Virus record (IMG/VR): IMGVR_UViG_3300025141_012285
Location: 1-64,000 of that record
Length of the DNA: 64,000 nt
Direction: 5' to 3' (one strand)
DNA from: a virus
Shown here: piece after piece, positions 1-64,000 of the stretch
Numbering within the stretch: position 1 is the stretch's first letter
Layout: each line of letters starts with the position of its first letter
The notes under the pieces: model-generated
What the model saw: only the letters and a program-made list of their open reading frames with translations
Databases searched by the model: none
Told to the model about the DNA's origin: nothing
Program-made: the position numbers and the translations under genes

Positions 1-167
1 CAGCCGGTGTATTCGTGATCGGAGACTTTACCGCCCCTGCTGGCGGCTACCATTCACAGACCACATCGTGCCATGTGAACCTTAGCAAGCGCATGACCGG
101 TAACCCGGTGATCATGCACCCGAAGGTGTGGGAGTGTTCCCCGATGAGCGAGAGCAAGCCCTTTTGA
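1..167 (+). CDS. C-terminal fragment of an unidentified protein, cut by the window edge
   Basis: An open frame enters from the left edge (first full codon at base 3) and ends at TGA 165-167. About 54 residues are visible. They include several histidines and cysteines (a TTSCHV stretch and a VWECSP stretch) and end in SESKPF. No family was recognised. The gene has the same strand and tight spacing as its neighbour, whose ATG lies one base after the stop, so it probably belongs to the same early transcription unit. The true start lies outside the window. Confidence 0.6.
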   Translation, partial: AGVFVIGDFTAPAGGYHSQTTSCHVNLSKRMTGNPVIMHPKVWECSPMSESKPF

Positions 168-168
168 A

Positions 169-372
169 ATGAACAAGTTTAAGCCCGGTGATCTGGTGAG
201 GATCAAAGATGGAACACATCAGGATGAGATCCCTGATCATCGGGTTGGCATGATCGTGGAGTTGGGTGAAACCTCTAAGTCATACACAAAGGCGTATACA
301 GTTGTTTTTCTCGGCACTGACGTACCCCTAAAGTTTCACGAGATGTTCTTGGAACACTTTACATCCTCTTGA
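169..372 (+). CDS. Small SH3-like barrel protein, paralog family
   Basis: A 67-residue protein. Near the start it has KPGDLVRI, then GMIVELGE around residue 28, a YTVVFLG strand and a terminal hydrophobic strand. The order GDLV, G-I-V, Y-x-V-x-W/F, then a late hydrophobic strand recurs in about a dozen small proteins of this window, so I treat them as one paralog family. The spacing of short strands is what KOW or SH3-like small barrels look like; that fold is inferred, and no function is known. The stop TGA (370-372) lies inside the TTGACA hexamer of the next promoter. Confidence 0.7.
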   Translation: MNKFKPGDLVRIKDGTHQDEIPDHRVGMIVELGETSKSYTKAYTVVFLGTDVPLKFHEMFLEHFTSS

Positions 373-412
373 CATTTTTAACCTTGACGATGGCCCTTTT
401 CGGCGTTATATT
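358..412 (+). promoter_or_regulatory. Sigma70-type promoter P1 with extra upstream TTGAC hexamers
   Basis: The -35 is TTGACG (384-389), the spacer is 17, and the -10 is TATATT (407-412). A second hexamer TTGACA sits exactly 15 bases upstream (369-374). A weaker one, TTTACA (358-363), lies 11 bases further up. The same 11/15/17 layout recurs at four more promoters downstream. It drives the gene starting at 438, which has a strong AAGGAG ribosome site. Confidence 0.8.
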
Positions 413-437
413 ATAGGTATAGAAAGGAGAAAAATCT

Positions 438-635
438 ATGTTCACCGCGATCCCGCTTATCCGCACCGACGACGATTCTAAACTGACAGCCATCGAGCGC
501 ACCGCCATAGGTTGCGAGCAAATGATCACCGCCATAATGATGCAAGCGACGATGGATGATCCACAAGTGACAGCCGCCGAGCGTGAAGTCTATACAACTT
601 TAAGTGTGGCCACCATCATTCCAGCGGAGGCATAG
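438..635 (+). CDS. Small hypothetical early protein
   Basis: A 65-residue protein, first gene after promoter P1, with a strong Shine-Dalgarno (AAGGAG, 424-429) before its ATG. It is mostly helical in appearance, Met and Thr rich in the middle, with one cysteine. It has no recognisable domain. Its last codons (PAEA, then stop) contain the GGAGG ribosome site of the next gene, so translation of the two is probably coupled. The same PAEA ending recurs at 4664 for the same reason. Confidence 0.65.
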   Translation: MFTAIPLIRTDDDSKLTAIERTAIGCEQMITAIMMQATMDDPQVTAAEREVYTTLSVATIIPAEA

Positions 636-636
636 A

Positions 637-804
637 GTGGGTTTGACCAAAGACGAGATTATCGACTTGATCGATTGTGTGAACAACCGCATTGATGACC
701 TGCATACATGTGCCATGTATGGCGACGGAACAGAAATAGCATGCGAGATAGAAAGGATGGAAACCCTGATCGCCAAACTTGAGAGTGAGGTAAATAATGT
801 CTGA
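637..804 (+). CDS. Small acidic hypothetical protein, GTG start
   Basis: A 55-residue protein. I start it at GTG 637 because a perfect GGAGG (626-630) lies six bases upstream and the preceding gene ends at 635. The frame is open further upstream but overlaps that gene. The product is acidic and helical (LTKDEIIDLIDCVNNRIDDL at the N-terminus, IERMETLIAKLESEV near the end), consistent with a short helical hairpin or coiled coil. It overlaps the next gene by eight bases. No family is recognised. Confidence 0.65.
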   Translation: MGLTKDEIIDLIDCVNNRIDDLHTCAMYGDGTEIACEIERMETLIAKLESEVNNV

Positions 805-1117
805 TTTACCTATCGTTGTCAGTATGAATCCGATGCTTTACACCGATAAGGCCGGTCAGAAGTGGGCGGTGTCTGGTCAGCATTGGGTGGAAGTGCCTGA
901 CACGCTGACACTGGACGAGGTTGACAAGTACATGATCGTGGAGCAGCGTGAACCACCCGCTGTATCGCGTGACGTTCGCTCCTATGAGGTTCAAGGCAGC
1001 AAGGGGAATACCTACACCGTGAGCGACAACGGAGGAACGTGGACCTGCACGTGTCCCGGCTTTGGCTGGCGACGGAAGTGCAAGCATGTGGAGGCTCAAA
1101 AGAATGAAAGTCGGTGA
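797..1117 (+). CDS. SWIM-type zinc-finger protein
   Basis: A 106-residue protein. The C-terminal third reads WTCTCPGFGWRRKCKHVEA, which is the CxCx(n)CxH pattern of the SWIM zinc finger. This fold is known in bacterial, phage and eukaryotic proteins that bind DNA or protein partners. The N-terminal half (about residues 1-60) is unassigned. The short length and the place in an early operon suggest an accessory nucleic-acid-binding protein; the partner is unknown. The gene overlaps its downstream neighbour by 14 bases. Confidence 0.75.
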   Translation: MSDLPIVVSMNPMLYTDKAGQKWAVSGQHWVEVPDTLTLDEVDKYMIVEQREPPAVSRDVRSYEVQGSKGNTYTVSDNGGTWTCTCPGFGWRRKCKHVEAQKNESR

Positions 1118-1304
1118 TCTGGTGACATATGCCTTTCAAGCTGCACGATGGCAAAAAGGTCAGTCAGTGCATGTTGGTCTGGTTGTCGAGACTGGAAAGT
1201 ATACCGGCAACTGCGACGTTAAAGTTTTGTGGAAAGGAGGCGCTGTTGTGCTTACCGAAGCAAGCCAACATCTTTCACTCGTTGACGATTCCTTGACAAA
1301 ATAA
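1104..1304 (+). CDS. Small SH3-like barrel protein, paralog family
   Basis: A 66-residue protein starting at ATG 1104, nine bases after a GGAGG inside the preceding gene. It begins MKVGDLVTYAFQ, followed by VGLVVETGKY, then CDVKVLWKG and a final strand, which is the shared barrel pattern of this window. The start MKVGDL is nearly identical to that of the paralog at 2398. It ends the P1 operon, and its 3' end overlaps the hexamers of promoter P2. Function unknown. Confidence 0.7.
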   Translation: MKVGDLVTYAFQAARWQKGQSVHVGLVVETGKYTGNCDVKVLWKGGAVVLTEASQHLSLVDDSLTK

Positions 1305-1336
1305 CCCTTGACGATCACCGCTTTCCGTGCTATAAT
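1282..1336 (+). promoter_or_regulatory. Sigma70-type promoter P2 with triple hexamers
   Basis: Three hexamers: TTGACG (1282-1287), TTGACA (1293-1298) and the -35 TTGACG (1308-1313). They are spaced 11 then 15 bases. A 17-base spacer leads to a perfect TATAAT (1331-1336). An ATG at 1343 would be almost leaderless; the ATG at 1364 has a ribosome site and is preferred. Confidence 0.85.
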
Positions 1337-1363
1337 TATAATATGAATCAGGAAATTAAACCA

Positions 1364-1504
1364 ATGTCGAATGCCCCCCAGCAGCGGCATCCCCGCGAGG
1401 AAAAAAAGAGGCAGCAGCTTATTCGCGCTGCTGGTGTGGCGTGGGTAATCCTTGTCTCCATTTACATCGGGCTTTTTATTCACTGGGCGACTTGCCCTCT
1501 TTAG
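1364..1504 (+). CDS. Single-pass membrane microprotein
   Basis: A 46-residue protein. It starts at ATG 1364, which follows AGGAAA (1350-1355) by eight bases; an in-frame ATG at 1343 would give seven more residues on an almost leaderless message. The N-terminal half is polar and basic (HPREEKKRQQ). The second half is one hydrophobic helix (about residues 22-42, AWVILVSIYIGLFIHW), so N-in topology with a very short outer end is likely. It is the first gene after promoter P2. No family is recognised. Confidence 0.55.
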   Translation: MSNAPQQRHPREEKKRQQLIRAAGVAWVILVSIYIGLFIHWATCPL

Positions 1505-1514
1505 GAACACAAAC

Positions 1515-1640
1515 ATGGAAAAGACAACTATGACGATTTTACAAAACCGGGTTATGATGGCCGCCGTCGCTGCCGATGCAGTTTGCTGGGGCGCTCTCGT
1601 ATTCTTTACTATTCACTTTTTTCAATGCCCAGCGGCATAG
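1515..1640 (+). CDS. Single-pass membrane microprotein
   Basis: A 41-residue protein, starting at ATG 1515 just after the previous gene. Residues about 14-36 form a hydrophobic segment (AAVAADAVCWGALVFFTIHF). It ends FFQCPAA, and the previous microprotein ends HWATCPL, so both place a Cys-Pro at the extreme C-terminus after a single membrane helix. They may be distant duplicates; this is an impression, not an alignment. Unknown role, possibly membrane remodelling or exclusion. Confidence 0.5.
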   Translation: MEKTTMTILQNRVMMAAVAADAVCWGALVFFTIHFFQCPAA

Positions 1641-1648
1641 GGAGCAAA

Positions 1649-2044
1649 ATGACGATTGACCTGACAAACCGAGAGATTGAATTGTTGATGGGCTGCATTG
1701 GCACCAATATCGAAACCGTCAAGCGGCGGCACGATCCTGCCGATCCGATGATTGCTGAACTGATCGAAGAACTTTTTGAACTTGAGACGGATCTGCGCGA
1801 GGCTTTACATCGCCCAGATGATTTTGGGCTGGTTGCGGTTGCTGCCGAGCATGATCGCGCGGGTGAGGTTTTTATGGTCGCAGAAGATGATTTCATTCAG
1901 CGCGGAATGGATGCACGCGAGAAGGCGAAAGCGAGCAGCCGAGCAGCCGATCGCCGAAACTTTAACCTCAAAGGGCGAGATAAAAAGTTGTCAGCGCAAC
2001 AGAAACATGATGTATGGGATGCGAGCGATCCGAGGAACTGGTAA
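1649..2044 (+). CDS. Hypothetical early protein
   Basis: A 131-residue protein. The start at ATG 1649 follows GGAG (1641-1644), whereas longer in-frame starts overlap the upstream gene. The N-terminal part is a helical acidic segment (LTNREIELLMGCIGTNIETV, then IAELIEELFELETDLREAL). The C-terminal half is charged and basic (REKAKASSRAADRRN, KGRDKKLSAQQK). No domain is recognised. It belongs to the P2 operon. Confidence 0.6.
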   Translation: MTIDLTNREIELLMGCIGTNIETVKRRHDPADPMIAELIEELFELETDLREALHRPDDFGLVAVAAEHDRAGEVFMVAEDDFIQRGMDAREKAKASSRAADRRNFNLKGRDKKLSAQQKHDVWDASDPRNW

Positions 2045-2048
2045 GTAT

Positions 2049-2189
2049 ATGAAACTATTGACTATTTTGGCCACGCTTTCGACTCCCGGATCTGGCTCCG
2101 TGTTCGATCCGACGCACGTTAACATCCTTGTTGACATTCCCTTGACAGAAGCAGCCTTGACTTTGGCCCATCCCGGTGTTATATTATAG
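2049..2189 (+). CDS. Doubtful short ORF across promoter P3
   Basis: A 46-residue frame beginning MKLLTILATLSTPGSG, five bases after the previous stop, so it could be a small translated gene with a hydrophobic start. The second half is read through the hexamers and -10 of promoter P3, and its composition (VDIPLTEAALTLAHPGV) is simply those promoter bases translated. It is included for completeness; I think it more likely that only the promoter matters. Confidence 0.25.
   Translation: MKLLTILATLSTPGSGSVFDPTHVNILVDIPLTEAALTLAHPGVIL
2131..2185 (+). promoter_or_regulatory. Sigma70-type promoter P3 with triple hexamers
   Basis: TTGACA (2131-2136), TTGACA (2142-2147) and the -35 TTGACT (2157-2162), again spaced 11 and 15. 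A 17-base spacer leads to TATATT (2180-2185). Bases downstream of the -10 (a TATAGGTATAGAAA stretch) match promoter P1 closely, so P1 and P3 are probably duplicates of one cassette. Confidence 0.85.
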
Positions 2190-2209
2190 GTATAGAAAAG
2201 GAAAAAACT

Positions 2210-2401
2210 ATGGACCTCAAAACCTTCCGCATCACCTTCCACTTGCTTGAGTGCTTTCGCCCGCGTCAAAGTCGGATCGTGCGCGCGCGCACCAAAGAAG
2301 AAGCAAAGAGCGCATTTCTTCAAGACTCGACGGTGCCATCTAACGCCATCAAGACCTCTCTGAACATCAAACAAATCGATCGCCAAAAGGTGCCGGCATG
2401 A
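2210..2401 (+). CDS. Small basic hypothetical protein
   Basis: A 63-residue protein, first gene after promoter P3, with a purine-rich ribosome site (AAAAGGAAAA). It is basic, begins MDLKTFRITFHLLECF and carries a TKEEAKSAFLQ helix. This resembles small alpha-beta proteins in which a strand is followed by a helix, but no family is assigned. The stop overlaps the next ATG (ATGA). Confidence 0.6.
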   Translation: MDLKTFRITFHLLECFRPRQSRIVRARTKEEAKSAFLQDSTVPSNAIKTSLNIKQIDRQKVPA

Positions 2402-2568
2402 AAGTCGGTGATCTGATTCAGATGAACACTTACGGAGTCCGGCACGGACCGGTCGGCATCATTGTCAGCGCCGCGCTATCGCTGCCGAGTGACTGGTGGA
2501 TCGTTGAGTGGGCTGGTACTGGTGAGCGCGAGACTGTAAGAGAAAATCACATAAGACTAGTCTATTGA
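2398..2568 (+). CDS. Small SH3-like barrel protein, paralog family
   Basis: A 56-residue protein, translationally coupled to its upstream neighbour through an ATGA overlap. It starts MKVGDLIQMNTYG, then GPVGIIVSAAL, WWIVEWAG and a final HIRLVY strand. This is the clearest short version of the barrel pattern. It lacks any extra domain, so the barrel is the whole protein. The TGA stop (2566-2568) is inside the first TTGACA of promoter P4. Confidence 0.7.
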   Translation: MKVGDLIQMNTYGVRHGPVGIIVSAALSLPSDWWIVEWAGTGERETVRENHIRLVY

Positions 2569-2620
2569 CATTCACTTGACAACTTAGTTGTTGACAATCA
2601 CCCCGTTTTAATGGTATAAT
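2565..2620 (+). promoter_or_regulatory. Sigma70-type promoter P4 with triple hexamers
   Basis: Three perfect TTGACA hexamers at 2565, 2576 and 2591 (spacing 11 and 15). The -10 is TATAAT (2615-2620) after an 18-base spacer. The 27 bases covering the first two hexamers and beyond are almost the same as in promoter P5. Confidence 0.9.
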
Positions 2621-2647
2621 GGTTATACCAAATAAGGAGAAACCACC

Positions 2648-2887
2648 ATGGCTTCACAACTCGACACCGTTATACTTTTCGCAGATGCCTGCGATACCTT
2701 CATCACTGAGATCCTTCCGATGATCCAAGAGGACGAGCAGCGTCTTGGTCATATTGATATGCCAGCACGTTGCGAGGAATGGAACAACTGGATCGATGGG
2801 CTGAACCAAGACGATCAGATCAGCGATTGGCAAGTGGAGAACTGGAGCCACATCACCGATGTGTCACCCGCGTTACAGCGCCGTTGA
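2648..2887 (+). CDS. Hypothetical acidic early protein
   Basis: A 79-residue protein, the only gene between promoters P4 and P5, with AAGGAG eight bases before the ATG. It is strongly acidic and tryptophan rich at the end (EEWNNWIDGL, SDWQVENWSHI), with two cysteines. It looks like a compact helical protein. Small acidic early proteins of phages often inhibit host enzymes by mimicking DNA or binding polymerase, but nothing here shows which. The TGA stop is embedded in the next TTGACA. Confidence 0.65.
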   Translation: MASQLDTVILFADACDTFITEILPMIQEDEQRLGHIDMPARCEEWNNWIDGLNQDDQISDWQVENWSHITDVSPALQRR

Positions 2888-2938
2888 CATTCACTTGACA
2901 ACTTTGTTGTTGACTTTCCCCCATTTTTCGTGTATAAT
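2884..2938 (+). promoter_or_regulatory. Sigma70-type promoter P5 with triple hexamers
   Basis: TTGACA (2884-2889), TTGACA (2895-2900) and the -35 TTGACT (2910-2915), spacing 11 and 15. A 17-base spacer leads to TATAAT (2933-2938). The gene at 2967 follows with AAGGAG. Confidence 0.9.
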
Positions 2939-2966
2939 ATAGTATATCAAGTAAGGAGATATATCA

Positions 2967-3368
2967 ATGCCCACAGCTTTCACCCTCGATCAACTCACTG
3001 ACTCCAACGACGATTTTCGGTATCGTCCCGATCCGATGATCAACAACATCGAGATCACATCAAGCCGCAAAAAGGCATATCGCCCGCAACCGGCACCACC
3101 GACGCGGAAGCAACTCACCGGCTGGACCGTGGAGCAAGTGGGTCCGAAGATGTGGCGCGTGTTCCGCAACTCGACCACGCAAGGCAAGCAAGCCGTCATT
3201 GACTACAATACGCCCGAGGGCGCGCAGTCATTCGCTGACGGTTGCAACGGGGAGCACAAGAGCCCCACAAAGATGAGCGCAGCCAGCCTCCGCAACAAAG
3301 CCAAGGAGCATCTGAGCGATGAAGAAAAGGCCGAGCTTGCTGCGCTTGCTGCCGGCGAGGGCATCTAA
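2967..3368 (+). CDS. Hypothetical early protein with a small C-terminal helical domain
   Basis: A 133-residue protein behind promoter P5 with a strong ribosome site. The middle (about residues 50-90) reads like a strand-rich module: GWTVEQVGPKMWRVFRNS, then AVIDYNTPEGAQSFADG, a YxV...A-x-F-AD pattern typical of small substrate- or DNA-contacting alpha-beta modules. The end (SLRNKAKEHLSDEEKAELAAL) is a charged helical hairpin. No family is recognised. Confidence 0.65.
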   Translation: MPTAFTLDQLTDSNDDFRYRPDPMINNIEITSSRKKAYRPQPAPPTRKQLTGWTVEQVGPKMWRVFRNSTTQGKQAVIDYNTPEGAQSFADGCNGEHKSPTKMSAASLRNKAKEHLSDEEKAELAALAAGEGI

Positions 3369-3680
3369 ATGAAATACTACATATCACAGACAATCGTGGA
3401 AATGGTTGACGGTCGCCTGACCGGTCGTGAGGTAGTGTTGACCCGTGCGGATGCCCGCGTTGACAAGGATGGCGCGAGGTATGAGAATGTTAAGCGATTC
3501 ATGCAGAAGATGAGAGCGTTAGGAATCGAGAACCTTCATATAAATGAGTACGAGAAGAAGCGTTACAATAGACTCATCCGTGAACAGAACAAGCGGCACA
3601 AAGAAAGAAAGCTGACCGTTGGCGATATTGCTCAGATGACTGAACAGTTTGACGCCGAGGCCACCACTCCAAATGTTTAA
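3369..3680 (+). CDS. Basic hypothetical protein
   Basis: A 103-residue protein starting directly after the previous stop. It opens with two probable strands (YYISQTIVEMVDGRLTGRE) and continues with a basic helical part (NEYEKKRYNRLIREQNKRHK), which could contact nucleic acid or a basic-rich interface. No cysteines or catalytic motif are seen. It is part of the P5 operon and overlaps the next gene by eight bases. Confidence 0.6.
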   Translation: MKYYISQTIVEMVDGRLTGREVVLTRADARVDKDGARYENVKRFMQKMRALGIENLHINEYEKKRYNRLIREQNKRHKERKLTVGDIAQMTEQFDAEATTPNV

Positions 3681-3852
3681 GCCCGGAGAGTTAATAAAAA
3701 GAAAATCCTTACGAGCAGATCGAACCCGCGCTTATCGGGTTGTAGTAGATAAGGATGAGAATAACTATACAGTATATAATAACTCTCTTAAATGTTTACA
3801 GATCGTTGCTGTGCCTGTTATAGAAGGCTTATATGGTAAAGTGGTACAATAA
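3673..3852 (+). CDS. Small SH3-like barrel protein, paralog family
   Basis: A 59-residue protein, starting at ATG 3673 inside the end of the upstream gene. It begins MFKPGELIKRKSL (compare KFKPGDLV in the paralog at 169), then AYRVVVDKDENNYTVY, LQIVAVPVI and a final GKVVQ. The barrel pattern is kept although the glycine before the second strand is lost. It is the last gene of the P5 operon and function is unknown. Confidence 0.6.
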   Translation: MFKPGELIKRKSLRADRTRAYRVVVDKDENNYTVYNNSLKCLQIVAVPVIEGLYGKVVQ

Positions 3853-4100
3853 TATAGCTGTGGCTCTTGGTCTATCTCTACTCTTTCGTAATATGGTGTC
3901 TTGTCTGACAGTGTTCTATAATGTGTTTGTAAATGTGTCTGGATTGTGCTGGGATCTTAGTATATACACGCCATCACACCAAACGTCAAGCCGTGAGTTT
4001 AATGCGACAAGCAAACCGAGCAATATCATATACTTACACTGCCGTGTATCACCAACGATTTCAACTACTTAGCCGCTTTACAATCTTTTTACATATGCGC
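3853..4100 (+). other. AT-rich stretch without a convincing gene
   Basis: About 250 bases separate the P5 operon from promoter P6. Two short open frames cross it (starting at 3833 and 3933), but neither has a ribosome site, a plausible composition or a recognisable motif. I see no hairpin with a U-run, so the terminator of the P5 operon is not identified. Confidence 0.5.
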
Positions 4101-4129
4101 TTGACAACTGCCCGTCAGCGTGATATGCT
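4101..4129 (+). promoter_or_regulatory. Sigma70-type promoter P6
   Basis: A perfect -35 TTGACA (4101-4106), a 17-base spacer and a weaker -10 TATGCT (4124-4129). The upstream hexamers of promoters P1-P5 are absent. It leads to a 25-codon gene with an AGGAG ribosome site. Confidence 0.7.
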
Positions 4130-4153
4130 ATACACAGGGCAGGAGAGAAGAAG

Positions 4154-4231
4154 ATGAACACAGAAACCACCGACGATCTCATAGGCACCCTTATCGTGGG
4201 AGGACTGTTTATTCTTATTATGATGATATGA
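4154..4231 (+). CDS. 25-residue membrane microprotein
   Basis: The frame is ATG 4154 to TGA 4229-4231. It is preceded by promoter P6 and by AGGAG (4141-4145) eight bases upstream of the ATG, so expression is well supported despite the length. The first nine residues are polar (MNTETTDDL) and the rest is one hydrophobic helix (IGTLIVGGLFILIMMI) reaching the C-terminus. Such a peptide would sit in the inner membrane. Its role could be exclusion, signalling or holin-like; the sequence does not say. Confidence 0.55.
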   Translation: MNTETTDDLIGTLIVGGLFILIMMI

Positions 4232-4319
4232 CACTATATATGACACACTACCCGTAGTGTCTGCACGTGCCAATCATTAGCCAAAACCGGCGTATAGAGA
4301 ATGCGACACACTATATATG
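4231..4319 (+). repeat. Direct repeat pair and short hairpin between genes
   Basis: The 12-mer ACACTATATATG occurs at 4231-4242 and again at 4308-4319, where it supplies the ATG of the next gene. Between them, ACACTA CCCG TAGTGT (4245-4260) can form a short hairpin. There is no U-run, so it is not a classic terminator. The repeat may be an operator or a trace of duplication. Confidence 0.5.
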
Positions 4320-4664
4320 GATTTGTGTTTGTTTACGATAGGAGACCGCAAGTTCTCTGCTTACGAGATTGACATACTATATTTGTTGATGGAGGACGAT
4401 GATGGCGATTGGACTGTGGGCGATATTGCAGGTTCTTTGCCCTATATCGCTGATCACCTATGGGACGGCGTACAATCTCTTATACTGTCCGGCATACTTG
4501 AACGGACTGACATGACCCAACCGCTCGAGGCCGTAGAAATAATATCTGTAACTGTACCTGATGATGCCCGCCATTGGTTAGACGACCACTCCAGCGATAT
4601 AGACGATGCATTCATACTATTAAATCCTGACATGTTTGATGTGACAGTACCAGCAGAGGCATGA
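4317..4664 (+). CDS. Possible winged-helix-like acidic protein
   Basis: A 115-residue protein. The segment about residues 14-65 (AYEIDILYLLMEDD, TVGDIAGSLPYIADHLWDGV, SLILSGILER) has the helix, helix, recognition-helix then strand rhythm of a winged-helix domain, with DVQSL-type spacing as in small phage regulators. The C-terminal half is acidic. DNA binding is inferred only from this pattern. Its last codons (PAEA) carry the ribosome site of the next gene. Confidence 0.5.
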   Translation: MDLCLFTIGDRKFSAYEIDILYLLMEDDDGDWTVGDIAGSLPYIADHLWDGVQSLILSGILERTDMTQPLEAVEIISVTVPDDARHWLDDHSSDIDDAFILLNPDMFDVTVPAEA

Positions 4665-4807
4665 TGGCGAGACTAAAGAGAGTATTAAATAAGGTAGGTT
4701 CTAAGGCGCTTATCATGGGATACTATGCGCCAGTGATACTATACGTATACAGTTGCGTTATATATAAAGGTATTAAATCATACAGTAAACATATGACAAA
4801 GACTTGA
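4661..4807 (+). CDS. Small membrane protein with basic ends
   Basis: A 48-residue protein, overlapping the preceding stop (ATGATG). A basic N-terminus (MMARLKRVLNKVGSK) is followed by one hydrophobic stretch (ALIMGYYAPVILYVYSCVIY) and a basic tail. The positive-inside rule gives no clear orientation. The TGA stop (4805-4807) lies inside the first TTGACA of the array that follows. No family recognised. Confidence 0.5.
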   Translation: MMARLKRVLNKVGSKALIMGYYAPVILYVYSCVIYKGIKSYSKHMTKT

Positions 4808-4855
4808 CAGCATGATTGACATTCTTTTGACATATTGTTTGACAAGCATTTGACA
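4804..4855 (+). repeat. Array of five phased TTGACA hexamers
   Basis: Perfect TTGACA occurs at 4804, 4816, 4827, 4839 and 4850, spacings 12, 11, 12 and 11, about one helical turn each. No -10 hexamer is found at the right distance from the last copy, unlike promoters P1-P5. It may be a binding array for a protein that also reads the extra promoter hexamers, or iterons of a replication origin. Confidence 0.75.
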
Positions 4856-4865
4856 CGTAAGGGTA

Positions 4866-4884
4866 CCCCCCCACCCCCCTACCC
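4866..4884 (+). other. C-tracts with quadruplex potential on the - strand
   Basis: C7, A, C6, TA, C3 in 19 bases. The complementary strand holds G-runs that can be divided into four GGG tracts, so a G-quadruplex is possible there. The tract is 11 bases after the TTGACA array. Bases 4898-4912 then form a small CATGC/GCATG inverted repeat, and AT-rich sequence follows to 4989. Confidence 0.5.
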
Positions 4885-4989
4885 GGAATGTATGTGCCAT
4901 GCGTTATGCATGCGGTGAGAGCCAAGCTTAGCCTCTTTTCAATACCGCTGAAAAAAATGAGATATTAAATATTCCACGATATATACAAT

Positions 4990-5262
4990 GTGGGATTTAA
5001 GGAGCTATTTCAAAAGGCACCTAGTCACGACTTCGCAGTCGGGGACCTCGTTACGTGCAGCTGCCATGGCGGTCAGGCCATCATCCTCCGCATCTTCGAT
5101 GGGGTTAACGAGAAGGAAGCTGACTTTCCATCGATGAATATGGTGGAGATATGGTGGCTACGCTACCCACATCCGGGGGTAAAAGAAAGAATGTGGGTGC
5201 ATACAATATCCAGATTAAGAAAGATGCCCAAATTTTGCGCGCCTAAAAATTTTGCAGTTTAG
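4990..5262 (+). CDS. SH3-like barrel protein, longer paralog, GTG start
   Basis: A 90-residue protein. The start is taken as GTG 4990; an ATG two bases earlier is in another frame and leads nowhere. After a short N-terminal helix it has FAVGDLVTCSC, then QAIILRIFDG, EIWWLRYP and RMWVHTISRLRK, the window's barrel pattern with an insertion after the second strand. No strong ribosome site is visible. Function unknown. Confidence 0.55.
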   Translation: MGFKELFQKAPSHDFAVGDLVTCSCHGGQAIILRIFDGVNEKEADFPSMNMVEIWWLRYPHPGVKERMWVHTISRLRKMPKFCAPKNFAV

Positions 5263-5276
5263 GGCATATATAAGAT

Positions 5277-5531
5277 GTGGATGAACCAGCAGATTTCATG
5301 GGCCAATTGCATTCCGGCGAATTGGTGATATACTCGGAATACAGTTACTACCCGGGCCTAACATCGTCATTAAGGGATGAGGTTAGGAATGACGATATGG
5401 GGATAGTAATGGGGAAGATTACAACAGTTTTAGGGTATACCACATATCAAGTATTGTGGCTTAGGACGGGTGTCATGACGAATGTAGCCAGAGCCAACCT
5501 TAAATTGGCATATACCACAGAACGTGACTAA
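5277..5531 (+). CDS. SH3-like barrel protein, longer paralog, GTG start
   Basis: An 84-residue protein, again starting at GTG inside an out-of-frame ATGTG, as in the gene before it. It contains LHSGELVIYSEYSY, an insertion, MGIVMGKITTV, YQVLWLRTG and a final NLKLAYTT strand. These match the family core GDLV, GIIV, V-x-W and terminal strand. It lies 14 bases after the previous paralog, so these two form a tandem pair. Confidence 0.55.
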   Translation: MDEPADFMGQLHSGELVIYSEYSYYPGLTSSLRDEVRNDDMGIVMGKITTVLGYTTYQVLWLRTGVMTNVARANLKLAYTTERD

Positions 5532-5539
5532 TTAAGAGC

Positions 5540-5785
5540 ATGAAGATTACTAAATCCAGATTACATGAAATCATTGTTGAAGAACTAACAAAGACCGACA
5601 AAGCGGAAATAAAGCGCATGATTGCCAGAGAACTTAAGTCCATGGTGGAAGACGAAGTCGCAAAGGCAATCAAATCTAAGGGCATCAAAGACGATATAGG
5701 TGATATATCGAAAAAGATCTTGAAGAAGTTGTACAAAGATATGTCGGTGCACCACCCGTATATTATTGATAGAATAAAAGTATAA
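5540..5785 (+). CDS. Helical protein with a capsid-targeting-like N-terminus
   Basis: An 81-residue, almost entirely helical and highly charged protein. It begins MKITKSRLHEIIVEEL, a start I know as very common in marine phage hypothetical proteins. The I-V-E and L-H-E triplets fit the (L/I)xE site cut by T4-type prohead proteases. The C-terminal part (ISKKILKKLYKDMSVHHPYI) is a long helix. It may be a head-internal or core protein, which is inference. Confidence 0.6.
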   Translation: MKITKSRLHEIIVEELTKTDKAEIKRMIARELKSMVEDEVAKAIKSKGIKDDIGDISKKILKKLYKDMSVHHPYIIDRIKV

Positions 5786-5826
5786 CACTACTTATACATT
5801 CACTAACTGGATTAAAGGATAATACC

Positions 5827-6084
5827 ATGTTTAAAACGAAGATTGCAATACTGGCCATGAGCGCCGTAACTGCAGCCACGACCGCAGCGCAAACGGAAAT
5901 GATCCGAGAGTACAGCCCCCCGAGTCGATCTATATCGGCCATACCCGTACCACCTGTGGGCGATACTGTCTCTGCAAAAGTAGTATATTCTCCAGTGACA
6001 CAGTGTGATCACCTTGAGCCCGGCATGGACATCGACATTATTAGCGCTTGTGCTGCTAAACGTGTTGGTTGGTTAAAACTATAG
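5827..6084 (+). CDS. Small exported protein
   Basis: An 85-residue protein. The N-terminus (MFKTKIAILAMSAVTAATTA) is a signal peptide with a likely Ala-x-Ala cleavage near residue 21. The mature part is about 64 residues, proline rich, with two cysteines that could pair in the periplasm. Upstream at 5780-5797 a GTATAA/TTATAC inverted repeat surrounds an ACTACTTAT motif that may be a late-promoter element. Function unknown. Confidence 0.55.
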   Translation: MFKTKIAILAMSAVTAATTAAQTEMIREYSPPSRSISAIPVPPVGDTVSAKVVYSPVTQCDHLEPGMDIDIISACAAKRVGWLKL

Positions 6085-6100
6085 GCGCCCTAGTTAGGGT

Positions 6101-6340
6101 GTGGACCTTCTACCCGGTATGCTCCTGTATGATGCACAGGATAAGAGCTTAACGATCCTTATACGGCGCTTTTGGTCGTACGAAGGACTGCAGCCGCCGA
6201 GTTATGTATACGCGGATGATTTTTTGAAGGTATGGGTCTGGGAAACAGTGTCGTCAAAAGAAGGAAGAGTCGTTTATTCCGAGGGTGGGCTGATTAATCT
6301 CATTAAAGCGGACGTATTCATCATCCTAGGTGATATATAG
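6101..6340 (+). CDS. Divergent SH3-like barrel protein, GTG start
   Basis: A 79-residue protein beginning at GTG 6101. It contains LLPGMLLYDAQDKSL at the position where paralogs have PGDLV, and later VWVWETVSS and NLIKADVFIILGD, the final strand. The middle (SYEGLQPPSYVYADDFL) is longer than in the short paralogs. Family membership is weaker here and rests on strand order and on the two clear paralogs that follow. Confidence 0.45.
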   Translation: MDLLPGMLLYDAQDKSLTILIRRFWSYEGLQPPSYVYADDFLKVWVWETVSSKEGRVVYSEGGLINLIKADVFIILGDI

Positions 6341-6343
6341 AAC

Positions 6344-6619
6344 ATGAAGTTTTCTTTGCGCAATGAGTGCCAGCAATTAATGCTAAGCTGCGGCGATATG
6401 ATTATTGATACTACATGTAATAATGTGGGAATCTTGGTCGACCGTGTTCGGCGCATTAGTATGGAAGACGATGATGTGTATTTCTGGAGTGTTGTATGGG
6501 CGGAAGAGCCTCACAAGAATGCCGGCGTGCCTATGACCCTGCATATGGAAGAAGAAGGCCTTAAGCTATCTATTGTGATCGGCTTATATGATTTGTTTTG
6601 TCCGGAAGAAGAACGCTAG
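6344..6619 (+). CDS. SH3-like barrel protein, paralog family
   Basis: A 91-residue protein, three bases after its neighbour. After an N-terminal helix (NECQQLMLS) it has CGDMIIDTTCNNVGILVDRV, then VYFWSVVWAEE and a C-terminal strand (SIVIGLYDLF). GDMI and GILV occupy the positions of GDLV and GIIV. Three cysteines lie in the first 40 residues. Function unknown. Confidence 0.6.
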   Translation: MKFSLRNECQQLMLSCGDMIIDTTCNNVGILVDRVRRISMEDDDVYFWSVVWAEEPHKNAGVPMTLHMEEEGLKLSIVIGLYDLFCPEEER

Positions 6620-6639
6620 AGAAAATTTTAGGAAAAAAT

Positions 6640-6894
6640 ATGAAAAAAATTTCGCTGCATGATGACCAAGAACCTTCACCCCGACCATGGTCCGTCGGCG
6701 ATCTAGTAAAAATCAACATCCGCGAACTGGATGTGTGTGCTCATTCCGACACCGGGATCATTGTTTCCGTTGAGACTGGGCGTTTTTATAACCAAGTGGA
6801 AATGTTCCCCATGATTAGAGTTTTCAATCTCAAAACAAGCCAAGTTAATAAAATATATTCTTATAACTTGGAGATTCTTTCCCCCTACCAATAG
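6640..6894 (+). CDS. SH3-like barrel protein, paralog family
   Basis: An 84-residue protein. The start is at ATG 6640, preceded by TTAGGAAAAA; earlier in-frame starts overlap the upstream gene. It has a polar 20-residue leader, then WSVGDLVKINIRELD, TGIIVSVETG, MIRVFNLKT and YSYNLEILS. This is one of the best full-length matches to the family core. Confidence 0.65.
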   Translation: MKKISLHDDQEPSPRPWSVGDLVKINIRELDVCAHSDTGIIVSVETGRFYNQVEMFPMIRVFNLKTSQVNKIYSYNLEILSPYQ

Positions 6895-6905
6895 TTACTT
6901 ATGGA

Positions 6906-7076
6906 ATGAAGTATTTCAAGCGCAAATACAAACAAATATGCATCGGAGCTTTTATCATCAATGTGGGGTTATTTATATTTGCGTATAAAATGGATTTCTA
7001 TGACTTGGAGGTTTTAAGTATCTTAAACATGATTTTTCTTAGTTTTACTATGTTGCTCGATACAAATAAAACTTAA
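6906..7076 (+). CDS. Two-helix membrane microprotein
   Basis: A 56-residue protein at ATG 6906. A basic start (MKYFKRKYKQI) is followed by a first membrane helix (IGAFIINVGLFIFAYK), a short acidic turn (DFYDLE) and a second helix (LSILNMIFLSFTMLL). It is likely N-in, C-in in the inner membrane. A holin-like role is possible but unproven. No ribosome site is clear. Confidence 0.5.
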   Translation: MKYFKRKYKQICIGAFIINVGLFIFAYKMDFYDLEVLSILNMIFLSFTMLLDTNKT

Positions 7077-7103
7077 AGCATATTTATTGAAAGGGGTTAT
7101 AAA

Positions 7104-8114
7104 ATGATTTTCGCATTCATGCTTAGTCTGTTATCCTGCACTAACGATTACGCAGTGATTAATTCGAAGGAGCCAGAGACTATAGTTATCACGGAAACTG
7201 TAACGGAGACAGTGACGGTAACAACTGAGGTGGAGGTGCCCATCTATATTGAGGTGGAAGTACCGGTTAATGAAGGTGAGATTTGGATCGACTCCTTTAC
7301 TCAGCATATGTCAGTTGATGGAATTGATATATTGTGGGTAGTCGACCGGTCTGGGTCAATGAACCGATTCAACGCAGAGCTATTGGCTGGTGTGGAGGCC
7401 ATGCTAGCAGCGCTCCCAGTGGCTGATTGGAGGCTTGTTATGATTAGTGCAGACCCAACAAAATCTGTGCTAAGTACGGAGTTCCCTCTTGTGCCCGGCG
7501 ATACTATTGCTGACGCAGAGTCTATGCTAAACACACTTGTTATGGCCCCATGGGAGCAGGGATTCAACTCCGTCTATGATTATATGGTATATAACCCTTA
7601 TGCCTCTACATGGATGCGCCCAGAGGCTGGTTTATTGGTTGTATTTGTTTCTGATGAGGAAGAACAAAGCCACATTGAGTGGCCGGCCCCATCTGATTTT
7701 TTGAGCTGGTATGGCTCTCTCCGAATGGGTTCCGTTTTTATGGCTAGCGTTGCAAATGTTGAAAGAGAAGACTCTAAGTGTGAGTTCCCTCCCAGTCCAA
7801 TTGATGTAGGAGAACGTTATATGGAAGCAACCAACCTTCTTGGAGGCGTTGTAGTAGACATATGTGACGTAGATTGGTCACCCGGGGTGACGGATGCAAC
7901 TCATTCGATCGACCCTTATGAGCACATAGTTTTGACACACAAAGCCGAGGCAGATTCCATCAGAGTGTTTATTAATAGTGTGCTCAATCATGATTGGTAC
8001 TATGAAGAATCAGACAATACAGTTTATTTTACTATTATCCCGACTGCAGGTCAGTTAGTAGAAGTGGGATATAGGTATATAGAGTCCCCGGACACCGGAG
8101 ACACTGGATCCTAG
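7104..8114 (+). CDS. VWA-domain lipoprotein
   Basis: A 336-residue protein. It starts with a short signal and lipobox (LSLLSC, Cys12). A threonine/valine/glutamate-rich stalk (VTETVTVTTEVEVPIYIEVE) follows. Then comes a von Willebrand factor A fold: the MIDAS motif DRSGS at residues 81-85 within ILWVVDRSGSM, and a later VVFVSDEEE strand. The tail ends DTGDTGS. VWA domains bind metal and protein ligands, so this is probably displayed on a host envelope membrane. A DxSxS variant (DRSGS) keeps the metal ligands. Its ligand is unknown; adhesion or envelope takeover are possible roles. Confidence 0.75.
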   Translation: MIFAFMLSLLSCTNDYAVINSKEPETIVITETVTETVTVTTEVEVPIYIEVEVPVNEGEIWIDSFTQHMSVDGIDILWVVDRSGSMNRFNAELLAGVEAMLAALPVADWRLVMISADPTKSVLSTEFPLVPGDTIADAESMLNTLVMAPWEQGFNSVYDYMVYNPYASTWMRPEAGLLVVFVSDEEEQSHIEWPAPSDFLSWYGSLRMGSVFMASVANVEREDSKCEFPPSPIDVGERYMEATNLLGGVVVDICDVDWSPGVTDATHSIDPYEHIVLTHKAEADSIRVFINSVLNHDWYYEESDNTVYFTIIPTAGQLVEVGYRYIESPDTGDTGS

Positions 8115-8125
8115 GAGGGATAATA

Positions 8126-8851
8126 ATGAAATATTTAGCGTTAATATTAATGTTTTTTGTTGGTTTCACAAACAATGCTATTGCAAACGTGGCACCGGTG
8201 CCAGTGGAACAAGTGAACTCGGCAATGAATATGGTTCAGAAGAGAGTGAGAGATGCTGCCGTAAAGATATCGACTGGGCCGGGGGGGCACGGATCAGGCT
8301 CTTATATTGTCTATAAGGACGCTTATCTAGTATTTACAGCCCAACATGTTACCGATGGGCCAGTCGGCTCAACCTATCACGTTTTTAAAGATGATGAGGT
8401 GAAGATGGCCACGCTGCTCTGGTCAGATGCTGACGCTGATTTGGCAGTTTTACATTTATCAGAAAAGTTCGTAACAATTAGTCCTATGAAATGGGATCCT
8501 CAAAAACATATGGCAGAAGTAGGTAGTGAAATAACGTACTCGGGTTATCCCTCAAGCCACAAACTTATGACTTTTGGCGGTACCGTAGCAGGATACGGCG
8601 ATAAACAAGGTGTTGGTAAACAAATTATCTTAAATACATATGGGTGGTTTGGGTGTTCGGGGGCAGTCGTATATACTTTAAGTGGTGAAATCGTCGGTAT
8701 CCTGTATGGTGTGGATATAGAGTACTACCCAGGTACTCAGGTGCAAGAAAACATGATTTGGGTTATCCCTATACAGCGTCTTAAAATGGATATAATATTG
8801 AAATCGATGTGTCGCGGCCTCCCGCGCGGAAGTTTGAGAGCGTGCAGATAA
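8126..8851 (+). CDS. Secreted trypsin-like serine protease
   Basis: A 241-residue protein. It has a cleavable signal (MKYLALILMFFVGFTNNAIA). The chymotrypsin-type triad is visible: His74 in FTAQHVTD, Asp105 in ADADLAVLHL and Ser178 in GCSGAVV. The size fits a single HtrA/trypsin-type protease domain without PDZ. It would act in the periplasm or outside the cell. It follows the VWA lipoprotein by 11 bases with a strong AGGAGG site, so the two may act together on envelope proteins. A basic cysteine-containing tail (MCRGLPRGSLRACR) is unusual. Confidence 0.8.
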   Translation: MKYLALILMFFVGFTNNAIANVAPVPVEQVNSAMNMVQKRVRDAAVKISTGPGGHGSGSYIVYKDAYLVFTAQHVTDGPVGSTYHVFKDDEVKMATLLWSDADADLAVLHLSEKFVTISPMKWDPQKHMAEVGSEITYSGYPSSHKLMTFGGTVAGYGDKQGVGKQIILNTYGWFGCSGAVVYTLSGEIVGILYGVDIEYYPGTQVQENMIWVIPIQRLKMDIILKSMCRGLPRGSLRACR

Positions 8852-9304
8852 ATGAATCCCCTTTGGGAGAAATATGTTAGTGATGGTAAGGATAACGATG
8901 CCGCAATTGCGGTCTGTATTAATGATACAGACCGTTTTTTAATCGTCCGGCGCTCTGATATTGACGAGCGAAGGGGCCAGTGGACTATTCCGGGGGGACA
9001 TGTGGATGCCGATGATAAATCCTTGGAGGCTGCAGCTAGCCGTGAGCTACGAGAAGAGGCCGGCCTAGTGGTATTATTAGGAGATTTACAGTATGTGGGG
9101 GAATCCAGGCCCGGTAAACACTACTTTTTAGCCAAAAATTGGTCTGGAGATGTCAATGTGTCGATTCCTAATCCTGTTACCGGTCAGATCGAGCATGATG
9201 ATTTTAAATGGGCAACGATTAAAGAGATAAAAGACATAGACAATAGTGAAATTCCGATCTATTTATTAGAGAAAGCTTTGGACATGTCTAAAAATGCTAA
9301 ATGA
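8852..9304 (+). CDS. Nudix hydrolase
   Basis: A 150-residue protein of typical single-domain Nudix length. The Nudix box runs from GGHVDAD through SRELREEAGL at about residues 48-72. The RELREEAGL half matches the consensus closely, while the first half carries one extra residue (DDK) before SLEAA. Nudix enzymes hydrolyse nucleoside diphosphates linked to another moiety. Substrates in phages range from nucleotides to ADP-ribose or NAD. The substrate cannot be read here. The fusion enzyme at 19446 with an NMNAT-like domain makes a NAD-related role worth testing. Confidence 0.85.
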   Translation: MNPLWEKYVSDGKDNDAAIAVCINDTDRFLIVRRSDIDERRGQWTIPGGHVDADDKSLEAAASRELREEAGLVVLLGDLQYVGESRPGKHYFLAKNWSGDVNVSIPNPVTGQIEHDDFKWATIKEIKDIDNSEIPIYLLEKALDMSKNAK

Positions 9305-11699
9305 TGAAGAAATTCTGTTAAAAACAGCACAATTATTGGAAAATTTCGATATTTCCGAACAAAAACCCGATAAATTGCTTCGGGAACTCGATGATATTGA
9401 GTTAGAAGCTTTAGATGGCATATTAGATGACATGAAAGGCGAAGATCTCGCGTTTAATGGGCTATTTAACGGCGAAATGCGCAAAGTTATCGACTTTCCG
9501 ACGATGGATAACTCTACGGAGCTTGGAAAGTTCGGAGAATTCTTCAAAAAGCAAGATCTTGAAGTAGATTGGGAAAAAGGATTGGTTTCGGCCGAACGGG
9601 AGGTTAATACTGGTAGTACTGAGGATCTGGTGAACCAGCTGATGGGTGGTCCCCCTGCCCGGTCGAAAAAGAAGAAAATTCAGATGAAAATCGGTAAATT
9701 CTTCGCAAAAGTGGCAGACCTGAGTTCAAAAAGGGATAATTTGTATCAAAAAGCATATGATCACGCAGAAAAGATAAATTATACCGGTGCACACGGCAAA
9801 ATAGATGCTCCATGGAAAGTAAGCGGGAAAATGATCAAAGCGGCGCTTGATGAAAAAGAACAAGAAGAGTATAACCGAATAAATACTCAAATCGGCTTAT
9901 ATATCCCAAATCCGGGCGTTGCCGGCCCTGCTGGCTACGCTCTGACCAATTTAGCGACTAAAATGGCGAAATATTGGCAAACAAACGCCGGATACATCAA
10001 AAAAGAGATAAATAAGCTCGATAATGACAAATATTCCATTATTATCACTCGACATCCCATAGATGTGTTAAGAATGAGTGATTTTGAGAAGATTACCTCT
10101 TGTCACTCTCCGCCAAGCCGATCTGGAGGCACAAATGAGTATTATAAGTGTGCTGTCGCCGAAGCAATGGGTCATGGTGCGCTAGCGTACGTCGTAGAGA
10201 CAGAAGATCTGCTCCATCAGACGAATACGAGCAATATTGAGAGTGCAGAACAAGAAATTCAAGAAGGTGAGATATTTGACGACGATAATAGGTATGAACT
10301 TCCTTCCGCGCACTTTGATATACAGCCCGTAAGTCGCGTCAGGCTGCGGCAAATGCGATACTACGATACTGACAAGCCTAAGCGCTGGGACGACGGCACA
10401 GAGCTAGCAGTACCCGAAGAACGCATATATGGCGCAGGTATCCCCGGAATAGCTGATAGAGTTAGAGTTTGGGCGAAGAAAAATCAAGAAAATGTACTAT
10501 CCAAGATGCCCCAAGACGACGATATGATTGATTTAAATCGATTTTGGATATTTGGCGGCTCATATGAAGATACATCCGGTACCTCGGGAAGAAAATCACT
10601 TCTTTCGGCTCTAACCGGCATTCCAGAGCTTGACTTTACTGGAGAAGTGAATCAAAACAAAGAAACCGAAAATGCTTTAGACGCAAATGCCATATCTGGA
10701 CTTCTTGGAAGATATACCGCCGAAGTAGAACGAATTGAAGACGAGTGGAATCGGCATTATGCCGTTGTAGGTGTAAACGCTAGTGTAGAAGACGACGGAG
10801 ATGGCGGTGTTTATATTGAAGCAGAGGCTCGGATTACCTTCAAATACGATATTGATGAGTTTTCAGGTTTGCCGAATTCTTATCCAACGGGAATGCATGC
10901 TTTTGATAACATAAATGACATATGGGGCGACATCTTTGATAGCAGTTCTGGGTTCGTTAATAAATTCTCGAACACAACGGTTCATATTGGCTGTAGGTTT
11001 AACTTAGAACACCCTGATATTGGAGAATCTGCGCTGATGTATAGTCCTGATGGATTTAATGAGTTTTGTGAAGCACTTGATAAACTCGATGACAGACGCG
11101 ATGGATTCAAAGCAACTATTGATGAGTTTTTGAAGCGCGAAGGTTATCTGGAAGGCGGAGAATACATCAAATTAGCATATGAGATAGAAGACAGCCCATT
11201 CGAATCCTATGAGTGGGATGTGCGATATGATGGAGAACACCCTCCGGAGTCATATGAGGCGACGGCTGCGATATCACACGACTTTGATCACGAAGAACTC
11301 GGAGTAAGCACCGAAGTTTTGGTTGATATCTTGAATTCTACTGGTTGGAGGATGATGATTCGAAGTGCATTGCTGGCGTCCGCACAGGAGGCGCTGGGAA
11401 CCGAATATCATCTTGATGTTGAGAAGAGCGAGGCTAGTGTATCTGGTAGCGAGCATGTTGGATATCTTGTCGATTATGAAATTACCTTCAGAATCACTTC
11501 AGACGACCCTGACGAGCGTGTAAAACTATTCCGTGAGCTTACGACTGGCGAGGATAGTGATATGGACGATGCTGATAACATAAAAGCAGTCTTTAACAAT
11601 GTTATGGCTCAGGTTTTGAACTCTCGGCAGCCATCACATACACAACAGAATTTGGATGAGCGTTTAGTCCGGACATGGAAGGGGTTTTTAGGAGCATGA
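9294..11699 (+). CDS. Large hypothetical protein, probably virion-associated
   Basis: An 801-residue acidic protein. The N-terminal 60 residues are helical (LLKTAQLLENFD, LLRELDDIELEAL) and hold several L-x-E triplets. A central part (about 255-300) has a pattern I associate with uncharacterised marine phage proteins: ITRHPIDVLRMSD, then SCHSPPSRSGG, YKCAVAEAMGHGALAYVVE. The C-terminal 300 residues are rich in strands and acidic. No catalytic motif is certain. The position just before genes with capsid-targeting-like starts suggests a virion protein or one injected with DNA. Confidence 0.6.
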   Translation: MLNDEEILLKTAQLLENFDISEQKPDKLLRELDDIELEALDGILDDMKGEDLAFNGLFNGEMRKVIDFPTMDNSTELGKFGEFFKKQDLEVDWEKGLVSAEREVNTGSTEDLVNQLMGGPPARSKKKKIQMKIGKFFAKVADLSSKRDNLYQKAYDHAEKINYTGAHGKIDAPWKVSGKMIKAALDEKEQEEYNRINTQIGLYIPNPGVAGPAGYALTNLATKMAKYWQTNAGYIKKEINKLDNDKYSIIITRHPIDVLRMSDFEKITSCHSPPSRSGGTNEYYKCAVAEAMGHGALAYVVETEDLLHQTNTSNIESAEQEIQEGEIFDDDNRYELPSAHFDIQPVSRVRLRQMRYYDTDKPKRWDDGTELAVPEERIYGAGIPGIADRVRVWAKKNQENVLSKMPQDDDMIDLNRFWIFGGSYEDTSGTSGRKSLLSALTGIPELDFTGEVNQNKETENALDANAISGLLGRYTAEVERIEDEWNRHYAVVGVNASVEDDGDGGVYIEAEARITFKYDIDEFSGLPNSYPTGMHAFDNINDIWGDIFDSSSGFVNKFSNTTVHIGCRFNLEHPDIGESALMYSPDGFNEFCEALDKLDDRRDGFKATIDEFLKREGYLEGGEYIKLAYEIEDSPFESYEWDVRYDGEHPPESYEATAAISHDFDHEELGVSTEVLVDILNSTGWRMMIRSALLASAQEALGTEYHLDVEKSEASVSGSEHVGYLVDYEITFRITSDDPDERVKLFRELTTGEDSDMDDADNIKAVFNNVMAQVLNSRQPSHTQQNLDERLVRTWKGFLGA

Positions 11700-11944
11700 A
11701 TCAATATTTAAACGATCCTGATTACTTGTTTAGTATTCTTACTGCTCTCGTAAAGAAAAATGGCGGTAAGATCACACTTTCGAAAGAAGAAATGGATGAT
11801 GTCTCAAAAGGCGATCTAATAGGTATGTATTATGAACCTAAAACTGGGAACCTCATACTTAAAGAAGTAGAACCTAAAGACATGTTACAGGCCACAACAT
11901 TTATTAGAGATAAAAAGGAAACCGATAAGGTTTATGATAACTAA
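11696..11944 (+). CDS. Small conserved marine-phage-type protein
   Basis: An 82-residue protein starting at ATG 11696, overlapping the previous stop (ATGA). It begins MNQYLNDPDYLFSILTALVK, followed by KNGGKITLSKEEMDDVSKGD and LIGMYYEPKTGNLILK. I have seen this start and the KNGG-I-I-S-EEM pattern in marine tailed-phage proteins, but know no function. The fold looks like a small alpha-beta domain. Confidence 0.6.
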   Translation: MNQYLNDPDYLFSILTALVKKNGGKITLSKEEMDDVSKGDLIGMYYEPKTGNLILKEVEPKDMLQATTFIRDKKETDKVYDN

Positions 11945-12183
11945 TGAAAAATATATTTACCAAACATGCTCGCGAGCAAGACGAAACTTATTTTCAGCAC
12001 ATGTTGGCAGCATGGAAAATTTGTGTTATACTTAAGATACTGCTGTTTAAATGTTTTATCCATTCGATCTTCCCGTTTCTATTTACCTCCGCGGTGTCTA
12101 GTAAGATCGAATGTCTTCAAAGGATGACTGAAAGAAAGAAGTCCGATGATGATGATCTTTATGAAATATTTGGAGGAGATTAA
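11944..12183 (+). CDS. DUF6356-like membrane protein
   Basis: A 79-residue protein. The pattern F-x-x-HA-x(3)-ETYFQH-x(3)-A, a hydrophobic middle (VILKILLFKCFIHSIFPFLF) and a final S-x-I-x-x-L-x-x-M-x-x-R matches my memory of the DUF6356 family. Members are small membrane proteins found in bacteria and marine phages. A conserved His-x-x-FPFLF core is kept. Its function is not established. One base of overlap (TAATG) couples it to the gene before. Confidence 0.6.
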   Translation: MKNIFTKHAREQDETYFQHMLAAWKICVILKILLFKCFIHSIFPFLFTSAVSSKIECLQRMTERKKSDDDDLYEIFGGD

Positions 12184-12184
12184 A

Positions 12185-12283
12185 ATGAATTATTTAGATC
12201 AGGCTTTATCCGAACTAGACTTGAACGAAATCAAGGCTTACGAAGAAGCAATCGAATTGTGGATTACTTACGGAGGATCCTAA
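12185..12283 (+). CDS. 32-residue microprotein
   Basis: An ATG at 12185, nine bases after a GGAG inside the previous gene's end, opens a 32-codon frame ending TAA 12281-12283. The product is an acidic helix (YLDQALSELDLNEIKAYEEA) with a short hydrophobic end (IELWITYGGS). The final codons contain the GGAGG of the following gene. Translation is likely from this arrangement; the function is unknown. Confidence 0.5.
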   Translation: MNYLDQALSELDLNEIKAYEEAIELWITYGGS

Positions 12284-12284
12284 A

Positions 12285-12530
12285 ATGAAATATTTAATAC
12301 TATTGATGTTCTCCGGCGTTGCATATGCCGATGATAAAAAAGAAGAGCCAAAAGTAGTTTATAAACAAAAGACCGAGATTGACTTTGAAAGTGTAGATGT
12401 GGTTGGAGAGTTGCTGAAGCCGCAAGGCTCTTTGGTTCTTGATAGAAAGAGAGCAAAGTTTAATTCAATGGTTTGGATCAGATCTGACTTTGACGATGAA
12501 ATGGACAAATCAATACAGGAGATAAAATGA
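12285..12530 (+). CDS. Small periplasmic protein
   Basis: An 81-residue protein with a signal peptide (MKYLILLMFSGVAYA, cleavage near residue 15). The mature part is charged and contains EIDFESVDVVGELLKPQG and FNSMVWIRSDFDDEM. This recalls small periplasmic proteins encoded next to TolR/ExbD-type genes in gliding deltaproteobacteria, an impression I cannot confirm. If right, it was captured from such a host. Confidence 0.55.
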   Translation: MKYLILLMFSGVAYADDKKEEPKVVYKQKTEIDFESVDVVGELLKPQGSLVLDRKRAKFNSMVWIRSDFDDEMDKSIQEIK

Positions 12531-12703
12531 AACCTCTCCGATATGAGTTTAGTATTGTCGTGGAAGGATATGGCGAATCGGTAGATGAGGCCTTTAGTCG
12601 CGTATTGGATTCTCTGAAAGAAGATCCGGAAGCTGCAATACTAAATGAAGTTGTATATGCTGTTGTAACCGAGGAGGAACTACGAGATGAAACTCCTTCT
12701 TGA
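12527..12703 (+). CDS. Small hypothetical protein
   Basis: A 58-residue protein starting at ATG 12527 (ATGA overlap with the previous stop, AGGAG upstream). It reads as a strand (PLRYEFSIVVEGYGES), a helix (VDEAFSRVLDSLKEDPEAAI) and a strand (NEVVYAVVTE), a ferredoxin-like half or small beta-alpha-beta unit. The V-x-V-x-G-x(4)-EAF-x-R-V-L pattern is common in small phage proteins of unknown role. It overlaps the next gene by 17 bases, which hold that gene's GGAGG site. Confidence 0.55.
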   Translation: MKPLRYEFSIVVEGYGESVDEAFSRVLDSLKEDPEAAILNEVVYAVVTEEELRDETPS

Positions 12704-13334
12704 AAATTGGCGAGAGTATTTGAATGAAGACGAATCTTCTGTGCCTATCATTCATATACCAGACGTGTTTCATACTGGGGAGATGGATATATCGAAAAAG
12801 TCCCAACATAGCCATGAGGCTACGGCACTCTCAGTTACCACAGAAGAGTATATTGAAGATTGGCAGAAGATTGCACGGATTGCCGGCAAGGTTCAGCATT
12901 TGCACAAAGACGATGGCAAGTTTATTGATTTCCATAAAATCTCTGACATGTCTCAAATATACAACTGGGGCATAGAGGAAGGATATTTAGAGCCATCGGA
13001 TATTTATGAAGTATCGTATTATGATGACGAAATGGAAGATGAGATGACAATGAGTTTCCGCTCGCGCGAGGAAGCCGAACTGGAGGCTCACGACTATGGC
13101 GAGGAAATTAAAGTAAAAAAATCATTTGTGCCAACGGAAAAGATGCAATCTGCAATTGGAACCAAAATTAATCAGGTGATGGTAGATGATTATATTACTT
13201 TATTGTATAGCGAGAACATTTCCGTTGATGGTGTGTGGTGGGAGGATATACTAGATGCAAGAAAGTTCTCAGCGCCTCGCGGTGGCATAACCCCTTCCAA
13301 AATATCAAGTTGGGATGCGAAGATAATAAGATGA
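12687..13334 (+). CDS. Protein with a capsid-targeting-like N-terminus (copy 1)
   Basis: A 215-residue protein beginning MKLLLENWREYLNE. The first 27 bases are nearly identical to those at 13331 and 14194. The L-N-E triplet (residues 12-14) fits the (L/I)xE cleavage site of T4-type prohead proteases, and the module resembles the leader of T4 internal proteins (FIAE type). The body is acidic and mixed alpha-beta, ending with SVDGVWWEDILDARKFSAPR, a segment I recall from marine phage proteins. No enzyme motif is seen. I infer packaging in the head and possible injection. Confidence 0.6.
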   Translation: MKLLLENWREYLNEDESSVPIIHIPDVFHTGEMDISKKSQHSHEATALSVTTEEYIEDWQKIARIAGKVQHLHKDDGKFIDFHKISDMSQIYNWGIEEGYLEPSDIYEVSYYDDEMEDEMTMSFRSREEAELEAHDYGEEIKVKKSFVPTEKMQSAIGTKINQVMVDDYITLLYSENISVDGVWWEDILDARKFSAPRGGITPSKISSWDAKIIR

Positions 13335-14197
13335 AACTCCTACTTGAAAATTGGCGAAGATATCAAGGAGAACATGATTTTAATGTTCTCTGCGAGAATC
13401 ATACACGCGGACTAATAACGGACACAGAATTAGTAATGCTTTGGGAAAATCAGGTTAATAATGAACTTGACTTGTTGCTCTCCGAGGGCGAAATTCTGGA
13501 TGCTATTTCAATAGGTTATGAAAAAGGCAAACAATTAGTCGGCAAAGCAGCGGATAAATGGAACGCTGGAATTGAAGCTTGGGCGACATGGGAAGCAAAT
13601 CTATTAAACCAAGCATTTGAGCTTGCAATAAGAATAAGCGAAACTTCTGCGTTAGAAAAGGCTTCTGCTGTGTTGAAGAAAGTATTATCTACTATAAATA
13701 AATATTGTGAGTTGCATCCTACAATATGTAAGGTTGTAAAATTTGTATTAATGATGATGATCATTTCGGCTGTTATATCTTATTTTAGTTCTGAGGCTCA
13801 GGCAGCAGTGGAAGTTACTAAGTTTGATGGTTCTCCACTGATACTAGATGACCGCGGCCTGACGGCAATGAAAGGTATAATGAAGCTTCTGAGCGATGGC
13901 GCGTCACCTGAACAACAACAAGCAACTGTAGAGGCTATGCAATGGTTAGACGTTGCTCATAGCGCTGAAACTACAGTTGAGTTAGCTAAGGCTTCTGGCG
14001 ATGGTGCCCAGATCGCTCAAAGCGTATTCAAACATATGCTGGAGATGTTAAAGACAAGTGAAATACGAAACCTCGACGGTTTTGTTAGTATAGGTGAAAA
14101 AGTGATGATAAAGACGAATACCGTAACCCGAGAAGTTATGACGGCGAAGGGTACACAAGTTACAAATATTGAATGGCAGAGTTTGGTAACCAAATGA
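13331..14197 (+). CDS. Membrane-segment protein with a capsid-targeting-like N-terminus (copy 2)
   Basis: A 288-residue protein beginning MKLLLENWRRYQGE. The leader keeps the shared first nine residues but has Q-G-E rather than L-N-E, so the proposed cleavage site is weakened. The middle is helical. A strong hydrophobic segment lies near residues 133-155 (KFVLMMMIISAVISYFSS), followed by AQAAVEV. The C-terminal part is helical and then strand-rich. A virion protein that inserts into the host membrane during DNA entry would fit, but this is inferred. ATG 13331 is chosen over longer starts because of the shared leader. Confidence 0.55.
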   Translation: MKLLLENWRRYQGEHDFNVLCENHTRGLITDTELVMLWENQVNNELDLLLSEGEILDAISIGYEKGKQLVGKAADKWNAGIEAWATWEANLLNQAFELAIRISETSALEKASAVLKKVLSTINKYCELHPTICKVVKFVLMMMIISAVISYFSSEAQAAVEVTKFDGSPLILDDRGLTAMKGIMKLLSDGASPEQQQATVEAMQWLDVAHSAETTVELAKASGDGAQIAQSVFKHMLEMLKTSEIRNLDGFVSIGEKVMIKTNTVTREVMTAKGTQVTNIEWQSLVTK

Positions 14198-14880
14198 AAC
14201 TCCTACTTGAAAATTGGCGAAAGTATTTGAATGAGATGGAAGAACCCATCACAACCCTTCGCATCTTCGACTTCGATGAGACAATAGCCCATACGAGGTC
14301 AGAAACACGGGTTGTAGCCCCCGACGGCACAGAGGCGACCCTACGTGACCAGCAGGAGTTCGAAGAGTATATGAACGCAGCTGCGGCCCGGGAAGGAATA
14401 GAGGCTTTTGACGCTGTGGATGCTTTGATGGAGTTGGGCTATGAAATTGATTTGAGTGATTTCTCAATTGTTAAAGATCCGGAAGAGATTACGATCGTCA
14501 CCGATATTATGCGTGAGTTTCCTCCGGATTCTAAAACCTATATTATGACTGCTCGACGAGGAAAGTCGCTTGGGCCCATTTTAGATTATCTGGAGGAAGT
14601 GGGGGTTGACTCCACTCAAGTTCGACCTATTGCCACCCAAGGAGAGTCCAAAGGAGATGTAATAGCCCACATGATCGGACAGAAGATTATGCCCGATGGC
14701 AAATCCAACATTAATCGTGTAGAATATTACGAAGATTCTGAAAAGAACATCAAAGATGTACAGCAAAAGGTGTGTGGGAACCCAAATTTAGACGAAATTA
14801 AACCATTAGATTTTGAACTAATCATAAAACAAGTGATCCGAAAAGGAGATACTTACGTATTTAATGACATTGAGTGTTAA
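14194..14880 (+). CDS. HAD-superfamily phosphatase with a capsid-targeting-like N-terminus (copy 3)
   Basis: A 228-residue protein. It has the leader MKLLLENWRKYLNE, then a HAD fold: motif I FDFDETI with Asp26 and Asp28, motif II TYIMTARRGKS, and motif IV YYEDSEKNI. A cap-like insertion lies between motifs I and II (about residues 35-105). HAD enzymes of this kind remove phosphate from small molecules or polynucleotide 3' ends. The leader suggests that the enzyme is packaged and delivered with the DNA, by analogy with T4 Alt and internal proteins. The substrate is unknown. Confidence 0.75.
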   Translation: MKLLLENWRKYLNEMEEPITTLRIFDFDETIAHTRSETRVVAPDGTEATLRDQQEFEEYMNAAAAREGIEAFDAVDALMELGYEIDLSDFSIVKDPEEITIVTDIMREFPPDSKTYIMTARRGKSLGPILDYLEEVGVDSTQVRPIATQGESKGDVIAHMIGQKIMPDGKSNINRVEYYEDSEKNIKDVQQKVCGNPNLDEIKPLDFELIIKQVIRKGDTYVFNDIEC

Positions 14881-14911
14881 AAGTCTAATACATTTTATGT
14901 TAGAATAATAG

Positions 14912-14931
14912 CTATAACTCGCGAGCTATAG
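14912..14931 (+). promoter_or_regulatory. 20-base palindrome upstream of the radical SAM gene
   Basis: CTATAACTCGCGAGCTATAG is a perfect inverted repeat except for one mismatched pair at positions 6 and 15. It lies 10 bases before the ATG at 14942 and overlaps the region where a promoter or ribosome site would sit. It could be an operator. There is no U-run, so it is not a terminator. Confidence 0.5.
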
Positions 14932-14941
14932 GAAAAAAATC

Positions 14942-16663
14942 ATGAAAGTTTTATTAACATGTACAAGCATTGAAGAGGTTAGTCGGACGGAAGAGTCCGC
15001 GGATAGCCATTACCCACTTGGACTGGCCTATCTGCATTCACATTTAGAAAAGTATTCTGATCACCAAGTAGAAACTCATTTCTTAAACAATGTTGACAGT
15101 GACACGTGTTTCGACAAGATTAAAAAAGAAATTGAGACCTTTCAACCAGATATTGTTGGGATTTCTATTATGACGTTCAGCCGAACTAGTTCCTATAAGA
15201 TGATCGAATATTTAACCGAGAATCACCCCAATATCAAAATTGTGCTAGGGGGGATGCATCCCACTGTTATGTGGAAAAATATGCTCAAGAAATACACTAA
15301 CTGCGTTATCGTTGTTGGTGAGGGAGAGATTACTTTCCACGAACTCTTGGATTGTTATGAAAAAGGAACTGAACTTTCCGAAATAAAGGGCCTCGCTTAT
15401 CATAACGGAGAAGAGATTGTAAAAACAGGAGAGAGAGACCTCATTGACGACCTTAATGTTTTGGAGTTTCCAAAGCACGAAATCTTTTTGTGGAAAGGAA
15501 AGAAGATGGCCAATTTGCTTACAAGTAGAGGGTGCCCTTTTAAATGCAATTTCTGTGTTCTCGACCACATTTCTTTAAGGAAAGTAAGATTCCGAGGCGC
15601 CGAGGATGTATGCGATGAGATTGAAGAAATCTTAAGAATTTGTCCCACCGTAGAAACGATCTGGCTACATGATGATGCATTTATGATTAATAAGAAAAGT
15701 ACGATGGCTTTGTGTAGAGAAATTATACGCCGCGGCATTAAAACCAACTTCACCTGTAGCGCTAGGTTTCGGCCGGTTTCTAGAGAGTTGATTAAACTAA
15801 TGGAAGAGGCTGGTTTTAATCATGTGTTGTATGGTCTTGAGTCAGGCGCCCAAAACATTATGGACGATATGAAGAAAGGTATCAATAAGGATCACATACG
15901 ATATGCAATATCGTTGATGGCTGAAAGTAATATTAAAACAACAGCATTTTTAATTGTTGGATTACCCCGCGAGACTCAAGAAACCATCGACGAGACAATT
16001 AATTTTGTTCAAGAGATGCAATTTAACAACTACCTTTATTATGATGATATTGGTGTTGCTATGATTTACCCCGGGACTGAGATTTATACAATGGCCAAGT
16101 CTAAAAATTTAGAGGTCGAAGGTTACGGAGTATTAGACGACGACTACTGGCTTACAGACTTAGAGGTGCCCTACTATTTATGTGAAAATACTCTTGAACA
16201 GATTTTTGCATGGAAAGAAGAAATCCGGAATGCAATTGCCCTTAGCCGAATTGATAAACCAGAGAACTTCCTTAAGCAAAAGAAGATGTTACCATCTTTG
16301 ATTAAGTATAGCTTTAAGTTTGGTATGCACGGCATTATCAATATGCTTCATCGGTCCCTACAGAAACACCAGCTGCTTCCTGAACTTATTAGAACATTCT
16401 TCGTTGGTAATCCGGAAGATATGTATAATAAGATTGCCAAAAATATGGAGAAGGATATGATTGCTGGATTCATGGAGAAAATGTCATTAGAAGAGAAAAA
16501 GCAGTTTATTGTGGATTACCAAAATCAAACTAAAGAAGATAATAAAATAATAGATAAATGGAAGGTACAACGTCATGAAGCTGCTGACGAATATATACCA
16601 CTTAAAAAACAGCCGGCAGCAGCGCCCGAGATGTCAAATCTATTAAATATTGTTAGTAAATAA
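14942..16663 (+). CDS. B12-binding-type radical SAM enzyme
   Basis: A 573-residue protein. The N-terminal 150 residues have the Rossmann-like cobalamin-binding fold of class B enzymes (PDIVGISIMTFSRTSSY, IKIVLGGMHPTVMW, VVGEGE). The radical SAM core follows, with the cluster motif CxxxCxxC at Cys198, Cys202 and Cys205 (SRGCPFKCNFC). Later TIM-barrel motifs include LYGLESGAQN and LIVGLPRET. Such enzymes methylate, rearrange or modify lipids, sugars, peptides or cofactors. The phage substrate is unknown. It needs a 4Fe-4S cluster, which links it to the Fe-S genes at 29135. Confidence 0.85.
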   Translation: MKVLLTCTSIEEVSRTEESADSHYPLGLAYLHSHLEKYSDHQVETHFLNNVDSDTCFDKIKKEIETFQPDIVGISIMTFSRTSSYKMIEYLTENHPNIKIVLGGMHPTVMWKNMLKKYTNCVIVVGEGEITFHELLDCYEKGTELSEIKGLAYHNGEEIVKTGERDLIDDLNVLEFPKHEIFLWKGKKMANLLTSRGCPFKCNFCVLDHISLRKVRFRGAEDVCDEIEEILRICPTVETIWLHDDAFMINKKSTMALCREIIRRGIKTNFTCSARFRPVSRELIKLMEEAGFNHVLYGLESGAQNIMDDMKKGINKDHIRYAISLMAESNIKTTAFLIVGLPRETQETIDETINFVQEMQFNNYLYYDDIGVAMIYPGTEIYTMAKSKNLEVEGYGVLDDDYWLTDLEVPYYLCENTLEQIFAWKEEIRNAIALSRIDKPENFLKQKKMLPSLIKYSFKFGMHGIINMLHRSLQKHQLLPELIRTFFVGNPEDMYNKIAKNMEKDMIAGFMEKMSLEEKKQFIVDYQNQTKEDNKIIDKWKVQRHEAADEYIPLKKQPAAAPEMSNLLNIVSK

Positions 16664-16688
16664 AAATATAAACAGAGAGGGTATTAAA

Positions 16689-17012
16689 ATGGCAAATGAA
16701 AACGGGTGGGAAACTTATTCAAAGTTAGTTTTACAACAGTTAGAAAATATGGCTAGTGGAATTGAAGATCTTAGAGGTGAGCTTCAAGATGTGAAAGGCC
16801 AACTCACTGAACTTAAGATCAAGGAAGATCGAGTTCAAGATCTCAAATCATGGAAGGAAAAGATTGACGAAGTCGCTTCCCCTACCCAGATGCAAAGCAA
16901 GTTTGAAGAGATTGAGGAACTCAAAGAATTTAGAACGAAGGCTGTAACTATGTTTATGGTGGTTCAGGCAATCATGGCTATGGCCATGGCGTGGGCTTTG
17001 GAAATATTTTAG
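16689..17012 (+). CDS. Coiled-coil protein with C-terminal membrane anchor (XhlA-like)
   Basis: A 107-residue protein starting at ATG 16689 after AGAGGG. Residues about 15-80 are heptad-rich (VLQQLENMASGIEDLRGEL, VKGQLTELKIKEDRV). The end is one membrane helix (VTMFMVVQAIMAMAMAWALE). This matches the layout of XhlA-type phage proteins that act with holins, and of other tail-anchored coiled-coil proteins. Function in lysis is possible but no endolysin gene is adjacent. Confidence 0.6.
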   Translation: MANENGWETYSKLVLQQLENMASGIEDLRGELQDVKGQLTELKIKEDRVQDLKSWKEKIDEVASPTQMQSKFEEIEELKEFRTKAVTMFMVVQAIMAMAMAWALEIF

Positions 17013-17018
17013 TTTTTG

Positions 17019-17393
17019 ATGGCTTTCGAAAGAATGATACGTTATTGTTCCCCACACTACAGTTACAAAAATGAAGTCGGGGGCGCCGCCCTAGTTACTT
17101 CGATGGCTAGATCAGCAGAACATGTTAAGGAGATCGCGGGCCTTATCACCAAACAACTCGGTGGGAGCCCTCAAGACGATCAAGAGTTAATCCCTGATTA
17201 TGGAATTGGGGGTACCGGGGCCCTTTATTGCTATCAGTATGGAACACGCGCATATATTAAAATTTCCCGGGGACAAAAGGTGTGGATTATCGATGAGAAA
17301 AAAGATCACTTAAATAGAGTTTTAATTTATACATCTTGTGGTAGAATAGTAGAAATCGATTTTGATGAGTTATTCTGTACGGAGGCTGACTAA
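17019..17393 (+). CDS. Hypothetical protein
   Basis: A 124-residue protein. ATG 17019 is used; TTG 17016 would add one residue. Features are a helical part (ARSAEHVKEIAGLITKQLGG), then glycine-rich GIGGTGALYCYQYG and four strands (AYIKISRGQKVWIIDEKK, RVLIYTSCGRIVEIDFDELF). It may be a compact alpha-beta domain with a beta-barrel end. It has no recognised motif. One-base overlap (TAATG) with the next gene. Confidence 0.55.
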   Translation: MAFERMIRYCSPHYSYKNEVGGAALVTSMARSAEHVKEIAGLITKQLGGSPQDDQELIPDYGIGGTGALYCYQYGTRAYIKISRGQKVWIIDEKKDHLNRVLIYTSCGRIVEIDFDELFCTEAD

Positions 17394-17545
17394 TGTTATT
17401 TACCTTTGATAAATTTTGGAAACTAGCATTTTCTTTGTTAGCTGCATGGATGTGTTGCGAGTTTGTAGGGTTTGAATTAACGACTGTAACCCTTCTCACT
17501 CTGTTAGTATACAAAAATACAGGTGATTCAGCACACCTATTTTAG
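17393..17545 (+). CDS. Membrane microprotein
   Basis: A 50-residue protein, ATG 17393 in TAATG, preceded by GGAGG (17380s), so it is well initiated. The segment about residues 9-28 (WKLAFSLLAAWMCCEFVGF) and a second one (TTVTLLTLLVYK) could be two short membrane helices. It has two adjacent cysteines. No family recognised. The next gene starts in another frame within its last codons. Confidence 0.5.
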   Translation: MLFTFDKFWKLAFSLLAAWMCCEFVGFELTTVTLLTLLVYKNTGDSAHLF

Positions 17546-17765
17546 AAAAAGCTCTATTTATGGCGTGGGTAGTGCTAAAAAACAACATTCCAAAGCCAAA
17601 GAAAAAACTTCAGCGGAGGTTTTCTTGGTTCGCCATCTAAATCCGGGAAAAAATGATCAGGTTTCTCAAGTGGGGCCCTTTCATGATGAGAAGGAGGCGA
17701 TGAGTGCATGCGTGCACTTTCTTAAAAGAGGTACATGTTCATGGCTCGTGAGATATAATGGATGA
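17523..17765 (+). CDS. Small hypothetical protein, GTG start
   Basis: An 80-residue basic protein. The start is GTG 17523, overlapping the microprotein before it; no ATG lies near. The part KTSAEVFLVRHLNPGKN, QVSQVGPFHDEKEAMSACVH and GTCSWLVRY resembles a strand-helix-strand unit. The stop overlaps the next ATG by eight bases (ATGGATGA). Unknown function. Confidence 0.5.
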   Translation: MIQHTYFRKSSIYGVGSAKKQHSKAKEKTSAEVFLVRHLNPGKNDQVSQVGPFHDEKEAMSACVHFLKRGTCSWLVRYNG

Positions 17766-18003
17766 GAAAGAGGCTTTCGGCGAGCTTTCAGCAACAGATT
17801 TCGAAACAGGTGATATAGTAGAATGGAATGTTTGGGACGAAAAAGAAGAAACATGGGCTTCTTATTATGGTATTATAGTAAGAACAGAAAATCAAATATA
17901 CTCTAATCGAGTGGTTTCGGTTTCCAAAGTAATGCCGATTAACGGACCACAAGTGGAAAGAGAATTTTTTACTTTGACATTAAAGTTAGTAAACAAACTA
18001 TAG
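17758..18003 (+). CDS. SH3-like barrel protein, paralog family
   Basis: An 81-residue protein. It has an acidic leader (MDEKEAFGELSATDF), then ETGDIVEWNVWD, SYYGIIVRTENQ, RVVSVSKVM and LTLKLVNKL. GDIV and GIIV fall on the family positions, more than 10 kb from the main cluster of paralogs, so the family is dispersed. The leader is similar in style to that of the paralog at 5277 (MDEPADF). Confidence 0.6.
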   Translation: MDEKEAFGELSATDFETGDIVEWNVWDEKEETWASYYGIIVRTENQIYSNRVVSVSKVMPINGPQVEREFFTLTLKLVNKL

Positions 18004-18031
18004 TTTTAACTTTAAAATAACTTAAAACTAT
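18000..18031 (+). other. AT-rich hairpin
   Basis: ATAGTTTTAA (18000-18009) and TTAAAACTAT (18022-18031) form a perfect 10-pair stem with a 12-base loop. No G-C richness and no clean U-run follow, so it is a poor terminator. The right arm runs into AACTATTTATA, a motif that also precedes genes at 24282 and 26634. Confidence 0.5.
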
Positions 18032-18058
18032 TTATAATGATTCGTCTGAGTATTAAAA

Positions 18059-19099
18059 ATGATTGACATTATCGGCCCTCTAATAAAAAAATTCATGCCT
18101 TTCGCTCAAGAAAAAATGGGATTCCAAGATCCGCCACGTTTATTTCTTAAGGGAGACATGGAAAATGCTAGTAATCCTCTCGGAAAAACAGCGTTCTATG
18201 ATCCTGCTGAAAGTGCAATAACACTTTACACTACCGGTCGCCATCCTAAAGATGTGATGCGATCGCTTTCCCACGAGTTAGTGCACCATACACAAAACTG
18301 CCGCGGCGATTTTGAAGAGGCTGGGGAAGTGGGTGAGGGGTATGCTCAGAATGATGAACATTTGCGCGAAATGGAGCGTGAAGCATACGAAGTTGGAAAT
18401 ATGTGCTTCCGAGATTGGGAAGACAGCATAAAAGAGACTATTTATTTCGAACATCTACAAAAAGGAGAAAAAAAGATGTCTATTAAAGATTGGAAAAACA
18501 ATGAGATTACTCAGCTTCTTTCCGAAGCATGGGGATTTAAATTCAATACTCTTCAGGAGTTTAATGAGTTTAGTGAAGGCGCCGATAAAAATACTGGTAT
18601 GTCCGGTGTTGACGGCGACGACGATGATGATACCTATATGGGTCATGTTAAAGAAGAGGAAGAACTTCAAGAAACGGGCGCTAAAGATACTGGTGCATCC
18701 ATGGGAGATGATTCTAAAACCCATAAGGGCGAAAAGGATTATACCACCAAGAAGGATGATGATCTTAAAGATACCGAAGATGATGGAGCGCGCGGCGAAA
18801 AGAAAGGTGATAAGGCCTATGTCAATGAAGATAGCGGCGCCGAAGAAGGCGAACACTATAAAGATAACGCGATGCACGACGATGATCATATCAAAGCGAT
18901 TGAGCACCACTTAGATGCTCTTAAGCATGACAGAGACTATGATGATGACCATATCGACGAAGGCGGCGCCGCTAACCGCGTCGGCAACGAAGAGAAAGAT
19001 AATGGCCGTAATCGCATGCATGCCGACCGCGTTCACGAGCAAAGTGATCCGCTTCGTGAGGCTATTCGAGCGATTCTTGCTAAACACCTTAAGGGCTAA
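18059..19099 (+). CDS. Zincin metalloprotease fused to an acidic internal-protein-like tail
   Basis: A 346-residue protein. Residues 1-135 are a small zinc metallopeptidase: SHELVHHTQ with the HExxH zinc site at His72 to His76 and a possible third ligand in EMEREAYEVG. A perfect ribosome site (AAAGGAG) and an in-frame ATG at 18476 lie inside, and the part after it (residues 140-346) is a very acidic Asp/Glu/Lys-rich low-complexity tail ending in a helix (DPLREAIRAILAKHLKG). The tail starts MSIKDWKNNEITQLLSEAW, another leader-like segment with L-S-E. The gene may thus make a full protein and a tail-only protein. Confidence 0.7.
   Translation: MIDIIGPLIKKFMPFAQEKMGFQDPPRLFLKGDMENASNPLGKTAFYDPAESAITLYTTGRHPKDVMRSLSHELVHHTQNCRGDFEEAGEVGEGYAQNDEHLREMEREAYEVGNMCFRDWEDSIKETIYFEHLQKGEKKMSIKDWKNNEITQLLSEAWGFKFNTLQEFNEFSEGADKNTGMSGVDGDDDDDTYMGHVKEEEELQETGAKDTGASMGDDSKTHKGEKDYTTKKDDDLKDTEDDGARGEKKGDKAYVNEDSGAEEGEHYKDNAMHDDDHIKAIEHHLDALKHDRDYDDDHIDEGGAANRVGNEEKDNGRNRMHADRVHEQSDPLREAIRAILAKHLKG
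18476..19099 (+). CDS. Internal in-frame product: acidic protein with leader-like start
   Basis: An internal start: GGAG ends eight bases before ATG 18476, giving 207 residues in the same frame as the metalloprotease. The N-terminus (MSIKDWKNNEITQLLSE) looks like the leaders seen at 12687-14194 and 19195. The rest is acidic low complexity with many aspartates. Likely a separately made head-internal protein; this rests on the ribosome site and leader only. Confidence 0.45.
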   Translation: MSIKDWKNNEITQLLSEAWGFKFNTLQEFNEFSEGADKNTGMSGVDGDDDDDTYMGHVKEEEELQETGAKDTGASMGDDSKTHKGEKDYTTKKDDDLKDTEDDGARGEKKGDKAYVNEDSGAEEGEHYKDNAMHDDDHIKAIEHHLDALKHDRDYDDDHIDEGGAANRVGNEEKDNGRNRMHADRVHEQSDPLREAIRAILAKHLKG

Positions 19100-19194
19100 A
19101 ACCATGACCGGTAAGTACAAAAATTGAGCTTAAAAAGTCACGAAATCGCTTTATTCAAAAGCTATTATTAACACAAATACAAGAGGAAAAAACA

Positions 19195-19446
19195 ATGTCA
19201 TTAGATTCGCAATGGCGAGATTTTCTTAACGAGAGTCTTGATGAAAAGAACATCTTTACCTATATTCAAGGTCTCCAAGAGATAATTTCCAATCTAAAAC
19301 CAAAGACGATGACTGAAAAACGAAGACTACAACTTGCAAAAAATCATTTGCGAGAAGTTAAGAGATTCGCTCGCCGGATGGACAATGATATTGGAGTACT
19401 TGAGGAAAGGCTTAATATACTAGAAGAATCTCAAGGAGATAAGTAA
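19195..19446 (+). CDS. Helical protein with a capsid-targeting-like N-terminus
   Basis: An 83-residue protein beginning MSLDSQWRDFLNESL. The W-R-D-F-L-N-E block aligns with NWREYLNE of the genes at 12687 and 14194, with the L-N-E at residues 11-13. The rest is a basic helical hairpin (KTMTEKRRLQLAKNHLREVK, RRMDNDIGVLEERLNILEES). Internal head proteins are often small, basic and helical, which fits. It has a good AGAGGA ribosome site. Confidence 0.6.
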   Translation: MSLDSQWRDFLNESLDEKNIFTYIQGLQEIISNLKPKTMTEKRRLQLAKNHLREVKRFARRMDNDIGVLEERLNILEESQGDK

Positions 19447-21557
19447 TGGGCGGTGTTGCCGGGCATATGGCGCACTTGTCAGAGGATTTAAGTCTGACTT
19501 TCAATGAGATAGTCAGTATCCTTGGCAAGGTAGCGAATGCAGAAATTACGAACGCTACCGAAAAAGTTGATGGTCAAAACTTGTTTTTAACTGTTGACGG
19601 GGACGGTGAAATCAGAACCGCCAGAAACAGCGGAGACGTTAAGAAAGGCGGCATGACTACCGACGAATACATTAGCAAGTGGAGAGGACACCCGGCGGAG
19701 AATGCCTTTACAAACGGTTTCAAGGCTGTTTCAGCAGCGCTGCGCAAGCTTAGCCTAGAAGACCTCGAGGCCATCTTTGCAAACGGACAGAGATACGTTA
19801 ATATGGAAATAATGTATCCGAGCAATCCTAATATTATTTTGTACTCTTCGCCCAATATTGTATTGCATGGCCTTCAATATTTCGGAGAGGAAGAAGAGAC
19901 TCCGGAAATGAGGCAACTTACTAAACAAAAATTTATTAAGTTAGATAACCTTATTGATGGAGCATCCGAAAAAGTCGGAGAAGAAAAGTGGGCTGTAAAT
20001 GGCCCAAAACTCGTTGCTCTCAAAAAGCTAGCAGATGGATCTGCATTAGAAGAAGTAACGGCCAAGATTGAGTCGTTTGCAGCGCCGGTAGGCATGGATG
20101 CCACAGTGGGCGATTATGTCGAACAAGTGGTTAGGGGTTATGCTGAACAAGTTGGACTACCGGATGACGTTACGGAAAAACTTATTCTTTTAATGCTGAA
20201 CCCAGAAGAAGCGAAAGAACAGGGGGTCACTGTTGTTAATCTCAAGAAAGGTCTTCCGAAAGAGCTACAAACTACTGTTTCTAATCTCGGATCTAAAACC
20301 AAATCTAGGAAATATATTGCCAGTGTCTTGAAACCGCTTGAAGTAGCCATTAGTGATTTTGCTATTGAGGTTCTCCGCGGAGTTAAGAGTTATTTTGTCA
20401 GCGATAATGATGAAGAGGTTGCTCGGATGAGAGCAGAACTCGAACAGTCGATTGCTTATCTTAAAAATCTTCAAGCATCTGGCGATGAAAAGATGGGTGA
20501 ACTTATTGATGTTCAATTGGGGAAACTGGGAGACATTGAAAATCTCGCTTCTTCTATGGAAGGGGTTGTGTTCGAATACCCGCCGGGCTCCGATAAAATT
20601 TACAAGCTCACGGGTGCGTTTGCGATGGCCAATCAAATTATTGGTAGAGCAAGGCGCTCAGGAATGACTGAAGAAGAGGAACTCGATATCGATATCCTTG
20701 AAGATAATTACGACGGCGACAGCGACGAATGGTATGAACTAAGACACCAAATGGATCAGGAACTCGGAGAGCCAGAAGAAGATGAATCAGACGATCCAGT
20801 AGTGGATGCCGATTATCCTAAGACTGTTGCTGTTGTTCCAGGGGCATTTAAACCACCTCACAAGGGGCATCTAGATATGGTGCGGAAATATGCCAATATT
20901 GCCGACGAGGTCGTGGTAATTATTTCTAAGCCAACCAAGCAGGGTAGATATCTTCCGGATGGGAGAGAAATCACTTCCGCGGACTCTCTTAAAATATGGA
21001 ATGCACTAACTTCGGACATACCCAATGTTAGAGTCGAGGCGTCCAAAGACCATGCATCTCCGATAACTGCAGCATATGATTTTATTGGTGACAAAGGTTC
21101 CTTAAACGTAGAAGATAAGGTTATTCTAGGGGCTAGCACCAAAGACGATGACTGGAAAAGATGGGTTGGGGCAGAAAAGTATGTCAAGGATGGAATAATA
21201 TTGTTGGATCCTGAGAAGACCGCGGTTGGTCCTACAATGCGTGCTAGCGGCGAACCATATAGCGCCACTGAATTTCGCACCGCACTTGGTAACCCAGAGA
21301 ATCGTGAAGAGATTGCTGACTTTGTTGGTGAAGAAAACGTAGACGCTGTATTAGATATACTTGGTATCGGTGCTGTAGAAGAAACATCCGCTATGGGTGG
21401 TGGTGCCGTGGGAGGATTCTCGGGCCCTTTGGGATCTACGTCGGGTAAAAAGCGCAGAAATGCGCAACAAGACACAATTATCAGACAAGAAAATATCGAT
21501 TTAAGTATCGTTGATGAAGTTATGAAACTAATTACTGGAAGAGGCATTACACAATGA
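19446..21557 (+). CDS. Fusion of ligase-type nucleotidyltransferase and NMNAT-like adenylyltransferase
   Basis: A 703-residue protein. The N-terminal part has the covalent nucleotidyltransferase signatures of DNA/RNA ligases and capping enzymes: KVDG at Lys40 to Gly43 (motif I), EGVVF at 372-376 (motif IV) and KIYKLTG at 384-390 (motif V). After an acidic linker, the C-terminal part has VPGAFKPPHKGHLDM with HxGH at His472 to His475, and YSATEFRTAL in the place of the ISSTxxR motif, as in NMN adenylyltransferases and cytidylyltransferases. Such a fusion could ligate or cap RNA and make a dinucleotide cofactor. Which reaction is used is not shown. Confidence 0.7.
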   Translation: MGGVAGHMAHLSEDLSLTFNEIVSILGKVANAEITNATEKVDGQNLFLTVDGDGEIRTARNSGDVKKGGMTTDEYISKWRGHPAENAFTNGFKAVSAALRKLSLEDLEAIFANGQRYVNMEIMYPSNPNIILYSSPNIVLHGLQYFGEEEETPEMRQLTKQKFIKLDNLIDGASEKVGEEKWAVNGPKLVALKKLADGSALEEVTAKIESFAAPVGMDATVGDYVEQVVRGYAEQVGLPDDVTEKLILLMLNPEEAKEQGVTVVNLKKGLPKELQTTVSNLGSKTKSRKYIASVLKPLEVAISDFAIEVLRGVKSYFVSDNDEEVARMRAELEQSIAYLKNLQASGDEKMGELIDVQLGKLGDIENLASSMEGVVFEYPPGSDKIYKLTGAFAMANQIIGRARRSGMTEEEELDIDILEDNYDGDSDEWYELRHQMDQELGEPEEDESDDPVVDADYPKTVAVVPGAFKPPHKGHLDMVRKYANIADEVVVIISKPTKQGRYLPDGREITSADSLKIWNALTSDIPNVRVEASKDHASPITAAYDFIGDKGSLNVEDKVILGASTKDDDWKRWVGAEKYVKDGIILLDPEKTAVGPTMRASGEPYSATEFRTALGNPENREEIADFVGEENVDAVLDILGIGAVEETSAMGGGAVGGFSGPLGSTSGKKRRNAQQDTIIRQENIDLSIVDEVMKLITGRGITQ

Positions 21558-22312
21558 ACCAAGAAGAGAAAACCCTTAGAGAGAGTATAAGACATTTAAT
21601 CCGACATGTCAAACAAAAAAAGCTGACTGAAGAAAATCATTTGCGTGTCATTATCCGCAAGATGATGGACTTCGATTTAGCCGAGGGCCAGACACCTGAT
21701 GTGGATCCGGCGCCCAATAAATCTACAGGGATCAATGTACTTGAAGAACTCCTTAAAAAGATTATACCAATTCTGGAGACAGATTACAAGTCTTTAACGA
21801 CAAATCCCGATCAGAGAGAGTCTTACAGGGCCCATATTATCAATGCTGTCGACAACTCACTAACTCCAGCCAAATTAAACAACCAAGCCGGCGAGATGGC
21901 CGCAGAGGTAGATGAGGAGATTGAAATCAATGTGGGTGATGATACTGGCGATGACAAGTTTATCGATATCCGCACGGATGCCGAAAAATCTGCAGACGAA
22001 GAAGAAGAAGAGGAAGACCCGCGTAGTACCTTCGGTGGTGATGTAGAGGGCAACGAGACCGGTCGGAATGTGGCCTACCAGTCCTATAAAAAAATAGAAA
22101 GCACTATTCTTGATGCTTATGAGTTATTGGCAGATCCAGAAGACCAAGAGCTTTTTTACGATTATCTTATCGCCAACTTAAAGTTATATTTTGAAAAGTT
22201 TGAGGAAGAGTTGGCTAGCCAAGTTGAAGAGCCAACAAATCAAGCTTATGACATGGCGAAATCTGAAGAGCCTACACAAGCTGCTGAAGATGATATAGAA
22301 TTAGAGTTATAA
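21554..22312 (+). CDS. Acidic helical protein, possible head or core component
   Basis: A 252-residue protein. It starts MNQEEKTLRESIRHLIRHVK with L-R-E and L-T-E triplets. Residues about 53-100 (INVLEELLKKIIPILETDYK, DQRESYRAHIINAVDN) and 175-225 (YQSYKKIESTILDAYELLAD, YDYLIANLKLYFEKFEEEL) are helical and of a type I know from marine phage structural regions. The middle is glutamate-rich (EEEEEEDP). Scaffold or core function is a guess from composition. Confidence 0.55.
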   Translation: MNQEEKTLRESIRHLIRHVKQKKLTEENHLRVIIRKMMDFDLAEGQTPDVDPAPNKSTGINVLEELLKKIIPILETDYKSLTTNPDQRESYRAHIINAVDNSLTPAKLNNQAGEMAAEVDEEIEINVGDDTGDDKFIDIRTDAEKSADEEEEEEDPRSTFGGDVEGNETGRNVAYQSYKKIESTILDAYELLADPEDQELFYDYLIANLKLYFEKFEEELASQVEEPTNQAYDMAKSEEPTQAAEDDIELEL

Positions 22313-22325
22313 CAGAGGAACGATT

Positions 22326-22649
22326 ATGCCAGGAGCCGATCAAGAACCGCCACCGGATTTTACAGCATGGGAGTCAGACGACGAAATATTAGATGCATTC
22401 ACCACTGGCGGCGACTTCGGGCTGGTGCCGATGAATGCACCCGAAGCAACATTAGCTTCAGTAATCTTTAAGGTAGATGGCGGCGAAGATGAACTAGAAG
22501 ACCCGGTACCGGATAACCGGACTCAGGAAGAAAAAGAGAAGCAAGCAGAAATGACGGCCGAAGCCGATGTGCAGACCATTTACCGCGCAGCAAGACTGGC
22601 GGCGGCCTTTCAAGCCTATATAGAGACCAAATTGGCGGAGCAAGGATAA
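22326..22649 (+). CDS. Small acidic hypothetical protein
   Basis: A 107-residue protein with AGAGGAACG before its ATG. The first half is acidic with few structured patterns (EPPPDFTAWESDDEILDAF). The second half has one long helix (AEADVQTIYRAARLAAAFQA, then YIETKLAEQG). It directly follows the acidic helical gene, and both may be parts of the same head-related unit. No family is assigned. Confidence 0.5.
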   Translation: MPGADQEPPPDFTAWESDDEILDAFTTGGDFGLVPMNAPEATLASVIFKVDGGEDELEDPVPDNRTQEEKEKQAEMTAEADVQTIYRAARLAAAFQAYIETKLAEQG

Positions 22650-22667
22650 CTTTTTAGCTTTTTTAAT

Positions 22668-22696
22668 TTGACAAAATTGAAAATCCTTATTATAAT
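22668..22696 (+). promoter_or_regulatory. Consensus sigma70 promoter
   Basis: TTGACA (22668-22673), 17-base spacer, TATAAT (22691-22696), a perfect match to the sigma70 consensus. It has no extra upstream hexamer. It drives the Fis-like regulator at 22727 and perhaps the tmRNA segment beyond. Confidence 0.85.
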
Positions 22697-22726
22697 AAAT
22701 TTGTGTTCTGCTTGTGATGGTTAAGA

Positions 22727-23071
22727 ATGTCAGTACAATCAAAGAAGATCACAACTAAATTTAAAAGTATAATTAAGAAATTAAAAGATCAAAATAGAAT
22801 TGATGATAGGTCTTTAGTTTATATTAATAATTTAACTTTAGAAGATTTGCTAGCAGTCAAGTTTGAACTAGCAGCCAATCATATAAATAATAGACTTTAT
22901 GGTTTTGATATCTGGCGCGCTATGCCTCATATAGTCAAAGAAGCAACACTGAAATTTGCTATCTCAACCACCAAGTCTAAGAAAGATGCATCCAGATTTT
23001 TAGGATTAACGTATTTAGAATTTCTAAATATGTGTAAGAAGTATAAAATTGACAACTTCTTCAACCAATAA
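22727..23071 (+). CDS. Fis-like helix-turn-helix regulator
   Basis: A 114-residue basic protein. The C-terminal segment (about residues 84-112) reads TTKSKKDASRFLGLTYLEFL, then CKKYKID. This follows the Fis/NtrC-type helix-turn-helix: A-x-x-LG, then L-x-x-x-x-K-K-Y-x-I. Upstream parts are helical (IIKKLKDQNRIDDR, LTLEDLLAVKFELAANHI). DNA binding by a dimer is likely. Small proteins of this type in marine T4-like phages may be transcription regulators. Immediate position behind a perfect sigma70 promoter fits an early regulator. Confidence 0.65.
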   Translation: MSVQSKKITTKFKSIIKKLKDQNRIDDRSLVYINNLTLEDLLAVKFELAANHINNRLYGFDIWRAMPHIVKEATLKFAISTTKSKKDASRFLGLTYLEFLNMCKKYKIDNFFNQ

Positions 23072-23086
23072 ATAAGGATTAAAAAT

Positions 23087-23659
23087 ATGGGGTTTATATT
23101 AGCATTACTGCTTGGATGTCCTGCAGAGCTTAAAGTAGCTGGGGATACAGCCACTGATGTTGTAGTGGTACCGCCTGAGTTAGGTATTCACGTAACAGAA
23201 ACATGTGGCCAAACAGCCATTGGAGATACAGCATGCAACTTTGCGCTGTTAGATCAAAATGAAGAGTTTTGGCAGCTTTACCATGAGGAAGGAAAAATAG
23301 TAGTGTTAGATTTTAGTACGAGTTGGTGTGGACCGTGTCAAGCAGCCGGAAACTCTACTCAATCTTTACAAAACGACTACGAAGGAAAAGTTGCAATCGT
23401 AACAATATTAATCGAAGGGCCTCAGTCTGGTATTGCGCCAACAACCGAAGATATTGATGACTGGGTGAGTGGCCATGGTATCACCTCCGCACCCATATTA
23501 CAGGGTTCTCGTGAACTTATGCTTGACACAACAGGAGTAAGCGGTTATTCTATTAGTGCGTTTCCTACTTACATATATCTATCCAAAGGAAGAATATATG
23601 GAGGACATTCAGGATTTAGCGAAGAATATGTCAGACAAGTTCTAGATGGAATGTTGTAA
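23087..23659 (+). CDS. Thioredoxin-fold lipoprotein (TlpA/ResA-like)
   Basis: A 190-residue protein. A very short signal has a lipobox (ALLLGC, Cys11). Residues 40-190 form a thioredoxin-like domain with the active site STSWCGPCQ (Trp80, Cys81, Cys84) and the cis-proline segment SAFPTYIYL. Two further cysteines (residues near 40 and 50) precede the fold. It should be anchored on a host membrane, facing the periplasm, and reduce or isomerise disulfides. It may support folding of the secreted phage proteins or disturb host envelope redox. The start ATG has no strong ribosome site. Confidence 0.8.
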   Translation: MGFILALLLGCPAELKVAGDTATDVVVVPPELGIHVTETCGQTAIGDTACNFALLDQNEEFWQLYHEEGKIVVLDFSTSWCGPCQAAGNSTQSLQNDYEGKVAIVTILIEGPQSGIAPTTEDIDDWVSGHGITSAPILQGSRELMLDTTGVSGYSISAFPTYIYLSKGRIYGGHSGFSEEYVRQVLDGML

Positions 23660-23913
23660 TGTGGAAAGTATATAAATGGAACGGAAAGTACATTCAAGGT
23701 GACTTTATAAGTCAACATTCTACAGAAAAAGCTGCACTTGGAAAAGCAAAAAAGAAGATTAATTATTCAAGAGCCACGAAGAGCAAACTGCCCACATTTA
23801 AGGCCCGCGGCGAAACAGTCATCTGGCTAGATAAAGAAGATGGTACTCCAATAGGAATGATCATTAAAAAAACAAGAAAGAAAAAAGGGGATGCAATGGC
23901 TTCGACAGAGTAA
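23659..23913 (+). CDS. Small basic protein whose 3' end overlaps the tmRNA gene
   Basis: An 84-residue basic protein, starting in a TAATG overlap. It reads VYKWNGKYIQGDFISQ, EKAALGKAKKKINYSRATKS, then ETVIWLDKEDGTPIGMIIKK and a lysine-rich end. The last nine codons plus stop (23887-23913) are also the 5' end of tmRNA, so the final residues GDAMASTE are dictated by that RNA. No domain is recognised; RNA binding is conceivable from the basic tail. Confidence 0.55.
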   Translation: MWKVYKWNGKYIQGDFISQHSTEKAALGKAKKKINYSRATKSKLPTFKARGETVIWLDKEDGTPIGMIIKKTRKKKGDAMASTE

Positions 23914-24233
23914 GAAAGAGGAATAGTGCAAGCAGTCAAAACGTACCAGCAGACTCTAAACGCAGATACAAAACATAATTGCTAATAACAATAACCACTT
24001 CGAATCTGTCCGCTTAGCGGCTTAATCGGGAGGCTGCTCAAAGCCTTCTATCCAATTTGAGCAAAACAACAGACAAGTTGTAAAAATCAAACCACCCATC
24101 GTAATATGGTAGTGAGCGATGTGGAACAAACTACCTCCACTTGGCTGTATGTGTAGTATAAACGGTCTAAGCTTGTGAATGACTACAATTAGACTTATTC
24201 TGGACGCGGGTTCGATTCCCGCCGTCTCCACCA
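23887..24233 (+). ncRNA. ssrA: tmRNA with encoded CCA end
   Basis: A 347-base RNA that rescues stalled ribosomes. The 5' end GGGGATG pairs with 3' CGTCTCC (seven pairs with one G-U and one U-G), followed by A and a genomic CCA. The T arm is GCGGGTTCGATTCCCGC. The 5' D-like segment (ATGGCTTCGACAGAG) matches tmRNA, not tRNA. The tag frame starts at GCT 23981 and reads ANNNNHFESVRLAA, then TAA (24023-24025). Its end, LAA, is the usual ClpXP-type degradation signal. Pseudoknots were not folded here. Confidence 0.93.
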
Positions 24234-24281
24234 TTTTGTTTATTTTTAACTATTTATATTATATACGTGAGAGGTTATAAT

Positions 24282-24476
24282 ATGTTTAGGTGGAAAGAAT
24301 TATGGAAAAAATCTGATGTTACATCGCCCGGCGAAAGCCCCATTAACGATCAAATGGAACAGGCATTATGGGATATCAAAGACATGTATGATTTTGAAAC
24401 CGAAGAAATCGACCGCGTTGTTTCTCAAAAAAGAACCAACATTGAAAAAATGAAATCTAGAATCAAAAACAAATAG
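24282..24476 (+). CDS. Small hypothetical protein
   Basis: A 64-residue protein, ATG 24282 with GAGG seven bases upstream. It is helical and charged (MFRWKELWKKSDV, DQMEQALWDIKDMYDFETEE, VSQKRTNIEKMKSRIKNK). AACTATTTATA occurs at 24248-24258, 34 bases upstream of the start, a possible late-promoter element. Nothing more can be said about function. Confidence 0.5.
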   Translation: MFRWKELWKKSDVTSPGESPINDQMEQALWDIKDMYDFETEEIDRVVSQKRTNIEKMKSRIKNK

Positions 24477-24519
24477 ATTTTATTTACCAAGCTCGATACA
24501 TACTTTAGAGGCCAATATA

Positions 24520-25011
24520 GTGAATATTTCCATTGCATTTTACAAAGGTAAAGGTAATCTCCTAAACAAAATTGTAAGATTATGGACGAAAAGCATATAT
24601 AGTCATGCAGAACTAGTATTGGATGATAAAGAAACATGGATAAGTATTAGTCCGAAACTGTGTTCAAAAATCGAAAGTACCATTCCACTTTTAATAGATC
24701 ATACGCAGTGGGATATTATAGAACTTGAAGTCAATGAAGAACAATATCAAACTATTCTAGAGTTTTATGAAGAAACTGCCGGCTGTGGTTATGACTGGAT
24801 TGGTATGCTGTGCTCTCAGTTTTTACCTTTTAGAATAAAAACAAAAAATCGATGGTATTGTAGTGAGTGGATTGCATATGCACTTAGGATAGCATGCATC
24901 ATCGATTGGAAGATTATTAAAATTTATGATAGAAAAGATCTCTCGCCCGGTGTATTATACAATATTATACAACAGGTAAAAGACGATGAAAGCAAGAAAA
25001 TACAAAGTTGA
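24520..25011 (+). CDS. Permuted papain-like (NlpC/P60, YiiX-type) hydrolase
   Basis: A 163-residue protein, GTG start. The circularly permuted NlpC/P60 pattern is visible: KSIYSHAELVLDD with His29 early, and RWYCSEWIAYAL with Cys114 late; the CSE sequence is typical of the YiiX/YebB-like branch. Such enzymes cleave amide bonds of peptidoglycan peptides, proteins or lipids. No signal peptide is present, so it would need release, packaging or holin aid to reach the wall. Its substrate is open. Confidence 0.7.
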   Translation: MNISIAFYKGKGNLLNKIVRLWTKSIYSHAELVLDDKETWISISPKLCSKIESTIPLLIDHTQWDIIELEVNEEQYQTILEFYEETAGCGYDWIGMLCSQFLPFRIKTKNRWYCSEWIAYALRIACIIDWKIIKIYDRKDLSPGVLYNIIQQVKDDESKKIQS

Positions 25012-25192
25012 TCAATGGGTTATCTACAGCGTTAGGGCGAAACATCCCGATGATGATCAACACAGCTTAAAAGCTGTTGTTTTAAATATTCGCCCTATAG
25101 AAGATTATTATGATTATGAGATTTACATTGAAGAAATGAAGAAATTTAAAAAAGTTAGAGAAGAACACCTTTTTCCGTTGAAACAATTTTAA
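24986..25192 (+). CDS. Small SH3-like barrel protein, paralog family
   Basis: A 68-residue protein overlapping the hydrolase by 26 bases. KVDQWVIYSVRAK, KAVVLNIRPIED, YDYEIYIEEMK and a terminal HLFPLKQF strand follow the family order, with the key glycines replaced (DQWV for GDLV, AVVL for GIIV). It is a divergent member. Function is unknown. Confidence 0.5.
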   Translation: MKARKYKVDQWVIYSVRAKHPDDDQHSLKAVVLNIRPIEDYYDYEIYIEEMKKFKKVREEHLFPLKQF

Positions 25193-25205
25193 AACATGTT
25201 ATACT
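25178..25205 (+). promoter_or_regulatory. Likely sigma70 promoter upstream of the phosphomannomutase
   Basis: TTGAAA (25178-25183), 16-base spacer, TATACT (25200-25205). It overlaps the end of the preceding gene and lies 19 bases before the ATG at 25224. Confidence 0.55.
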
Positions 25206-25223
25206 GGACTTGATTAAAAAGAT

Positions 25224-26015
25224 ATGCACAATTTAATACTATTCGATGTTGATGGAACCTTAACAGAATCTCGTGAACATCTTAAGACCAAAATGCTAAA
25301 AGCCCTCCGAGCGCTTTGCAGGCATGCCGAAATAGGATTTTTGACTGGCAGCGGTTTAGAATATATTAAAGAACAGTTGTGGCCGGCCCTTAATGACCCG
25401 ATTATTAAACATAACTGTCACTTGCTCCCATGCAACGGTACCGAATACCTGATTACCGAGGGAGATGAAGAAATCATATTTAATCCTATTTCAAAGGCCC
25501 TCATGGAAGAAGAGATAGGTTCTGGGATGCTCCAAGAATTAATGAAGTTACTTTGCGAACTGCAAGCCCAGATTGTGAATGAGTATAAAATACCTTTGGC
25601 CGGCGGTTTTATCCAAAATCGCCAATCAATGATCAATTGGTGCCCTATTGGGAGAACCTCTCAAAAGGATGCTCGACAGGCATTTAAGATTTTAGATGAC
25701 AAGCTCGGTATCCGCCGAAAGTATTTTGATATTTTAAACGCAGAGATGAAAAAGCAGAAGATTAGTCTTATATCAAAGCTTGGCGGCGACACCTCTTTTG
25801 ATATTTACCCCCATGGGTGGGATAAGACGTATGCGTTAAATCATTTTAATGAAAAAGAGTGGAACTTTTGGTTTGTAGGAGATCGATGTTACCCCGCGGG
25901 AAACGATTACGAAATCTTTGAACACCTTAAGGAGACCGGGCGCGCCTTTGAAACGTCGGGCCCCCAAGAGACATTAGAGATAATAGATTTCCATATTTTA
26001 AGAGATATGGTATAA
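25224..26015 (+). CDS. Phosphomannomutase of the eukaryotic (HAD) type
   Basis: A 263-residue protein, about the length of eukaryotic PMM1/PMM2 (246-262). Motif I is ILFDVDGTLT (Asp8, Asp10), with LPCNGTEY, then a cap region MINWCPIGRTSQKDARQAF, and the core SFDIYPHGWDKTYALNHF and FVGDRCYPAGNDYEIFE. These match the PMM signature closely and do not match bacterial alpha-D-phosphohexomutases. The enzyme converts mannose-6-phosphate to mannose-1-phosphate. It would feed GDP-mannose to the GMD and fucose synthase encoded at 45809 and 44899. A guanylyltransferase is not in the window. Confidence 0.85.
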   Translation: MHNLILFDVDGTLTESREHLKTKMLKALRALCRHAEIGFLTGSGLEYIKEQLWPALNDPIIKHNCHLLPCNGTEYLITEGDEEIIFNPISKALMEEEIGSGMLQELMKLLCELQAQIVNEYKIPLAGGFIQNRQSMINWCPIGRTSQKDARQAFKILDDKLGIRRKYFDILNAEMKKQKISLISKLGGDTSFDIYPHGWDKTYALNHFNEKEWNFWFVGDRCYPAGNDYEIFEHLKETGRAFETSGPQETLEIIDFHILRDMV

Positions 26016-26026
26016 GGACAAATAAA

Positions 26027-26521
26027 ATGGCAGTAGATACAAATGATAAAGATAAAAGACCAACAGTGATGGTTTCAGGTGGCTTTGATCCAGTGCACGT
26101 TGGACATATTCGAATGATCAGAGATGCAGCACAATACGGAGATGTAATCGTTGTAGCAAACTCAGATCAATGGTTACACAACAAAAAGGGTTTTGTTTTT
26201 ATGGAGTTTGATAAGCGCTCCGAGATCCTTAGTGCGATTAAAGGAGTGATTGTCGTTGACTCGGTTGATGATACAGATGGAACAGTATGCGAAGCAATCC
26301 GCCGACACAAACCTGACTTTTTTGCTAATGGTGGAGACCGCGGGAAATCTAATACTCCGGAGCAGTCAATATGTGAAGAGATGGGAGTTGAGCTTTTGTG
26401 GGAAATCGGTGGAGACTATAAAGCCGACGCCTCATCAAACCTTGTGGAGCGATTTAGAAAAAATACAGAAAATAACGATGTAGCCCCTCAAAGAACCAAA
26501 GTTAAGCACTCTAGGCGCTAA
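26027..26521 (+). CDS. Cytidylyltransferase-like (RfaE/GCT-type) nucleotidyltransferase
   Basis: A 164-residue protein. VSGGFDPVHVGHIRMI holds the HxGH motif (His24, His27) after a glycine-rich strand. FANGGDRGKSNTPE and DASSNLVERFR are further conserved segments; the latter stands where RfaE-type enzymes have SST-x-x-R. The family transfers a nucleotidyl group to a sugar phosphate or glycerol phosphate. Placement after phosphomannomutase suggests an activated sugar for the glycan locus, for example an ADP- or CDP-linked one. Start has AAGGAC upstream. Confidence 0.8.
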   Translation: MAVDTNDKDKRPTVMVSGGFDPVHVGHIRMIRDAAQYGDVIVVANSDQWLHNKKGFVFMEFDKRSEILSAIKGVIVVDSVDDTDGTVCEAIRRHKPDFFANGGDRGKSNTPEQSICEEMGVELLWEIGGDYKADASSNLVERFRKNTENNDVAPQRTKVKHSRR

Positions 26522-26582
26522 TCCAACTCCGATGTATTAAACAACTTAATGACTTATGGAAAAACTATTTATGGGATTTTAG

Positions 26583-26611
26583 TTGACAAATCTTTCATAT
26601 AAGGTTAAAGT
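26583..26611 (+). promoter_or_regulatory. Weak possible sigma70 promoter
   Basis: A perfect TTGACA (26583-26588) has only a poor -10 candidate, TAAAGT (26606-26611), 17 bases on. AACTATTTAT (26563-26572) lies just upstream. The gene at 26634 follows after AGGAG. Evidence is thin. Confidence 0.3.
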
Positions 26612-26633
26612 AAGTAAAGAATAGGAGAAAAAC

Positions 26634-27110
26634 ATGTCTGTTGTAAAAAGACTAAAATCACTAAAGTTACCAGAAGACGCTATGGTAACTCTCACGTATG
26701 AAGAAGGTACTGACGTATTTGTTCATAATGAAACTGAAGTTGAGGATGCGATGAACAACACGAGTGTTATTAGTGAATATGCTGCCCTCATCGCACATAG
26801 TAAGCTAGATGCCCGCAATCGATGGAATGGGAACGTCCTTCAACATCTGCGCGCTCAAGACTATCTGGAGGAGTATGAGCGAGGCACATACGGCTTTGAA
26901 GAGTTCCTGACCGCAACATTGTCAGAAAACTTCTACGATCACGAATTGATTGGATATTCAACTGAGAAGTATGATTACAAGCGCGGCTTTACCACCTTAA
27001 CTGCTGCCGTTGAGATTCCGGTATCAAATTTTGTTGAAGTTGACCCATTCGTGGCCGGCTGGACTATTTCTGTGAAAACAGAAAATGGTACTTTAAGTTT
27101 TGATGTTTAA
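26634..27110 (+). CDS. Hypothetical conserved phage protein
   Basis: A 158-residue protein with a strong AGGAG site. The middle (GNVLQHLRAQDYLEEYERG, then YGFEEFLTATLSENFYD) and the later EKYDYKRGFTTLTAAVEIP match a pattern I recall from marine tailed phages, where a similar protein is frequent and unassigned. Fold appears alpha then beta, with a GWTISVKTENGTLSFDV end. The position next to tRNA genes suggests an early or middle gene. Confidence 0.55.
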   Translation: MSVVKRLKSLKLPEDAMVTLTYEEGTDVFVHNETEVEDAMNNTSVISEYAALIAHSKLDARNRWNGNVLQHLRAQDYLEEYERGTYGFEEFLTATLSENFYDHELIGYSTEKYDYKRGFTTLTAAVEIPVSNFVEVDPFVAGWTISVKTENGTLSFDV

Positions 27111-27140
27111 TGCTTACTTGTGCGCTTTAAGTGCCCTTGG

Positions 27141-27216
27141 TGGGGTGTAGTTCAATTGGCAGAACGTCGGACTGTTAATCCGGAGGTTGTTGGTTCAAGT
27201 CCAGCCGCCCCAGCCA
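27141..27216 (+). tRNA. tRNA-Asn (GTT)
   Basis: A complete cloverleaf: acceptor TGGGGTG pairs with CGCCCCA, discriminator G, encoded CCA (27214-27216). The anticodon arm CGGACTGTTAATCCG has GTT at 27174-27176. The T arm carries GGTTCAAGTCC. The encoded CCA shows that it needs no CCA-adding step. Only four bases separate it from the next tRNA. Confidence 0.95.
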
Positions 27217-27220
27217 CTTT

Positions 27221-27295
<75 letters not shown>

Positions 27296-27323
27296 TTTTT
27301 GCACTGAGCCCATAGTTACTTAT

Positions 27324-27473
27324 ATGGAAGCAGCGGCCGAATTAATGGTTTTAGCAATGGCGATGTTTTTAGCCGCCTTTTTTTGCCTAAGAGTTCTATG
27401 TTTACCACACGCAACACCTGTTATTGTAGACAAGGCTTATGAAGCTGAAGAAGCAATATACCAAGAACGATAA
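27324..27473 (+). CDS. Membrane microprotein
   Basis: A 49-residue protein following the tRNAs. A short start (MEAAAEL) is followed by one membrane helix (VLAMAMFLAAFFCLRVLC) and a short C-terminal tail (VIVDKAYEAEEAIYQER). It overlaps the next gene by 35 bases in another frame. No strong ribosome site, so it is less certain than its neighbours. Confidence 0.4.
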   Translation: MEAAAELMVLAMAMFLAAFFCLRVLCLPHATPVIVDKAYEAEEAIYQER

Positions 27474-27693
27474 GGTTCTTGTAAAAACGTTTGCGGGCCC
27501 AGACGTCTGTGTAACACTCAAAGAAAGATATATTGCCTCTAAATCCGAACTCCAACTTGGAGTAGACGGCTGGGACGCACAAATTTATAAACAAAAAGAT
27601 GTTGAAAAGTTACGCAAGTGTGGTGTACCATACACAAAGGGCGAAAAGCCAATGGTTTTTGTGCCTGATCGGCAAATAATCAAAAAATGCTAA
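27439..27693 (+). CDS. Small basic beta-rich protein
   Basis: An 84-residue basic protein. It starts MKLKKQYTKNDKVLVKTFAG, continues VCVTLKERYI and ends KPMVFVPDRQIIKK. The first strand, N-D-K-V-L-V, could correspond to the GDLV strand of the small barrel family, but the later pattern is not convincing, so I leave it outside. Function unknown. Confidence 0.5.
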   Translation: MKLKKQYTKNDKVLVKTFAGPDVCVTLKERYIASKSELQLGVDGWDAQIYKQKDVEKLRKCGVPYTKGEKPMVFVPDRQIIKKC

Positions 27694-27735
27694 CAGTCTG
27701 ATACATCATACTAGTTATAGACACAAAGGGAAGGC

Positions 27736-29073
27736 ATGGCTACCAAAAAGAACTATGTGCTCGACACGAGTGTGTATTTAACCGAAGCTAGTTCCGTATT
27801 GAAGTTTGGAAGAAACGATATTTTCGTACCGCTTAAAGTGCTAGAAGAGATCGACGGACATAAGAAGCGCCAAGATTCCGTTGGCGCCAACGCACGCCAC
27901 TTTGTTCGAATTTTAGATGAATTGCGTACCAAAGGATCGCTTGAAAAAGGCGTAAGGATCGACAAGGGGCTTGGGATATTAAGGGTCATGTCTTATAGTT
28001 GTCTTAAAGAGGCTATATTTCCTCCTGATTTAGATATTCGTCACCCCGACCATGCTATAATAGCAACGGCTAAAGCTGTTCAGATAAATGAGCCTGAAAA
28101 GAAAACAATCTTGGTCTCTCGTGATATTAATATGCGAGTTATCTGTGATTCAATTGGCATGCCGGCCGAAGACTACACATCTGAAAGGGCCGTAAAATCT
28201 TCAGACGAATTATACAATGGATTTGTCATTCAATCAGTGGATGAACAAGTCATCGATCGCTATTATGATGGTGACGCTATAACCATAGCAGAAGATGAAA
28301 CGGATGAACTTTGGTATCCTAACCAATATATAATGATGGTTTCCAACTCTAATGAAAAGAAATCAGCTTTGGCTAAATTTGAAAGCCACCACGCTCCTTT
28401 GAAAAAAGTAATCCATAAGAATATTCCTGATTGGAAAATAGAATCCCGCAATAAAGAACAAGCATTCGCAATTGATATGTTAATGAATCCCAACATTAAG
28501 ATTGTGTCCCTTGTTGGGCGCGCCGGCTCCGGAAAAACTCTTATGGCCGTAGCTGCTGGGTTACAACAGACAATAGGATTACGCTCGGACGAAAACCACT
28601 ATGATCGTTTGATAGTCTCAAGACCGGTCCAACCTCTTGGGAAGGATATTGGGTTCCTTCCCGGCACCATGCAAGAAAAGATGTTGCCATGGCTGATGCC
28701 AATTCAAGATAACTTAAAGTTTTTAATGGGAGATAGAACTTCATTGGAAATGTATATGGATAAGGGAAAGATTGAAGTAGAGGCGTTAACGTACATTAGA
28801 GGGCGTTCAATCGCTAACGCGTACATTGTCATAGACGAGGCTCAAAACCTCACCAAACACGAAGTAAAGACGATTATCACCCGTATTGGAGAGGGTTCGA
28901 AGATAATACTCACAGGAGATATTGAACAAATCGATAATGTGTATGTAAATGAGACTTCCAACGGTCTCGCCCATGCTATTGAGAAATTTAAAGAGTATCC
29001 AATAGCCGGCCATGTTACATTTCGAAAAGGCGAGAGATCTGAGTTGGCAACGCTAGCGTCTAAAGTTTTGTAA
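27736..29073 (+). CDS. phoH: PIN-PhoH fusion ATPase (PhoH2-like)
   Basis: A 445-residue protein. Residues 1-150 are a PIN nuclease domain: NYVLDTSVYL, PLKVLEEIDGHKK and SRDINMRV supply the conserved acids. Residues about 230-445 are the PhoH ATPase with Walker A GRAGSGKT (261-268) and Walker B YIVIDEAQNLT. PIN-PhoH proteins are RNA helicases coupled to an RNase. PhoH-type genes are common in marine phages and are often used as a marker. It has a good AAGG ribosome site and no frameshift. Confidence 0.9.
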   Translation: MATKKNYVLDTSVYLTEASSVLKFGRNDIFVPLKVLEEIDGHKKRQDSVGANARHFVRILDELRTKGSLEKGVRIDKGLGILRVMSYSCLKEAIFPPDLDIRHPDHAIIATAKAVQINEPEKKTILVSRDINMRVICDSIGMPAEDYTSERAVKSSDELYNGFVIQSVDEQVIDRYYDGDAITIAEDETDELWYPNQYIMMVSNSNEKKSALAKFESHHAPLKKVIHKNIPDWKIESRNKEQAFAIDMLMNPNIKIVSLVGRAGSGKTLMAVAAGLQQTIGLRSDENHYDRLIVSRPVQPLGKDIGFLPGTMQEKMLPWLMPIQDNLKFLMGDRTSLEMYMDKGKIEVEALTYIRGRSIANAYIVIDEAQNLTKHEVKTIITRIGEGSKIILTGDIEQIDNVYVNETSNGLAHAIEKFKEYPIAGHVTFRKGERSELATLASKVL

Positions 29074-29074
29074 A

Positions 29075-29103
29075 TTTACAAAGACGAAGATACGTGCTAT
29101 AGT
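29075..29103 (+). promoter_or_regulatory. Sigma70-type promoter of the iron-sulfur operon
   Basis: TTTACA (29075-29080), 17-base spacer, TATAGT (29098-29103). It starts two bases after the phoH stop and 60 bases before the IscU start, so the Fe-S genes can be transcribed separately. Confidence 0.65.
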
Positions 29104-29134
29104 CTATATACGATAGCTAAAAAGGTCTATTACA

Positions 29135-29530
29135 ATGTCATATTCAGAAAAAGTTCTTGATCATATGGAGAATCCTCGCAATGTTGGAAGCATGGATAAA
29201 GAGTCCCCGAACGTTGGAACGGGAATCGTTGGTGCACCCGCATGTGGTGATGTGTTAAAGCTGCAATTGAAAATTAATGATAATGGATTGATCGAGGAAG
29301 CCAAGTTTAAAACTTTTGGGTGTGGTTCTGCTATCGCCTCTAGCTCTTTAATCACCACCATGGTAAAAGGTATACATGTAGACGACGCCATGGAAATTTC
29401 TAACTTCGAAATAGCGAAAGAGCTATCACTCCCCCCAGTTAAAATACATTGTTCAGTATTGGCTGAGGATGCAATCAAAGCCGCTATCCATGACTGGGAA
29501 GCTAAACAGGACGATACAAAAGATGAATAG
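29135..29530 (+). CDS. iscU: IscU-type iron-sulfur cluster scaffold
   Basis: A 131-residue protein, the usual IscU length. All key residues are kept: Cys37 and Asp39 (PACGDVLKL), Cys63 (FGCGSAIASSS) and His105-Cys106. The LPPVK motif at 99-103, which in bacterial IscU is bound by the chaperone HscA, is intact. So the protein should assemble 2Fe-2S clusters with sulfur from a host IscS and use host HscA/HscB for release. No desulfurase gene is in the window. It overlaps the Nfu gene by eight bases. Confidence 0.92.
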   Translation: MSYSEKVLDHMENPRNVGSMDKESPNVGTGIVGAPACGDVLKLQLKINDNGLIEEAKFKTFGCGSAIASSSLITTMVKGIHVDDAMEISNFEIAKELSLPPVKIHCSVLAEDAIKAAIHDWEAKQDDTKDE

Positions 29531-29786
29531 AGAGGCCATACAAGATTTTGTTGATGAAGATATTAACCCAGCACTCTCCATGCATGGTGGCCATTTAAAA
29601 ATTGTGTCGGTAGACGACAAGGGCCTTGTTGAAATTGAGTTAAGCGGTGGCTGTCAAGGATGTGCCTCAGCCAGCGAAACTGTAAAAACTGCAGCTAGCG
29701 AGTTGATGAGGAATAAATTCCCCGGGATAACAGATATTAAAGATATTACTGATCATTCCGCAGGAGAGGATCCATACCACAAATGA
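29523..29786 (+). CDS. nfu: Nfu-type (NifU C-terminal) cluster carrier
   Basis: An 87-residue stand-alone Nfu domain. The CxxC motif is at Cys44 and Cys47 (LSGGCQGCASAS), preceded by PALSMHGGHLKIV, the typical Nfu start. A dimer binds a 4Fe-4S cluster between the two CxxC pairs and hands it to target proteins. The start at ATG 29523 gives the normal length; longer in-frame starts overlap iscU. Four bases of overlap with the IscA gene show translational coupling. Confidence 0.9.
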   Translation: MNREAIQDFVDEDINPALSMHGGHLKIVSVDDKGLVEIELSGGCQGCASASETVKTAASELMRNKFPGITDIKDITDHSAGEDPYHK

Positions 29787-30106
29787 TTACTGTAACTGAA
29801 GCAGCCAAAGATAAGATAAGAACTATAATGGCAAAAAGGCAAACCCCAGGCCAATATTTGAGAATAGCCCTGCAGGGTGGTGGCTGTTCGGGATTTATGT
29901 ATAGCTATGATTTAGTATCAGAACCAGATGAAAAGGATAAGATATTTGAATTTGACGATGTAAAAATTTGCATTGATATAAAGTCGTATTTATTTTTAAG
30001 TGGAATGGAAATAGATTACGAAGAAGATTTATTAAAGTCGGGATTAGTATTCAACGCACCGCAAGCTAAACGCACATGCGGATGCGGAGAATCAATATCA
30101 TTTTAA
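29783..30106 (+). CDS. iscA: A-type (IscA/ErpA-like) cluster carrier
   Basis: A 107-residue protein, the exact length class of IscA. The three conserved cysteines are Cys35 (GGGCSGFMY), Cys99 and Cys101 (RTCGCGESISF). It starts MITVTEAAKDKI as in the HesB/IscA family. It would carry clusters from IscU to apo-targets. With IscU and Nfu it forms a scaffold, carrier and delivery set but lacks IscS, HscA/B and ferredoxin. Confidence 0.92.
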   Translation: MITVTEAAKDKIRTIMAKRQTPGQYLRIALQGGGCSGFMYSYDLVSEPDEKDKIFEFDDVKICIDIKSYLFLSGMEIDYEEDLLKSGLVFNAPQAKRTCGCGESISF

Positions 30107-30121
30107 AAAATAGGAGAAAAA

Positions 30122-30409
30122 ATGAGCGACACACCAACAACAATCACCGAAGAAGCGGTGCACAACAACCCTATATTATCAATGGTTGTAGAAAAAGATT
30201 CAGATTTGAAAGAATATCTGGTACAATATGTGGGAACCAAATTGGATAAAGAAGAAGTGACTGTAGAAATGATTACGGAAATACTTGCGGTTGAGTTCCC
30301 AGAGTTTATGTACTCCATGGCCGAAGAAAACTTTCTCCTAGGCTATAAACAAGGATTAGATGATGCTGAGAAATTATATAATAGAAAAACAGAACCAACT
30401 GAAGAATAA
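30122..30409 (+). CDS. Small acidic hypothetical protein
   Basis: A 95-residue protein with TAGGAG before its ATG. It is acidic and helical (DLKEYLVQYVGTKLDKEE, VTVEMITEILAVEFPEFMYS, EENFLLGYKQGLDDAEKLY). It resembles small adaptor proteins of phages but no family is recognised. It sits between iscA and the metallopeptidase, so it might belong to either unit. Confidence 0.55.
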   Translation: MSDTPTTITEEAVHNNPILSMVVEKDSDLKEYLVQYVGTKLDKEEVTVEMITEILAVEFPEFMYSMAEENFLLGYKQGLDDAEKLYNRKTEPTEE

Positions 30410-31058
30410 AACTGTGGATTTTTACACCCCGGGTGGACTACATGTTTTCTTTCAACATCCCGTAGAAGGGGTAGATGTAGAAAAAGTTATCGACAAAGTG
30501 GAGATGATGATCCCACACCATCTCTTAGACGAGGTGGAAATGATTATTTTTGGATGGTTTGACGAATTTGAAGAGAGATCTATAAATGCATTTTATGATG
30601 ATAATGCGTTATATATTTCTTATCTGCAAGAAGGTGAAGAAGATCTTTACGACGATATTGTTCACGAGATTGCCCATTCGCTGGAAAATGCGCACGGATA
30701 TCAGATATACGCAGATGAAAAGATTAAAGAAGAGTTTCTGCGAAAGCGGAAACACTTGCATGACATTCTGTGGAACACAGGATTCAAAGCACCTATATCT
30801 TTTTTTGAAAATACCGAATACGATAAAGAGTTCGACAAGTTTTTGTATGAGAAGATAGGGTATGACAAACTCGCAACGCTTATGCAGGGATTATTTGTGA
30901 GTCCGTATGCTGCAACTTCCCTAAGAGAATACTTTGCGACAGGCTTTGCAGAATATTATCTGGATTCCAACCATAAGTTCTTCAATCAGGTTTCCCCGGC
31001 GCTGTACGAGAAGATAGCCTTTCTACAAAAAATAAAAAATCTTGACTTTGATGCCTGA
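30360..31058 (+). CDS. Zincin-type metallopeptidase-like protein
   Basis: A 232-residue protein. IVHEIAHSLE is a HExxH zinc-binding site (about residues 102-106), and SLREYFATGFAEYYL downstream provides the conserved glutamate of the gluzincin/anthrax-lethal-factor-like type. The start is ambiguous: ATG 30360 follows AAGGA but overlaps the previous gene by 50 bases, while GTG 30414 begins just after that gene and would give 214 residues. The role and target are unknown. It is the second HExxH protein in the window. Confidence 0.7.
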   Translation: MMLRNYIIEKQNQLKNKTVDFYTPGGLHVFFQHPVEGVDVEKVIDKVEMMIPHHLLDEVEMIIFGWFDEFEERSINAFYDDNALYISYLQEGEEDLYDDIVHEIAHSLENAHGYQIYADEKIKEEFLRKRKHLHDILWNTGFKAPISFFENTEYDKEFDKFLYEKIGYDKLATLMQGLFVSPYAATSLREYFATGFAEYYLDSNHKFFNQVSPALYEKIAFLQKIKNLDFDA

Positions 31059-31070
31059 TTGCGTTATACT
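31042..31070 (+). promoter_or_regulatory. Sigma70-type promoter for the nuclease gene
   Basis: TTGACT (31042-31047), 17-base spacer, TATACT (31065-31070). It overlaps the end of the metallopeptidase gene and precedes the GTG start at 31095. It may also serve the glycan locus beyond. Confidence 0.65.
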
Positions 31071-31094
31071 ACCTTAAACACATTAGGAGTTACT

Positions 31095-31862
31095 GTGCCT
31101 CATATATCTTATTCGGAATTAAAAGATTGGAAATTCTGCGCTTTTTACCACAAGCTTACACGCGTGGATGGCATTGACGGGTTCAAGGGGAATGAATATA
31201 CCGCCTTTGGATCTGCCATTCACTCCGTTTGCGAAAAGAAACTACTCCAAGAAGAACTGACAGATGATTTTTTTGTTACAGAGTTGGAAAAGAATATAGC
31301 GTCTTTAAATGAAGTAGAGATTAACGATCAACTTGTCCATCAAATGATGGGTCAGGGAAAGAAGATAATTCCCGAAATAGATGACGCGCTGGAAGAATAC
31401 TTTGAAGAATACGAAGTGATGGCCGTCGAAATGCCGTTAATGGAAAGTATTGACGGCGAAGAAGAATACAAATTCAAAGGTTATATCGATGCGATAGTCG
31501 CAACTCCCGATGGAAAAGTACATATTTTTGACTGGAAGACATGCTCGTGGGGATGGGATGCCCGCAAACGCGCCGATCCCATAGTCACTTATCAACTTAC
31601 TTTATACAAAGAGTTCTTTTGCAAAAAAATGGATATTGATCCCAAGAACGTAGAAACGCACTTCGCACTACTTAAGAGAACAACCAATAAAAACCACGTG
31701 GAGTTTTTCCGAGTTACGAGCGGACCAAAAAAAACAGAAAATGCGCTTAAACTTTTAAACACGGCATTATACAATATCAAGAACAGTCGATATATTAAGA
31801 ACCGACTTTCTTGTACGGGCGGTTATGGCTGTAAATTTTATAAGACAGAACACTGTCCATGA
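31095..31862 (+). CDS. PD-(D/E)XK nuclease, Cas4/RecB-like
   Basis: A 255-residue protein. GTG 31095 is preferred, as AGGAG lies six bases upstream and upstream codons carry the promoter. The nuclease core is visible: KFKGYIDAIV (Asp132), VHIFDWKTC (Asp146, Lys148) and VTYQLTLYKEFF, the QxxxY motif of the RecB family. Cys15 near the start and Cys240, Cys246 and Cys254 near the end sit where Cas4/AddB-type nucleases bind a 4Fe-4S cluster, though the spacing is not the standard one. It would process DNA ends in recombination or replication. Confidence 0.8.
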   Translation: MPHISYSELKDWKFCAFYHKLTRVDGIDGFKGNEYTAFGSAIHSVCEKKLLQEELTDDFFVTELEKNIASLNEVEINDQLVHQMMGQGKKIIPEIDDALEEYFEEYEVMAVEMPLMESIDGEEEYKFKGYIDAIVATPDGKVHIFDWKTCSWGWDARKRADPIVTYQLTLYKEFFCKKMDIDPKNVETHFALLKRTTNKNHVEFFRVTSGPKKTENALKLLNTALYNIKNSRYIKNRLSCTGGYGCKFYKTEHCP

Positions 31863-31869
31863 GGAATAA

Positions 31870-33159
31870 ATGAATAAAAAGAAAATCTTGGTCCTAGCTG
31901 ACCATCCACTTTCACCTTCGGGTGTTGGTACACAAACTAAATATATGATTGAAGCCCTGCTTAAAACCGGCCGCTATAAATTTATTTGTTTAGGGGGCGC
32001 CATGACGCACAATGACTATAATGCGGTCAGAGTAGACCCATATGGCGACGATTGGGTTATCTATCCTGTTGATGGGTACGGAAATCATGAGATTATTAGA
32101 TCGTTGCTAGCAAAAGAGAAACCAGACGTACTTTGGTTTATGACGGATCCCCGATTTTACGAATGGCTATGGGAAATTGAAAACGAAGTCCGCGCGAATA
32201 TTCCAATGGTATATTATCACGTTTGGGATAACTTCCCAGCGCCACACTTCAATGGTAAATGGTACCGATCAAATGATCATATTGCCTGCATCTCTAAAGT
32301 TACGCATGCTATTGTTCAAGAAGTGGCGCCTGCGGTTGATTCAACTTATTTGCCCCACGCGGTACCGGCTACAATTTTTCACCCCGCCTCAACTCCAGAA
32401 GAGAAGGCGGAAGCAGTGAACGTTCGAAATCAAATATTTGAGGCAGACACAGAGCGAAAGTTTGTAAATCCTAAAAAGAAGATCTTCTTCTGGAATAGTC
32501 GAAATGCCCGCCGTAAACAAAGCGGAACATTGATCTGGTGGTTTAAAGAACTGCTTGATGAAATAGGACACGATAAGGCTACGTTGTTGATGCATACCGA
32601 CCCTCGTGATCCACATGGTCAGGATTTACCTCATATTATCGAGCACTTAGGTCTTATCTCTGGCCAAGTTTTACTTTCCTCGGTTAAGATTCCACCCGAG
32701 GCCATGGCCAATATGTATCGCGCCGCGGATTATACGATCGGTATTAGTGACGCAGAAGGCTTCGGCCTATCTACTCTAGAGTCTTTGACTTGCGGCACTC
32801 CGATTATCGTTAATATGACCGGCGGCCTGCAGGAACAGGTTACAAATGGAAAAGAATGGTTTGGGTGGGGGATCCAGCCGAGCAGCAAAGCCGTAATTGG
32901 TTCATTACAAGTCCCCTATATTTACGAGGACCGCATCGGCCAGGAAGACTTTAATCGTGTGATGAAGAAGGCATTAGCCTTAAGTGCACCAAAATACAAA
33001 AAGATGAGCGAAATGGGCTTGCAACATATAAAGAATAACTATAACTTTGAAGACTATGAACAAAATTGGATTAATCTCATGGATAATATTGTTGAGAAAC
33101 ACGGCTCCTGGGAAAATCGCAAAAATCATAGACGATGGCATTTATTGGAGGTGGCATAA
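31870..33159 (+). CDS. Family 4-type glycosyltransferase
   Basis: A 429-residue GT-B enzyme and the first gene of the glycan locus. The N-terminus VLADHPLSPSGVGTQTKY and the C-terminal nucleotide-sugar site EGFGLSTLESLTCGTPII are typical GT4 signatures, with a KKIFFWNSRNARRK segment starting the second Rossmann domain. It transfers a sugar from an activated donor to a glycan or protein; donor and acceptor are unknown. Cytoplasmic, with no membrane helix. It is coupled to the next gene by a TAATG overlap. Confidence 0.85.
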   Translation: MNKKKILVLADHPLSPSGVGTQTKYMIEALLKTGRYKFICLGGAMTHNDYNAVRVDPYGDDWVIYPVDGYGNHEIIRSLLAKEKPDVLWFMTDPRFYEWLWEIENEVRANIPMVYYHVWDNFPAPHFNGKWYRSNDHIACISKVTHAIVQEVAPAVDSTYLPHAVPATIFHPASTPEEKAEAVNVRNQIFEADTERKFVNPKKKIFFWNSRNARRKQSGTLIWWFKELLDEIGHDKATLLMHTDPRDPHGQDLPHIIEHLGLISGQVLLSSVKIPPEAMANMYRAADYTIGISDAEGFGLSTLESLTCGTPIIVNMTGGLQEQVTNGKEWFGWGIQPSSKAVIGSLQVPYIYEDRIGQEDFNRVMKKALALSAPKYKKMSEMGLQHIKNNYNFEDYEQNWINLMDNIVEKHGSWENRKNHRRWHLLEVA

Positions 33160-34409
33160 TGCGTAAAACAGTTGTACTGAGAGGCCCGGTCCTCACTAGA
33201 TCTGGCTATGGCGAACAGGCGCGATTTGCACTGCGCTCGCTCCGCAGTAGAGAGGACATCTTTGATATTTATATTCATCCTCTGCAGTGGGGGCATACCA
33301 GTTGGCTACACGAAGATAATGAAGAGAGAAAATGGATGGACACGAAAATTGAGCAAACAATCAGTCACGTCCAGAATAACGGGACGTTTGATTATTCGGT
33401 TCAGGTAACCATACCCAATGAGTGGGAGAATATTGCAACCAAAAATATAGGTTACACAGCAGGTATTGAAACCACCAAAATCGCACACGAGTGGATTCAA
33501 AAGGGTAACGAGATGGATTCCATTATTGTGGTTTCTAATCATTCTAAAAACGTTTATGAAAGTACTCATTACGAAGCAGTGGTAGAACAAACAGGCGAGC
33601 CCGTGACCCTAAAGAACACAGTCCCCATCACCGCAGTTAACTATCCAGTAAAGACTTATGAAAACTTAGAAGAACCAGAGTTGAATTTGACGACTGATTA
33701 TAACTTCTTGTGTGTGGCCCAATTCGGGCCCCGCAAAAATCTAGAGAACACTATCAAGTGGTTTTTAGAAGAATTTAAGAACGATTCGGATGTTGGTCTT
33801 GTGGTCAAAACTAATATAGCAAAAAACTGTTCCGTCGATCGAGAAGTTTGTTATGCACGCCTTGCTAATACTGCAAAGCAGGTACCTGATCACAAATGTA
33901 AACTATATTTGTTACATGGAGACTTAACAGACGAAGAAATGCATTCAATGTATATCCATCCAAAAATTAAAGCAGCGCTCTCTCTCTCACATGGTGAAGG
34001 GTTTGGGTTACCTTTGTTTGAGGCAGCTTATATGGGCATCCCCGTGGTGGCCACCGGGTGGTCCGGACAGCTAGACTTTCTCTGTGACGAAGAAGGCAAA
34101 AACAATTTCTATAATGTTAGTTTTGATATGGTCCCAATACCCGAAAATGTAGTTTGGGATGGCGTCCTTATTAAAGATTCTATGTGGGCTGTTCCTCGCG
34201 AGCAAGGATCTAAGACTAAAATGAGAGAATGTTACGAAGCAACAAAAGAGGGAGATGTCCAAAAACACAGGGAATATGCAAAAGAACTTGCTACCAGATT
34301 TTCTGAAGAAAAAATGTATAAGGAGTTCATCGATGCGATGGGTATTGATGAAGAAGAGTTCAATGTGGAAAGCTGGCTCGATGGTTTGGATATCGAAGAA
34401 ATAGATTAG
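33159..34409 (+). CDS. Family 4-type glycosyltransferase
   Basis: A 416-residue protein. ATG 33159 overlaps the previous stop and follows TTGGAGG. Near the start RGPVLTRSGYGEQARFALRS is a GT4-like glycine-rich loop, and LSHGEGFGLPLFEAAYMGIP with VVATGWSGQLDF is the donor site. FLCVAQFGPRKNLENTIKWF begins the C-terminal domain. It is a second, divergent GT-B enzyme, so at least two sugars are probably added in sequence. Confidence 0.85.
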   Translation: MRKTVVLRGPVLTRSGYGEQARFALRSLRSREDIFDIYIHPLQWGHTSWLHEDNEERKWMDTKIEQTISHVQNNGTFDYSVQVTIPNEWENIATKNIGYTAGIETTKIAHEWIQKGNEMDSIIVVSNHSKNVYESTHYEAVVEQTGEPVTLKNTVPITAVNYPVKTYENLEEPELNLTTDYNFLCVAQFGPRKNLENTIKWFLEEFKNDSDVGLVVKTNIAKNCSVDREVCYARLANTAKQVPDHKCKLYLLHGDLTDEEMHSMYIHPKIKAALSLSHGEGFGLPLFEAAYMGIPVVATGWSGQLDFLCDEEGKNNFYNVSFDMVPIPENVVWDGVLIKDSMWAVPREQGSKTKMRECYEATKEGDVQKHREYAKELATRFSEEKMYKEFIDAMGIDEEEFNVESWLDGLDIEEID

Positions 34410-35245
34410 TGAAAATAATATTCATCGCAGATTTTTTTGTGGAACAAGTGCTTGGCGGCGGCGAGTTAAATAATGACGAACTTCTGCAAATATTGGTTGC
34501 TAATGGTCATGGTGTCATAAAGATGAATAGTCACAATTTGACTGAATCTTTTATAAAGAATAACAAAGACGCCCATTTTATAATCGCCAACTTTGTCAAT
34601 GTGAAGCCCTACCTACTAGGGCATTTTTATGATAAAAAGTATATTATCTACGAGCATGATCACAAGTATATGCTTTCCCGGAATCCGGGTGCCTATCCCG
34701 ATTTTAAGGCGCCCCCCGAAGCGCTTGTAAACGTTGAGCTTTATAAAAATGCACAAGCAGTGCTCTGTCAATCTCAGTTCCATCTGGAAATAATAAAGAT
34801 GAATCTCCAGTTAGAAAATCTTATTAATTTGAGTGGGAACATTTGGTCTACATCTTCCTTGGATTTGATGTTGAGAATGTCTAAGAAAGAAAAGCAAGAC
34901 ATGTGTTCGATCATGCATTCTCAGATTCCTCACAAGAATACGAGAGAAGCGGTTATGTATTGCGAGCACACAAAAAAGCCATATAAATTGATATCTAGTA
35001 AGAATTACGAGTCATTTTTAGATCAACTAAGTGATAACCAAACGTTCATATTCTTTCCCCAGACTCCTGAAACCCTCTCTAGGGTTGTTGTAGAGGCTCG
35101 CATGATGGGGATGAGTGTTATCGTTAATAAAATGATTGGCGCCACGCGTGAACCATGGTACGAACTGAAAGGCAAAGAGTTGATTGAATATATGCATGCT
35201 AAACGAACTGCAATTGCGGATTTAGTGGCTAAGGCGGTAGCATGA
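34409..35245 (+). CDS. Glycosyltransferase-like protein, GTG start
   Basis: A 278-residue protein; GTG 34409 overlaps the previous stop. The start FIADFFVEQVLGGGELNND shows the GGGE loop of GT4 enzymes. The end FFPQTPETLSRVVVEARMMG and IVNKMIGATRE resembles their E-x7-E donor region with weaker conservation. It is shorter than the two preceding enzymes. It may be a compact GT or a partner subunit. Donor unknown. Confidence 0.65.
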   Translation: MKIIFIADFFVEQVLGGGELNNDELLQILVANGHGVIKMNSHNLTESFIKNNKDAHFIIANFVNVKPYLLGHFYDKKYIIYEHDHKYMLSRNPGAYPDFKAPPEALVNVELYKNAQAVLCQSQFHLEIIKMNLQLENLINLSGNIWSTSSLDLMLRMSKKEKQDMCSIMHSQIPHKNTREAVMYCEHTKKPYKLISSKNYESFLDQLSDNQTFIFFPQTPETLSRVVVEARMMGMSVIVNKMIGATREPWYELKGKELIEYMHAKRTAIADLVAKAVA

Positions 35246-36309
35246 ACTTGATTCTTTCCTATCCGCGGAGCGGAAGCACTTTTGTGCGCTATATTATTGA
35301 ACACTTTACGAAGCGCCCAACGCGGGGCCCACCTACTTCAACAAACCTTGTTGATAGTCCGCGCATTGAGAAATATAAAAATGAAAAACCCGTCGCTTTT
35401 AAGATACATGGAGAAGATGCCCTGCACCAAGAATATATCCATGCCATGCTGAAGCGCAATATACCTTTAATATTTTTGATGCGTAATCCAATGGAGATGT
35501 TTCCTCGCCACACCGGTCAAGAGAGAGCTTACACCATAGCTTCCGAACCTCCCGTCCCTCCTCTTTCTGCGGATATAGCGTATTTTTTTGAAAACATAAA
35601 AACGTATGAATTGTACGAAGGGAAAAAGCAAATCTTTTATTATGAGGACTTGGTAGAAAAACCCGCATATGTCATAAAACAGCTGTGCGAATTTTTGAAC
35701 GTAGATACAAACGGCGCCGAACAGCGCAAGTTCATGGATAATTTTGAGGAACACTTTGAGAACAGCCGCAGCGCCTATAACGCAGACCAATCCGAAGACT
35801 CAGACCTAGTATTTTTCATGACTTTGGAGCCACCTGGTCCAGGTGGCCAAGGTACCTTTGTTCCCTATTCTCGGTTCCTTCAGCGGGGCAAAAATGCATC
35901 TGATAATCAGAAAATGCCCGGATTGGAGTGGAGTCCGGAGACAGATCTCGATGTATTTAAATTTAAACAGATGCGAATATACCAAGGCCACCCGGACGTA
36001 GAGGTGTTCGATGGCATACCTGAGCTTCATTGGCAATTCGCGCTCGCGCACGATCCTGCAAAACGGACTGATCCACAACACAACGGCATCCTCATCACGT
36101 ATGAGATGGCAGAAGCGACCGCGGTCATCCCGACTACCCTTGAGACCAAAGGAACACACAGTGATGGAAAGACCATCGTTAGCTATTCTCTGAGATTAAC
36201 CCCAAGACAACAAGAAAACTTCTGGAGCAACTTTAAAGAGCTTTGTGGTTCCGGAAACTGGGACACATGCGAGAGATATATGGATATCGAGTATGGGGAG
36301 GAGAAATGA
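35242..36309 (+). CDS. Sulfotransferase, first of a tandem pair
   Basis: A 355-residue protein. LSYPRSGSTFVRYIIEH is the 5'-phosphosulfate loop of PAPS-dependent sulfotransferases, and PLIFLMRNPMEMF is the 3'-phosphate binding strand with Arg-Asn-Pro. FYYEDLVEKP is a further family segment. The catalytic domain is about residues 1-190. The C-terminal part (about 190-355) is not part of the usual fold and ends FWSNFKELCGSGNWDTCERY. It would place sulfate on a sugar hydroxyl or on tyrosine. Host PAPS is needed. Confidence 0.85.
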   Translation: MNLILSYPRSGSTFVRYIIEHFTKRPTRGPPTSTNLVDSPRIEKYKNEKPVAFKIHGEDALHQEYIHAMLKRNIPLIFLMRNPMEMFPRHTGQERAYTIASEPPVPPLSADIAYFFENIKTYELYEGKKQIFYYEDLVEKPAYVIKQLCEFLNVDTNGAEQRKFMDNFEEHFENSRSAYNADQSEDSDLVFFMTLEPPGPGGQGTFVPYSRFLQRGKNASDNQKMPGLEWSPETDLDVFKFKQMRIYQGHPDVEVFDGIPELHWQFALAHDPAKRTDPQHNGILITYEMAEATAVIPTTLETKGTHSDGKTIVSYSLRLTPRQQENFWSNFKELCGSGNWDTCERYMDIEYGEEK

Positions 36310-37496
36310 GTATTAATCTTATTCTCTCTTATCCCCGAAGTGGCAGCACTTTTGTGCGCTATATTATTGAACACTTTACGCAGCGCCCCACTCGGGGGCC
36401 CCCCACATCAACCCATCTTATTGATGCGCCTGTTACTTCTATCGACACGAATAAAAAAACAATCGCCGTTAAAATACATGGAGAAGATGCCCGGCACCAA
36501 GAATATATCCATGCCATGCTGAAGCGCAATATACCTTTAATATTTTTGATGCGTAATCCAATGGAGATGTTTACGCGGCATACGGACATCGACCATACGC
36601 GCACAATCGTTCATTATCCGCGAGAAGAAATACCGCAAAATATAGCGTATTTTTTTGAAAACATAAAAACGTATGAATTGTACGAAGGAAAAAAGCAGAT
36701 ATTTTATTATGAAGACTTGGTAGATAATCCAGCCATTGTCATCAAACAGTTGTGCCAGTTTTTGAAAGTAGATCCGAGCGGCAAAGCACAACAAAAATTT
36801 ATGGATAATTTTGATGAGCACTTCAAAAAGAGCCGTCATGTATATAACACGCACCAAGGTAGTCCATCCACGATGCTGTTGTTTCTTGGCATCGACCACT
36901 CTCGCATGCGAGACACCACCTCGATCGAGATGAGTACAATTGCCGAGTGGGCCAACACATTGCCCATCGCAGGCGAGCATCTCGGGATGGACACGGGCCC
37001 AAATAGACCTCCCATAACATTGGTCTTCTTTACTGCGTCCGGAAAACTCAATCCGGGGATAGAAGCGCTCACTCTTCCCCCTCTGGATGACAAAATGCTC
37101 GATTATGTCGCAACCCGACTGATCTCGAAGCGCTACGACACTTTTTGTGGCCCATCCCCATCTGCCCCCGCAGACGCCCTCTCCTGGTACGAGATTGCCA
37201 ATCTTATAAAGAAAGTCGACGTCAGTGCCGGGCCCGGACGTTTCCTAAACCCCTCATTAATTATACACCACGGCAGAGAAGCCATCGAAAAACACGCCAG
37301 CCTTGCAGTTCGAATCCCCACCGATGAAATATATGGTGGAACCCGTAGTGATGGAAAAACCACCACGCGCTATGCTATAGAGTTGACGACCGAGCAACGC
37401 GCAAGATTCTGGAGCAACTTTAAGGAGTTGTGTGGTAAAGACAACTGGCACACATGCGAAAGATATATGAATATTGATTACGGGGCGCCAGCATGA
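36306..37496 (+). CDS. Sulfotransferase, second of a tandem pair
   Basis: A 396-residue protein. ATG 36306 overlaps the stop of the first copy after GAGGAG. The catalytic domain is nearly identical to that of the first copy, including bases: about 100 bases (36471-36572) differ at two positions. The middle (about residues 190-340) is unrelated and longer, rich in serine/threonine and proline. The end (FWSNFKELCGKDNWHTCERY) is again shared. The pattern is conserved head and tail with an exchanged middle, suggesting different acceptors for the same sulfation reaction. Confidence 0.85.
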   Translation: MSINLILSYPRSGSTFVRYIIEHFTQRPTRGPPTSTHLIDAPVTSIDTNKKTIAVKIHGEDARHQEYIHAMLKRNIPLIFLMRNPMEMFTRHTDIDHTRTIVHYPREEIPQNIAYFFENIKTYELYEGKKQIFYYEDLVDNPAIVIKQLCQFLKVDPSGKAQQKFMDNFDEHFKKSRHVYNTHQGSPSTMLLFLGIDHSRMRDTTSIEMSTIAEWANTLPIAGEHLGMDTGPNRPPITLVFFTASGKLNPGIEALTLPPLDDKMLDYVATRLISKRYDTFCGPSPSAPADALSWYEIANLIKKVDVSAGPGRFLNPSLIIHHGREAIEKHASLAVRIPTDEIYGGTRSDGKTTTRYAIELTTEQRARFWSNFKELCGKDNWHTCERYMNIDYGAPA

Positions 37497-38452
37497 AAGC
37501 GTACATACCAAAATACTCTAATTTTGCAGGTCGGTGGATATACGATGGATACGGAAGAGCATGGGAGAGCTTGGGCTTTGACGTCGCCGAGGAACTAACA
37601 GAAGATCCCGATGGGCTAACTGCCTTCACGAGTCAAATCCCAACCGGCAGAGAAAATTTGGAAGAAGAGTATGTGCTGATGTCGGTTGGAGAGAGTGTTT
37701 TGCAGAACCCTCCTTTGTTTTTAAAAGCGGCACAAAACAGTCACAAAACTTTTATACATGTACAGCCCCACACTTTTCCGGATCCTTGGGGTCGACACCG
37801 CAACTTTGTTTCTCGAATGCCTGATGATATTATAGAGGCACTAACGAGCCTACCGAATGTTCATTTGTGGGCTTTTTCTGATGCGGTAGACATTCCGGGC
37901 CATTACGACAAATGGAAGAAAGTAAATTGCATACCTCTGGCATTTGATTCTATAGGGTACCAGCCCGCTGCAGAGCCGAAATATAAACAGTTTGATGTGA
38001 GTTTTGTTGGCGGCTGGGCAAACAACGGATTCGACGAAAAGAGAAAGATAATCATAGAAACGTTCACAGCGTTTAAAGATTCAGGCCTTAAGTGTGGTTT
38101 TTTCGTAAACAAAAATCTCACACACCAGCAGGAGTGTGATCTCCTTGCCAACAGTAAAATAACTTTAAACATTCATGATGCTTACCAAAGAATCCTTGGT
38201 CATGACACGAACGAAAGAACATTTAAATCTTTAGGATTAAATGGCGCTTTAGTCTCGGATTCTGTAGGACAGTTGAGTAGATTGTTTCCAGACATAAAAA
38301 CATCTTCAGATGCACAAGAGATGGTCGACTTCGTAAAACAGCTTCTATCCTTGTCCGACATCGAACTGAGCGCCGTAAAACAAAAAAACAAGCAAGACAT
38401 CCTAGACAATCACTGTTATACTAATAGAGTGGAGGCCCTGTTAGCCTTATGA
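37493..38452 (+). CDS. CgeB-like glycosyltransferase
   Basis: A 319-residue protein beginning MKAYIPKYSNFAGRWIYDGY. FDVSFVGGWANNGFDEKRKI and KITLNIHDAYQRILGHDTNE, then LGLNGALVSDSVGQLSRLF, are the CgeB/Glyco_trans_1_2 pattern (a GT-B family with D-x-x-F-x-G start of the second domain, and NxR...E near the end). It has a single catalytic domain and no anchor. A paralog is at 40895. Four-base overlap with the previous stop. Confidence 0.75.
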   Translation: MKAYIPKYSNFAGRWIYDGYGRAWESLGFDVAEELTEDPDGLTAFTSQIPTGRENLEEEYVLMSVGESVLQNPPLFLKAAQNSHKTFIHVQPHTFPDPWGRHRNFVSRMPDDIIEALTSLPNVHLWAFSDAVDIPGHYDKWKKVNCIPLAFDSIGYQPAAEPKYKQFDVSFVGGWANNGFDEKRKIIIETFTAFKDSGLKCGFFVNKNLTHQQECDLLANSKITLNIHDAYQRILGHDTNERTFKSLGLNGALVSDSVGQLSRLFPDIKTSSDAQEMVDFVKQLLSLSDIELSAVKQKNKQDILDNHCYTNRVEALLAL

Positions 38453-39192
38453 GGCCCAAAGTAACGATCATTATACCATGTTATAACTCGCAAAAGTGGA
38501 TAGAAGAGTGTGTCACATCCGCTCTCACACAAACCTATGAAAATGTAGAAGTGATTGTGGTCGATAATGAGAGTACGGACGAGAGCGTTAAGATATTAAA
38601 AGAAATACAAGCACATCATCCCGATCTTATTCTATCTTCGGCAGAAAACATTTACCCAAACTGTTGGGATGAAGCCCGGGCAACGGGATACCGGCTAATG
38701 ACTGGGGAATATATGACGGTGATTGGTTCGGATGACTTAATGCATGCAGAATATATACAAAACTGTATGAAGATAATGCTTCAGGCGCCCAAAATTAAAG
38801 CTATTCAGAGTCCCGCCCGCGGCTTTAGTGTCAAAGAAGGCCGGAATACAGACACTGGGATGTTAACCAACAGTTATAGCTCAATGAAACAACTAAAAGA
38901 AGAACTGTTGAAAAAATGTATTGTAAACTCCCCCTCTGTGTTCTATAAGGCTAGTTTGTATCATGACGGCCTACTTAAGACGCTTCCGGAAAAGTACGGA
39001 GGTGCCGCAGATTATGATTTATACTGTCGCTTGGTTGATGATGGAGTGTTTATATATCCTGTACCAGAGTGGCTCGGCTTCTATTATAGATGGCACGACG
39101 AGCAGGCAACGTGGAAAGTCCATAAAGAAGCCATTAACTATGATAAAATGATACAAGACTTTTGGAGAGACAAGTGGAAAGAAAGGATTTAA
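38449..39192 (+). CDS. Family 2 glycosyltransferase
   Basis: A 247-residue GT-A enzyme. It starts VTIIIPCYNSQKWIEECVTS, then VEVIVVDNESTDESV (the first conserved acid pair) and TGEYMTVIGSDDLMH, the DxD-like metal site. EWLGFYYRWHDEQATW is the C-terminal end common to GT2 enzymes that add to a growing glycan. It is soluble, so it works on the cytoplasmic side. Its 3' end overlaps the transketolase gene by 19 bases. Confidence 0.9.
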   Translation: MRPKVTIIIPCYNSQKWIEECVTSALTQTYENVEVIVVDNESTDESVKILKEIQAHHPDLILSSAENIYPNCWDEARATGYRLMTGEYMTVIGSDDLMHAEYIQNCMKIMLQAPKIKAIQSPARGFSVKEGRNTDTGMLTNSYSSMKQLKEELLKKCIVNSPSVFYKASLYHDGLLKTLPEKYGGAADYDLYCRLVDDGVFIYPVPEWLGFYYRWHDEQATWKVHKEAINYDKMIQDFWRDKWKERI

Positions 39193-39833
39193 TAAAAAGA
39201 ATATTAGACATTGCATATGAAAACAAGCTTTCCCACCTAGGAAGCTATTTTTCTAGCGTTGGCATCATCGATGAGATTTATGCGAAGAAAGAAGAAGAAG
39301 ATATATTCATTTTGTCCGCCGGCCATTGCGCTTTAGCACTATATGTAGTGTTAGAAAAGTACTTGAACCACGACGCTAGTGTCTTATTTAAAAAACACGG
39401 TGGTCACCCTCACCGATGCGAAGAAGATGATCTCTATTGTTCCACAGGAAGTTTGGGTATGGGAATCACAGCTGCAGTAGGCAGAGCAATTGCCAATCCT
39501 GATCGCACTGTACACTGCTTGATTAGTGACGGAGAGTGTGCGGAAGGAAGTATCTGGGAAGCACTCCGATTTATTTATGAAAACAATCTGAAGAACATAA
39601 GGATATATGTTAATGTTAATGGTTATTGTGCATATGATACCGTAGATACACGCTACTTAGTCGACAGGCTAAAGGTGTTTCTTCCAAGTATCCATATCAT
39701 TTACACTGAAGTGGGTGTTTTCCCATTTTTAAGAGGGCTGAACGCCCATTATCATGTTATGAGTGAAGAAGATTATAATTCAGCAACGAAAATTTTAAAA
39801 ACAAAGGAAGTAACAGATGTTCAAATCCCCTAA
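39174..39833 (+). CDS. Transketolase-like protein, thiamine-diphosphate-binding half
   Basis: A 219-residue protein. GTG 39174 follows GGAG by five to six bases. KHGGHPHR, STGSLGMGITAAVGRAI and LISDGECAEGSIWEALRF followed by VNVNGY give the thiamine diphosphate and metal motif (GDGx...N, here SDGE then N). This equals the N-terminal third of transketolase. The matching pyrimidine-binding half is at 40422. Split transketolases are known in bacterial surface-sugar loci, where they may transfer a two-carbon unit. Substrate here unknown. Confidence 0.85.
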   Translation: MERKDLIKRILDIAYENKLSHLGSYFSSVGIIDEIYAKKEEEDIFILSAGHCALALYVVLEKYLNHDASVLFKKHGGHPHRCEEDDLYCSTGSLGMGITAAVGRAIANPDRTVHCLISDGECAEGSIWEALRFIYENNLKNIRIYVNVNGYCAYDTVDTRYLVDRLKVFLPSIHIIYTEVGVFPFLRGLNAHYHVMSEEDYNSATKILKTKEVTDVQIP

Positions 39834-40425
39834 ATCATGGTTAGCCGATGGTGCCATGGTACAAGAGATCGTTGAACGCCTCAAAGAATGTGAAGGAAAC
39901 TATTTGGAGATTGGTTGCTTTGAGGGGCACACCTTGAAAAGAGTAGCCAAGGCCGTTCCCGAAAGGATATGCTATGGAATAGATCCCTTTTTGGGAGATA
40001 GGTTCGTTGCACCTGCCGAGGTAGAGAAGGAAAATACTCAGTTTATACCGATGCCGGAACAGAAACAGAATCTTTATCAAAATATTAAAGAGCTTAACAA
40101 TATATCTTTTCATGAAACCACAGCAGAGGAATTTTTATCCTCTCACGCTGATGAGGAACTATCTGGCTTAAATATTTCTGTAGTATTCATCGATGGCTCA
40201 CATCACTATGAGTATGTGAGTATAGATTGGAAACTAGCACTTAAGGTTATTGGCCCAAAGAAGGGGTGTGTGTTGTTTGATGACTTTGGGGTTGAAGATG
40301 TACGTACAGCATTTCATGAATGTGCTGCTCATCTCGAAAAAGAAGAATATGGATATGTAGCTAGTGCACCGCCGGCCACTTCTACACGCAGCGAACGCAT
40401 AGCAACTATAAAGGTAAACGTATGA
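39817..40425 (+). CDS. SAM-dependent methyltransferase
   Basis: A 202-residue class I (Methyltransf_24-type) enzyme. GNYLEIGCFEGHTLKRVAK is motif I for SAM binding, ICYGIDPFLGDRF is motif II, and VVFIDGSHHYEYVSIDW then GCVLFDDFGVED are typical of this family, which often methylates sugars. It lies between the two transketolase halves and overlaps both by a few bases, so all three are co-translated. Likely modifies the same sugar or glycan. Confidence 0.8.
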   Translation: MFKSPKSWLADGAMVQEIVERLKECEGNYLEIGCFEGHTLKRVAKAVPERICYGIDPFLGDRFVAPAEVEKENTQFIPMPEQKQNLYQNIKELNNISFHETTAEEFLSSHADEELSGLNISVVFIDGSHHYEYVSIDWKLALKVIGPKKGCVLFDDFGVEDVRTAFHECAAHLEKEEYGYVASAPPATSTRSERIATIKVNV

Positions 40426-40898
40426 GGCGCGATTTTGCAGAAAGACTACACTTGGAGATGGGTGAAAACAAAGATATCTTCCTTCTAACTGGAGATCTTG
40501 GTTATGGGCTTTGGGATCGTATTCGGATCGACTATGCCGATCGCTTTTACAATGTAGGTTCGTCAGAGCAGCTGATGTTAGGCATGGCAAGCGGCCTCGC
40601 CATGGACGGTAAAATCCCGGTGGTATATTCCATCACACCGTTCGTGCTTTATCGTCCCTTTGAATTTATTAGAAACTACGTAGACCACGAAAAACTCCCT
40701 GTCAAGCTTATTGGCGGAGGCAGAGATCGAGATTATGGCTATTTGGGTTTCTCTCACTGGGCCGAAGAAGACAAGAAGATCATGAGAAACTTTAATAATA
40801 TTAAGACGATACATCCAAAAGATAGTGATGACATGAACCGAGATTTTAAATATATAATAGACAAAAAGACTCCTGTCTACATGAACCTTAAAAGATGA
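40422..40898 (+). CDS. Transketolase-like protein, pyrimidine-binding half
   Basis: A 158-residue protein. IFLLTGDLGYGLW, YNVGSSEQLMLGMASGLAMD (with the catalytic glutamate that activates thiamine diphosphate) and PVVYSITPFVLYRPFEFIRN are the Transket_pyr signatures. The third, C-terminal transketolase domain is missing. Together with the protein at 39174 it could form a heterotetrameric enzyme, as with the split transketolases of some bacteria. Its ATG overlaps the methyltransferase stop (ATGA). Confidence 0.85.
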   Translation: MRRDFAERLHLEMGENKDIFLLTGDLGYGLWDRIRIDYADRFYNVGSSEQLMLGMASGLAMDGKIPVVYSITPFVLYRPFEFIRNYVDHEKLPVKLIGGGRDRDYGYLGFSHWAEEDKKIMRNFNNIKTIHPKDSDDMNRDFKYIIDKKTPVYMNLKR

Positions 40899-41803
40899 AA
40901 ATACTTCTAACCATAAATAAAACATACCGCGGACAACCTGATAGCAGCCAGTGGTATGTGTGTGAGCCGCTCGAATCGCTCGGCCACGAGGTTGTCTTTT
41001 ATGATACAGTGGCCGGCGATCCTGCCGGCAATACCTACGACCAAATTATTGAGACGTTTAAGCCTGAGCTTGTTTTTTGTATGCTTACGGGAGACAAAGC
41101 CATCGCACCCTATGAGCCGTGGAACGCGCTAATGAAAGAAACCCAAAGCGGCCGCACAAAAACATTCAATTGGTTTTGTGATGATACGTGGCGCTTTGAC
41201 ACCTTCTCTAAGATTGCGTGCCGTGCCTTCACAGTGTGTTCTACTCCGGAGAGAGATCACATTGAAAAATACAAAAACGAGGGGTATGATAATATTATTG
41301 TTGGAAACTGGCACGCAAACGCCAAATATTTTACCCCCACCGCTCTGGATACACGTAAGTATGCTTTATCCTTTATTGGTGCACCCACGCCCTCTCGGAG
41401 TCAGTTTTTTAACGATAGTAAGATTCCAGTAGAGTTTTTAACAGGCCTGTCACAACAGCAGTTGTTTGAGGCTCATAGCAATAGCCAAGTGGGAATAAAC
41501 CTTTCGGTTAACGACAATGACCCCGACGGAAAGACTCAAATGAAACAAAGGATTTTTGAGGTGCCGGCCGGCGCCGGCGCGCTTTTAACTCAATATCATC
41601 CCGGTATAGAAGAATATTATGACATAGGCACGGAGATACTTACTTTTAAAACCCCCCAAGAGTTTGCTGAACAGGCAATCGCCCTAATGACCAACGAAAA
41701 AATGCTAAAAGAGGTTGCTGCAGCCGGTCACCACAGGTTTTTAAAAGATCATGATTCTAAAGTACGACTAGAAAGAGTATTGCAGGAGATTATGGCAATA
41801 TGA
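40895..41803 (+). CDS. CgeB-like glycosyltransferase
   Basis: A 302-residue protein of the same family as 37493. KTFNWFCDDTWRFDTFSKI, then ALSFIGAPTPSRSQFF, VGINLSVNDNDPDGKTQMKQ and IFEVPAGAGALLTQYHPGIE (the donor-site region) match the CgeB type. The start MKILLTINKTYRGQPDSSQW is a normal Rossmann strand. It adds to the count of at least six glycosyltransferases in the locus. Confidence 0.8.
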   Translation: MKILLTINKTYRGQPDSSQWYVCEPLESLGHEVVFYDTVAGDPAGNTYDQIIETFKPELVFCMLTGDKAIAPYEPWNALMKETQSGRTKTFNWFCDDTWRFDTFSKIACRAFTVCSTPERDHIEKYKNEGYDNIIVGNWHANAKYFTPTALDTRKYALSFIGAPTPSRSQFFNDSKIPVEFLTGLSQQQLFEAHSNSQVGINLSVNDNDPDGKTQMKQRIFEVPAGAGALLTQYHPGIEEYYDIGTEILTFKTPQEFAEQAIALMTNEKMLKEVAAAGHHRFLKDHDSKVRLERVLQEIMAI

Positions 41804-42645
41804 ACATTTTAATAACGGGCGCCCATGGCTTTTTAGCTAAAGAGATGAAAGATTATTATGAAGATCGAAAAGAGGTAAAGTTGTTTCTTACCGATCGTAC
41901 GACTCTCAACCCTACTGATTTCTTAGATGTACAGAAATTTTTTAACGAAAACAAAGTTGATGTCGTTATCCACGCGGCCGTCCGCGGAGGAAAGAGAAAT
42001 CACAAAGAACATGTAGAAGACATCTTCGATAATGTTAGTATGTTCCAGAATCTGGCATATTTTTCTGATAAGTTCAAATATATGTTCCATTTTGGATCCG
42101 GCGCCGAGTTTAATCGCACACTTCCTATTGATAATGCAAAAGAAACATCTGTTAATATCTCACTTCCCCCTGATTACTATGGACTAACAAAGAATATTAT
42201 TGCTAGAAAGATAGTAAAAATGAATAGCAATATCTATAACTTACGTTTATTTGGATGTTTTGGAAGGCATGAAGAGTCTCAAAGATTATTTCGCTCATGT
42301 TATGATAAGCTTCGGCTTAATAAAGAGCCGACCATCTCTTATGACAAATATATGGATTATTTTTATGCTCAAGATGTAGGACGAGTGATCGATTTTATTA
42401 TTCACGCCGATCACACTGTTCTCCCAAGAGATATTAATCTCTGTTATCCCGAGAAATATACCCTAAGTGAACATGTGGAAAGAATTAAACAATTGACAAA
42501 AGCAGAATCGCAGGTTATAATAGACCACGAAGAGTTAGGTAAGCCGTATACGGGTGAATCAATGACACTTGACTCATTAAATATTGACTTGATAGGTTTA
42601 GACAAAGGAGTAGACGAATGTCTGAAAAGTTGGAGCAAATCCTAG
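41800..42645 (+). CDS. NAD-dependent sugar epimerase/dehydratase (extended SDR)
   Basis: A 281-residue protein. NILITGAHGFLAKEMKD is the TGxxGxxx dinucleotide site. DVVIHAAVRGGKRN, FHFGSGAEF and DYYGLTKNIIARKI (YxxxK catalytic pair) follow. It is shorter than dehydratases, so a sugar reductase or epimerase acting on the product of the RfbH-like enzyme is plausible. The exact substrate is not shown. Overlaps the next gene by 28 bases. Confidence 0.8.
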   Translation: MNILITGAHGFLAKEMKDYYEDRKEVKLFLTDRTTLNPTDFLDVQKFFNENKVDVVIHAAVRGGKRNHKEHVEDIFDNVSMFQNLAYFSDKFKYMFHFGSGAEFNRTLPIDNAKETSVNISLPPDYYGLTKNIIARKIVKMNSNIYNLRLFGCFGRHEESQRLFRSCYDKLRLNKEPTISYDKYMDYFYAQDVGRVIDFIIHADHTVLPRDINLCYPEKYTLSEHVERIKQLTKAESQVIIDHEELGKPYTGESMTLDSLNIDLIGLDKGVDECLKSWSKS

Positions 42646-43955
42646 GACTAGTTTCCGAGTACATTACCGAAAAGCAGGAAAATGAAATATGGACACCCGG
42701 AGAAGACTGGATAGCCTATTCGGGCCCCATTTTCGATGAAAATGAATATCTTGTAGCTGTAAAGCAAATACTTGACGGTTGGATGATTTTTGGCAAAAAC
42801 GCTCGCGAATTCGAGAAAAGGTTCCCCTCAAAACTAGGAAAGCTTTATGGCTCTCTTACTAACTCTGGAAGCTCGGCTAACCTATTGATGGTCGCTGCCA
42901 CAAAGTCGCGACGTTTTGATAGACAGCTGAAAGATGGAGACAAAGTGATTACCCCAGTTGTTTGCTTTCCCACAACTATCAATCCTTTGATTCAGCATAA
43001 TTTGGTACCAGTTTTTGTAGATGTTGAGCTTCCAAGTATTAACTTAGATTTAGACAAAGTAGAAGAGGCTCTAGAAGCAGACCCTGAAATTAAGGGGATC
43101 ATGTTCGCCCACGTACTCGGCAATCCGCCCGATATGGACAGATTGATGGCGCTTGTCGAAAAATACAATCTTGTGTTTTTGGAAGATGCATGCGATGCGT
43201 TGGGTTCTTATTATGATGGCAAGAAGCTTGGCTCCTACGGAGACATGTCAACATGCTCTTTCTTTCCCGCTCACCATATGACAATGGGAGAGGGAGGATT
43301 CATTGCAACTAACAGTCTCAAAACCCGCACTATCCTTGCCAGCATTCGCGATTGGGGCCGTGCGTGTTACTGTAATACCATGAAGCCGGGCAATGTCACA
43401 AGTGAAACCGCATGTGGAAACAGATTTAAAAACTGGCTCCCGGGCCTCAAAGATGCGGTGTACGACCACCGCTATGTCTTCGATGAAATAGGATACAATC
43501 TCAAGCCTCTAGATTTACAGGCCGCAATGGGCCTACAACAGCTCGACAAGCTTCCGATGCTAGATAGTGCCCGCCGAGAGAACTGGGCCAAGCTAAGGGC
43601 TATATTTGAGCCTTATCAACAATATTTCCATATGCCGGTTGCTACGGAGAAGGCGGACCCTTGTTGGTTTGCATTTCTATTAACAATCAACGAAGATGCT
43701 CCTTTCTCTCGTTCGGATATAGTAAACCATCTTGAGGGCCTTAAAATTCAAACACGCTCGTACTTCTCGGGCAATATTTTGGCCCACCCGGGCTACGTGC
43801 ATCTGGCGGAAGAATACGGTGATATGTACGAAGCATTCCCTAACGCCCAGTTGATTACCACAAACTCCTTCTTTTTGGGAACCTATGTGGGACTCACAGA
43901 TGAAAAACTTGAATACATCAAAGAAGCAGTCGATGGTTTCTTTGGGGATCTTTAA
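42618..43955 (+). CDS. rfbH: RfbH-type CDP-4-keto-6-deoxyglucose 3-dehydrase
   Basis: A 445-residue protein of RfbH length. SGSSANLLMVAATKS, VITPVVCFPTTINPLIQ, LVFLEDACDALGSYYDGKK and SFFPAHHMTMGEGG follow the family closely. The usual Schiff-base lysine is replaced by His (PAHHMTMGEGG), the hallmark of this PMP-dependent dehydrase. RACYC followed by ETACGNRF keeps the cysteines that bind a 2Fe-2S cluster in E1, although the gap is several residues longer than usual. It removes the C3 hydroxyl to give 3,6-dideoxy sugars. It needs a reductase partner. Confidence 0.88.
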   Translation: MSEKLEQILGLVSEYITEKQENEIWTPGEDWIAYSGPIFDENEYLVAVKQILDGWMIFGKNAREFEKRFPSKLGKLYGSLTNSGSSANLLMVAATKSRRFDRQLKDGDKVITPVVCFPTTINPLIQHNLVPVFVDVELPSINLDLDKVEEALEADPEIKGIMFAHVLGNPPDMDRLMALVEKYNLVFLEDACDALGSYYDGKKLGSYGDMSTCSFFPAHHMTMGEGGFIATNSLKTRTILASIRDWGRACYCNTMKPGNVTSETACGNRFKNWLPGLKDAVYDHRYVFDEIGYNLKPLDLQAAMGLQQLDKLPMLDSARRENWAKLRAIFEPYQQYFHMPVATEKADPCWFAFLLTINEDAPFSRSDIVNHLEGLKIQTRSYFSGNILAHPGYVHLAEEYGDMYEAFPNAQLITTNSFFLGTYVGLTDEKLEYIKEAVDGFFGDL

Positions 43956-44905
43956 TGAAGCTTGTATATATTACCGGCTGTTTGGGTTTCATTGGCTCTT
44001 ATGTAACGCGCCGCTGTTTAGAAAGAGGCTGGAAAGTATATGGAGTTGATAAGTGCACATATGTTGCTAATGAAGCTTTATTAAAAGAGTTCAATGATAG
44101 CTCCAATTTCACCTTTATAAAAGAGGATATCAAGGATCTTCAACACTTGTATGATTGTGACTATGTTATTAACACGGCTGCAGAGTCTCATGTGGGAAAT
44201 AGTATTATCGATTCCCAAGAGTTTATAAACAGTAACATCATGGGGGTTCGTAATCTTTTAGATTTGATAAGAAACAAGCCCGTTAACTGCAACCGCCGGC
44301 CGATCTTTTTTCATTTTAGCACCGACGAAGTTTACGGAGACATTGTTAAAGGAGAACACATAGAAACGGACCTACTTCATCCGAGCAATCCATATTCAGC
44401 CGCAAAGGCCGCTGCAGACATGCTTGTTCTCGCATGGGCTAGAACCTATGATATCGAGTACATTCTTTTAAGACCCACCAACAATTATGGGATAGGTCAG
44501 TATCCTGAAAAGCTAATCCCATTGTCTGTTAAAAACCTGCAACGTGGTAAAAAGATAAGATTACATAATGCCGGCACACCGGTTCGCAACTGGTTGCACG
44601 CCGATGACACAGCCCGCGCCGTGATGACAATAATGGATTCCCAAAAAACTAATGAAATTTATAATGTTGCCGGCGGTTTTGAACAGAAAAACATAGATAC
44701 CGTGATGAAGATCATGGAGGCGTTCTTTGGACACAGCTATTGTTGGGAAGACCATGTCGATTTTTCATATGAAAGAGAAGGTCAAGATGTTAGGTATGCT
44801 TTGAACGATGATAAGTTACGCGCCCTTGGTTGGAAGCCAGAGCACATCTTCGACGAAGAGATTGACTCCACCGTACAATACTATAAGGAGAACTTCATAT
44901 GGTAA
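43955..44905 (+). CDS. RmlB-type nucleotide-glucose 4,6-dehydratase
   Basis: A 316-residue extended SDR. VYITGCLGFIGSYVTRR is the NAD site, NTAAESHVGNSI, HFSTDEVYGD (catalytic Thr-Asp-Glu) and NPYSAAKAAADM (YxxxK) are RmlB-specific, as is RPTNNYGIGQYPEKLIP. It forms the 4-keto-6-deoxy sugar from dTDP-glucose or, in this setting, CDP-glucose as substrate for the RfbH-type enzyme. The nucleotide cannot be decided from sequence. No RmlA/RfbF-type enzyme is in the window. Confidence 0.87.
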   Translation: MKLVYITGCLGFIGSYVTRRCLERGWKVYGVDKCTYVANEALLKEFNDSSNFTFIKEDIKDLQHLYDCDYVINTAAESHVGNSIIDSQEFINSNIMGVRNLLDLIRNKPVNCNRRPIFFHFSTDEVYGDIVKGEHIETDLLHPSNPYSAAKAAADMLVLAWARTYDIEYILLRPTNNYGIGQYPEKLIPLSVKNLQRGKKIRLHNAGTPVRNWLHADDTARAVMTIMDSQKTNEIYNVAGGFEQKNIDTVMKIMEAFFGHSYCWEDHVDFSYEREGQDVRYALNDDKLRALGWKPEHIFDEEIDSTVQYYKENFIW

Positions 44906-45819
44906 TGCATAAGACTGTACTTGTTACAGGTGGTAGCGGCTTTGTTGGACGCAGATTGGCGCTACAACAGCCCTATTGGACATATCTCTCTTCAAAAGAT
45001 TGTGATTTGACCGATTCTACACAAGTGAGAGAACTATACAATGATTTGAAGCCAGATGCGGTCTTACATTTAGCCGCCCGAGTGGGAGGCATCAAAGACA
45101 ATATAGAAAATCAAGCAGATTTCTTTCATATTAACACTATGATGAATACAAATGTGGTTCATGAGGCCTACAAGGCTGGTATTGAACGTGTTTTGTCTAC
45201 GTTGAGCACATGTGCTTTCCCGGAGAAGATGGAGATCTTCCCTTTTACTGAGAGCAGCTTCTATGACGGACCTCCTGCTAAAACAAATTTTTCTTATGGG
45301 ATGACTAAAAGAATGCTGCATGTCGCGTCATGCGCATATAGAAACCAATATGGATTAAACTATTCTACGTTTTGCCCTTCTAATATTTACGGACCCGAAG
45401 ATTACTTTGGTGCCGAAGCTTCCCACTTTGTAGCAGCCCTCGTTCACAAGACGTGGAAGGCAAAGCCCGGAGAGGCCATAGAACTATGGGGTTCGGGGAT
45501 TCCTCTTAGACAACAACTGTATGTTGATGATTTATGCAAAATAATACCTGTTCTGTTGCAAAACCACAATAGTGACATGCCGGTTATTGTTGCACCCCCC
45601 GAGAACCTTTCGATTCTTGAACTAACGAGAACTTTAACTAAACAAATTGATAAAAATGTGAGATTATCATTTAATGGGAAGCTAGATGGTCAGTTTAGAA
45701 AGGATGGCTCAAATCAACAACTTACACATTTGATTGGGCCTTTTAAATTCACATCGTTCGAGGAAGGAATAATGAAAACATATAAATGGTATACGGAGAA
45801 CCAACAACATGAACAATAA
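44899..45819 (+). CDS. fcl: GDP-L-fucose synthase
   Basis: A 306-residue protein. [16 protein letters not shown], the characteristic [37 protein letters not shown] and [11 protein letters not shown] (YxxxK) identify the 3,5-epimerase/4-reductase that turns GDP-4-keto-6-deoxymannose into GDP-L-fucose. Length (306 versus about 320 in E. coli) is normal. It acts directly after the GMD encoded downstream, and the two genes overlap by 11 bases. Confidence 0.9.
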
Positions 45820-46798
45820 GCAAAAAACAGCACTAGTGACAGGGGCCACAGGTCAGGATGGCTCCTATTTAGTGGATCTGTTGTTGGATAAAGGCTACAA
45901 TGTTGTTGCCTTGAAGCGACGCACATCTTTGATTAGTACCGATCGCATCGATCATATCTTTAATGATGCTGACAAAATATTAAACTTCTCGTTAGTATAT
46001 GGAAACATGATTGACTCAGGGAACCTCCATCGGTTATTATTGGAATACCAACCTGATGAGATCTATAACCTAGCAGCACAATCGCATGTTAGGGTGTCCT
46101 TTGATACCCCAGAAGAAACAGCCGATATCGTAGCTATGGGCACTTTGCGATTGCTTGAAGCAGTCAGAAATATCTGCCCAAGCGCGCACGTATACCAAGC
46201 GTCATCTTCTGAAATGTTCGGAGATAACCCAGAGAACCCCCAGTCAGAAACCACGCGACTTATGCCGGCTAGCCCCTATGCTTGTTCGAAAGTCTTCGCA
46301 CACAATCTGTGTCGGAACTATCGAGAAGGATACGGAATGCATATTTCCAGTGGTATTCTTTTCAATCATGAGTCTCCCCGCCGCGGCGAAACTTTTGTTA
46401 CACGCAAGATTACGAAGGCCGCGGCCAATATTCGATTAGGGCGCCAAGAGAAGTTATTCTTAGGCAATCTTGAAGCTAAACGAGATTGGGGATTTGCCGG
46501 CGATTACGTCGACGCAATGTGGCTGATGCTACAACAAGAGATCCCAGATGATTATGTTATTGCTACAGGCGAGACACACACGGTAAAAGAATTTCTACAC
46601 GAGGTGTTTAATTACGCCGGCCTAGATGTTGATAAACACGTAGAAATAGATGAAAGACTTTTCCGCCCCCATGAGGTTCCGTTGTTGTTGGGCGATCCCA
46701 CCAAAGCAAAAGAAAAGCTCGGCTGGGAGCCACGTATTAAGTTCAAGGAACTCGCCCACATGATGTATGACGAGGATTTAAAAGCCATTGCAAAATAA
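45809..46798 (+). CDS. gmd: GDP-mannose 4,6-dehydratase
   Basis: A 329-residue extended [61 protein letters not shown] and [14 protein letters not shown] with [19 protein letters not shown] are near-identical to known GMD proteins. It makes GDP-4-keto-6-deoxymannose from GDP-mannose. With phosphomannomutase (25224) and fucose synthase (44899) it supplies most of the GDP-fucose route. GMD genes are known from some chloroviruses and bacteriophages. Confidence 0.93.
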
Positions 46799-47024
46799 AA
46801 CGCATCCCATAGAAGTGGGCCATATCGTAAAATGGTGGACGCATTATAACGATGATATAGTTCACGAGGCCGGCCAAGGTCTTGTTTTGAACATCAACGA
46901 AATGGAATATCAATCAGTTGCTAGAGACAGTGTAGTCAAGTATAAAAACTTTGACGTATACAGATTTAAATTTAATGATATAATGTCTATAAATCAACAA
47001 CATATAGAATTTTTAAAGGAGTAA
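46788..47024 (+). CDS. SH3-like barrel protein, paralog family, TTG start
   Basis: A 78-residue protein starting at TTG 46788, within the end of gmd; an alternative is GTG 46815. It has [37 protein letters not shown] and a terminal HIEFLKE strand. GHIV and GLVL stand at the family positions. It shows the family also flanks the late genes. Confidence 0.5.
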
Positions 47025-47026
47025 AA

Positions 47027-47233
47027 ATGCAGTTATCAAATCAAGCACTCGGGGCCATTATGATGGCACTACAAGAGTCACTATTAAATGAGTTGGATAT
47101 CGTCCCTATTTTGAGCGGCTTTGAACTAACGGCTACAGATAAGGGCCTCGTGGTTAATAACCCACCCAGTGTACGTTTTAGTGATGAATCAGAAATCACC
47201 CCCGCAGATTTAGAAAAGCTAGTGGTCCGGTAA
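47027..47233 (+). CDS. Small hypothetical protein
   Basis: A 68-residue protein with AAGGAG before ATG 47027. A helical start (LSNQALGAIMMALQESLLNE) is followed by a strand-rich part (VPILSGFELTATDKGLVV) and an acidic end (ESEITPADLEKLVV). It overlaps the zinc-ribbon gene by one base (TAATG). No family recognised. Confidence 0.55.
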   Translation: MQLSNQALGAIMMALQESLLNELDIVPILSGFELTATDKGLVVNNPPSVRFSDESEITPADLEKLVVR

Positions 47234-47496
47234 TGCCCATCTTTGCTTATCATTGTGAAAGCTGTGATGAAACTACCAAGGTTATGCATCTTATCGGAGA
47301 AGACCCGTTGGCTTGTCCAAAATGCGAAAGCATCGACACTCTGGTAAAATTGCTTAACAAACCCTTTGTTACAAAAAACAAAGGCGTAACGTCCTCCCAA
47401 ACGGGAGAATTGACTAAGAAATTTATTGAGGAAAATAGAAAAATCTTAGAACAACAAAAGAAAGAAGTGAAGGAAAGAAGCCATGACGACTCTTGA
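47233..47496 (+). CDS. FmdB-like zinc-ribbon protein
   Basis: An 87-residue protein starting MPIFAYHCESCDETTKV. A CxxC knuckle (YHCESC) and a second one (ACPKC) about 21 residues later form a zinc ribbon of the FmdB type. The C-terminal half is a charged helix (LTKKFIEENRKILEQQKKEV). In phages such proteins are common beside late regulators, so a transcription or nucleic-acid role is possible. Overlaps the next gene by 14 bases. Confidence 0.75.
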   Translation: MPIFAYHCESCDETTKVMHLIGEDPLACPKCESIDTLVKLLNKPFVTKNKGVTSSQTGELTKKFIEENRKILEQQKKEVKERSHDDS

Positions 47497-47812
47497 AATA
47501 ATCCTTTTAGTAATACTTTTAGTATCAGCCGTGCTTAATATTGGTCTTATATATTATGTTCGCACTGCAATAATTCGTCTTTTAAGCATTTCGGAAGAAA
47601 TGTACGATTTTAAGGAAATGGTAGATTCATTTGCCACTCATATTGAAAACGTATATGAACTGGAAATGTTTTACGGCGATGAGACGTTAGGCGCTCTTAT
47701 GGAGCATGCCCGATCTTTCAACGAACAGTTGGAGACATTTGAATATATTTACGGATTAATAGAGGAAGATGCCGAACCAGAACCCGACAGCGCCGAAGAC
47801 GAAGCGCCGTAA
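47483..47812 (+). CDS. Membrane-anchored acidic protein
   Basis: A 109-residue protein with one N-terminal membrane helix (LEIILLVILLVSAVLNIGLI). A cytoplasmic or periplasmic helical part follows (ENVYELEMFYGDETLGALM, SFNEQLETFEYIYGLIEE), and the tail is acidic. The layout resembles small proteins I have seen near late-sigma genes in T4-like marine phages. Function unknown. It overlaps the sigma-factor gene by 44 bases. Confidence 0.55.
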   Translation: MTTLEIILLVILLVSAVLNIGLIYYVRTAIIRLLSISEEMYDFKEMVDSFATHIENVYELEMFYGDETLGALMEHARSFNEQLETFEYIYGLIEEDAEPEPDSAEDEAP

Positions 47813-48479
47813 GAAAAATCATTATTTTACCAAAGATCACGAAAATGCGATCATACGCTACTGCATAACTAATTGCACACGCGAGCGCACTGATCTCTAC
47901 ATTAAGTGGATAGAGCCAGCATTTAATGAAATGGTGGATAAGATTGTTTTTACGTATAAGTTTACTAACTTACCCAACATAGATTCTCTCAGAGACGAAT
48001 GTAAAATTTGGCTCATGACAATCTTGGACAAATATGATCCCAATAAGGGTTCAAAGGCCTTTTCTTATTTTAGTGTTATCACTAAAAACTGGTTTATTCA
48101 CAAAGTAAAGAGGCAGCAGAGAAAGAATAGAACAGAAGTTAACTTTGATAATTTAGCTAAGAATTATGAAGAACGCTACTTATCAACCACTGAGTCATAT
48201 CTTAGCGAAAGAGAGGAGAATGAATTTTGGCTTTTGTTTTATAAAGAATTAAAATCATGGGACACTACGCAGATGAAGGAAAACGATCTGAAGGTATATC
48301 AGGCGATTTGTGTTCTTTTCGATTCTAAAGATGAAATTCAAATTTTTAATAAAAAGGCTATTTATTTATACCTTCGCGAGATTACCGGTTTAAACACTAA
48401 ACAAATCGTTAACTCTCTGAAAAAGTTTAAAAAGAAGTATTACTTCTTCACACAAAATTGGAATAATGGCGCGCTATGA
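47769..48479 (+). CDS. Late-transcription sigma factor, gp55-like
   Basis: A 236-residue protein. Residues about 60-125 resemble sigma70 region 2 as in T4 gp55: FNEMVDKIVFTYKFTNLPNI, DECKIWLMTILDKYDPNKG, KAFSYFSVITKNWFIHKVK. The pattern D-K-Y-D-P-x-K-G-x-x-A-F-S-Y-F is the gp55 signature. The N-terminus is basic (KTKRRKKNHYF). It would bind host core polymerase and direct it to late promoters. It is somewhat longer than T4 gp55 (185 residues). Its recognition site in this phage is not identified with confidence. Confidence 0.85.
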   Translation: MPNQNPTAPKTKRRKKNHYFTKDHENAIIRYCITNCTRERTDLYIKWIEPAFNEMVDKIVFTYKFTNLPNIDSLRDECKIWLMTILDKYDPNKGSKAFSYFSVITKNWFIHKVKRQQRKNRTEVNFDNLAKNYEERYLSTTESYLSEREENEFWLLFYKELKSWDTTQMKENDLKVYQAICVLFDSKDEIQIFNKKAIYLYLREITGLNTKQIVNSLKKFKKKYYFFTQNWNNGAL

Positions 48480-48775
48480 GTAAAAACGATCTGGATTCAT
48501 TGATTAACGAGGCCTTGGATAACATCCGCGGCGATCGCAAAGCTGCGCGTGAGTTTCTGAACGAGATAGCAAACTGCATCGTAGCAGCCCCCGAACAGAA
48601 TAAGTATCTTAGCCCGGTTGCGGCAAAACATATAGAAACCCTGCAGCGCTCCAATGAGCAACTAGTGAAGATTATTTCTATCCAAAAGAAAGACCATGAA
48701 ACATCTTTTGAGCTTAGTGACGAAGATAAGGACAGTATTTTCAACCTCATTCAAGGAGAACCGGCCGATGGCTAA
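48476..48775 (+). CDS. Small helical protein
   Basis: A 99-residue protein coupled to the sigma-factor stop (ATGA). It reads SKNDLDSLINEALDNIRGDR, KAAREFLNEIANCIVAAPEQ and VAAKHIETLQRSNEQLVKII, all helical. The FLNE and LINE triplets may be chance. The last helix recalls a conserved small protein of marine T4-like phages for which I know no function. Overlaps the next gene by eight bases. Confidence 0.55.
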   Translation: MSKNDLDSLINEALDNIRGDRKAAREFLNEIANCIVAAPEQNKYLSPVAAKHIETLQRSNEQLVKIISIQKKDHETSFELSDEDKDSIFNLIQGEPADG

Positions 48776-49997
48776 AGACCTTATATCCTTTGCTGACCTA
48801 GTGAGCGGCACCGGCGGCATCGACGCGCTGGGATCTGCCATCAGGAAAGCGGCAGCACCCAGCGATAAGTTTACGGGAAAGAATACTTTTAAAGCTCGGA
48901 TTCTTCGTCGTCTTGGCTCCGGCCAAGAGATGGATCCACAAGTCATGCAAAACATGCAAGGACTACCGGCGGGAGAGCAATCTCGCCTTCGGGGAAAGGG
49001 ATATCAGGGTTATTATATTCAGATCTTGGAAGACTCGCCACATGCGTTCTTGCCAGATCCTTGTCCACAAGGAGAGGCCGCCACGGCAAATGTGGGGCAC
49101 AACCAACTTCTCCAGTCAATGTATACGACCGCTCTTTATTCCGGAGAAACCTTGTATGGGGGATGTGAAGTATTGGTTCGTATGGAAAAGAAGGGCTTTT
49201 CTTATGACACTGATATTGCTTATATCGTGGACATCATTGGCTCAAATGTAGCACGCAATCGCCGACAGGGCAATAGATGTGCACAGCCGGCATCGAGCGC
49301 TTATGGAAACAAGAATGCAAGCCCACACGCCATGGGAGTTCCATACGCCGGCCAAAGCGCCGGCGGCGACCTATTAGCGTTTATTGGTAGCGGCGAAGGC
49401 ACTTATAACTCTATGAACCAAGGCACAAGCGGCGGCACCATTATAGGGAGCACCCATAACGCGTCCACCATTTTACCTAAAAATCTTACCGAAATGACAA
49501 TCGCTGAGGTTCTGCAGCACCAAGCAGCCCACTCGTCGATAAAGGGAACGAGCGGTACCCCGCCCGTCCTCTTTGCAGCAGGAAGATACCAGATTATACC
49601 CGTAACCATGTTGCTTGCGCTAGCGGAAACCGGCATTTCACGCGATACCTTATTCAATGCGGCGACCCAAGATAAGTTGGGAAGCGCCCTCCTTTACGGT
49701 ACTAAGAGATCAACACTAGCAGGATACCTTCAGGGGAGACACGACAATATTGAAGCAGCACAGTTAGACTTAGCTCGCGAATGGGCCTCTGTGCCCAGTC
49801 CTGGACCATGCGCTAGCGGGGGCAACAACTGCTCTGGACGCTCATATTACGGCGGAGCGAATAAAGCTTCACAGCATCACAATAATGAAAAAGTACAGAA
49901 GGCCTTGCGCGCAGAACGCGAAAAAAACATCGCTACCGCCGCTGCAGCAGAAAGCGAAAGGGAAGAGAACATGCGTGCACTAGGCATGATAAGTTAA
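48768..49997 (+). CDS. Tail-tip lysozyme / baseplate hub protein
   Basis: A 409-residue protein; ATG 48768 has AAGGAGAA upstream. Residues about 1-190 (FKARILRRLGSGQE, GYQGYYIQILEDSPHAFL, GGCEVLVRMEKKGF) are strand-rich and may be an OB-type hub domain as in T4 gp5. Residues 200-375 form a lambda-lysozyme-like muramidase: LLAFIGSGEGTYNSM with Glu210 as the likely catalytic acid, FAAGRYQIIPVTM, and EWASVPSPG. It would cut peptidoglycan during DNA injection. Next to the spike-like protein it fits a gp5-type cell-puncturing role. Confidence 0.75.
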   Translation: MAKDLISFADLVSGTGGIDALGSAIRKAAAPSDKFTGKNTFKARILRRLGSGQEMDPQVMQNMQGLPAGEQSRLRGKGYQGYYIQILEDSPHAFLPDPCPQGEAATANVGHNQLLQSMYTTALYSGETLYGGCEVLVRMEKKGFSYDTDIAYIVDIIGSNVARNRRQGNRCAQPASSAYGNKNASPHAMGVPYAGQSAGGDLLAFIGSGEGTYNSMNQGTSGGTIIGSTHNASTILPKNLTEMTIAEVLQHQAAHSSIKGTSGTPPVLFAAGRYQIIPVTMLLALAETGISRDTLFNAATQDKLGSALLYGTKRSTLAGYLQGRHDNIEAAQLDLAREWASVPSPGPCASGGNNCSGRSYYGGANKASQHHNNEKVQKALRAEREKNIATAAAAESEREENMRALGMIS

Positions 49998-50007
49998 AGA
50001 GGAAAAT

Positions 50008-51015
50008 ATGACAACTAAAATTTACGACAACAAAAACAAAGAAAACAAACCATCAGAAACACCACCCACTGCCCAACAGAGAATAGACTCGGGCCAGAGG
50101 CCTCAATATGCCGAGAACGGACTTTTCCATAGCCCGATTGCGGTACAAAATATTCATTATAAGGTAGCCCCCAACGAAGAGATCCTTCAAAATGAGGGCT
50201 CTTATATAGTTTTGGGCACCGATCGACCCGACGCTGCCGCCTCGGGTTATGGAGCGATGGGCTCTAACCGCGCCAACTCTATTGATTTGGTGGTTGGGCG
50301 CATGGCAAATGCCGGAAAAGGTGAAGGCCCTCCCGGTCAAGAAGGTGGTACTGCGTATGTTGACAATTCTATGTTTGCTGACGCCGCAAGGGTTCTTATA
50401 AATCAACTAACTGACGTTGACAAGAACTTTGGTTTGGCAGCCGGCAACACAGGCCCATCCAAAGCCCGCGCCTCTATTGCGGCAAAAGCCGACACTATTC
50501 GCCTAATTGGCCGCGAAGGTGTCAACATTGTCACGGGCGAAGCTCTGGATCCCGATGGTTATGGCTTAACTGGAGAGACTAACTCTCTGGGTGGGAAAAT
50601 TTCAGTAAGGGCACCTGAAATCAATCTTATCGCGGGCAACCACACTGGTACATATATTACCTACGGCGGTATTTATCATCCTCTCGAAAAAATTCGAAAC
50701 CTGCAGCCCGCAGTGAGAGGTGACTTATTGCGAGATGCACTGCTTGAAATAACCGACTGCATAGAAGACATCTTTGCCTCTTTGTTCGTCATAGGTTGGA
50801 CATCGATGATGCATAACGCTCTAAACGCATTCATGTTCCCCTACCCAATGTGGCCGGGATCGATGGGCAATGCGTCTTCATTCCTCACGCAGAACTTGAA
50901 TTGGGTAATAAATGCTAACTATCAGGCCCGCATCAACATGAACTTTATCCAGTTCAACTATATGAATGTGGGCGGATATAAGTACATTTGTAGTCGGAAC
51001 GTAAACATAACTTAG
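50008..51015 (+). CDS. Spike-like or hub-associated baseplate protein
   Basis: A 335-residue protein. After a polar start it has SPIAVQNIHYKVAPNEEILQ, and a central repeat-like part (AKADTIRLIGREGVNIVTG, then ISVRAPEINLIAGNHTG) whose short alternating strands resemble the beta-helix needle of gp5-type spikes. Its C-terminal third is helical with methionine-rich segments (SMMHNALNAFMFPYPMW). It lies between the lysozyme and the giant structural protein, so it likely forms part of the hub or spike. No enzymatic motif is seen. Confidence 0.6.
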   Translation: MTTKIYDNKNKENKPSETPPTAQQRIDSGQRPQYAENGLFHSPIAVQNIHYKVAPNEEILQNEGSYIVLGTDRPDAAASGYGAMGSNRANSIDLVVGRMANAGKGEGPPGQEGGTAYVDNSMFADAARVLINQLTDVDKNFGLAAGNTGPSKARASIAAKADTIRLIGREGVNIVTGEALDPDGYGLTGETNSLGGKISVRAPEINLIAGNHTGTYITYGGIYHPLEKIRNLQPAVRGDLLRDALLEITDCIEDIFASLFVIGWTSMMHNALNAFMFPYPMWPGSMGNASSFLTQNLNWVINANYQARINMNFIQFNYMNVGGYKYICSRNVNIT

Positions 51016-51024
51016 GGTTTTAAC

Positions 51025-54000
51025 ATGGCAGAATATACGAAAGCTAGCAAAAATTTAACAATGGTACCGACTCCGGAACTGGAAGCTCCCGACGGTCAGT
51101 CTCCGTATTTACCGTTCCAAGATAAAAATGGTGATGGCATGCCTGATATCTGTGGCGACGTTACACCACCGGTTAAAGTTTGTAAAAGTTGTATTCCCAA
51201 CCCCTACACCATTGTCTCAAACTGGCGAGACATGCAATCAGGAGTCCCTCGTATAAATGAAAAGAACTGTATGTATGAAGTGCAGTTAACGACCCCCAGA
51301 ACAACCACTGGATATAACGCTAAAATGACCGACGATGAGGCCGAAGCGGCCCTAAAGGAAATCTGGGAGTTTCATGCACCGGGCACGATTCAACAAATGC
51401 TTGAGTATCTTCAGAAAGATGATTCTCAAGAAAGTATTGATAAGATCTTAGCGGTTGTACAATATACTGACTTCTACATGGATCCGCGCCCACGATCACG
51501 ACTTAAACTGCTTTATTCTGTAGACTACGACGATGTATTGGCCCTCCCTGATTTAGAGAACGACGACGATGCAGCCGACGAAGAGCCCATAGACAAAACA
51601 GACATAAAAGTTTCGATTAACGCTTCGATGTTGAATGTCACGGCTCTTAAGCTTCGCAAAGGTCTTGATCTATATAATAGGTATTTGAAAGTATATAGAG
51701 CTACAGAGGGCGGCAACTTAAAATTTAAAGAGAGCGACGTGATTTTTAATCTCGGAGAATATGGCGACGATGGATTTTTTGGTTCGGGCGCTGTAGCGGA
51801 TCTTGTTGACGAACTGGATTCGTGGCTTGATGCGCGAGGCTTTACCCTCAATGTTAGTTTCGGGGACTTCTTTAGTTCGGATGCAATGGTCACCAAACTA
51901 GATTGTGTTTTCACCTACGATTATAAAATCAAAAAGATGAAAGTATATACCGCAGGCTGTTTGGATAGGCCAAGAAGAACGTACGGTAAAAAACGATTGG
52001 CATCATTGCGCCGCCGCTCAACTTGGCGAGATAAAACCGCGGTAGCTTATTTTGCCAAGCAAAATGATATGGTCCGTGATCTCGGCTCCCGCGTACCGAT
52101 TCCGTGGATTGAATTCTTAACCAAATATACTTATCCGGAAATTTACGACTTTAAGCCAGAAGGACCCATGGGCTCCCCCACTATCAGTGATTGTATAGCC
52201 AATAACCTCGAAAACGAGTTCAAAGAACTTGGCCAAGATATTTTTGATGAAGTATTCAGCTTGGGTGATGCTATTGCTAAGGCCTTCCATGATTCGTTGT
52301 GTCGCTCCAATCCAGACGAGGTTGACAAAGACTTTGGGGAAATGGGCCTTAACGCCGCGGCAACCTTTGCAGACGCATTCAATATGGAAACTATGGCAGA
52401 GTTCCAATCATTCTTTACGGTAGATGAGAAAGATCCTATCTTCGTTAACATGTGTAAAAAGATATTAGCCCCGGCCGGCAGTGTCGCCGGCGCCGTTTTA
52501 GGCTGCAGCGGCGGTGGCTTTGGTCTGGCCGGCATGGATAGCTTATATAGATACGGCCTAGGCCCTCTTAAAAATTGCGGATTATTTGACCTGTTATTCG
52601 AAGCAATGGAGTGCTTATTTAAGGGCCTCAGCATGGACGAAGCGCTTGGTCGAATTGTCCTGTCGGCACTAAAAGCCATGGGCGTTGAGGACTTTGGCGA
52701 GTTATTTGTTGGTCTTCCTGATGACAAGAAGAGAGAACTTGACGCACTAGTCAAAAAGAATCTTGCGTCAGGGAAGAGTTTTGGAAGATTAGGAGATGAC
52801 CCCTCTCCACGCAAAGAGGCCGCACCGTTCTGGGGCGGCTATAATTTAAAGCGCCCATGGGAAAATGAAGAATACATGGCCCAACAAAAAGCCAACGCGC
52901 GCCCGGGCCCCCACGGCAGCACTACATCAAAGACTCCGGCGACCCCGGGCGAAAAGAGAACATTATCGGCAATGCTAGCCGGCCCATCCGATCAACAAAA
53001 GGGAGAATTGGATCCCAACATAGTGCTCGAAGCTTATATATTGGGTTTGATCGAGGTGTACGAGGGCAACTATCTAGTATTACTAGATCAGTTAAGCAAC
53101 TTCCCCGGCGCGCAACTGATTTCCGCAGTTATCGCTCTTCTTGATTGCCCCGCTCCTCCTCTCTTTAATCCCGGTATTGATGATTTTATCAAGAGCCTTG
53201 GGTTGCCGTTCTGTCGTGATCCCATGGATGTCGTTGCCATTCGCTTCGAGAATCCTTTTAGAGCATGGCCTAAACTATCTGACATTCTGGGGCTCCTCTT
53301 TGCGCTTCTAAAGTGTCTCCTCAAGATGCTCATCCTGAAGATCCTCCTAGCTATCTTGGGTAAAATTTGCGAGATTATTGGAAATGCGATCTGTAAGGCA
53401 CTCGAAACAGTGGGGGCGGTGGCAGGCTCACTACCCGAGATTCTCAGCGGCCGCGAAAGTCTAGCTGGGGTTATTAGAGATACTATCTGCGGGCCTTCTG
53501 CCTCGGACAAACAGGTAGAAGACACCGTTGTTTCACTGGTAGACCAGCTTGGTATTGGCGGTGCAGCCTTGGCCGACAGAGAGAAGGCGATTAGTTTCTT
53601 TGCTGATACTATGAACACAATGACGCGCGAGGAAGTCTTTACATCGTTCATCGATCCGACGGGCATGCCGGCCCACGCCCGCGATTTGGTAGACAACATT
53701 ATCGAGTTTGATTACCCCGAATATCGCGATGCCTTCCCCACAAAGTCATCCATTGCCAACTTCTATAGGAATGTTGGACTCTTAATCCCTGTTGAAACGC
53801 GAAGCCAATTGCAGTCGATGTTGGAACAGTATCCAGAAGAAGCCGGAGAGCCAGCCAACCCATCGATGTGTTCGACGCCGGAAGAGCTAGATCTATTCAA
53901 CGCTCAGCGGTGTGCTATTTTAGAAGGCCGCATGTCCCCGGCACAATGTGAAGCATTAAATGCAAGTGCCAAAAATCAACTACTTGAAGATTTAGATGAT

Positions 54001-57000
54001 GTTGCCAATGTCCTCAACAAGGGTGTATCCAATCTTGTAGAAGAATTGATGCCACCAGTATTTTCTGATCCCGGGTGTGACAATGGGATTCTTCCCCATA
54101 CACCTGATGAAATTTTACAAACGGCTAACATGGTCCTCGACAGCAACATGAAATACATGGAAGCCACGTTTGCGGCCGATATGCTTGGCGATGGCGGATT
54201 CAGCCTTTTCAATAACCACGAAGATTGGGGATTCCTCAATATGGTCCTTTCGGATACTTATGGAAACCCATGGACTGTCCATCAAGACAAGACCGCCAAC
54301 GGCGCCGAATGGGTTTCCTATTACGGAGAGATCTCTGACGAAGAACCATTTGGTCCCCCAGACCCCCCTGCAAGTCCGTGGAAAATCCCTATCTGGCTTA
54401 TTGCGCTCATGGGATGGCTGATTCTGTTTCCTCTTCTTGTGGTCATTTATATAATCGATTTGATGTTCTTTGGCTCTCGACGCGGCGCTTACCCCCAATA
54501 TGTGGCTGGTTGGCTAAAAGGCCAGTATCAAAGAGGTGGAAACCCTGCATCGGGTACCAGAACACTGCCCAAAGAAGCCAGAGGCCGCGGCGTGGGGGAA
54601 CCCACAGGTCTCATTACGTCCGACCTCTTTGGTAAGAGCTTAACTAGCGACGCCTCCTCTATGGTGTTCGAACCGAACCAGAACAAAAGGGAAACTAAAA
54701 CATTCTATAAATCATTCGACGATCTTGGCTTCGAGGGATTTTTGTGGGATACTGATGTTGAGTTGGTGGATGTCCCATCTTATGGCTATAATGTGACGGC
54801 GAAACCACAGTTTAACAATGATAGAGTGAAGTTTACTAAAGAACCCCGCAAGGACACACCAGATATTCGTTTAACCTTCAAGGACAACGCGAAGGGATAT
54901 CGCACCGGCCCCAACGGCGGCCAATCTAAGTGGGCGTATGGATATCAAGTTAATGCGTTCTATCATGATTTGATAGTCCCGTCCGGCAATATGTTCAGGA
55001 ATCGCCCTGACGACAATGTTAGAGTCTCAATAACCACAGCAATTAACTTCGGTGCAAAAGAGGGTCAAGATACCTCTACACTTTCCGAGAGCGATAAAAA
55101 GAAAATGGACAGCAAGGAAGATGAGAATAAGATTGTACGGGTTAAAAGGATGGAATGGCTGTCGGTAGACGACAGCTTGGGCGATCTGGCAATGGACCAA
55201 TATCCAACATTACAAAAGAGCTTTGAAGAATATAAGTCTTATTCTCCCCCTATTGGCGCATTATTAGATTTAACCCGCGGGAAAATGACATTTAATGAAG
55301 CAGAAAAGATGTATACAGAAGTCAATCAATCATTCTATGATGACATGGTTGACGAAATAGGTAGCAACGAGCGCGCATGGTTGTTCGGCGCCACAATGGA
55401 TCCGCTTATGCGCAGCGACTTCGATTATGGAGTTACTATGGACGACGAGCTTTTAGGCTCCGGTTATGGCGGAGGTCCATCGGGCTCATTTGTTCCCATC
55501 TGGGACCTCACATTTAAAGTTGAGGGCGAAGATGTCCCAGCTTGGGCCACCGACGCGACCGTTATGGGGATCAGCCGCGACATGCACAATCATAATACTA
55601 GTGACCCCCCCACACCTGAAAGAACCCGAGTCTTCTATCTTGATCCGGGCAAGTACGGAGGCAATGCTATCTTTCCCCCTGTTTATGCAAAGCCTATGCC
55701 GAACACCGGCTGGACTGGTATGGTGGATATAATGTTCCCCGAACGCAGCCCTTGTAGTCCTAAAATAGAAGGCATCGCCGGTTTCGGCGAAGTCCAAGAA
55801 ATGGTTTCAAAAACTTATGCGTCTCTATCCGAAGACCCTCGTTTGATGGGCTCTCCTGATTGTACCAAAGAACTACCATTTGATCGAATCCTGACTCGCT
55901 CTGGCAAGTGCGCAATCCGCGGCCTTATCATGGCTGGAATCCGGGCCTTTGCAAATGTTTCAATAATAAAATCATTGCCTGTATTTTCCACATTCGCGCC
56001 CAAGTTTCCAAGCAACTACAGCAATGCTTACGCGGGTTATATTGTAGAGATAATGAAAGAAGAGATGATGACAACCGGCACTGGTTTCTTAAATCCATTT
56101 AGTGACAACGAGTTCTGGTATGCCTTCCTTGAAATGTCGGTGCAGTTTTATGTTGAGCGCCTCGGCGATGATGAGGACAAGTTCGTTACAGTGGAGACTA
56201 TGCCTGAGCACGTACGTAATGCGCTCGACAAGATTGATCAGCTTCAGAAAACTTATAAATATCCTTGGGATTTCGATGATTTCAACAGCGAAGACTATGG
56301 GACGTTTGAGTCTATGAAAAGTTTTAGAGAGAGTAAAAACCTAGAAGCTGTACAGCGTGTGGAAAGTGATGCAAAAATAGTTCTGCAAGAGTTGGTGGCG
56401 GAACAATTAAGTTCCGTTGGCGCCAACTTTGTGAAGGCATACAGTCGTGCGAACGCGACACCCACCCACTATAATATGAATTTCTGGTTCTACAACAAAT
56501 ATTGTCAAGGCGGAGCAGATCTTAAACTGCGCGGCAAACATATTTCCCGACCCAAGGCTCAGTCGCTCCCGATGTCTGGCTCGAACCACTACAGCACCGG
56601 AGATATGTTAGCGCTGCCCAGCGGCCACCCCTATGTGGGGGAATATCACGTTCAGAGGGACATCGATGGGTATAATATGTATATGGCCGGCCCAGAGCAT
56701 GCTGAAGATGAAAAACACGATCGGCTTGTGCCTTTCGCTGATATATTAGAAGTGGTTAGTCGCGACGAAGATGGTAAGGAAACGCTGCTGGGAGACATCC
56801 CTAATACGAGCCCGACGTATGCTTCAACGGATATCCACAAACAATTTTACTTGAAAAAATATATTGAGGTAGGCGGCACCCGGATGACCAATGAGGAAGC
56901 AAAAGCTTTTATACGACCCCTTAATGGAAATATTTCAGATCATTATCCCGGAAACATTAAACTGGTGAAAGAAAAAATAATAAAAGACAATGTGGTAATC

Positions 57001-57885
57001 GGAGAGGGTAAACCAATTGGTATCACCGGTGAACTGGGTGTATACTACGGCTTAGAGATAGGGATTATGGCAGCTTCCGGCCCCATCCCGATTGCGCGCA
57101 CAACAGTGGGTGCATTAGATCTTCCGTGCGCTAAGTTTCAGGGAGTGGAGGCAAATAGCAAGTTGTTATTATGCTTAATCGATCAGCTTGAAACTGAGGA
57201 CAACTACCGCTTAATGGTTGATTATATCTTTTCCATGAAGAAGGCCACCGCAATGCTGGCTATTTATAATGATTTGGGTCTTCTTCCCTCGATCGGAGAA
57301 TGGACTGCAGAATCTGGCGCCCTTAAGTCCCCGGGCATGCCCGAGAGCATTATTCCTCTAGAGCCGCCCGGAGACGGCGGCAAGCCCGGCGGCCACTTCA
57401 ATCGCAGCTTTGTTTGGATGGAAGCCGAGCGCGATTCCCTCGGCGAACAAGTAATTATCTCCACGTGGGATGAGGCTACCCAAGAATATATTCCAACCGC
57501 CGATCCTCCGGAGGGCCACACCAACCCCAAAATAGCATATATTGTACCGGACCCATACTTTATCCCCGGATGGCTTTCTGAAGACGATCGAAACGGTTGG
57601 TTCACAAGCTTCGGGTTCTTGGACTTCGATGAATGGGATCAGAGTTGTCTGCGCAAGATGACTTCTTACATGAAAAGCGCATTCAAATCCAATTACAGGA
57701 ACAGGAAGTTTGGTCTTGACGACGGCCCTGAACGAGATCCGGGCGCCGAATGGGTCGCCGGCGTTGTTGAAAAATTCAGATATAACGCCGCTTTTCAGAT
57801 ATTACCTTGGTTCCAGAAAAAGCAAGCGCGCGGGAATGTGTTTAATGCCAATGGCGAAGAATGTTCACGCAAGAACTCTAGTTGA
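51025..57885 (+). CDS. Giant baseplate-region structural protein
   Basis: A 2286-residue protein between the spike and wedge genes. Visible parts: a Cys-containing start with NGDGMPDICGDV (Ca-binding-like) and VCKSCIPNP; a strand and helix mix; hydrophobic helices near residues 755-805 (LLKCLLKMLILKILLAILGK); and a strong transmembrane-like segment near 1120-1148 (WLIALMGWLILFPLLVVIYI). The second half has many Gly/Pro/Asp loops, including TKTFYKSFDDLG and YGVTMDDELLGSGYGG. No domain family is recognised. A structural protein that crosses the cell envelope, by analogy with membrane-inserting tail proteins, is possible. Confidence 0.6.
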   Translation: MAEYTKASKNLTMVPTPELEAPDGQSPYLPFQDKNGDGMPDICGDVTPPVKVCKSCIPNPYTIVSNWRDMQSGVPRINEKNCMYEVQLTTPRTTTGYNAKMTDDEAEAALKEIWEFHAPGTIQQMLEYLQKDDSQESIDKILAVVQYTDFYMDPRPRSRLKLLYSVDYDDVLALPDLENDDDAADEEPIDKTDIKVSINASMLNVTALKLRKGLDLYNRYLKVYRATEGGNLKFKESDVIFNLGEYGDDGFFGSGAVADLVDELDSWLDARGFTLNVSFGDFFSSDAMVTKLDCVFTYDYKIKKMKVYTAGCLDRPRRTYGKKRLASLRRRSTWRDKTAVAYFAKQNDMVRDLGSRVPIPWIEFLTKYTYPEIYDFKPEGPMGSPTISDCIANNLENEFKELGQDIFDEVFSLGDAIAKAFHDSLCRSNPDEVDKDFGEMGLNAAATFADAFNMETMAEFQSFFTVDEKDPIFVNMCKKILAPAGSVAGAVLGCSGGGFGLAGMDSLYRYGLGPLKNCGLFDLLFEAMECLFKGLSMDEALGRIVLSALKAMGVEDFGELFVGLPDDKKRELDALVKKNLASGKSFGRLGDDPSPRKEAAPFWGGYNLKRPWENEEYMAQQKANARPGPHGSTTSKTPATPGEKRTLSAMLAGPSDQQKGELDPNIVLEAYILGLIEVYEGNYLVLLDQLSNFPGAQLISAVIALLDCPAPPLFNPGIDDFIKSLGLPFCRDPMDVVAIRFENPFRAWPKLSDILGLLFALLKCLLKMLILKILLAILGKICEIIGNAICKALETVGAVAGSLPEILSGRESLAGVIRDTICGPSASDKQVEDTVVSLVDQLGIGGAALADREKAISFFADTMNTMTREEVFTSFIDPTGMPAHARDLVDNIIEFDYPEYRDAFPTKSSIANFYRNVGLLIPVETRSQLQSMLEQYPEEAGEPANPSMCSTPEELDLFNAQRCAILEGRMSPAQCEALNASAKNQLLEDLDDVANVLNKGVSNLVEELMPPVFSDPGCDNGILPHTPDEILQTANMVLDSNMKYMEATFAADMLGDGGFSLFNNHEDWGFLNMVLSDTYGNPWTVHQDKTANGAEWVSYYGEISDEEPFGPPDPPASPWKIPIWLIALMGWLILFPLLVVIYIIDLMFFGSRRGAYPQYVAGWLKGQYQRGGNPASGTRTLPKEARGRGVGEPTGLITSDLFGKSLTSDASSMVFEPNQNKRETKTFYKSFDDLGFEGFLWDTDVELVDVPSYGYNVTAKPQFNNDRVKFTKEPRKDTPDIRLTFKDNAKGYRTGPNGGQSKWAYGYQVNAFYHDLIVPSGNMFRNRPDDNVRVSITTAINFGAKEGQDTSTLSESDKKKMDSKEDENKIVRVKRMEWLSVDDSLGDLAMDQYPTLQKSFEEYKSYSPPIGALLDLTRGKMTFNEAEKMYTEVNQSFYDDMVDEIGSNERAWLFGATMDPLMRSDFDYGVTMDDELLGSGYGGGPSGSFVPIWDLTFKVEGEDVPAWATDATVMGISRDMHNHNTSDPPTPERTRVFYLDPGKYGGNAIFPPVYAKPMPNTGWTGMVDIMFPERSPCSPKIEGIAGFGEVQEMVSKTYASLSEDPRLMGSPDCTKELPFDRILTRSGKCAIRGLIMAGIRAFANVSIIKSLPVFSTFAPKFPSNYSNAYAGYIVEIMKEEMMTTGTGFLNPFSDNEFWYAFLEMSVQFYVERLGDDEDKFVTVETMPEHVRNALDKIDQLQKTYKYPWDFDDFNSEDYGTFESMKSFRESKNLEAVQRVESDAKIVLQELVAEQLSSVGANFVKAYSRANATPTHYNMNFWFYNKYCQGGADLKLRGKHISRPKAQSLPMSGSNHYSTGDMLALPSGHPYVGEYHVQRDIDGYNMYMAGPEHAEDEKHDRLVPFADILEVVSRDEDGKETLLGDIPNTSPTYASTDIHKQFYLKKYIEVGGTRMTNEEAKAFIRPLNGNISDHYPGNIKLVKEKIIKDNVVIGEGKPIGITGELGVYYGLEIGIMAASGPIPIARTTVGALDLPCAKFQGVEANSKLLLCLIDQLETEDNYRLMVDYIFSMKKATAMLAIYNDLGLLPSIGEWTAESGALKSPGMPESIIPLEPPGDGGKPGGHFNRSFVWMEAERDSLGEQVIISTWDEATQEYIPTADPPEGHTNPKIAYIVPDPYFIPGWLSEDDRNGWFTSFGFLDFDEWDQSCLRKMTSYMKSAFKSNYRNRKFGLDDGPERDPGAEWVAGVVEKFRYNAAFQILPWFQKKQARGNVFNANGEECSRKNSS

Positions 57886-57927
57886 TTATTCACAACCGAT
57901 CTAAATATTTAAAACAGGAAAAAGTAC

Positions 57928-58296
57928 ATGGCATCACTCTCAGTCAGATTACCTCTTGAGCGCAATTCCTCTGATGGTTTTCAAATGATCAAAAGCTTCA
58001 AAGATATGATTAAGCAAAATTTTAAAATGCTTTTATTGACATCACCCGGCGAACGAGTGATGGAGCCAGAATTCGGAGTGGGCTTGAGACAATACCTATT
58101 TGAAAACTTTTCTGAGTCAACGTTTGCCAAAATAGAGAGAAATATCCTTAAGCAAGCTAAAATTTATTTGCCCGCTGTTGCGATTGAAGAAGTATTTTTC
58201 ACAGCCATGGATGAAAACGCAAATGCACTTAGTGTTCGAATCAAGTACGCAGTACCGAATTTAAATACTAAAGATTTATTAGAATTTACTATTTAA
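57928..58296 (+). CDS. Baseplate wedge protein, gp25-like
   Basis: A 122-residue protein, normal gp25 length. TSPGERVMEPEFGVGLRQ contains the gp25/GPW signature EPxFG-x-GL, followed by YLFENFSESTFAKIERNIL. gp25 joins the wedge to the inner baseplate and starts sheath assembly in T4. It precedes the gp6-like gene as in T4-related contractile systems. Confidence 0.9.
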   Translation: MASLSVRLPLERNSSDGFQMIKSFKDMIKQNFKMLLLTSPGERVMEPEFGVGLRQYLFENFSESTFAKIERNILKQAKIYLPAVAIEEVFFTAMDENANALSVRIKYAVPNLNTKDLLEFTI

Positions 58297-58310
58297 ATTG
58301 AGGATTTTTT

Positions 58311-60107
58311 ATGTCTAAAAATCAAAAAAAGTTACTACCAATCGATTATACACATCGTGAGTTTGAAACTATCCAGCAAGATTTGTTGGAAATAGCCGAA
58401 CGATTCTACCCTGATTCATTTCAAGATTTCAGCGAGGCCTCCTTCGGCGCCCTTATGTTAGACGCTGTTTCGTATGTCGGAGATCAACTGTCGTTTTACT
58501 TAGATTATAACGTCAATGAATCGTTCCTAGATACATCATTTCAATATACCAACGTGGTTCGCCATGGCGCTATTTTAGGATATAAGTTTGCTGGGCGCCC
58601 ATCAACCTATGGATCCGTCGCACTCTTTATTCTTGTGCCAGCCACAACTACCGGTATTGGACCAGACACAGACTATCTGCCAATCTTAAAAAGAGGCACT
58701 TCGTTCTCCTCTGATTCTGGCCAAAGTTTTGTATTAACTGAAAACATCGACTTCGCAAGTCCCAAAAACACCTTTGTAGCAGCCCGCGTAGACGCCACTA
58801 CGGGCGCCCCAACCTATTATGCCGTCAAGGCCTATGGTAATGTGGTCTCGGGCCAGTTCGGCCAAGAGAGAATCCCTGTGGGCGCCTTCGAGCGATTTAA
58901 AAGCGTGACTCTTCTTACACAGAATGTATCTGAGATCATCTCAGTCTTCGACACGGAAGGAAACGAATATTTCGAAGTTGATTATCTTGTGCAGGATATG
59001 ATTTTTAAGGACGTTGCGAACTCGAACTACAAAAACGATAATGTCCCATCTATCCTTAAGCCCACCTTGGTATCTCGAAAATTCATAACGCAGTTTAATC
59101 GCGATAAGGTAACCCTTCAATTTGGAAGTGGTAAGATGGGCACATCTAATGTTATTGCTAATCCCCAAAATGTGGCAGTAGACGTTTTTGGAAAAACGTA
59201 TGTGACCACAACCACTTTCGATCCTACAAGATTATCGGACAACGAAAGCTTCGGCATCGTGCCCACTAACACTACTCTTATAGTTACATTCCGAACTACA
59301 AATGGCGCCAACTCTAATACAGCAGTCGGATCCTTAAACTCGGTGGCGTCGACAAACTTCCAATTTAAAGACGCGCAAAATTTACAGACCGCCAAGGGCG
59401 CCAATGTGCGCAGCTCATTGGAAGTAAACAACGAAGAACCTATTATGGGAGATGTGTCATACCCTACGACTAAAGAAATAAAGCAACGAGTATATGACAC
59501 TTTCCCAACTCAAAATAGAGCAGTTACTCAAACTGATTATGAAAACATAGCGTATCGTATGCACCCCAAGTTCGGAGCCATCAAAAGAGTTTCGGTACAA
59601 AAAGACTCCGATTCCCAAAAACGCAACCTGAATATGTATGTTGTTTCGGAAGATATAGCGGGTAAGTTAACTCTATGTAACTCTACTATTAAAAACAACT
59701 TAAAAACATGGCTAAATCAGTATAGAATGATTAATGACACAGTTGATATATTAGATCCATATATTTTAAATTTTGGAATTGAGTTTATAGCAAAACCACA
59801 GAAAATGTCTGATAAGTATATTGTTTTAGACCGCTGTATAGCAGCTTTGAAAAAGCACTATGCCCATCCTCTTTTTATAGGAGAAGCGCTTTATATTAGT
59901 GATATTTACGAAGTTCTCAAAAAAGTCTCAGGAGTTTTGGATGTTACAAAAGTTAAAGTTTATAACAAGAGCGGCGGAGCTTATTCTACGGCCGGAATCA
60001 ACATAAATGAGAATCTCTCTGGCGATGGCTCATATATGGTGGTACCCAAGAACGCAATCATGGAACTTAAATATCCCGATGTCGACATCACAGGAAAAAT
60101 TAGATAA
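58311..60107 (+). CDS. Baseplate wedge protein, gp6/J-like
   Basis: A 598-residue protein. The N-terminus DFSEASFGALMLDAVSYVGDQ and YLDYNVNESFLDTSFQYTNV is the typical gp6/baseplate-J start, and the C-terminal region (YIVLDRCIAALKKHYAHPLF, GEALYISDIYEVLKKV) is the matching end. gp6 forms the wedge ring that changes conformation on contraction. Length 598 is close to T4 gp6 (660). It lies directly after the gp25-like gene. Confidence 0.87.
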   Translation: MSKNQKKLLPIDYTHREFETIQQDLLEIAERFYPDSFQDFSEASFGALMLDAVSYVGDQLSFYLDYNVNESFLDTSFQYTNVVRHGAILGYKFAGRPSTYGSVALFILVPATTTGIGPDTDYLPILKRGTSFSSDSGQSFVLTENIDFASPKNTFVAARVDATTGAPTYYAVKAYGNVVSGQFGQERIPVGAFERFKSVTLLTQNVSEIISVFDTEGNEYFEVDYLVQDMIFKDVANSNYKNDNVPSILKPTLVSRKFITQFNRDKVTLQFGSGKMGTSNVIANPQNVAVDVFGKTYVTTTTFDPTRLSDNESFGIVPTNTTLIVTFRTTNGANSNTAVGSLNSVASTNFQFKDAQNLQTAKGANVRSSLEVNNEEPIMGDVSYPTTKEIKQRVYDTFPTQNRAVTQTDYENIAYRMHPKFGAIKRVSVQKDSDSQKRNLNMYVVSEDIAGKLTLCNSTIKNNLKTWLNQYRMINDTVDILDPYILNFGIEFIAKPQKMSDKYIVLDRCIAALKKHYAHPLFIGEALYISDIYEVLKKVSGVLDVTKVKVYNKSGGAYSTAGININENLSGDGSYMVVPKNAIMELKYPDVDITGKIR

Positions 60108-61711
60108 TGTCAATATTCAGATATACAGCTAGCCTCGACAACACGATTGTCAATGCGTTTCAACCCAATCTCACAACTAGAGGTACGGGCGCTAACTGTG
60201 GTCAGGCCGATATTGTTGAAGTTTATTCTATCTATGGCCATGCCCCAATGGCTACAGCATCGGCTACAAGCGGTTCTCAAGAGCTTTCACGCATCTTAAT
60301 GCAATTTCCTATTGCGAACATTACTGCTGATCGCACTGCAAACAAGATCCCCGCTAGCGGCTCTGTTTCATTCTATCTCAAGATACACAATGCCGAAACC
60401 TCAAAGACAGTACCGCGGGATTTTGCCCTTGAAGTCTTCCCGGTTTCGCAAGAGTGGGAAGAAGGCCTCGGTCTGGATCTTGAGAGCTATACTGATTTAA
60501 CCAAAGGCAACATCGGCTCCAACTGGATTATGGCAACCAAAACAACCGAATGGACCTCCTCTGCCAACGCAGTAGGCGGCTCATACTTAACCGGTACCAG
60601 CGACCCTCGATTCAAGCAGACTTTTTCTACCGGCCTTGAAGATTTAGAAATTGATATTTCGCCGCTGGTTGAACATTGGATTGCTGGCACGCGAGACAAT
60701 TACGGGGTAGGGGTGATACTCTCATCTTCGTACGAAGCTTATTATTCAGCATCAAATGACACTGACGTTACTCCCCTCTACACCGGCAGCATTATCAATA
60801 ATACCGGTGGCGCCACTGATTCCTACTACACAAAAAGATTCTTCGGAAGAGGAACACAATATTTCTTCAAGAAGCCTTGTATAGAAGCACGATGGGATAG
60901 CACAACCCGAGACGATAGAGGAGACTTCTATTACAGTAGCTCTCTAGCACCCGCCGCAGATAACAAAAATACTATCTATATTTATAACTATGTCCGCGGC
61001 AAGTTGCAAAACATCCCCGCCATTGGCACCACTGGCTCAATTATGGTGAGTCTCTACTCTGGTTCTGCTAAAAATAATGCACCCTCTGGTTCTAAACTAT
61101 TACTTTGCGATGGTCTTTACGCCGTAACGGGGGGCTATGTGTCCACGGGTATATACTCGGCATCTATCTGTGCGACTGCCTCGGCAACCCCAATTAAGAC
61201 TCTTTATGACGTTTGGTGGAGTGGCTCTCACGCCGCCTCTGGCCATGCCAAGAATGGTATAGAATTCTTTACGGGTTCGACAAAACCAAAGACGTTCGGC
61301 GCGACCACCGATGTCCGCGAGCCTACATACTATATTAATATTAGTAACTTGCAAAACCGTTACAGTCCCACGGAGACAGCACGGTTCAGCTTATATATCC
61401 GAAATAAAAATTGGAATCCCACCATTTATACAAAAGCGAAGACCACACCGGAGCATTTGCCGGTCGTCAGCGCCTCTTATCGTGTATTCCGCGTTTTAGA
61501 TGCTCTTGAAGTTCTTCCGCACGATACCGGTAGCGACTTCTCCACTGGACTCTCTTACGATGTGTCGGGTAACTACTTCAACTTTGATATGAAATTGCTT
61601 GATCCTGGATATGAGTATGGATTTAAGTTTGCATTTTATGATGACGAATTAAAATCTTGGCTTGAACAGGATGAAATGTTTAAGTTTAGAGTGGTAAACT
61701 ATGAGTATTAA
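60107..61711 (+). CDS. Baseplate or fibre-attached structural protein with repeats of strands
   Basis: A 534-residue beta-rich protein. After the start MSIFRYTASLDNTIVNAFQP, many short strands are joined by Ser/Thr/Gly loops, with VEHWIAGTRDNYGVGVILSS close to the DNRLRE-type carbohydrate-binding or collar domains. The end GYEYGFKFAFYDDELKSW is also strand-rich. It is a probable gp7/gp8-region or tail-fibre-linked protein. Its first ATG is coupled with the gp6-like stop. No enzymatic motif. Confidence 0.6.
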   Translation: MSIFRYTASLDNTIVNAFQPNLTTRGTGANCGQADIVEVYSIYGHAPMATASATSGSQELSRILMQFPIANITADRTANKIPASGSVSFYLKIHNAETSKTVPRDFALEVFPVSQEWEEGLGLDLESYTDLTKGNIGSNWIMATKTTEWTSSANAVGGSYLTGTSDPRFKQTFSTGLEDLEIDISPLVEHWIAGTRDNYGVGVILSSSYEAYYSASNDTDVTPLYTGSIINNTGGATDSYYTKRFFGRGTQYFFKKPCIEARWDSTTRDDRGDFYYSSSLAPAADNKNTIYIYNYVRGKLQNIPAIGTTGSIMVSLYSGSAKNNAPSGSKLLLCDGLYAVTGGYVSTGIYSASICATASATPIKTLYDVWWSGSHAASGHAKNGIEFFTGSTKPKTFGATTDVREPTYYINISNLQNRYSPTETARFSLYIRNKNWNPTIYTKAKTTPEHLPVVSASYRVFRVLDALEVLPHDTGSDFSTGLSYDVSGNYFNFDMKLLDPGYEYGFKFAFYDDELKSWLEQDEMFKFRVVNYEY

Positions 61712-64000
61712 GGACTTATTTGGTAGAAATTATCTACCAGACAAAAGCATAAAAGAAATATCTGTCGACATTGAGTCGCCGGAGAATCTGCAGGCACAAA
61801 AAGCTCGGCAAGATAGTTTTATTCCGCAGATTGATTATGAGAACCCATACACATTTGCTAAGTACGGTTCTGCCAATCTTTATTATAATAGTGCTATTGA
61901 TCGTATCTTGGATTTTTATCCCTATGATGGATCTGATTCCGAAATAACTAAATTCTATAATAAGTCGCTGGACATTGAGAAATATATTTTTGATAAGAAG
62001 TATCCTCGCACAACTGGATACAGCATTATCTCTCCTGTTAATGTAACGAGTTCGGCCAAATATAGCGGCCGACCAGCTTATGGAGGCGCCGGGTATGGCA
62101 TGCCGACGGTTGCGGAATACATCACATTCAATGGCGGCCTAAACGTAGTTAACGAGACAACGAACATTAAAAAACTTGTACCGGATCCAACCAACAGCAA
62201 GTTCCAATATAACAACATTTATGATAATAATCTGTACGTAAACAGCGGCTTCCCTTCGGATTATGGTTCAGGTACGCGTCTCTCCAACCTCCGATCCGAC
62301 TTTGATACAGGGGTTACCATTGAATTCTGGGCTATGACCGGCGCACTTGGAACAAGTGTTACTGACCGACAGGTTGTGTTCGATATGTGGAATAATAATG
62401 CCACAGCTAGTGCCGACGAGTCTTACGGACGCATTCGTATCGAGTTGGCCGCCGACGGCGCTTACGGCGCAACAGAAAGTCCCTTTTTGATTACTGTACA
62501 ATCAGGAACTTTGAGCGCGAGCGCAGAACAGATAAACACTTCCTCCATTGGTACAGCAAATCTGTCACATAGCTTGTCAGATTGGCGACACTATGCATTT
62601 GTTTTAGAGAATTCCGGCAGCGCCTTTAAAGCATCTCTGTATGTGAACGGAGAACTGAACGATACAAACGTTTATTTATCGACGACTATGGGAGAGTTGT
62701 CATCCAAAAATATGCAAGGTCGCATCGGCGCCCTTTTAACGGCACCGGCTTATGTGTCAGATACCACTCTGACTGCGAGCCAGTTTGTTGGAGGCGGTAA
62801 GCTGAGCGGATCTTTAGATGAATTTAGATTTTGGAAAACTGCAAGAAACGCTGAGCAGATCGGCCGATACTGGTTTGATCAAGTCCGCGGCGGTACCAAC
62901 ACAGACATCTCTAATACAACGCTTGGTATGTACTATAAGTTCAATGAAGGTATTACCGGCGCCCCAACTATCGATAGCGTGGTATTGGATTATGCCGGCC
63001 GCTTATGCAACGGTACATGGACCGGATATTCGTCAGTATCGCGCAACACAGGCTCTGCCATTGTGTCCGCATCAGCAGCGCCTTTTGAATACCTAGACCC
63101 GATTATCCGACCACAACATGCAGGCATTTCTTCTTTACGAACAGAACTGACTGCGAAAGGCGAGCATCACGATACTCAAAATGCGGGACAGTTCCTCAAC
63201 TTGATACCCGCATGGGTAGTCGAAGAAGCCCAAGCTACGAACGATGCAGATGGACAAAGCAACATAGAGCAATTATCGCACATTATGGGCGCCTACTTTG
63301 ATAAACTTTACTTACAGATTTCAGCGCTGCCGTCCTTTAGGCACGAGCAATTTACAAGCTCCTCATATAAACCGCTGCCTTTTGCTCAGCATTTGCCCCA
63401 ATCATTGGGATTGACAACGCCGGACATATTTGTTGACTCTAAGATTCTCGAAAGATTTAAAGATCGCTCGAACACGGAAATGTTCGAGGGAGATTTAAAC
63501 GATACCAAGAACTTAATATATCAAAATCTTTACAATAGTTTAGCTACCATTTATAAATCTAAAGGTACTCATCGTTCCATTAGAAATGTCTTAAGATGTT
63601 TCAATATTGATGACAACTTGGTTTATTTCAATACGTATGCAGACAATCAAACTTATGAATTAAACACCAATCGCAAGCAAACGCTTAAGAAGCGTAAGAT
63701 GATTAACTTCAATACTGCATCCAATATGGAAGCAGTCGTCTATCAAGCTGAAGATCCGGCCTACCCGGCACCAGTTTCTCTAGGGTATATAACTGGTTCT
63801 GGAAAGCAAGCAATCCCGGGCCCATATGAGTTCGGAGAAGCTGGTAATCAAGATGGTTATGGGTTTACAGCAGAAGCAAGTATTAGATTCCCCCGATTCT
63901 TTAAGATTGCGGATTCCATGGATAGGAACTTTTTCACGTCTTCTCTATTTGGTGGAATGACTGTGATGACTGGCGCGACCGGCACAGGATATGCCGGAGG
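61701..64000 (+). CDS. LamG-containing structural protein, cut by the window edge
   Basis: An open frame from ATG 61701 continues past the end; about 766 residues are visible. It starts in an 11-base overlap with the previous gene. Residues about 200-400 form a LamG/concanavalin-like domain: VTIEFWAMTG, WRHYAFVLENSGS, SLYVNGELND, SGSLDEFRFWKTARN. LamG domains bind glycans, so the protein probably contacts the cell surface or links fibres. An FRHEQF and KSKGTHRSIRNVLRCFN part follows. The C-terminus lies outside the window. Confidence 0.75.
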   Translation, partial: MSIKDLFGRNYLPDKSIKEISVDIESPENLQAQKARQDSFIPQIDYENPYTFAKYGSANLYYNSAIDRILDFYPYDGSDSEITKFYNKSLDIEKYIFDKKYPRTTGYSIISPVNVTSSAKYSGRPAYGGAGYGMPTVAEYITFNGGLNVVNETTNIKKLVPDPTNSKFQYNNIYDNNLYVNSGFPSDYGSGTRLSNLRSDFDTGVTIEFWAMTGALGTSVTDRQVVFDMWNNNATASADESYGRIRIELAADGAYGATESPFLITVQSGTLSASAEQINTSSIGTANLSHSLSDWRHYAFVLENSGSAFKASLYVNGELNDTNVYLSTTMGELSSKNMQGRIGALLTAPAYVSDTTLTASQFVGGGKLSGSLDEFRFWKTARNAEQIGRYWFDQVRGGTNTDISNTTLGMYYKFNEGITGAPTIDSVVLDYAGRLCNGTWTGYSSVSRNTGSAIVSASAAPFEYLDPIIRPQHAGISSLRTELTAKGEHHDTQNAGQFLNLIPAWVVEEAQATNDADGQSNIEQLSHIMGAYFDKLYLQISALPSFRHEQFTSSSYKPLPFAQHLPQSLGLTTPDIFVDSKILERFKDRSNTEMFEGDLNDTKNLIYQNLYNSLATIYKSKGTHRSIRNVLRCFNIDDNLVYFNTYADNQTYELNTNRKQTLKKRKMINFNTASNMEAVVYQAEDPAYPAPVSLGYITGSGKQAIPGPYEFGEAGNQDGYGFTAEASIRFPRFFKIADSMDRNFFTSSLFGGMTVMTGATGTGYAG

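Follow-up and report, generated by a model that had tools for sequence, protein, structure and literature searches.

A short leader shared by the N-termini of otherwise unrelated proteins in an uncultured marine T4-like phage and its relatives is, with high probability, the capsid-targeting propeptide of a marine T4-like phage clade and would work like the T4 capsid targeting sequence. A first-pass annotation of the DNA had proposed a capsid-targeting leader with a prohead-protease site, and the sequence comparisons support that reading, because conservation stops at the P1 glutamate (E14), displaced (L/I)xE sites compensate for the loss of E14, and relatives carry the protease and gp23 (18/18) as well as leader-like proteins beside the protease. 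The leader would form a short helix, with the core L-L-x-x-W-(R/K)-x-(F/Y)-L, that binds the scaffold core of the nascent prohead, and the attached body would thereby be incorporated into the head. A T4-type prohead protease would cut after (L/I)-x-E, usually L12-N13-E14, and release the body, which would later be injected along with the DNA. The bodies would be modules that can be swapped and would include enzymes or effector-like domains with possible anti-host roles.

Proteins that enter the host together with phage DNA are difficult to identify, and in T-even phages a leader offers a way in. The leader described here would be a sequence handle on the many proteins that these viruses probably deliver into bacteria by injection. 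Across a widespread, uncultured marine clade, its signature would make hundreds of orphan genes predicted virion-delivered proteins, including those with kinase, Zeta-toxin-like, HNH, GNAT, ParB-like, HAD and ADP-ribosyltransferase-like bodies, and it would permit direct tests of how proteins get chosen for packing.

Leader genes of the window and their bodies

The window is the whole stretch of DNA that was analysed (64,000 nucleotides) and belongs to a virus fragment of 84,071 bases (84 kb). Its relevant features are the following.

9294..11699, + strand: protein of about 800 aa; the N-terminal leader is absent here and present in some homologues
11661..11696, + strand: RLVRTWKGFLGA, the tag in its C-terminal version; NLDE just before it (E789 at W-6) is a possible body-side cleavage site
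12527..13330, + strand: segment comprising the gene at 12527-12703 and leader gene 1, with ATGAAAC start codons at both ends; the syntenic relative L201 lacks it
12687..12728, + strand: leader MKLLLENWREYLNE of gene 1, with cleavage predicted after E14 (codon 12726-12728)
12729..13334, + strand: body of gene 1, 201 aa, an orphan by Pfam/PHROG, IMG/VR peptide patterns and fold model
13331..13372, + strand: leader MKLLLENWRRYQGE of gene 2, with Q at P3, which makes E14 a poor match to (L/I)xE
13331..14197, + strand: gene 2, 288 aa, hydrophobic segment at about residues 138-150; syntenic relative in L201
13388..13396, + strand: displaced predicted cleavage site of gene 2, L20-C21-E22 before N23
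14194..14235, + strand: leader MKLLLENWRKYLNE of gene 3, with cleavage predicted after E14 (14233-14235)
14194..14880, + strand: gene 3, 228 aa, HAD-type phosphatase body by homologue conservation and model
19195..19233, + strand: variant leader MSLDSQWRDFLNE, carried by a conserved 83-aa protein from a cluster of 12 members, with cleavage predicted after E13

The sequence MKLLLENWRxYLNE begins three adjacent genes with unrelated bodies, at 12687, 13331 (where it ends in YQGE) and 14194, just as the first-pass annotation had reported, and the 84,071-base record contains no exact match to the leader besides these three. The near-identity claimed for the first 27 bases was also confirmed, since the leaders at 13331 and 14194 are identical over 28 bases and that at 12687 has one mismatch in the first 27. 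The related WRDFLNE start noticed at 19195 was seen as well; this protein starts with MSLDSQWRDFLNES, in which W-R-x-F-L-N-E is present and MKLLLEN is missing. The correct start of gene 3 is 14194, and the mechanical ORF opens earlier, at 14173. Both 13331 and 14194 overlap the stop of the preceding gene as ATGA, suggesting that the three leader genes are probably translationally coupled. Immediately 3' of them lies a 573-aa protein (14942-16663) with RGCPFKCNFC, a radical SAM-type cysteine motif.

The body of gene 1 had no Pfam or PHROG match and no relative in IMG/VR by peptide patterns, and its fold model was unusable owing to low confidence (pLDDT 41). Gene 2, earlier described as a membrane-segment protein, has the hydrophobic segment listed above. 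The description of the 14194 body as a HAD phosphatase stands with respect to its catalytic motif: D26 and D28 of DFDET, T30 and T119-A-R are invariant in 20 leader-bearing homologues, and the DxD(T) motif of the HAD phosphatase superfamily is present. The fold is less clear, as several of the top PDB matches are HAD proteins (E ~3e-3, TM ~0.4) with unrelated folds intermixed; the Pfam match is below the cut-off. No substrate was assigned to this body because the fold matches are weak and mixed with unrelated folds. In the model of the 14194 protein, the leader (residues 2-15) is predicted with low confidence to be a separate helix. Bodies elsewhere matched protein kinase, Zeta toxin, guanylate kinase, HNH, GNAT, ParB-like and 5'-3' deoxyribonucleotidase entries in Pfam or PHROG, with weaker matches to ART-PolyVal, Tox-PLDMTX and SseC, and the majority of leader-borne bodies had no match in these databases. 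An effector role of the bodies is plausible.

Spread of the leader and its predicted cleavage site

A degenerate DNA pattern for the leader matched at least 119 loci in IMG/VR and none in 84,980 bacterial and archaeal genomes (257 Gb of cellular sequence). The many unrelated bodies behind it in IMG/VR and its absence from these cellular genomes place the leader far beyond chance. Among the matches listed, 234 distinct bodies with canonical spacing gave an information content of 3.46 bits at residue 14 and 0.44 at residue 15; the search expression for this count had named downstream residues, and the count was repeated using residues 1-8 only. With no constraint past W8, 261 distinct leader starts were obtained among the matches listed, 162 of them outside the scan pattern, and the same drop was seen at residue 15 (2.63 to 0.39 bits). 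E14 was present in 89% of the 261 leaders and in 82% of the unselected ones, and conservation in this set extends from M1 to E14 and ends at residue 15. The bodies among the matches listed fell into about 110 unrelated BLASTP clusters, 51 of which were singletons.

The propeptide typically ends at a gp21-type (L/I)xE site, with L or I at P3 in 210 of the 232 leaders that have E14 (among the matches listed). Twenty-one of the 29 leaders without E14 have (L/I)xE inside residues 11-22 (for example MKLLLENWRGYLLTE, MKLLFENWRKYINLLNE and MKLLFENWRQYSAKIICE, followed by S, E and A, respectively), compared to a mean of 2.8 and a maximum of 9 expected from 2000 samplings of random body windows. The E14 and P3 counts and the displaced sites indicate that the cleavage site is what selection maintains. 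A protease site at E14, as first proposed, is predicted for the 12687 and 14194 proteins; the proposal is unlikely to hold for the 13331 protein, whose leader is one of four with E14 and no L, I, V or M at P3. L20-C21-E22 lies downstream of this atypical leader, and the likely cut of the 13331 protein is between E22 and N23 of VLCE22-N23, not at E14. A related protein in L086 carries LKE14 and VLCE22 together.

Head genes and the C-terminal copy of the tag

A gp21-family (S77) prohead protease (PF03420) and gp23 (PF07068) were detected in 18/18 long leader-bearing contigs (141-204 kb), a result that speaks for compatibility and not specificity, since the contigs were picked by length and the whole clade is T4-like. 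Neither gene is in the 84-kb record of the window phage, which does not cover the head genes, and its protease is predicted from relatives. In two close relatives, G019 and G022, which share about 78-91% identity with the window in the HAD gene and its neighbours, the protease is located at 97-99 kb on the contigs, which fits head genes past the end of the window record. In 5 of 20 genomes, G019 and G022 among the five, proteins with a leader-like N-terminus are encoded near the protease (at most about 1.5 kb away), eight in total, and 0/260 ORFs in head regions away from the protease have such an N-terminus. Examples beside the protease include MKLLLEHWNRYLQE, DAWRKFLTE (followed by A), SWKNYLVE (followed by S) and AWKGFLAE (followed by S). 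A scaffold-like protein 5' of gp23 (L205-L222) has a conserved C-terminal (R)xxxLAGI(K) motif, and one of the leader-like proteins next to the protease, L206 4981, has a C-terminal RRWHQLAGI.

The leader resembles the N-terminus of gp23 in sequence, a resemblance that is new here. The N-terminal region of gp23 contains LL(R/K)E in 18/18 contigs, a motif that MAFFT places in a different column from T4 E65, so that their equivalence rests on position in the region. LL(R/K/Q/T)E occurs at the N-terminus of most of the proteases of the 18 contigs. T4 gp23 carries LLNKWKPLLEGE, and NWRKLLEGE occurs in some leaders. Outside leaders, the relaxed motif L(L/I/V)xxW plus two hydrophobics plus E was found at gp23 N-termini only (17/17), which is supportive of mimicry and no proof of it, as the expression was composed after both the leader and gp23 had been seen.

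The 9294-11699 protein and its homologues likewise end in the core W(K/R)x(F/Y)L, a new observation missed in the first-pass annotation. Among 1196 proteins, the core had 244 N-terminal occurrences, 25 at the extreme C-terminus and 20 in other places, and a stricter count revealed that most of the last were leaders whose start had been called too far upstream. The C-terminal copies belong mainly to the family of about 800 aa that contains the 9294-11699 protein, for which Pfam and PDB searches gave no function. E is found at W+6 in only 3/25 of these copies, and its near-absence there indicates that the tag core is separable from the cut site. E at W-6 occurs in 18/25, mostly as NE, and a body-side cut next to the C-terminal tag is possible, against which many C-terminal copies have T at P3 where L/I-x-E would require L or I. 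We tentatively suggest, as a possibility short of an even chance, that W-(K/R)-x-(F/Y)-L acts as a two-ended tag for packing and mimics the scaffold-facing N-terminus of gp23, with the body freed either way, and that it offers a plug-in slot for more than 100 injected families. The cut site would follow the N-terminal copy and precede the C-terminal copy of the 800-aa family, and the slot would hold a fast-changing arsenal of marine T4-like phages.

Alternative explanations and known systems

The unit conserved could be DNA or RNA, namely a translation-start element or a recombination cassette (ATGAAACTCCTACTTGAAAATTGGCGA) copied before genes. Leaders have a codon bias that was not seen in bodies (CTC at codon 3 in 115/234, CTA at codon 4 and CGA at codon 9), which suggests the spread of a single DNA cassette, and comparison of the window with L201 shows one leader gene gained or lost exactly at ATGAAAC start codons, which is also new. 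However, W8 and E14 are kept while adjacent codons vary, variants such as MKNFNNIWRNYLTE retain the peptide pattern alone, (L/I)xE is restored at displaced positions, and in the 800-aa family the core is found again at the C-terminal end, distant from any start. A cassette role is compatible with targeting and no substitute for it, and a purely nucleic-acid explanation is quite improbable. Within contigs, residue 5 of the leader showed greater uniformity (57%) than after shuffling (32%). The element ACTATTTA was found on the coding strand in the 80 bases upstream of leader genes (L005-L123) at 34/329 starts, a count that includes redundant copies, where 2.4 were expected; it never occurred on the opposite strand upstream of these 329 starts and was absent before gp23. 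The window has a copy at 18027-18034. The element is possibly a promoter; as a late promoter it was rejected, being enriched 5' of leader genes but missing before gp23.

It is improbable that the leader targets a structure or partner different from the prohead core (the tail, a chaperone, the inner membrane or a host protein, for example) and ends in LxE incidentally. The predicted helix is rich in L, W and F/Y and could bind membranes or many partners, but conservation ends at a protease-type glutamate that is compensated upon loss, leader-like proteins adjoin the prohead protease, and the core is like the gp23 N-terminus. That the shared start is a functionless remnant of recent gene duplication is scarcely credible. 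The three genes are tandem neighbours with nearly identical first 27 bases, but selection is required to explain about 110 unrelated bodies in many contigs, the invariance of W8 and the abrupt end at E14, and leader conservation and the displaced sites already contradict the duplication hypothesis.

In T4, according to PMC9026906, the motif of the protease is L/I-x-E, internal proteins are directed to the core by propeptides 10-19 residues long, and the residues needed for targeting can be separated from those needed for processing. As in T4 IPI-IPIII (MKTYQEFIAE before A), a short N-terminal leader (14 residues here, with about 110 body clusters among the matches listed) is common to unrelated proteins, ends in (L/I)xE and occurs in phages with a T4-type protease (PMC9026906 and PMC12373910). 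The principle is already known from T4 internal proteins; neither the leader described here nor its scale nor its enzyme bodies were found in the literature searched, whose coverage left out most subscription papers and preprints. Unlike in the T4 internal proteins, the peptide has an invariant W, some bodies are enzymes, a C-terminal version exists, packing is predicted from sequence, and about 110 body clusters occur in one sample, compared to at least 10 internal proteins reported for T4-related phages. Counting against capsid targeting are the lack of recognisable homology to MKTYQEFIAE (by inspection only MK, an aromatic and an aliphatic residue and xE are common, with different spacing), the P1' residue (most commonly E, in contrast to A in IPII and IPIII), the 15/20 genomes with no leader-like protein next to the protease and the 8/29 leaders lacking both E14 and a strict (L/I)xE.

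T4 Alt is a packed and injected ADP-ribosyltransferase with propeptides cut at both ends (PMC9026906). The bodies here likewise include a weak ART-PolyVal match, but the C-terminal tag is on the 800-aa family and no Alt homologue was shown. Some body domains are of kinds related to those of phage polyvalent proteins (ART, ParB, GNAT; PMC5512222), which are large multidomain proteins, whereas the bodies here are mostly short, leader-borne and linked to a candidate packing signal. The inner-body and ejection proteins of phiKZ and SPN3US are similarly head proteins cut after glutamate by a gp21-related protease (PMC9026906); in contrast to the leader, the phiKZ cleavage motif is S/A-x-E, and the accessible text of that source mentions no common 14-residue leader.

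No close cultivated relative was identified, as tblastn of three window proteins (60107, a structural-region protein; the HAD protein; and the 83-aa protein) gave nothing in 50,697 phage records. The exact leader was missing from the examined parts of Flavobacterium phage immuto, Microcystis phage Mel-JY01 and Rhodothermus phage RM378. In Methylophilales phage Melnitz, a nucleotidase homologue is surrounded by several proteins whose N-termini are T4-like but different (MQGFKTFLSEA, MKNFKNHIAEE), and the N-terminus of the immuto nucleotidase is MKKVMGNLADLLLEES, suggesting that each clade has its own leader, with putative packing in those phages.

Other genes of the window were recorded in passing. 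Adjoining the 19195 leader gene is a 703-aa protein (19446-21557) with a cytidylyltransferase-like domain (PF01467), and a comparable cluster of genes in Melnitz encodes a protein whose start is similar and nucleotidyltransferase-like. By inspection of the sequence, three small consecutive ORFs (29135-30106) resemble iron-sulphur cluster assembly proteins. A long series of apparent glycosyltransferase, epimerase and sulphotransferase-like genes, likewise recognised by inspection, spans 31870-46798 and includes the similar neighbours 35242 and 36306.
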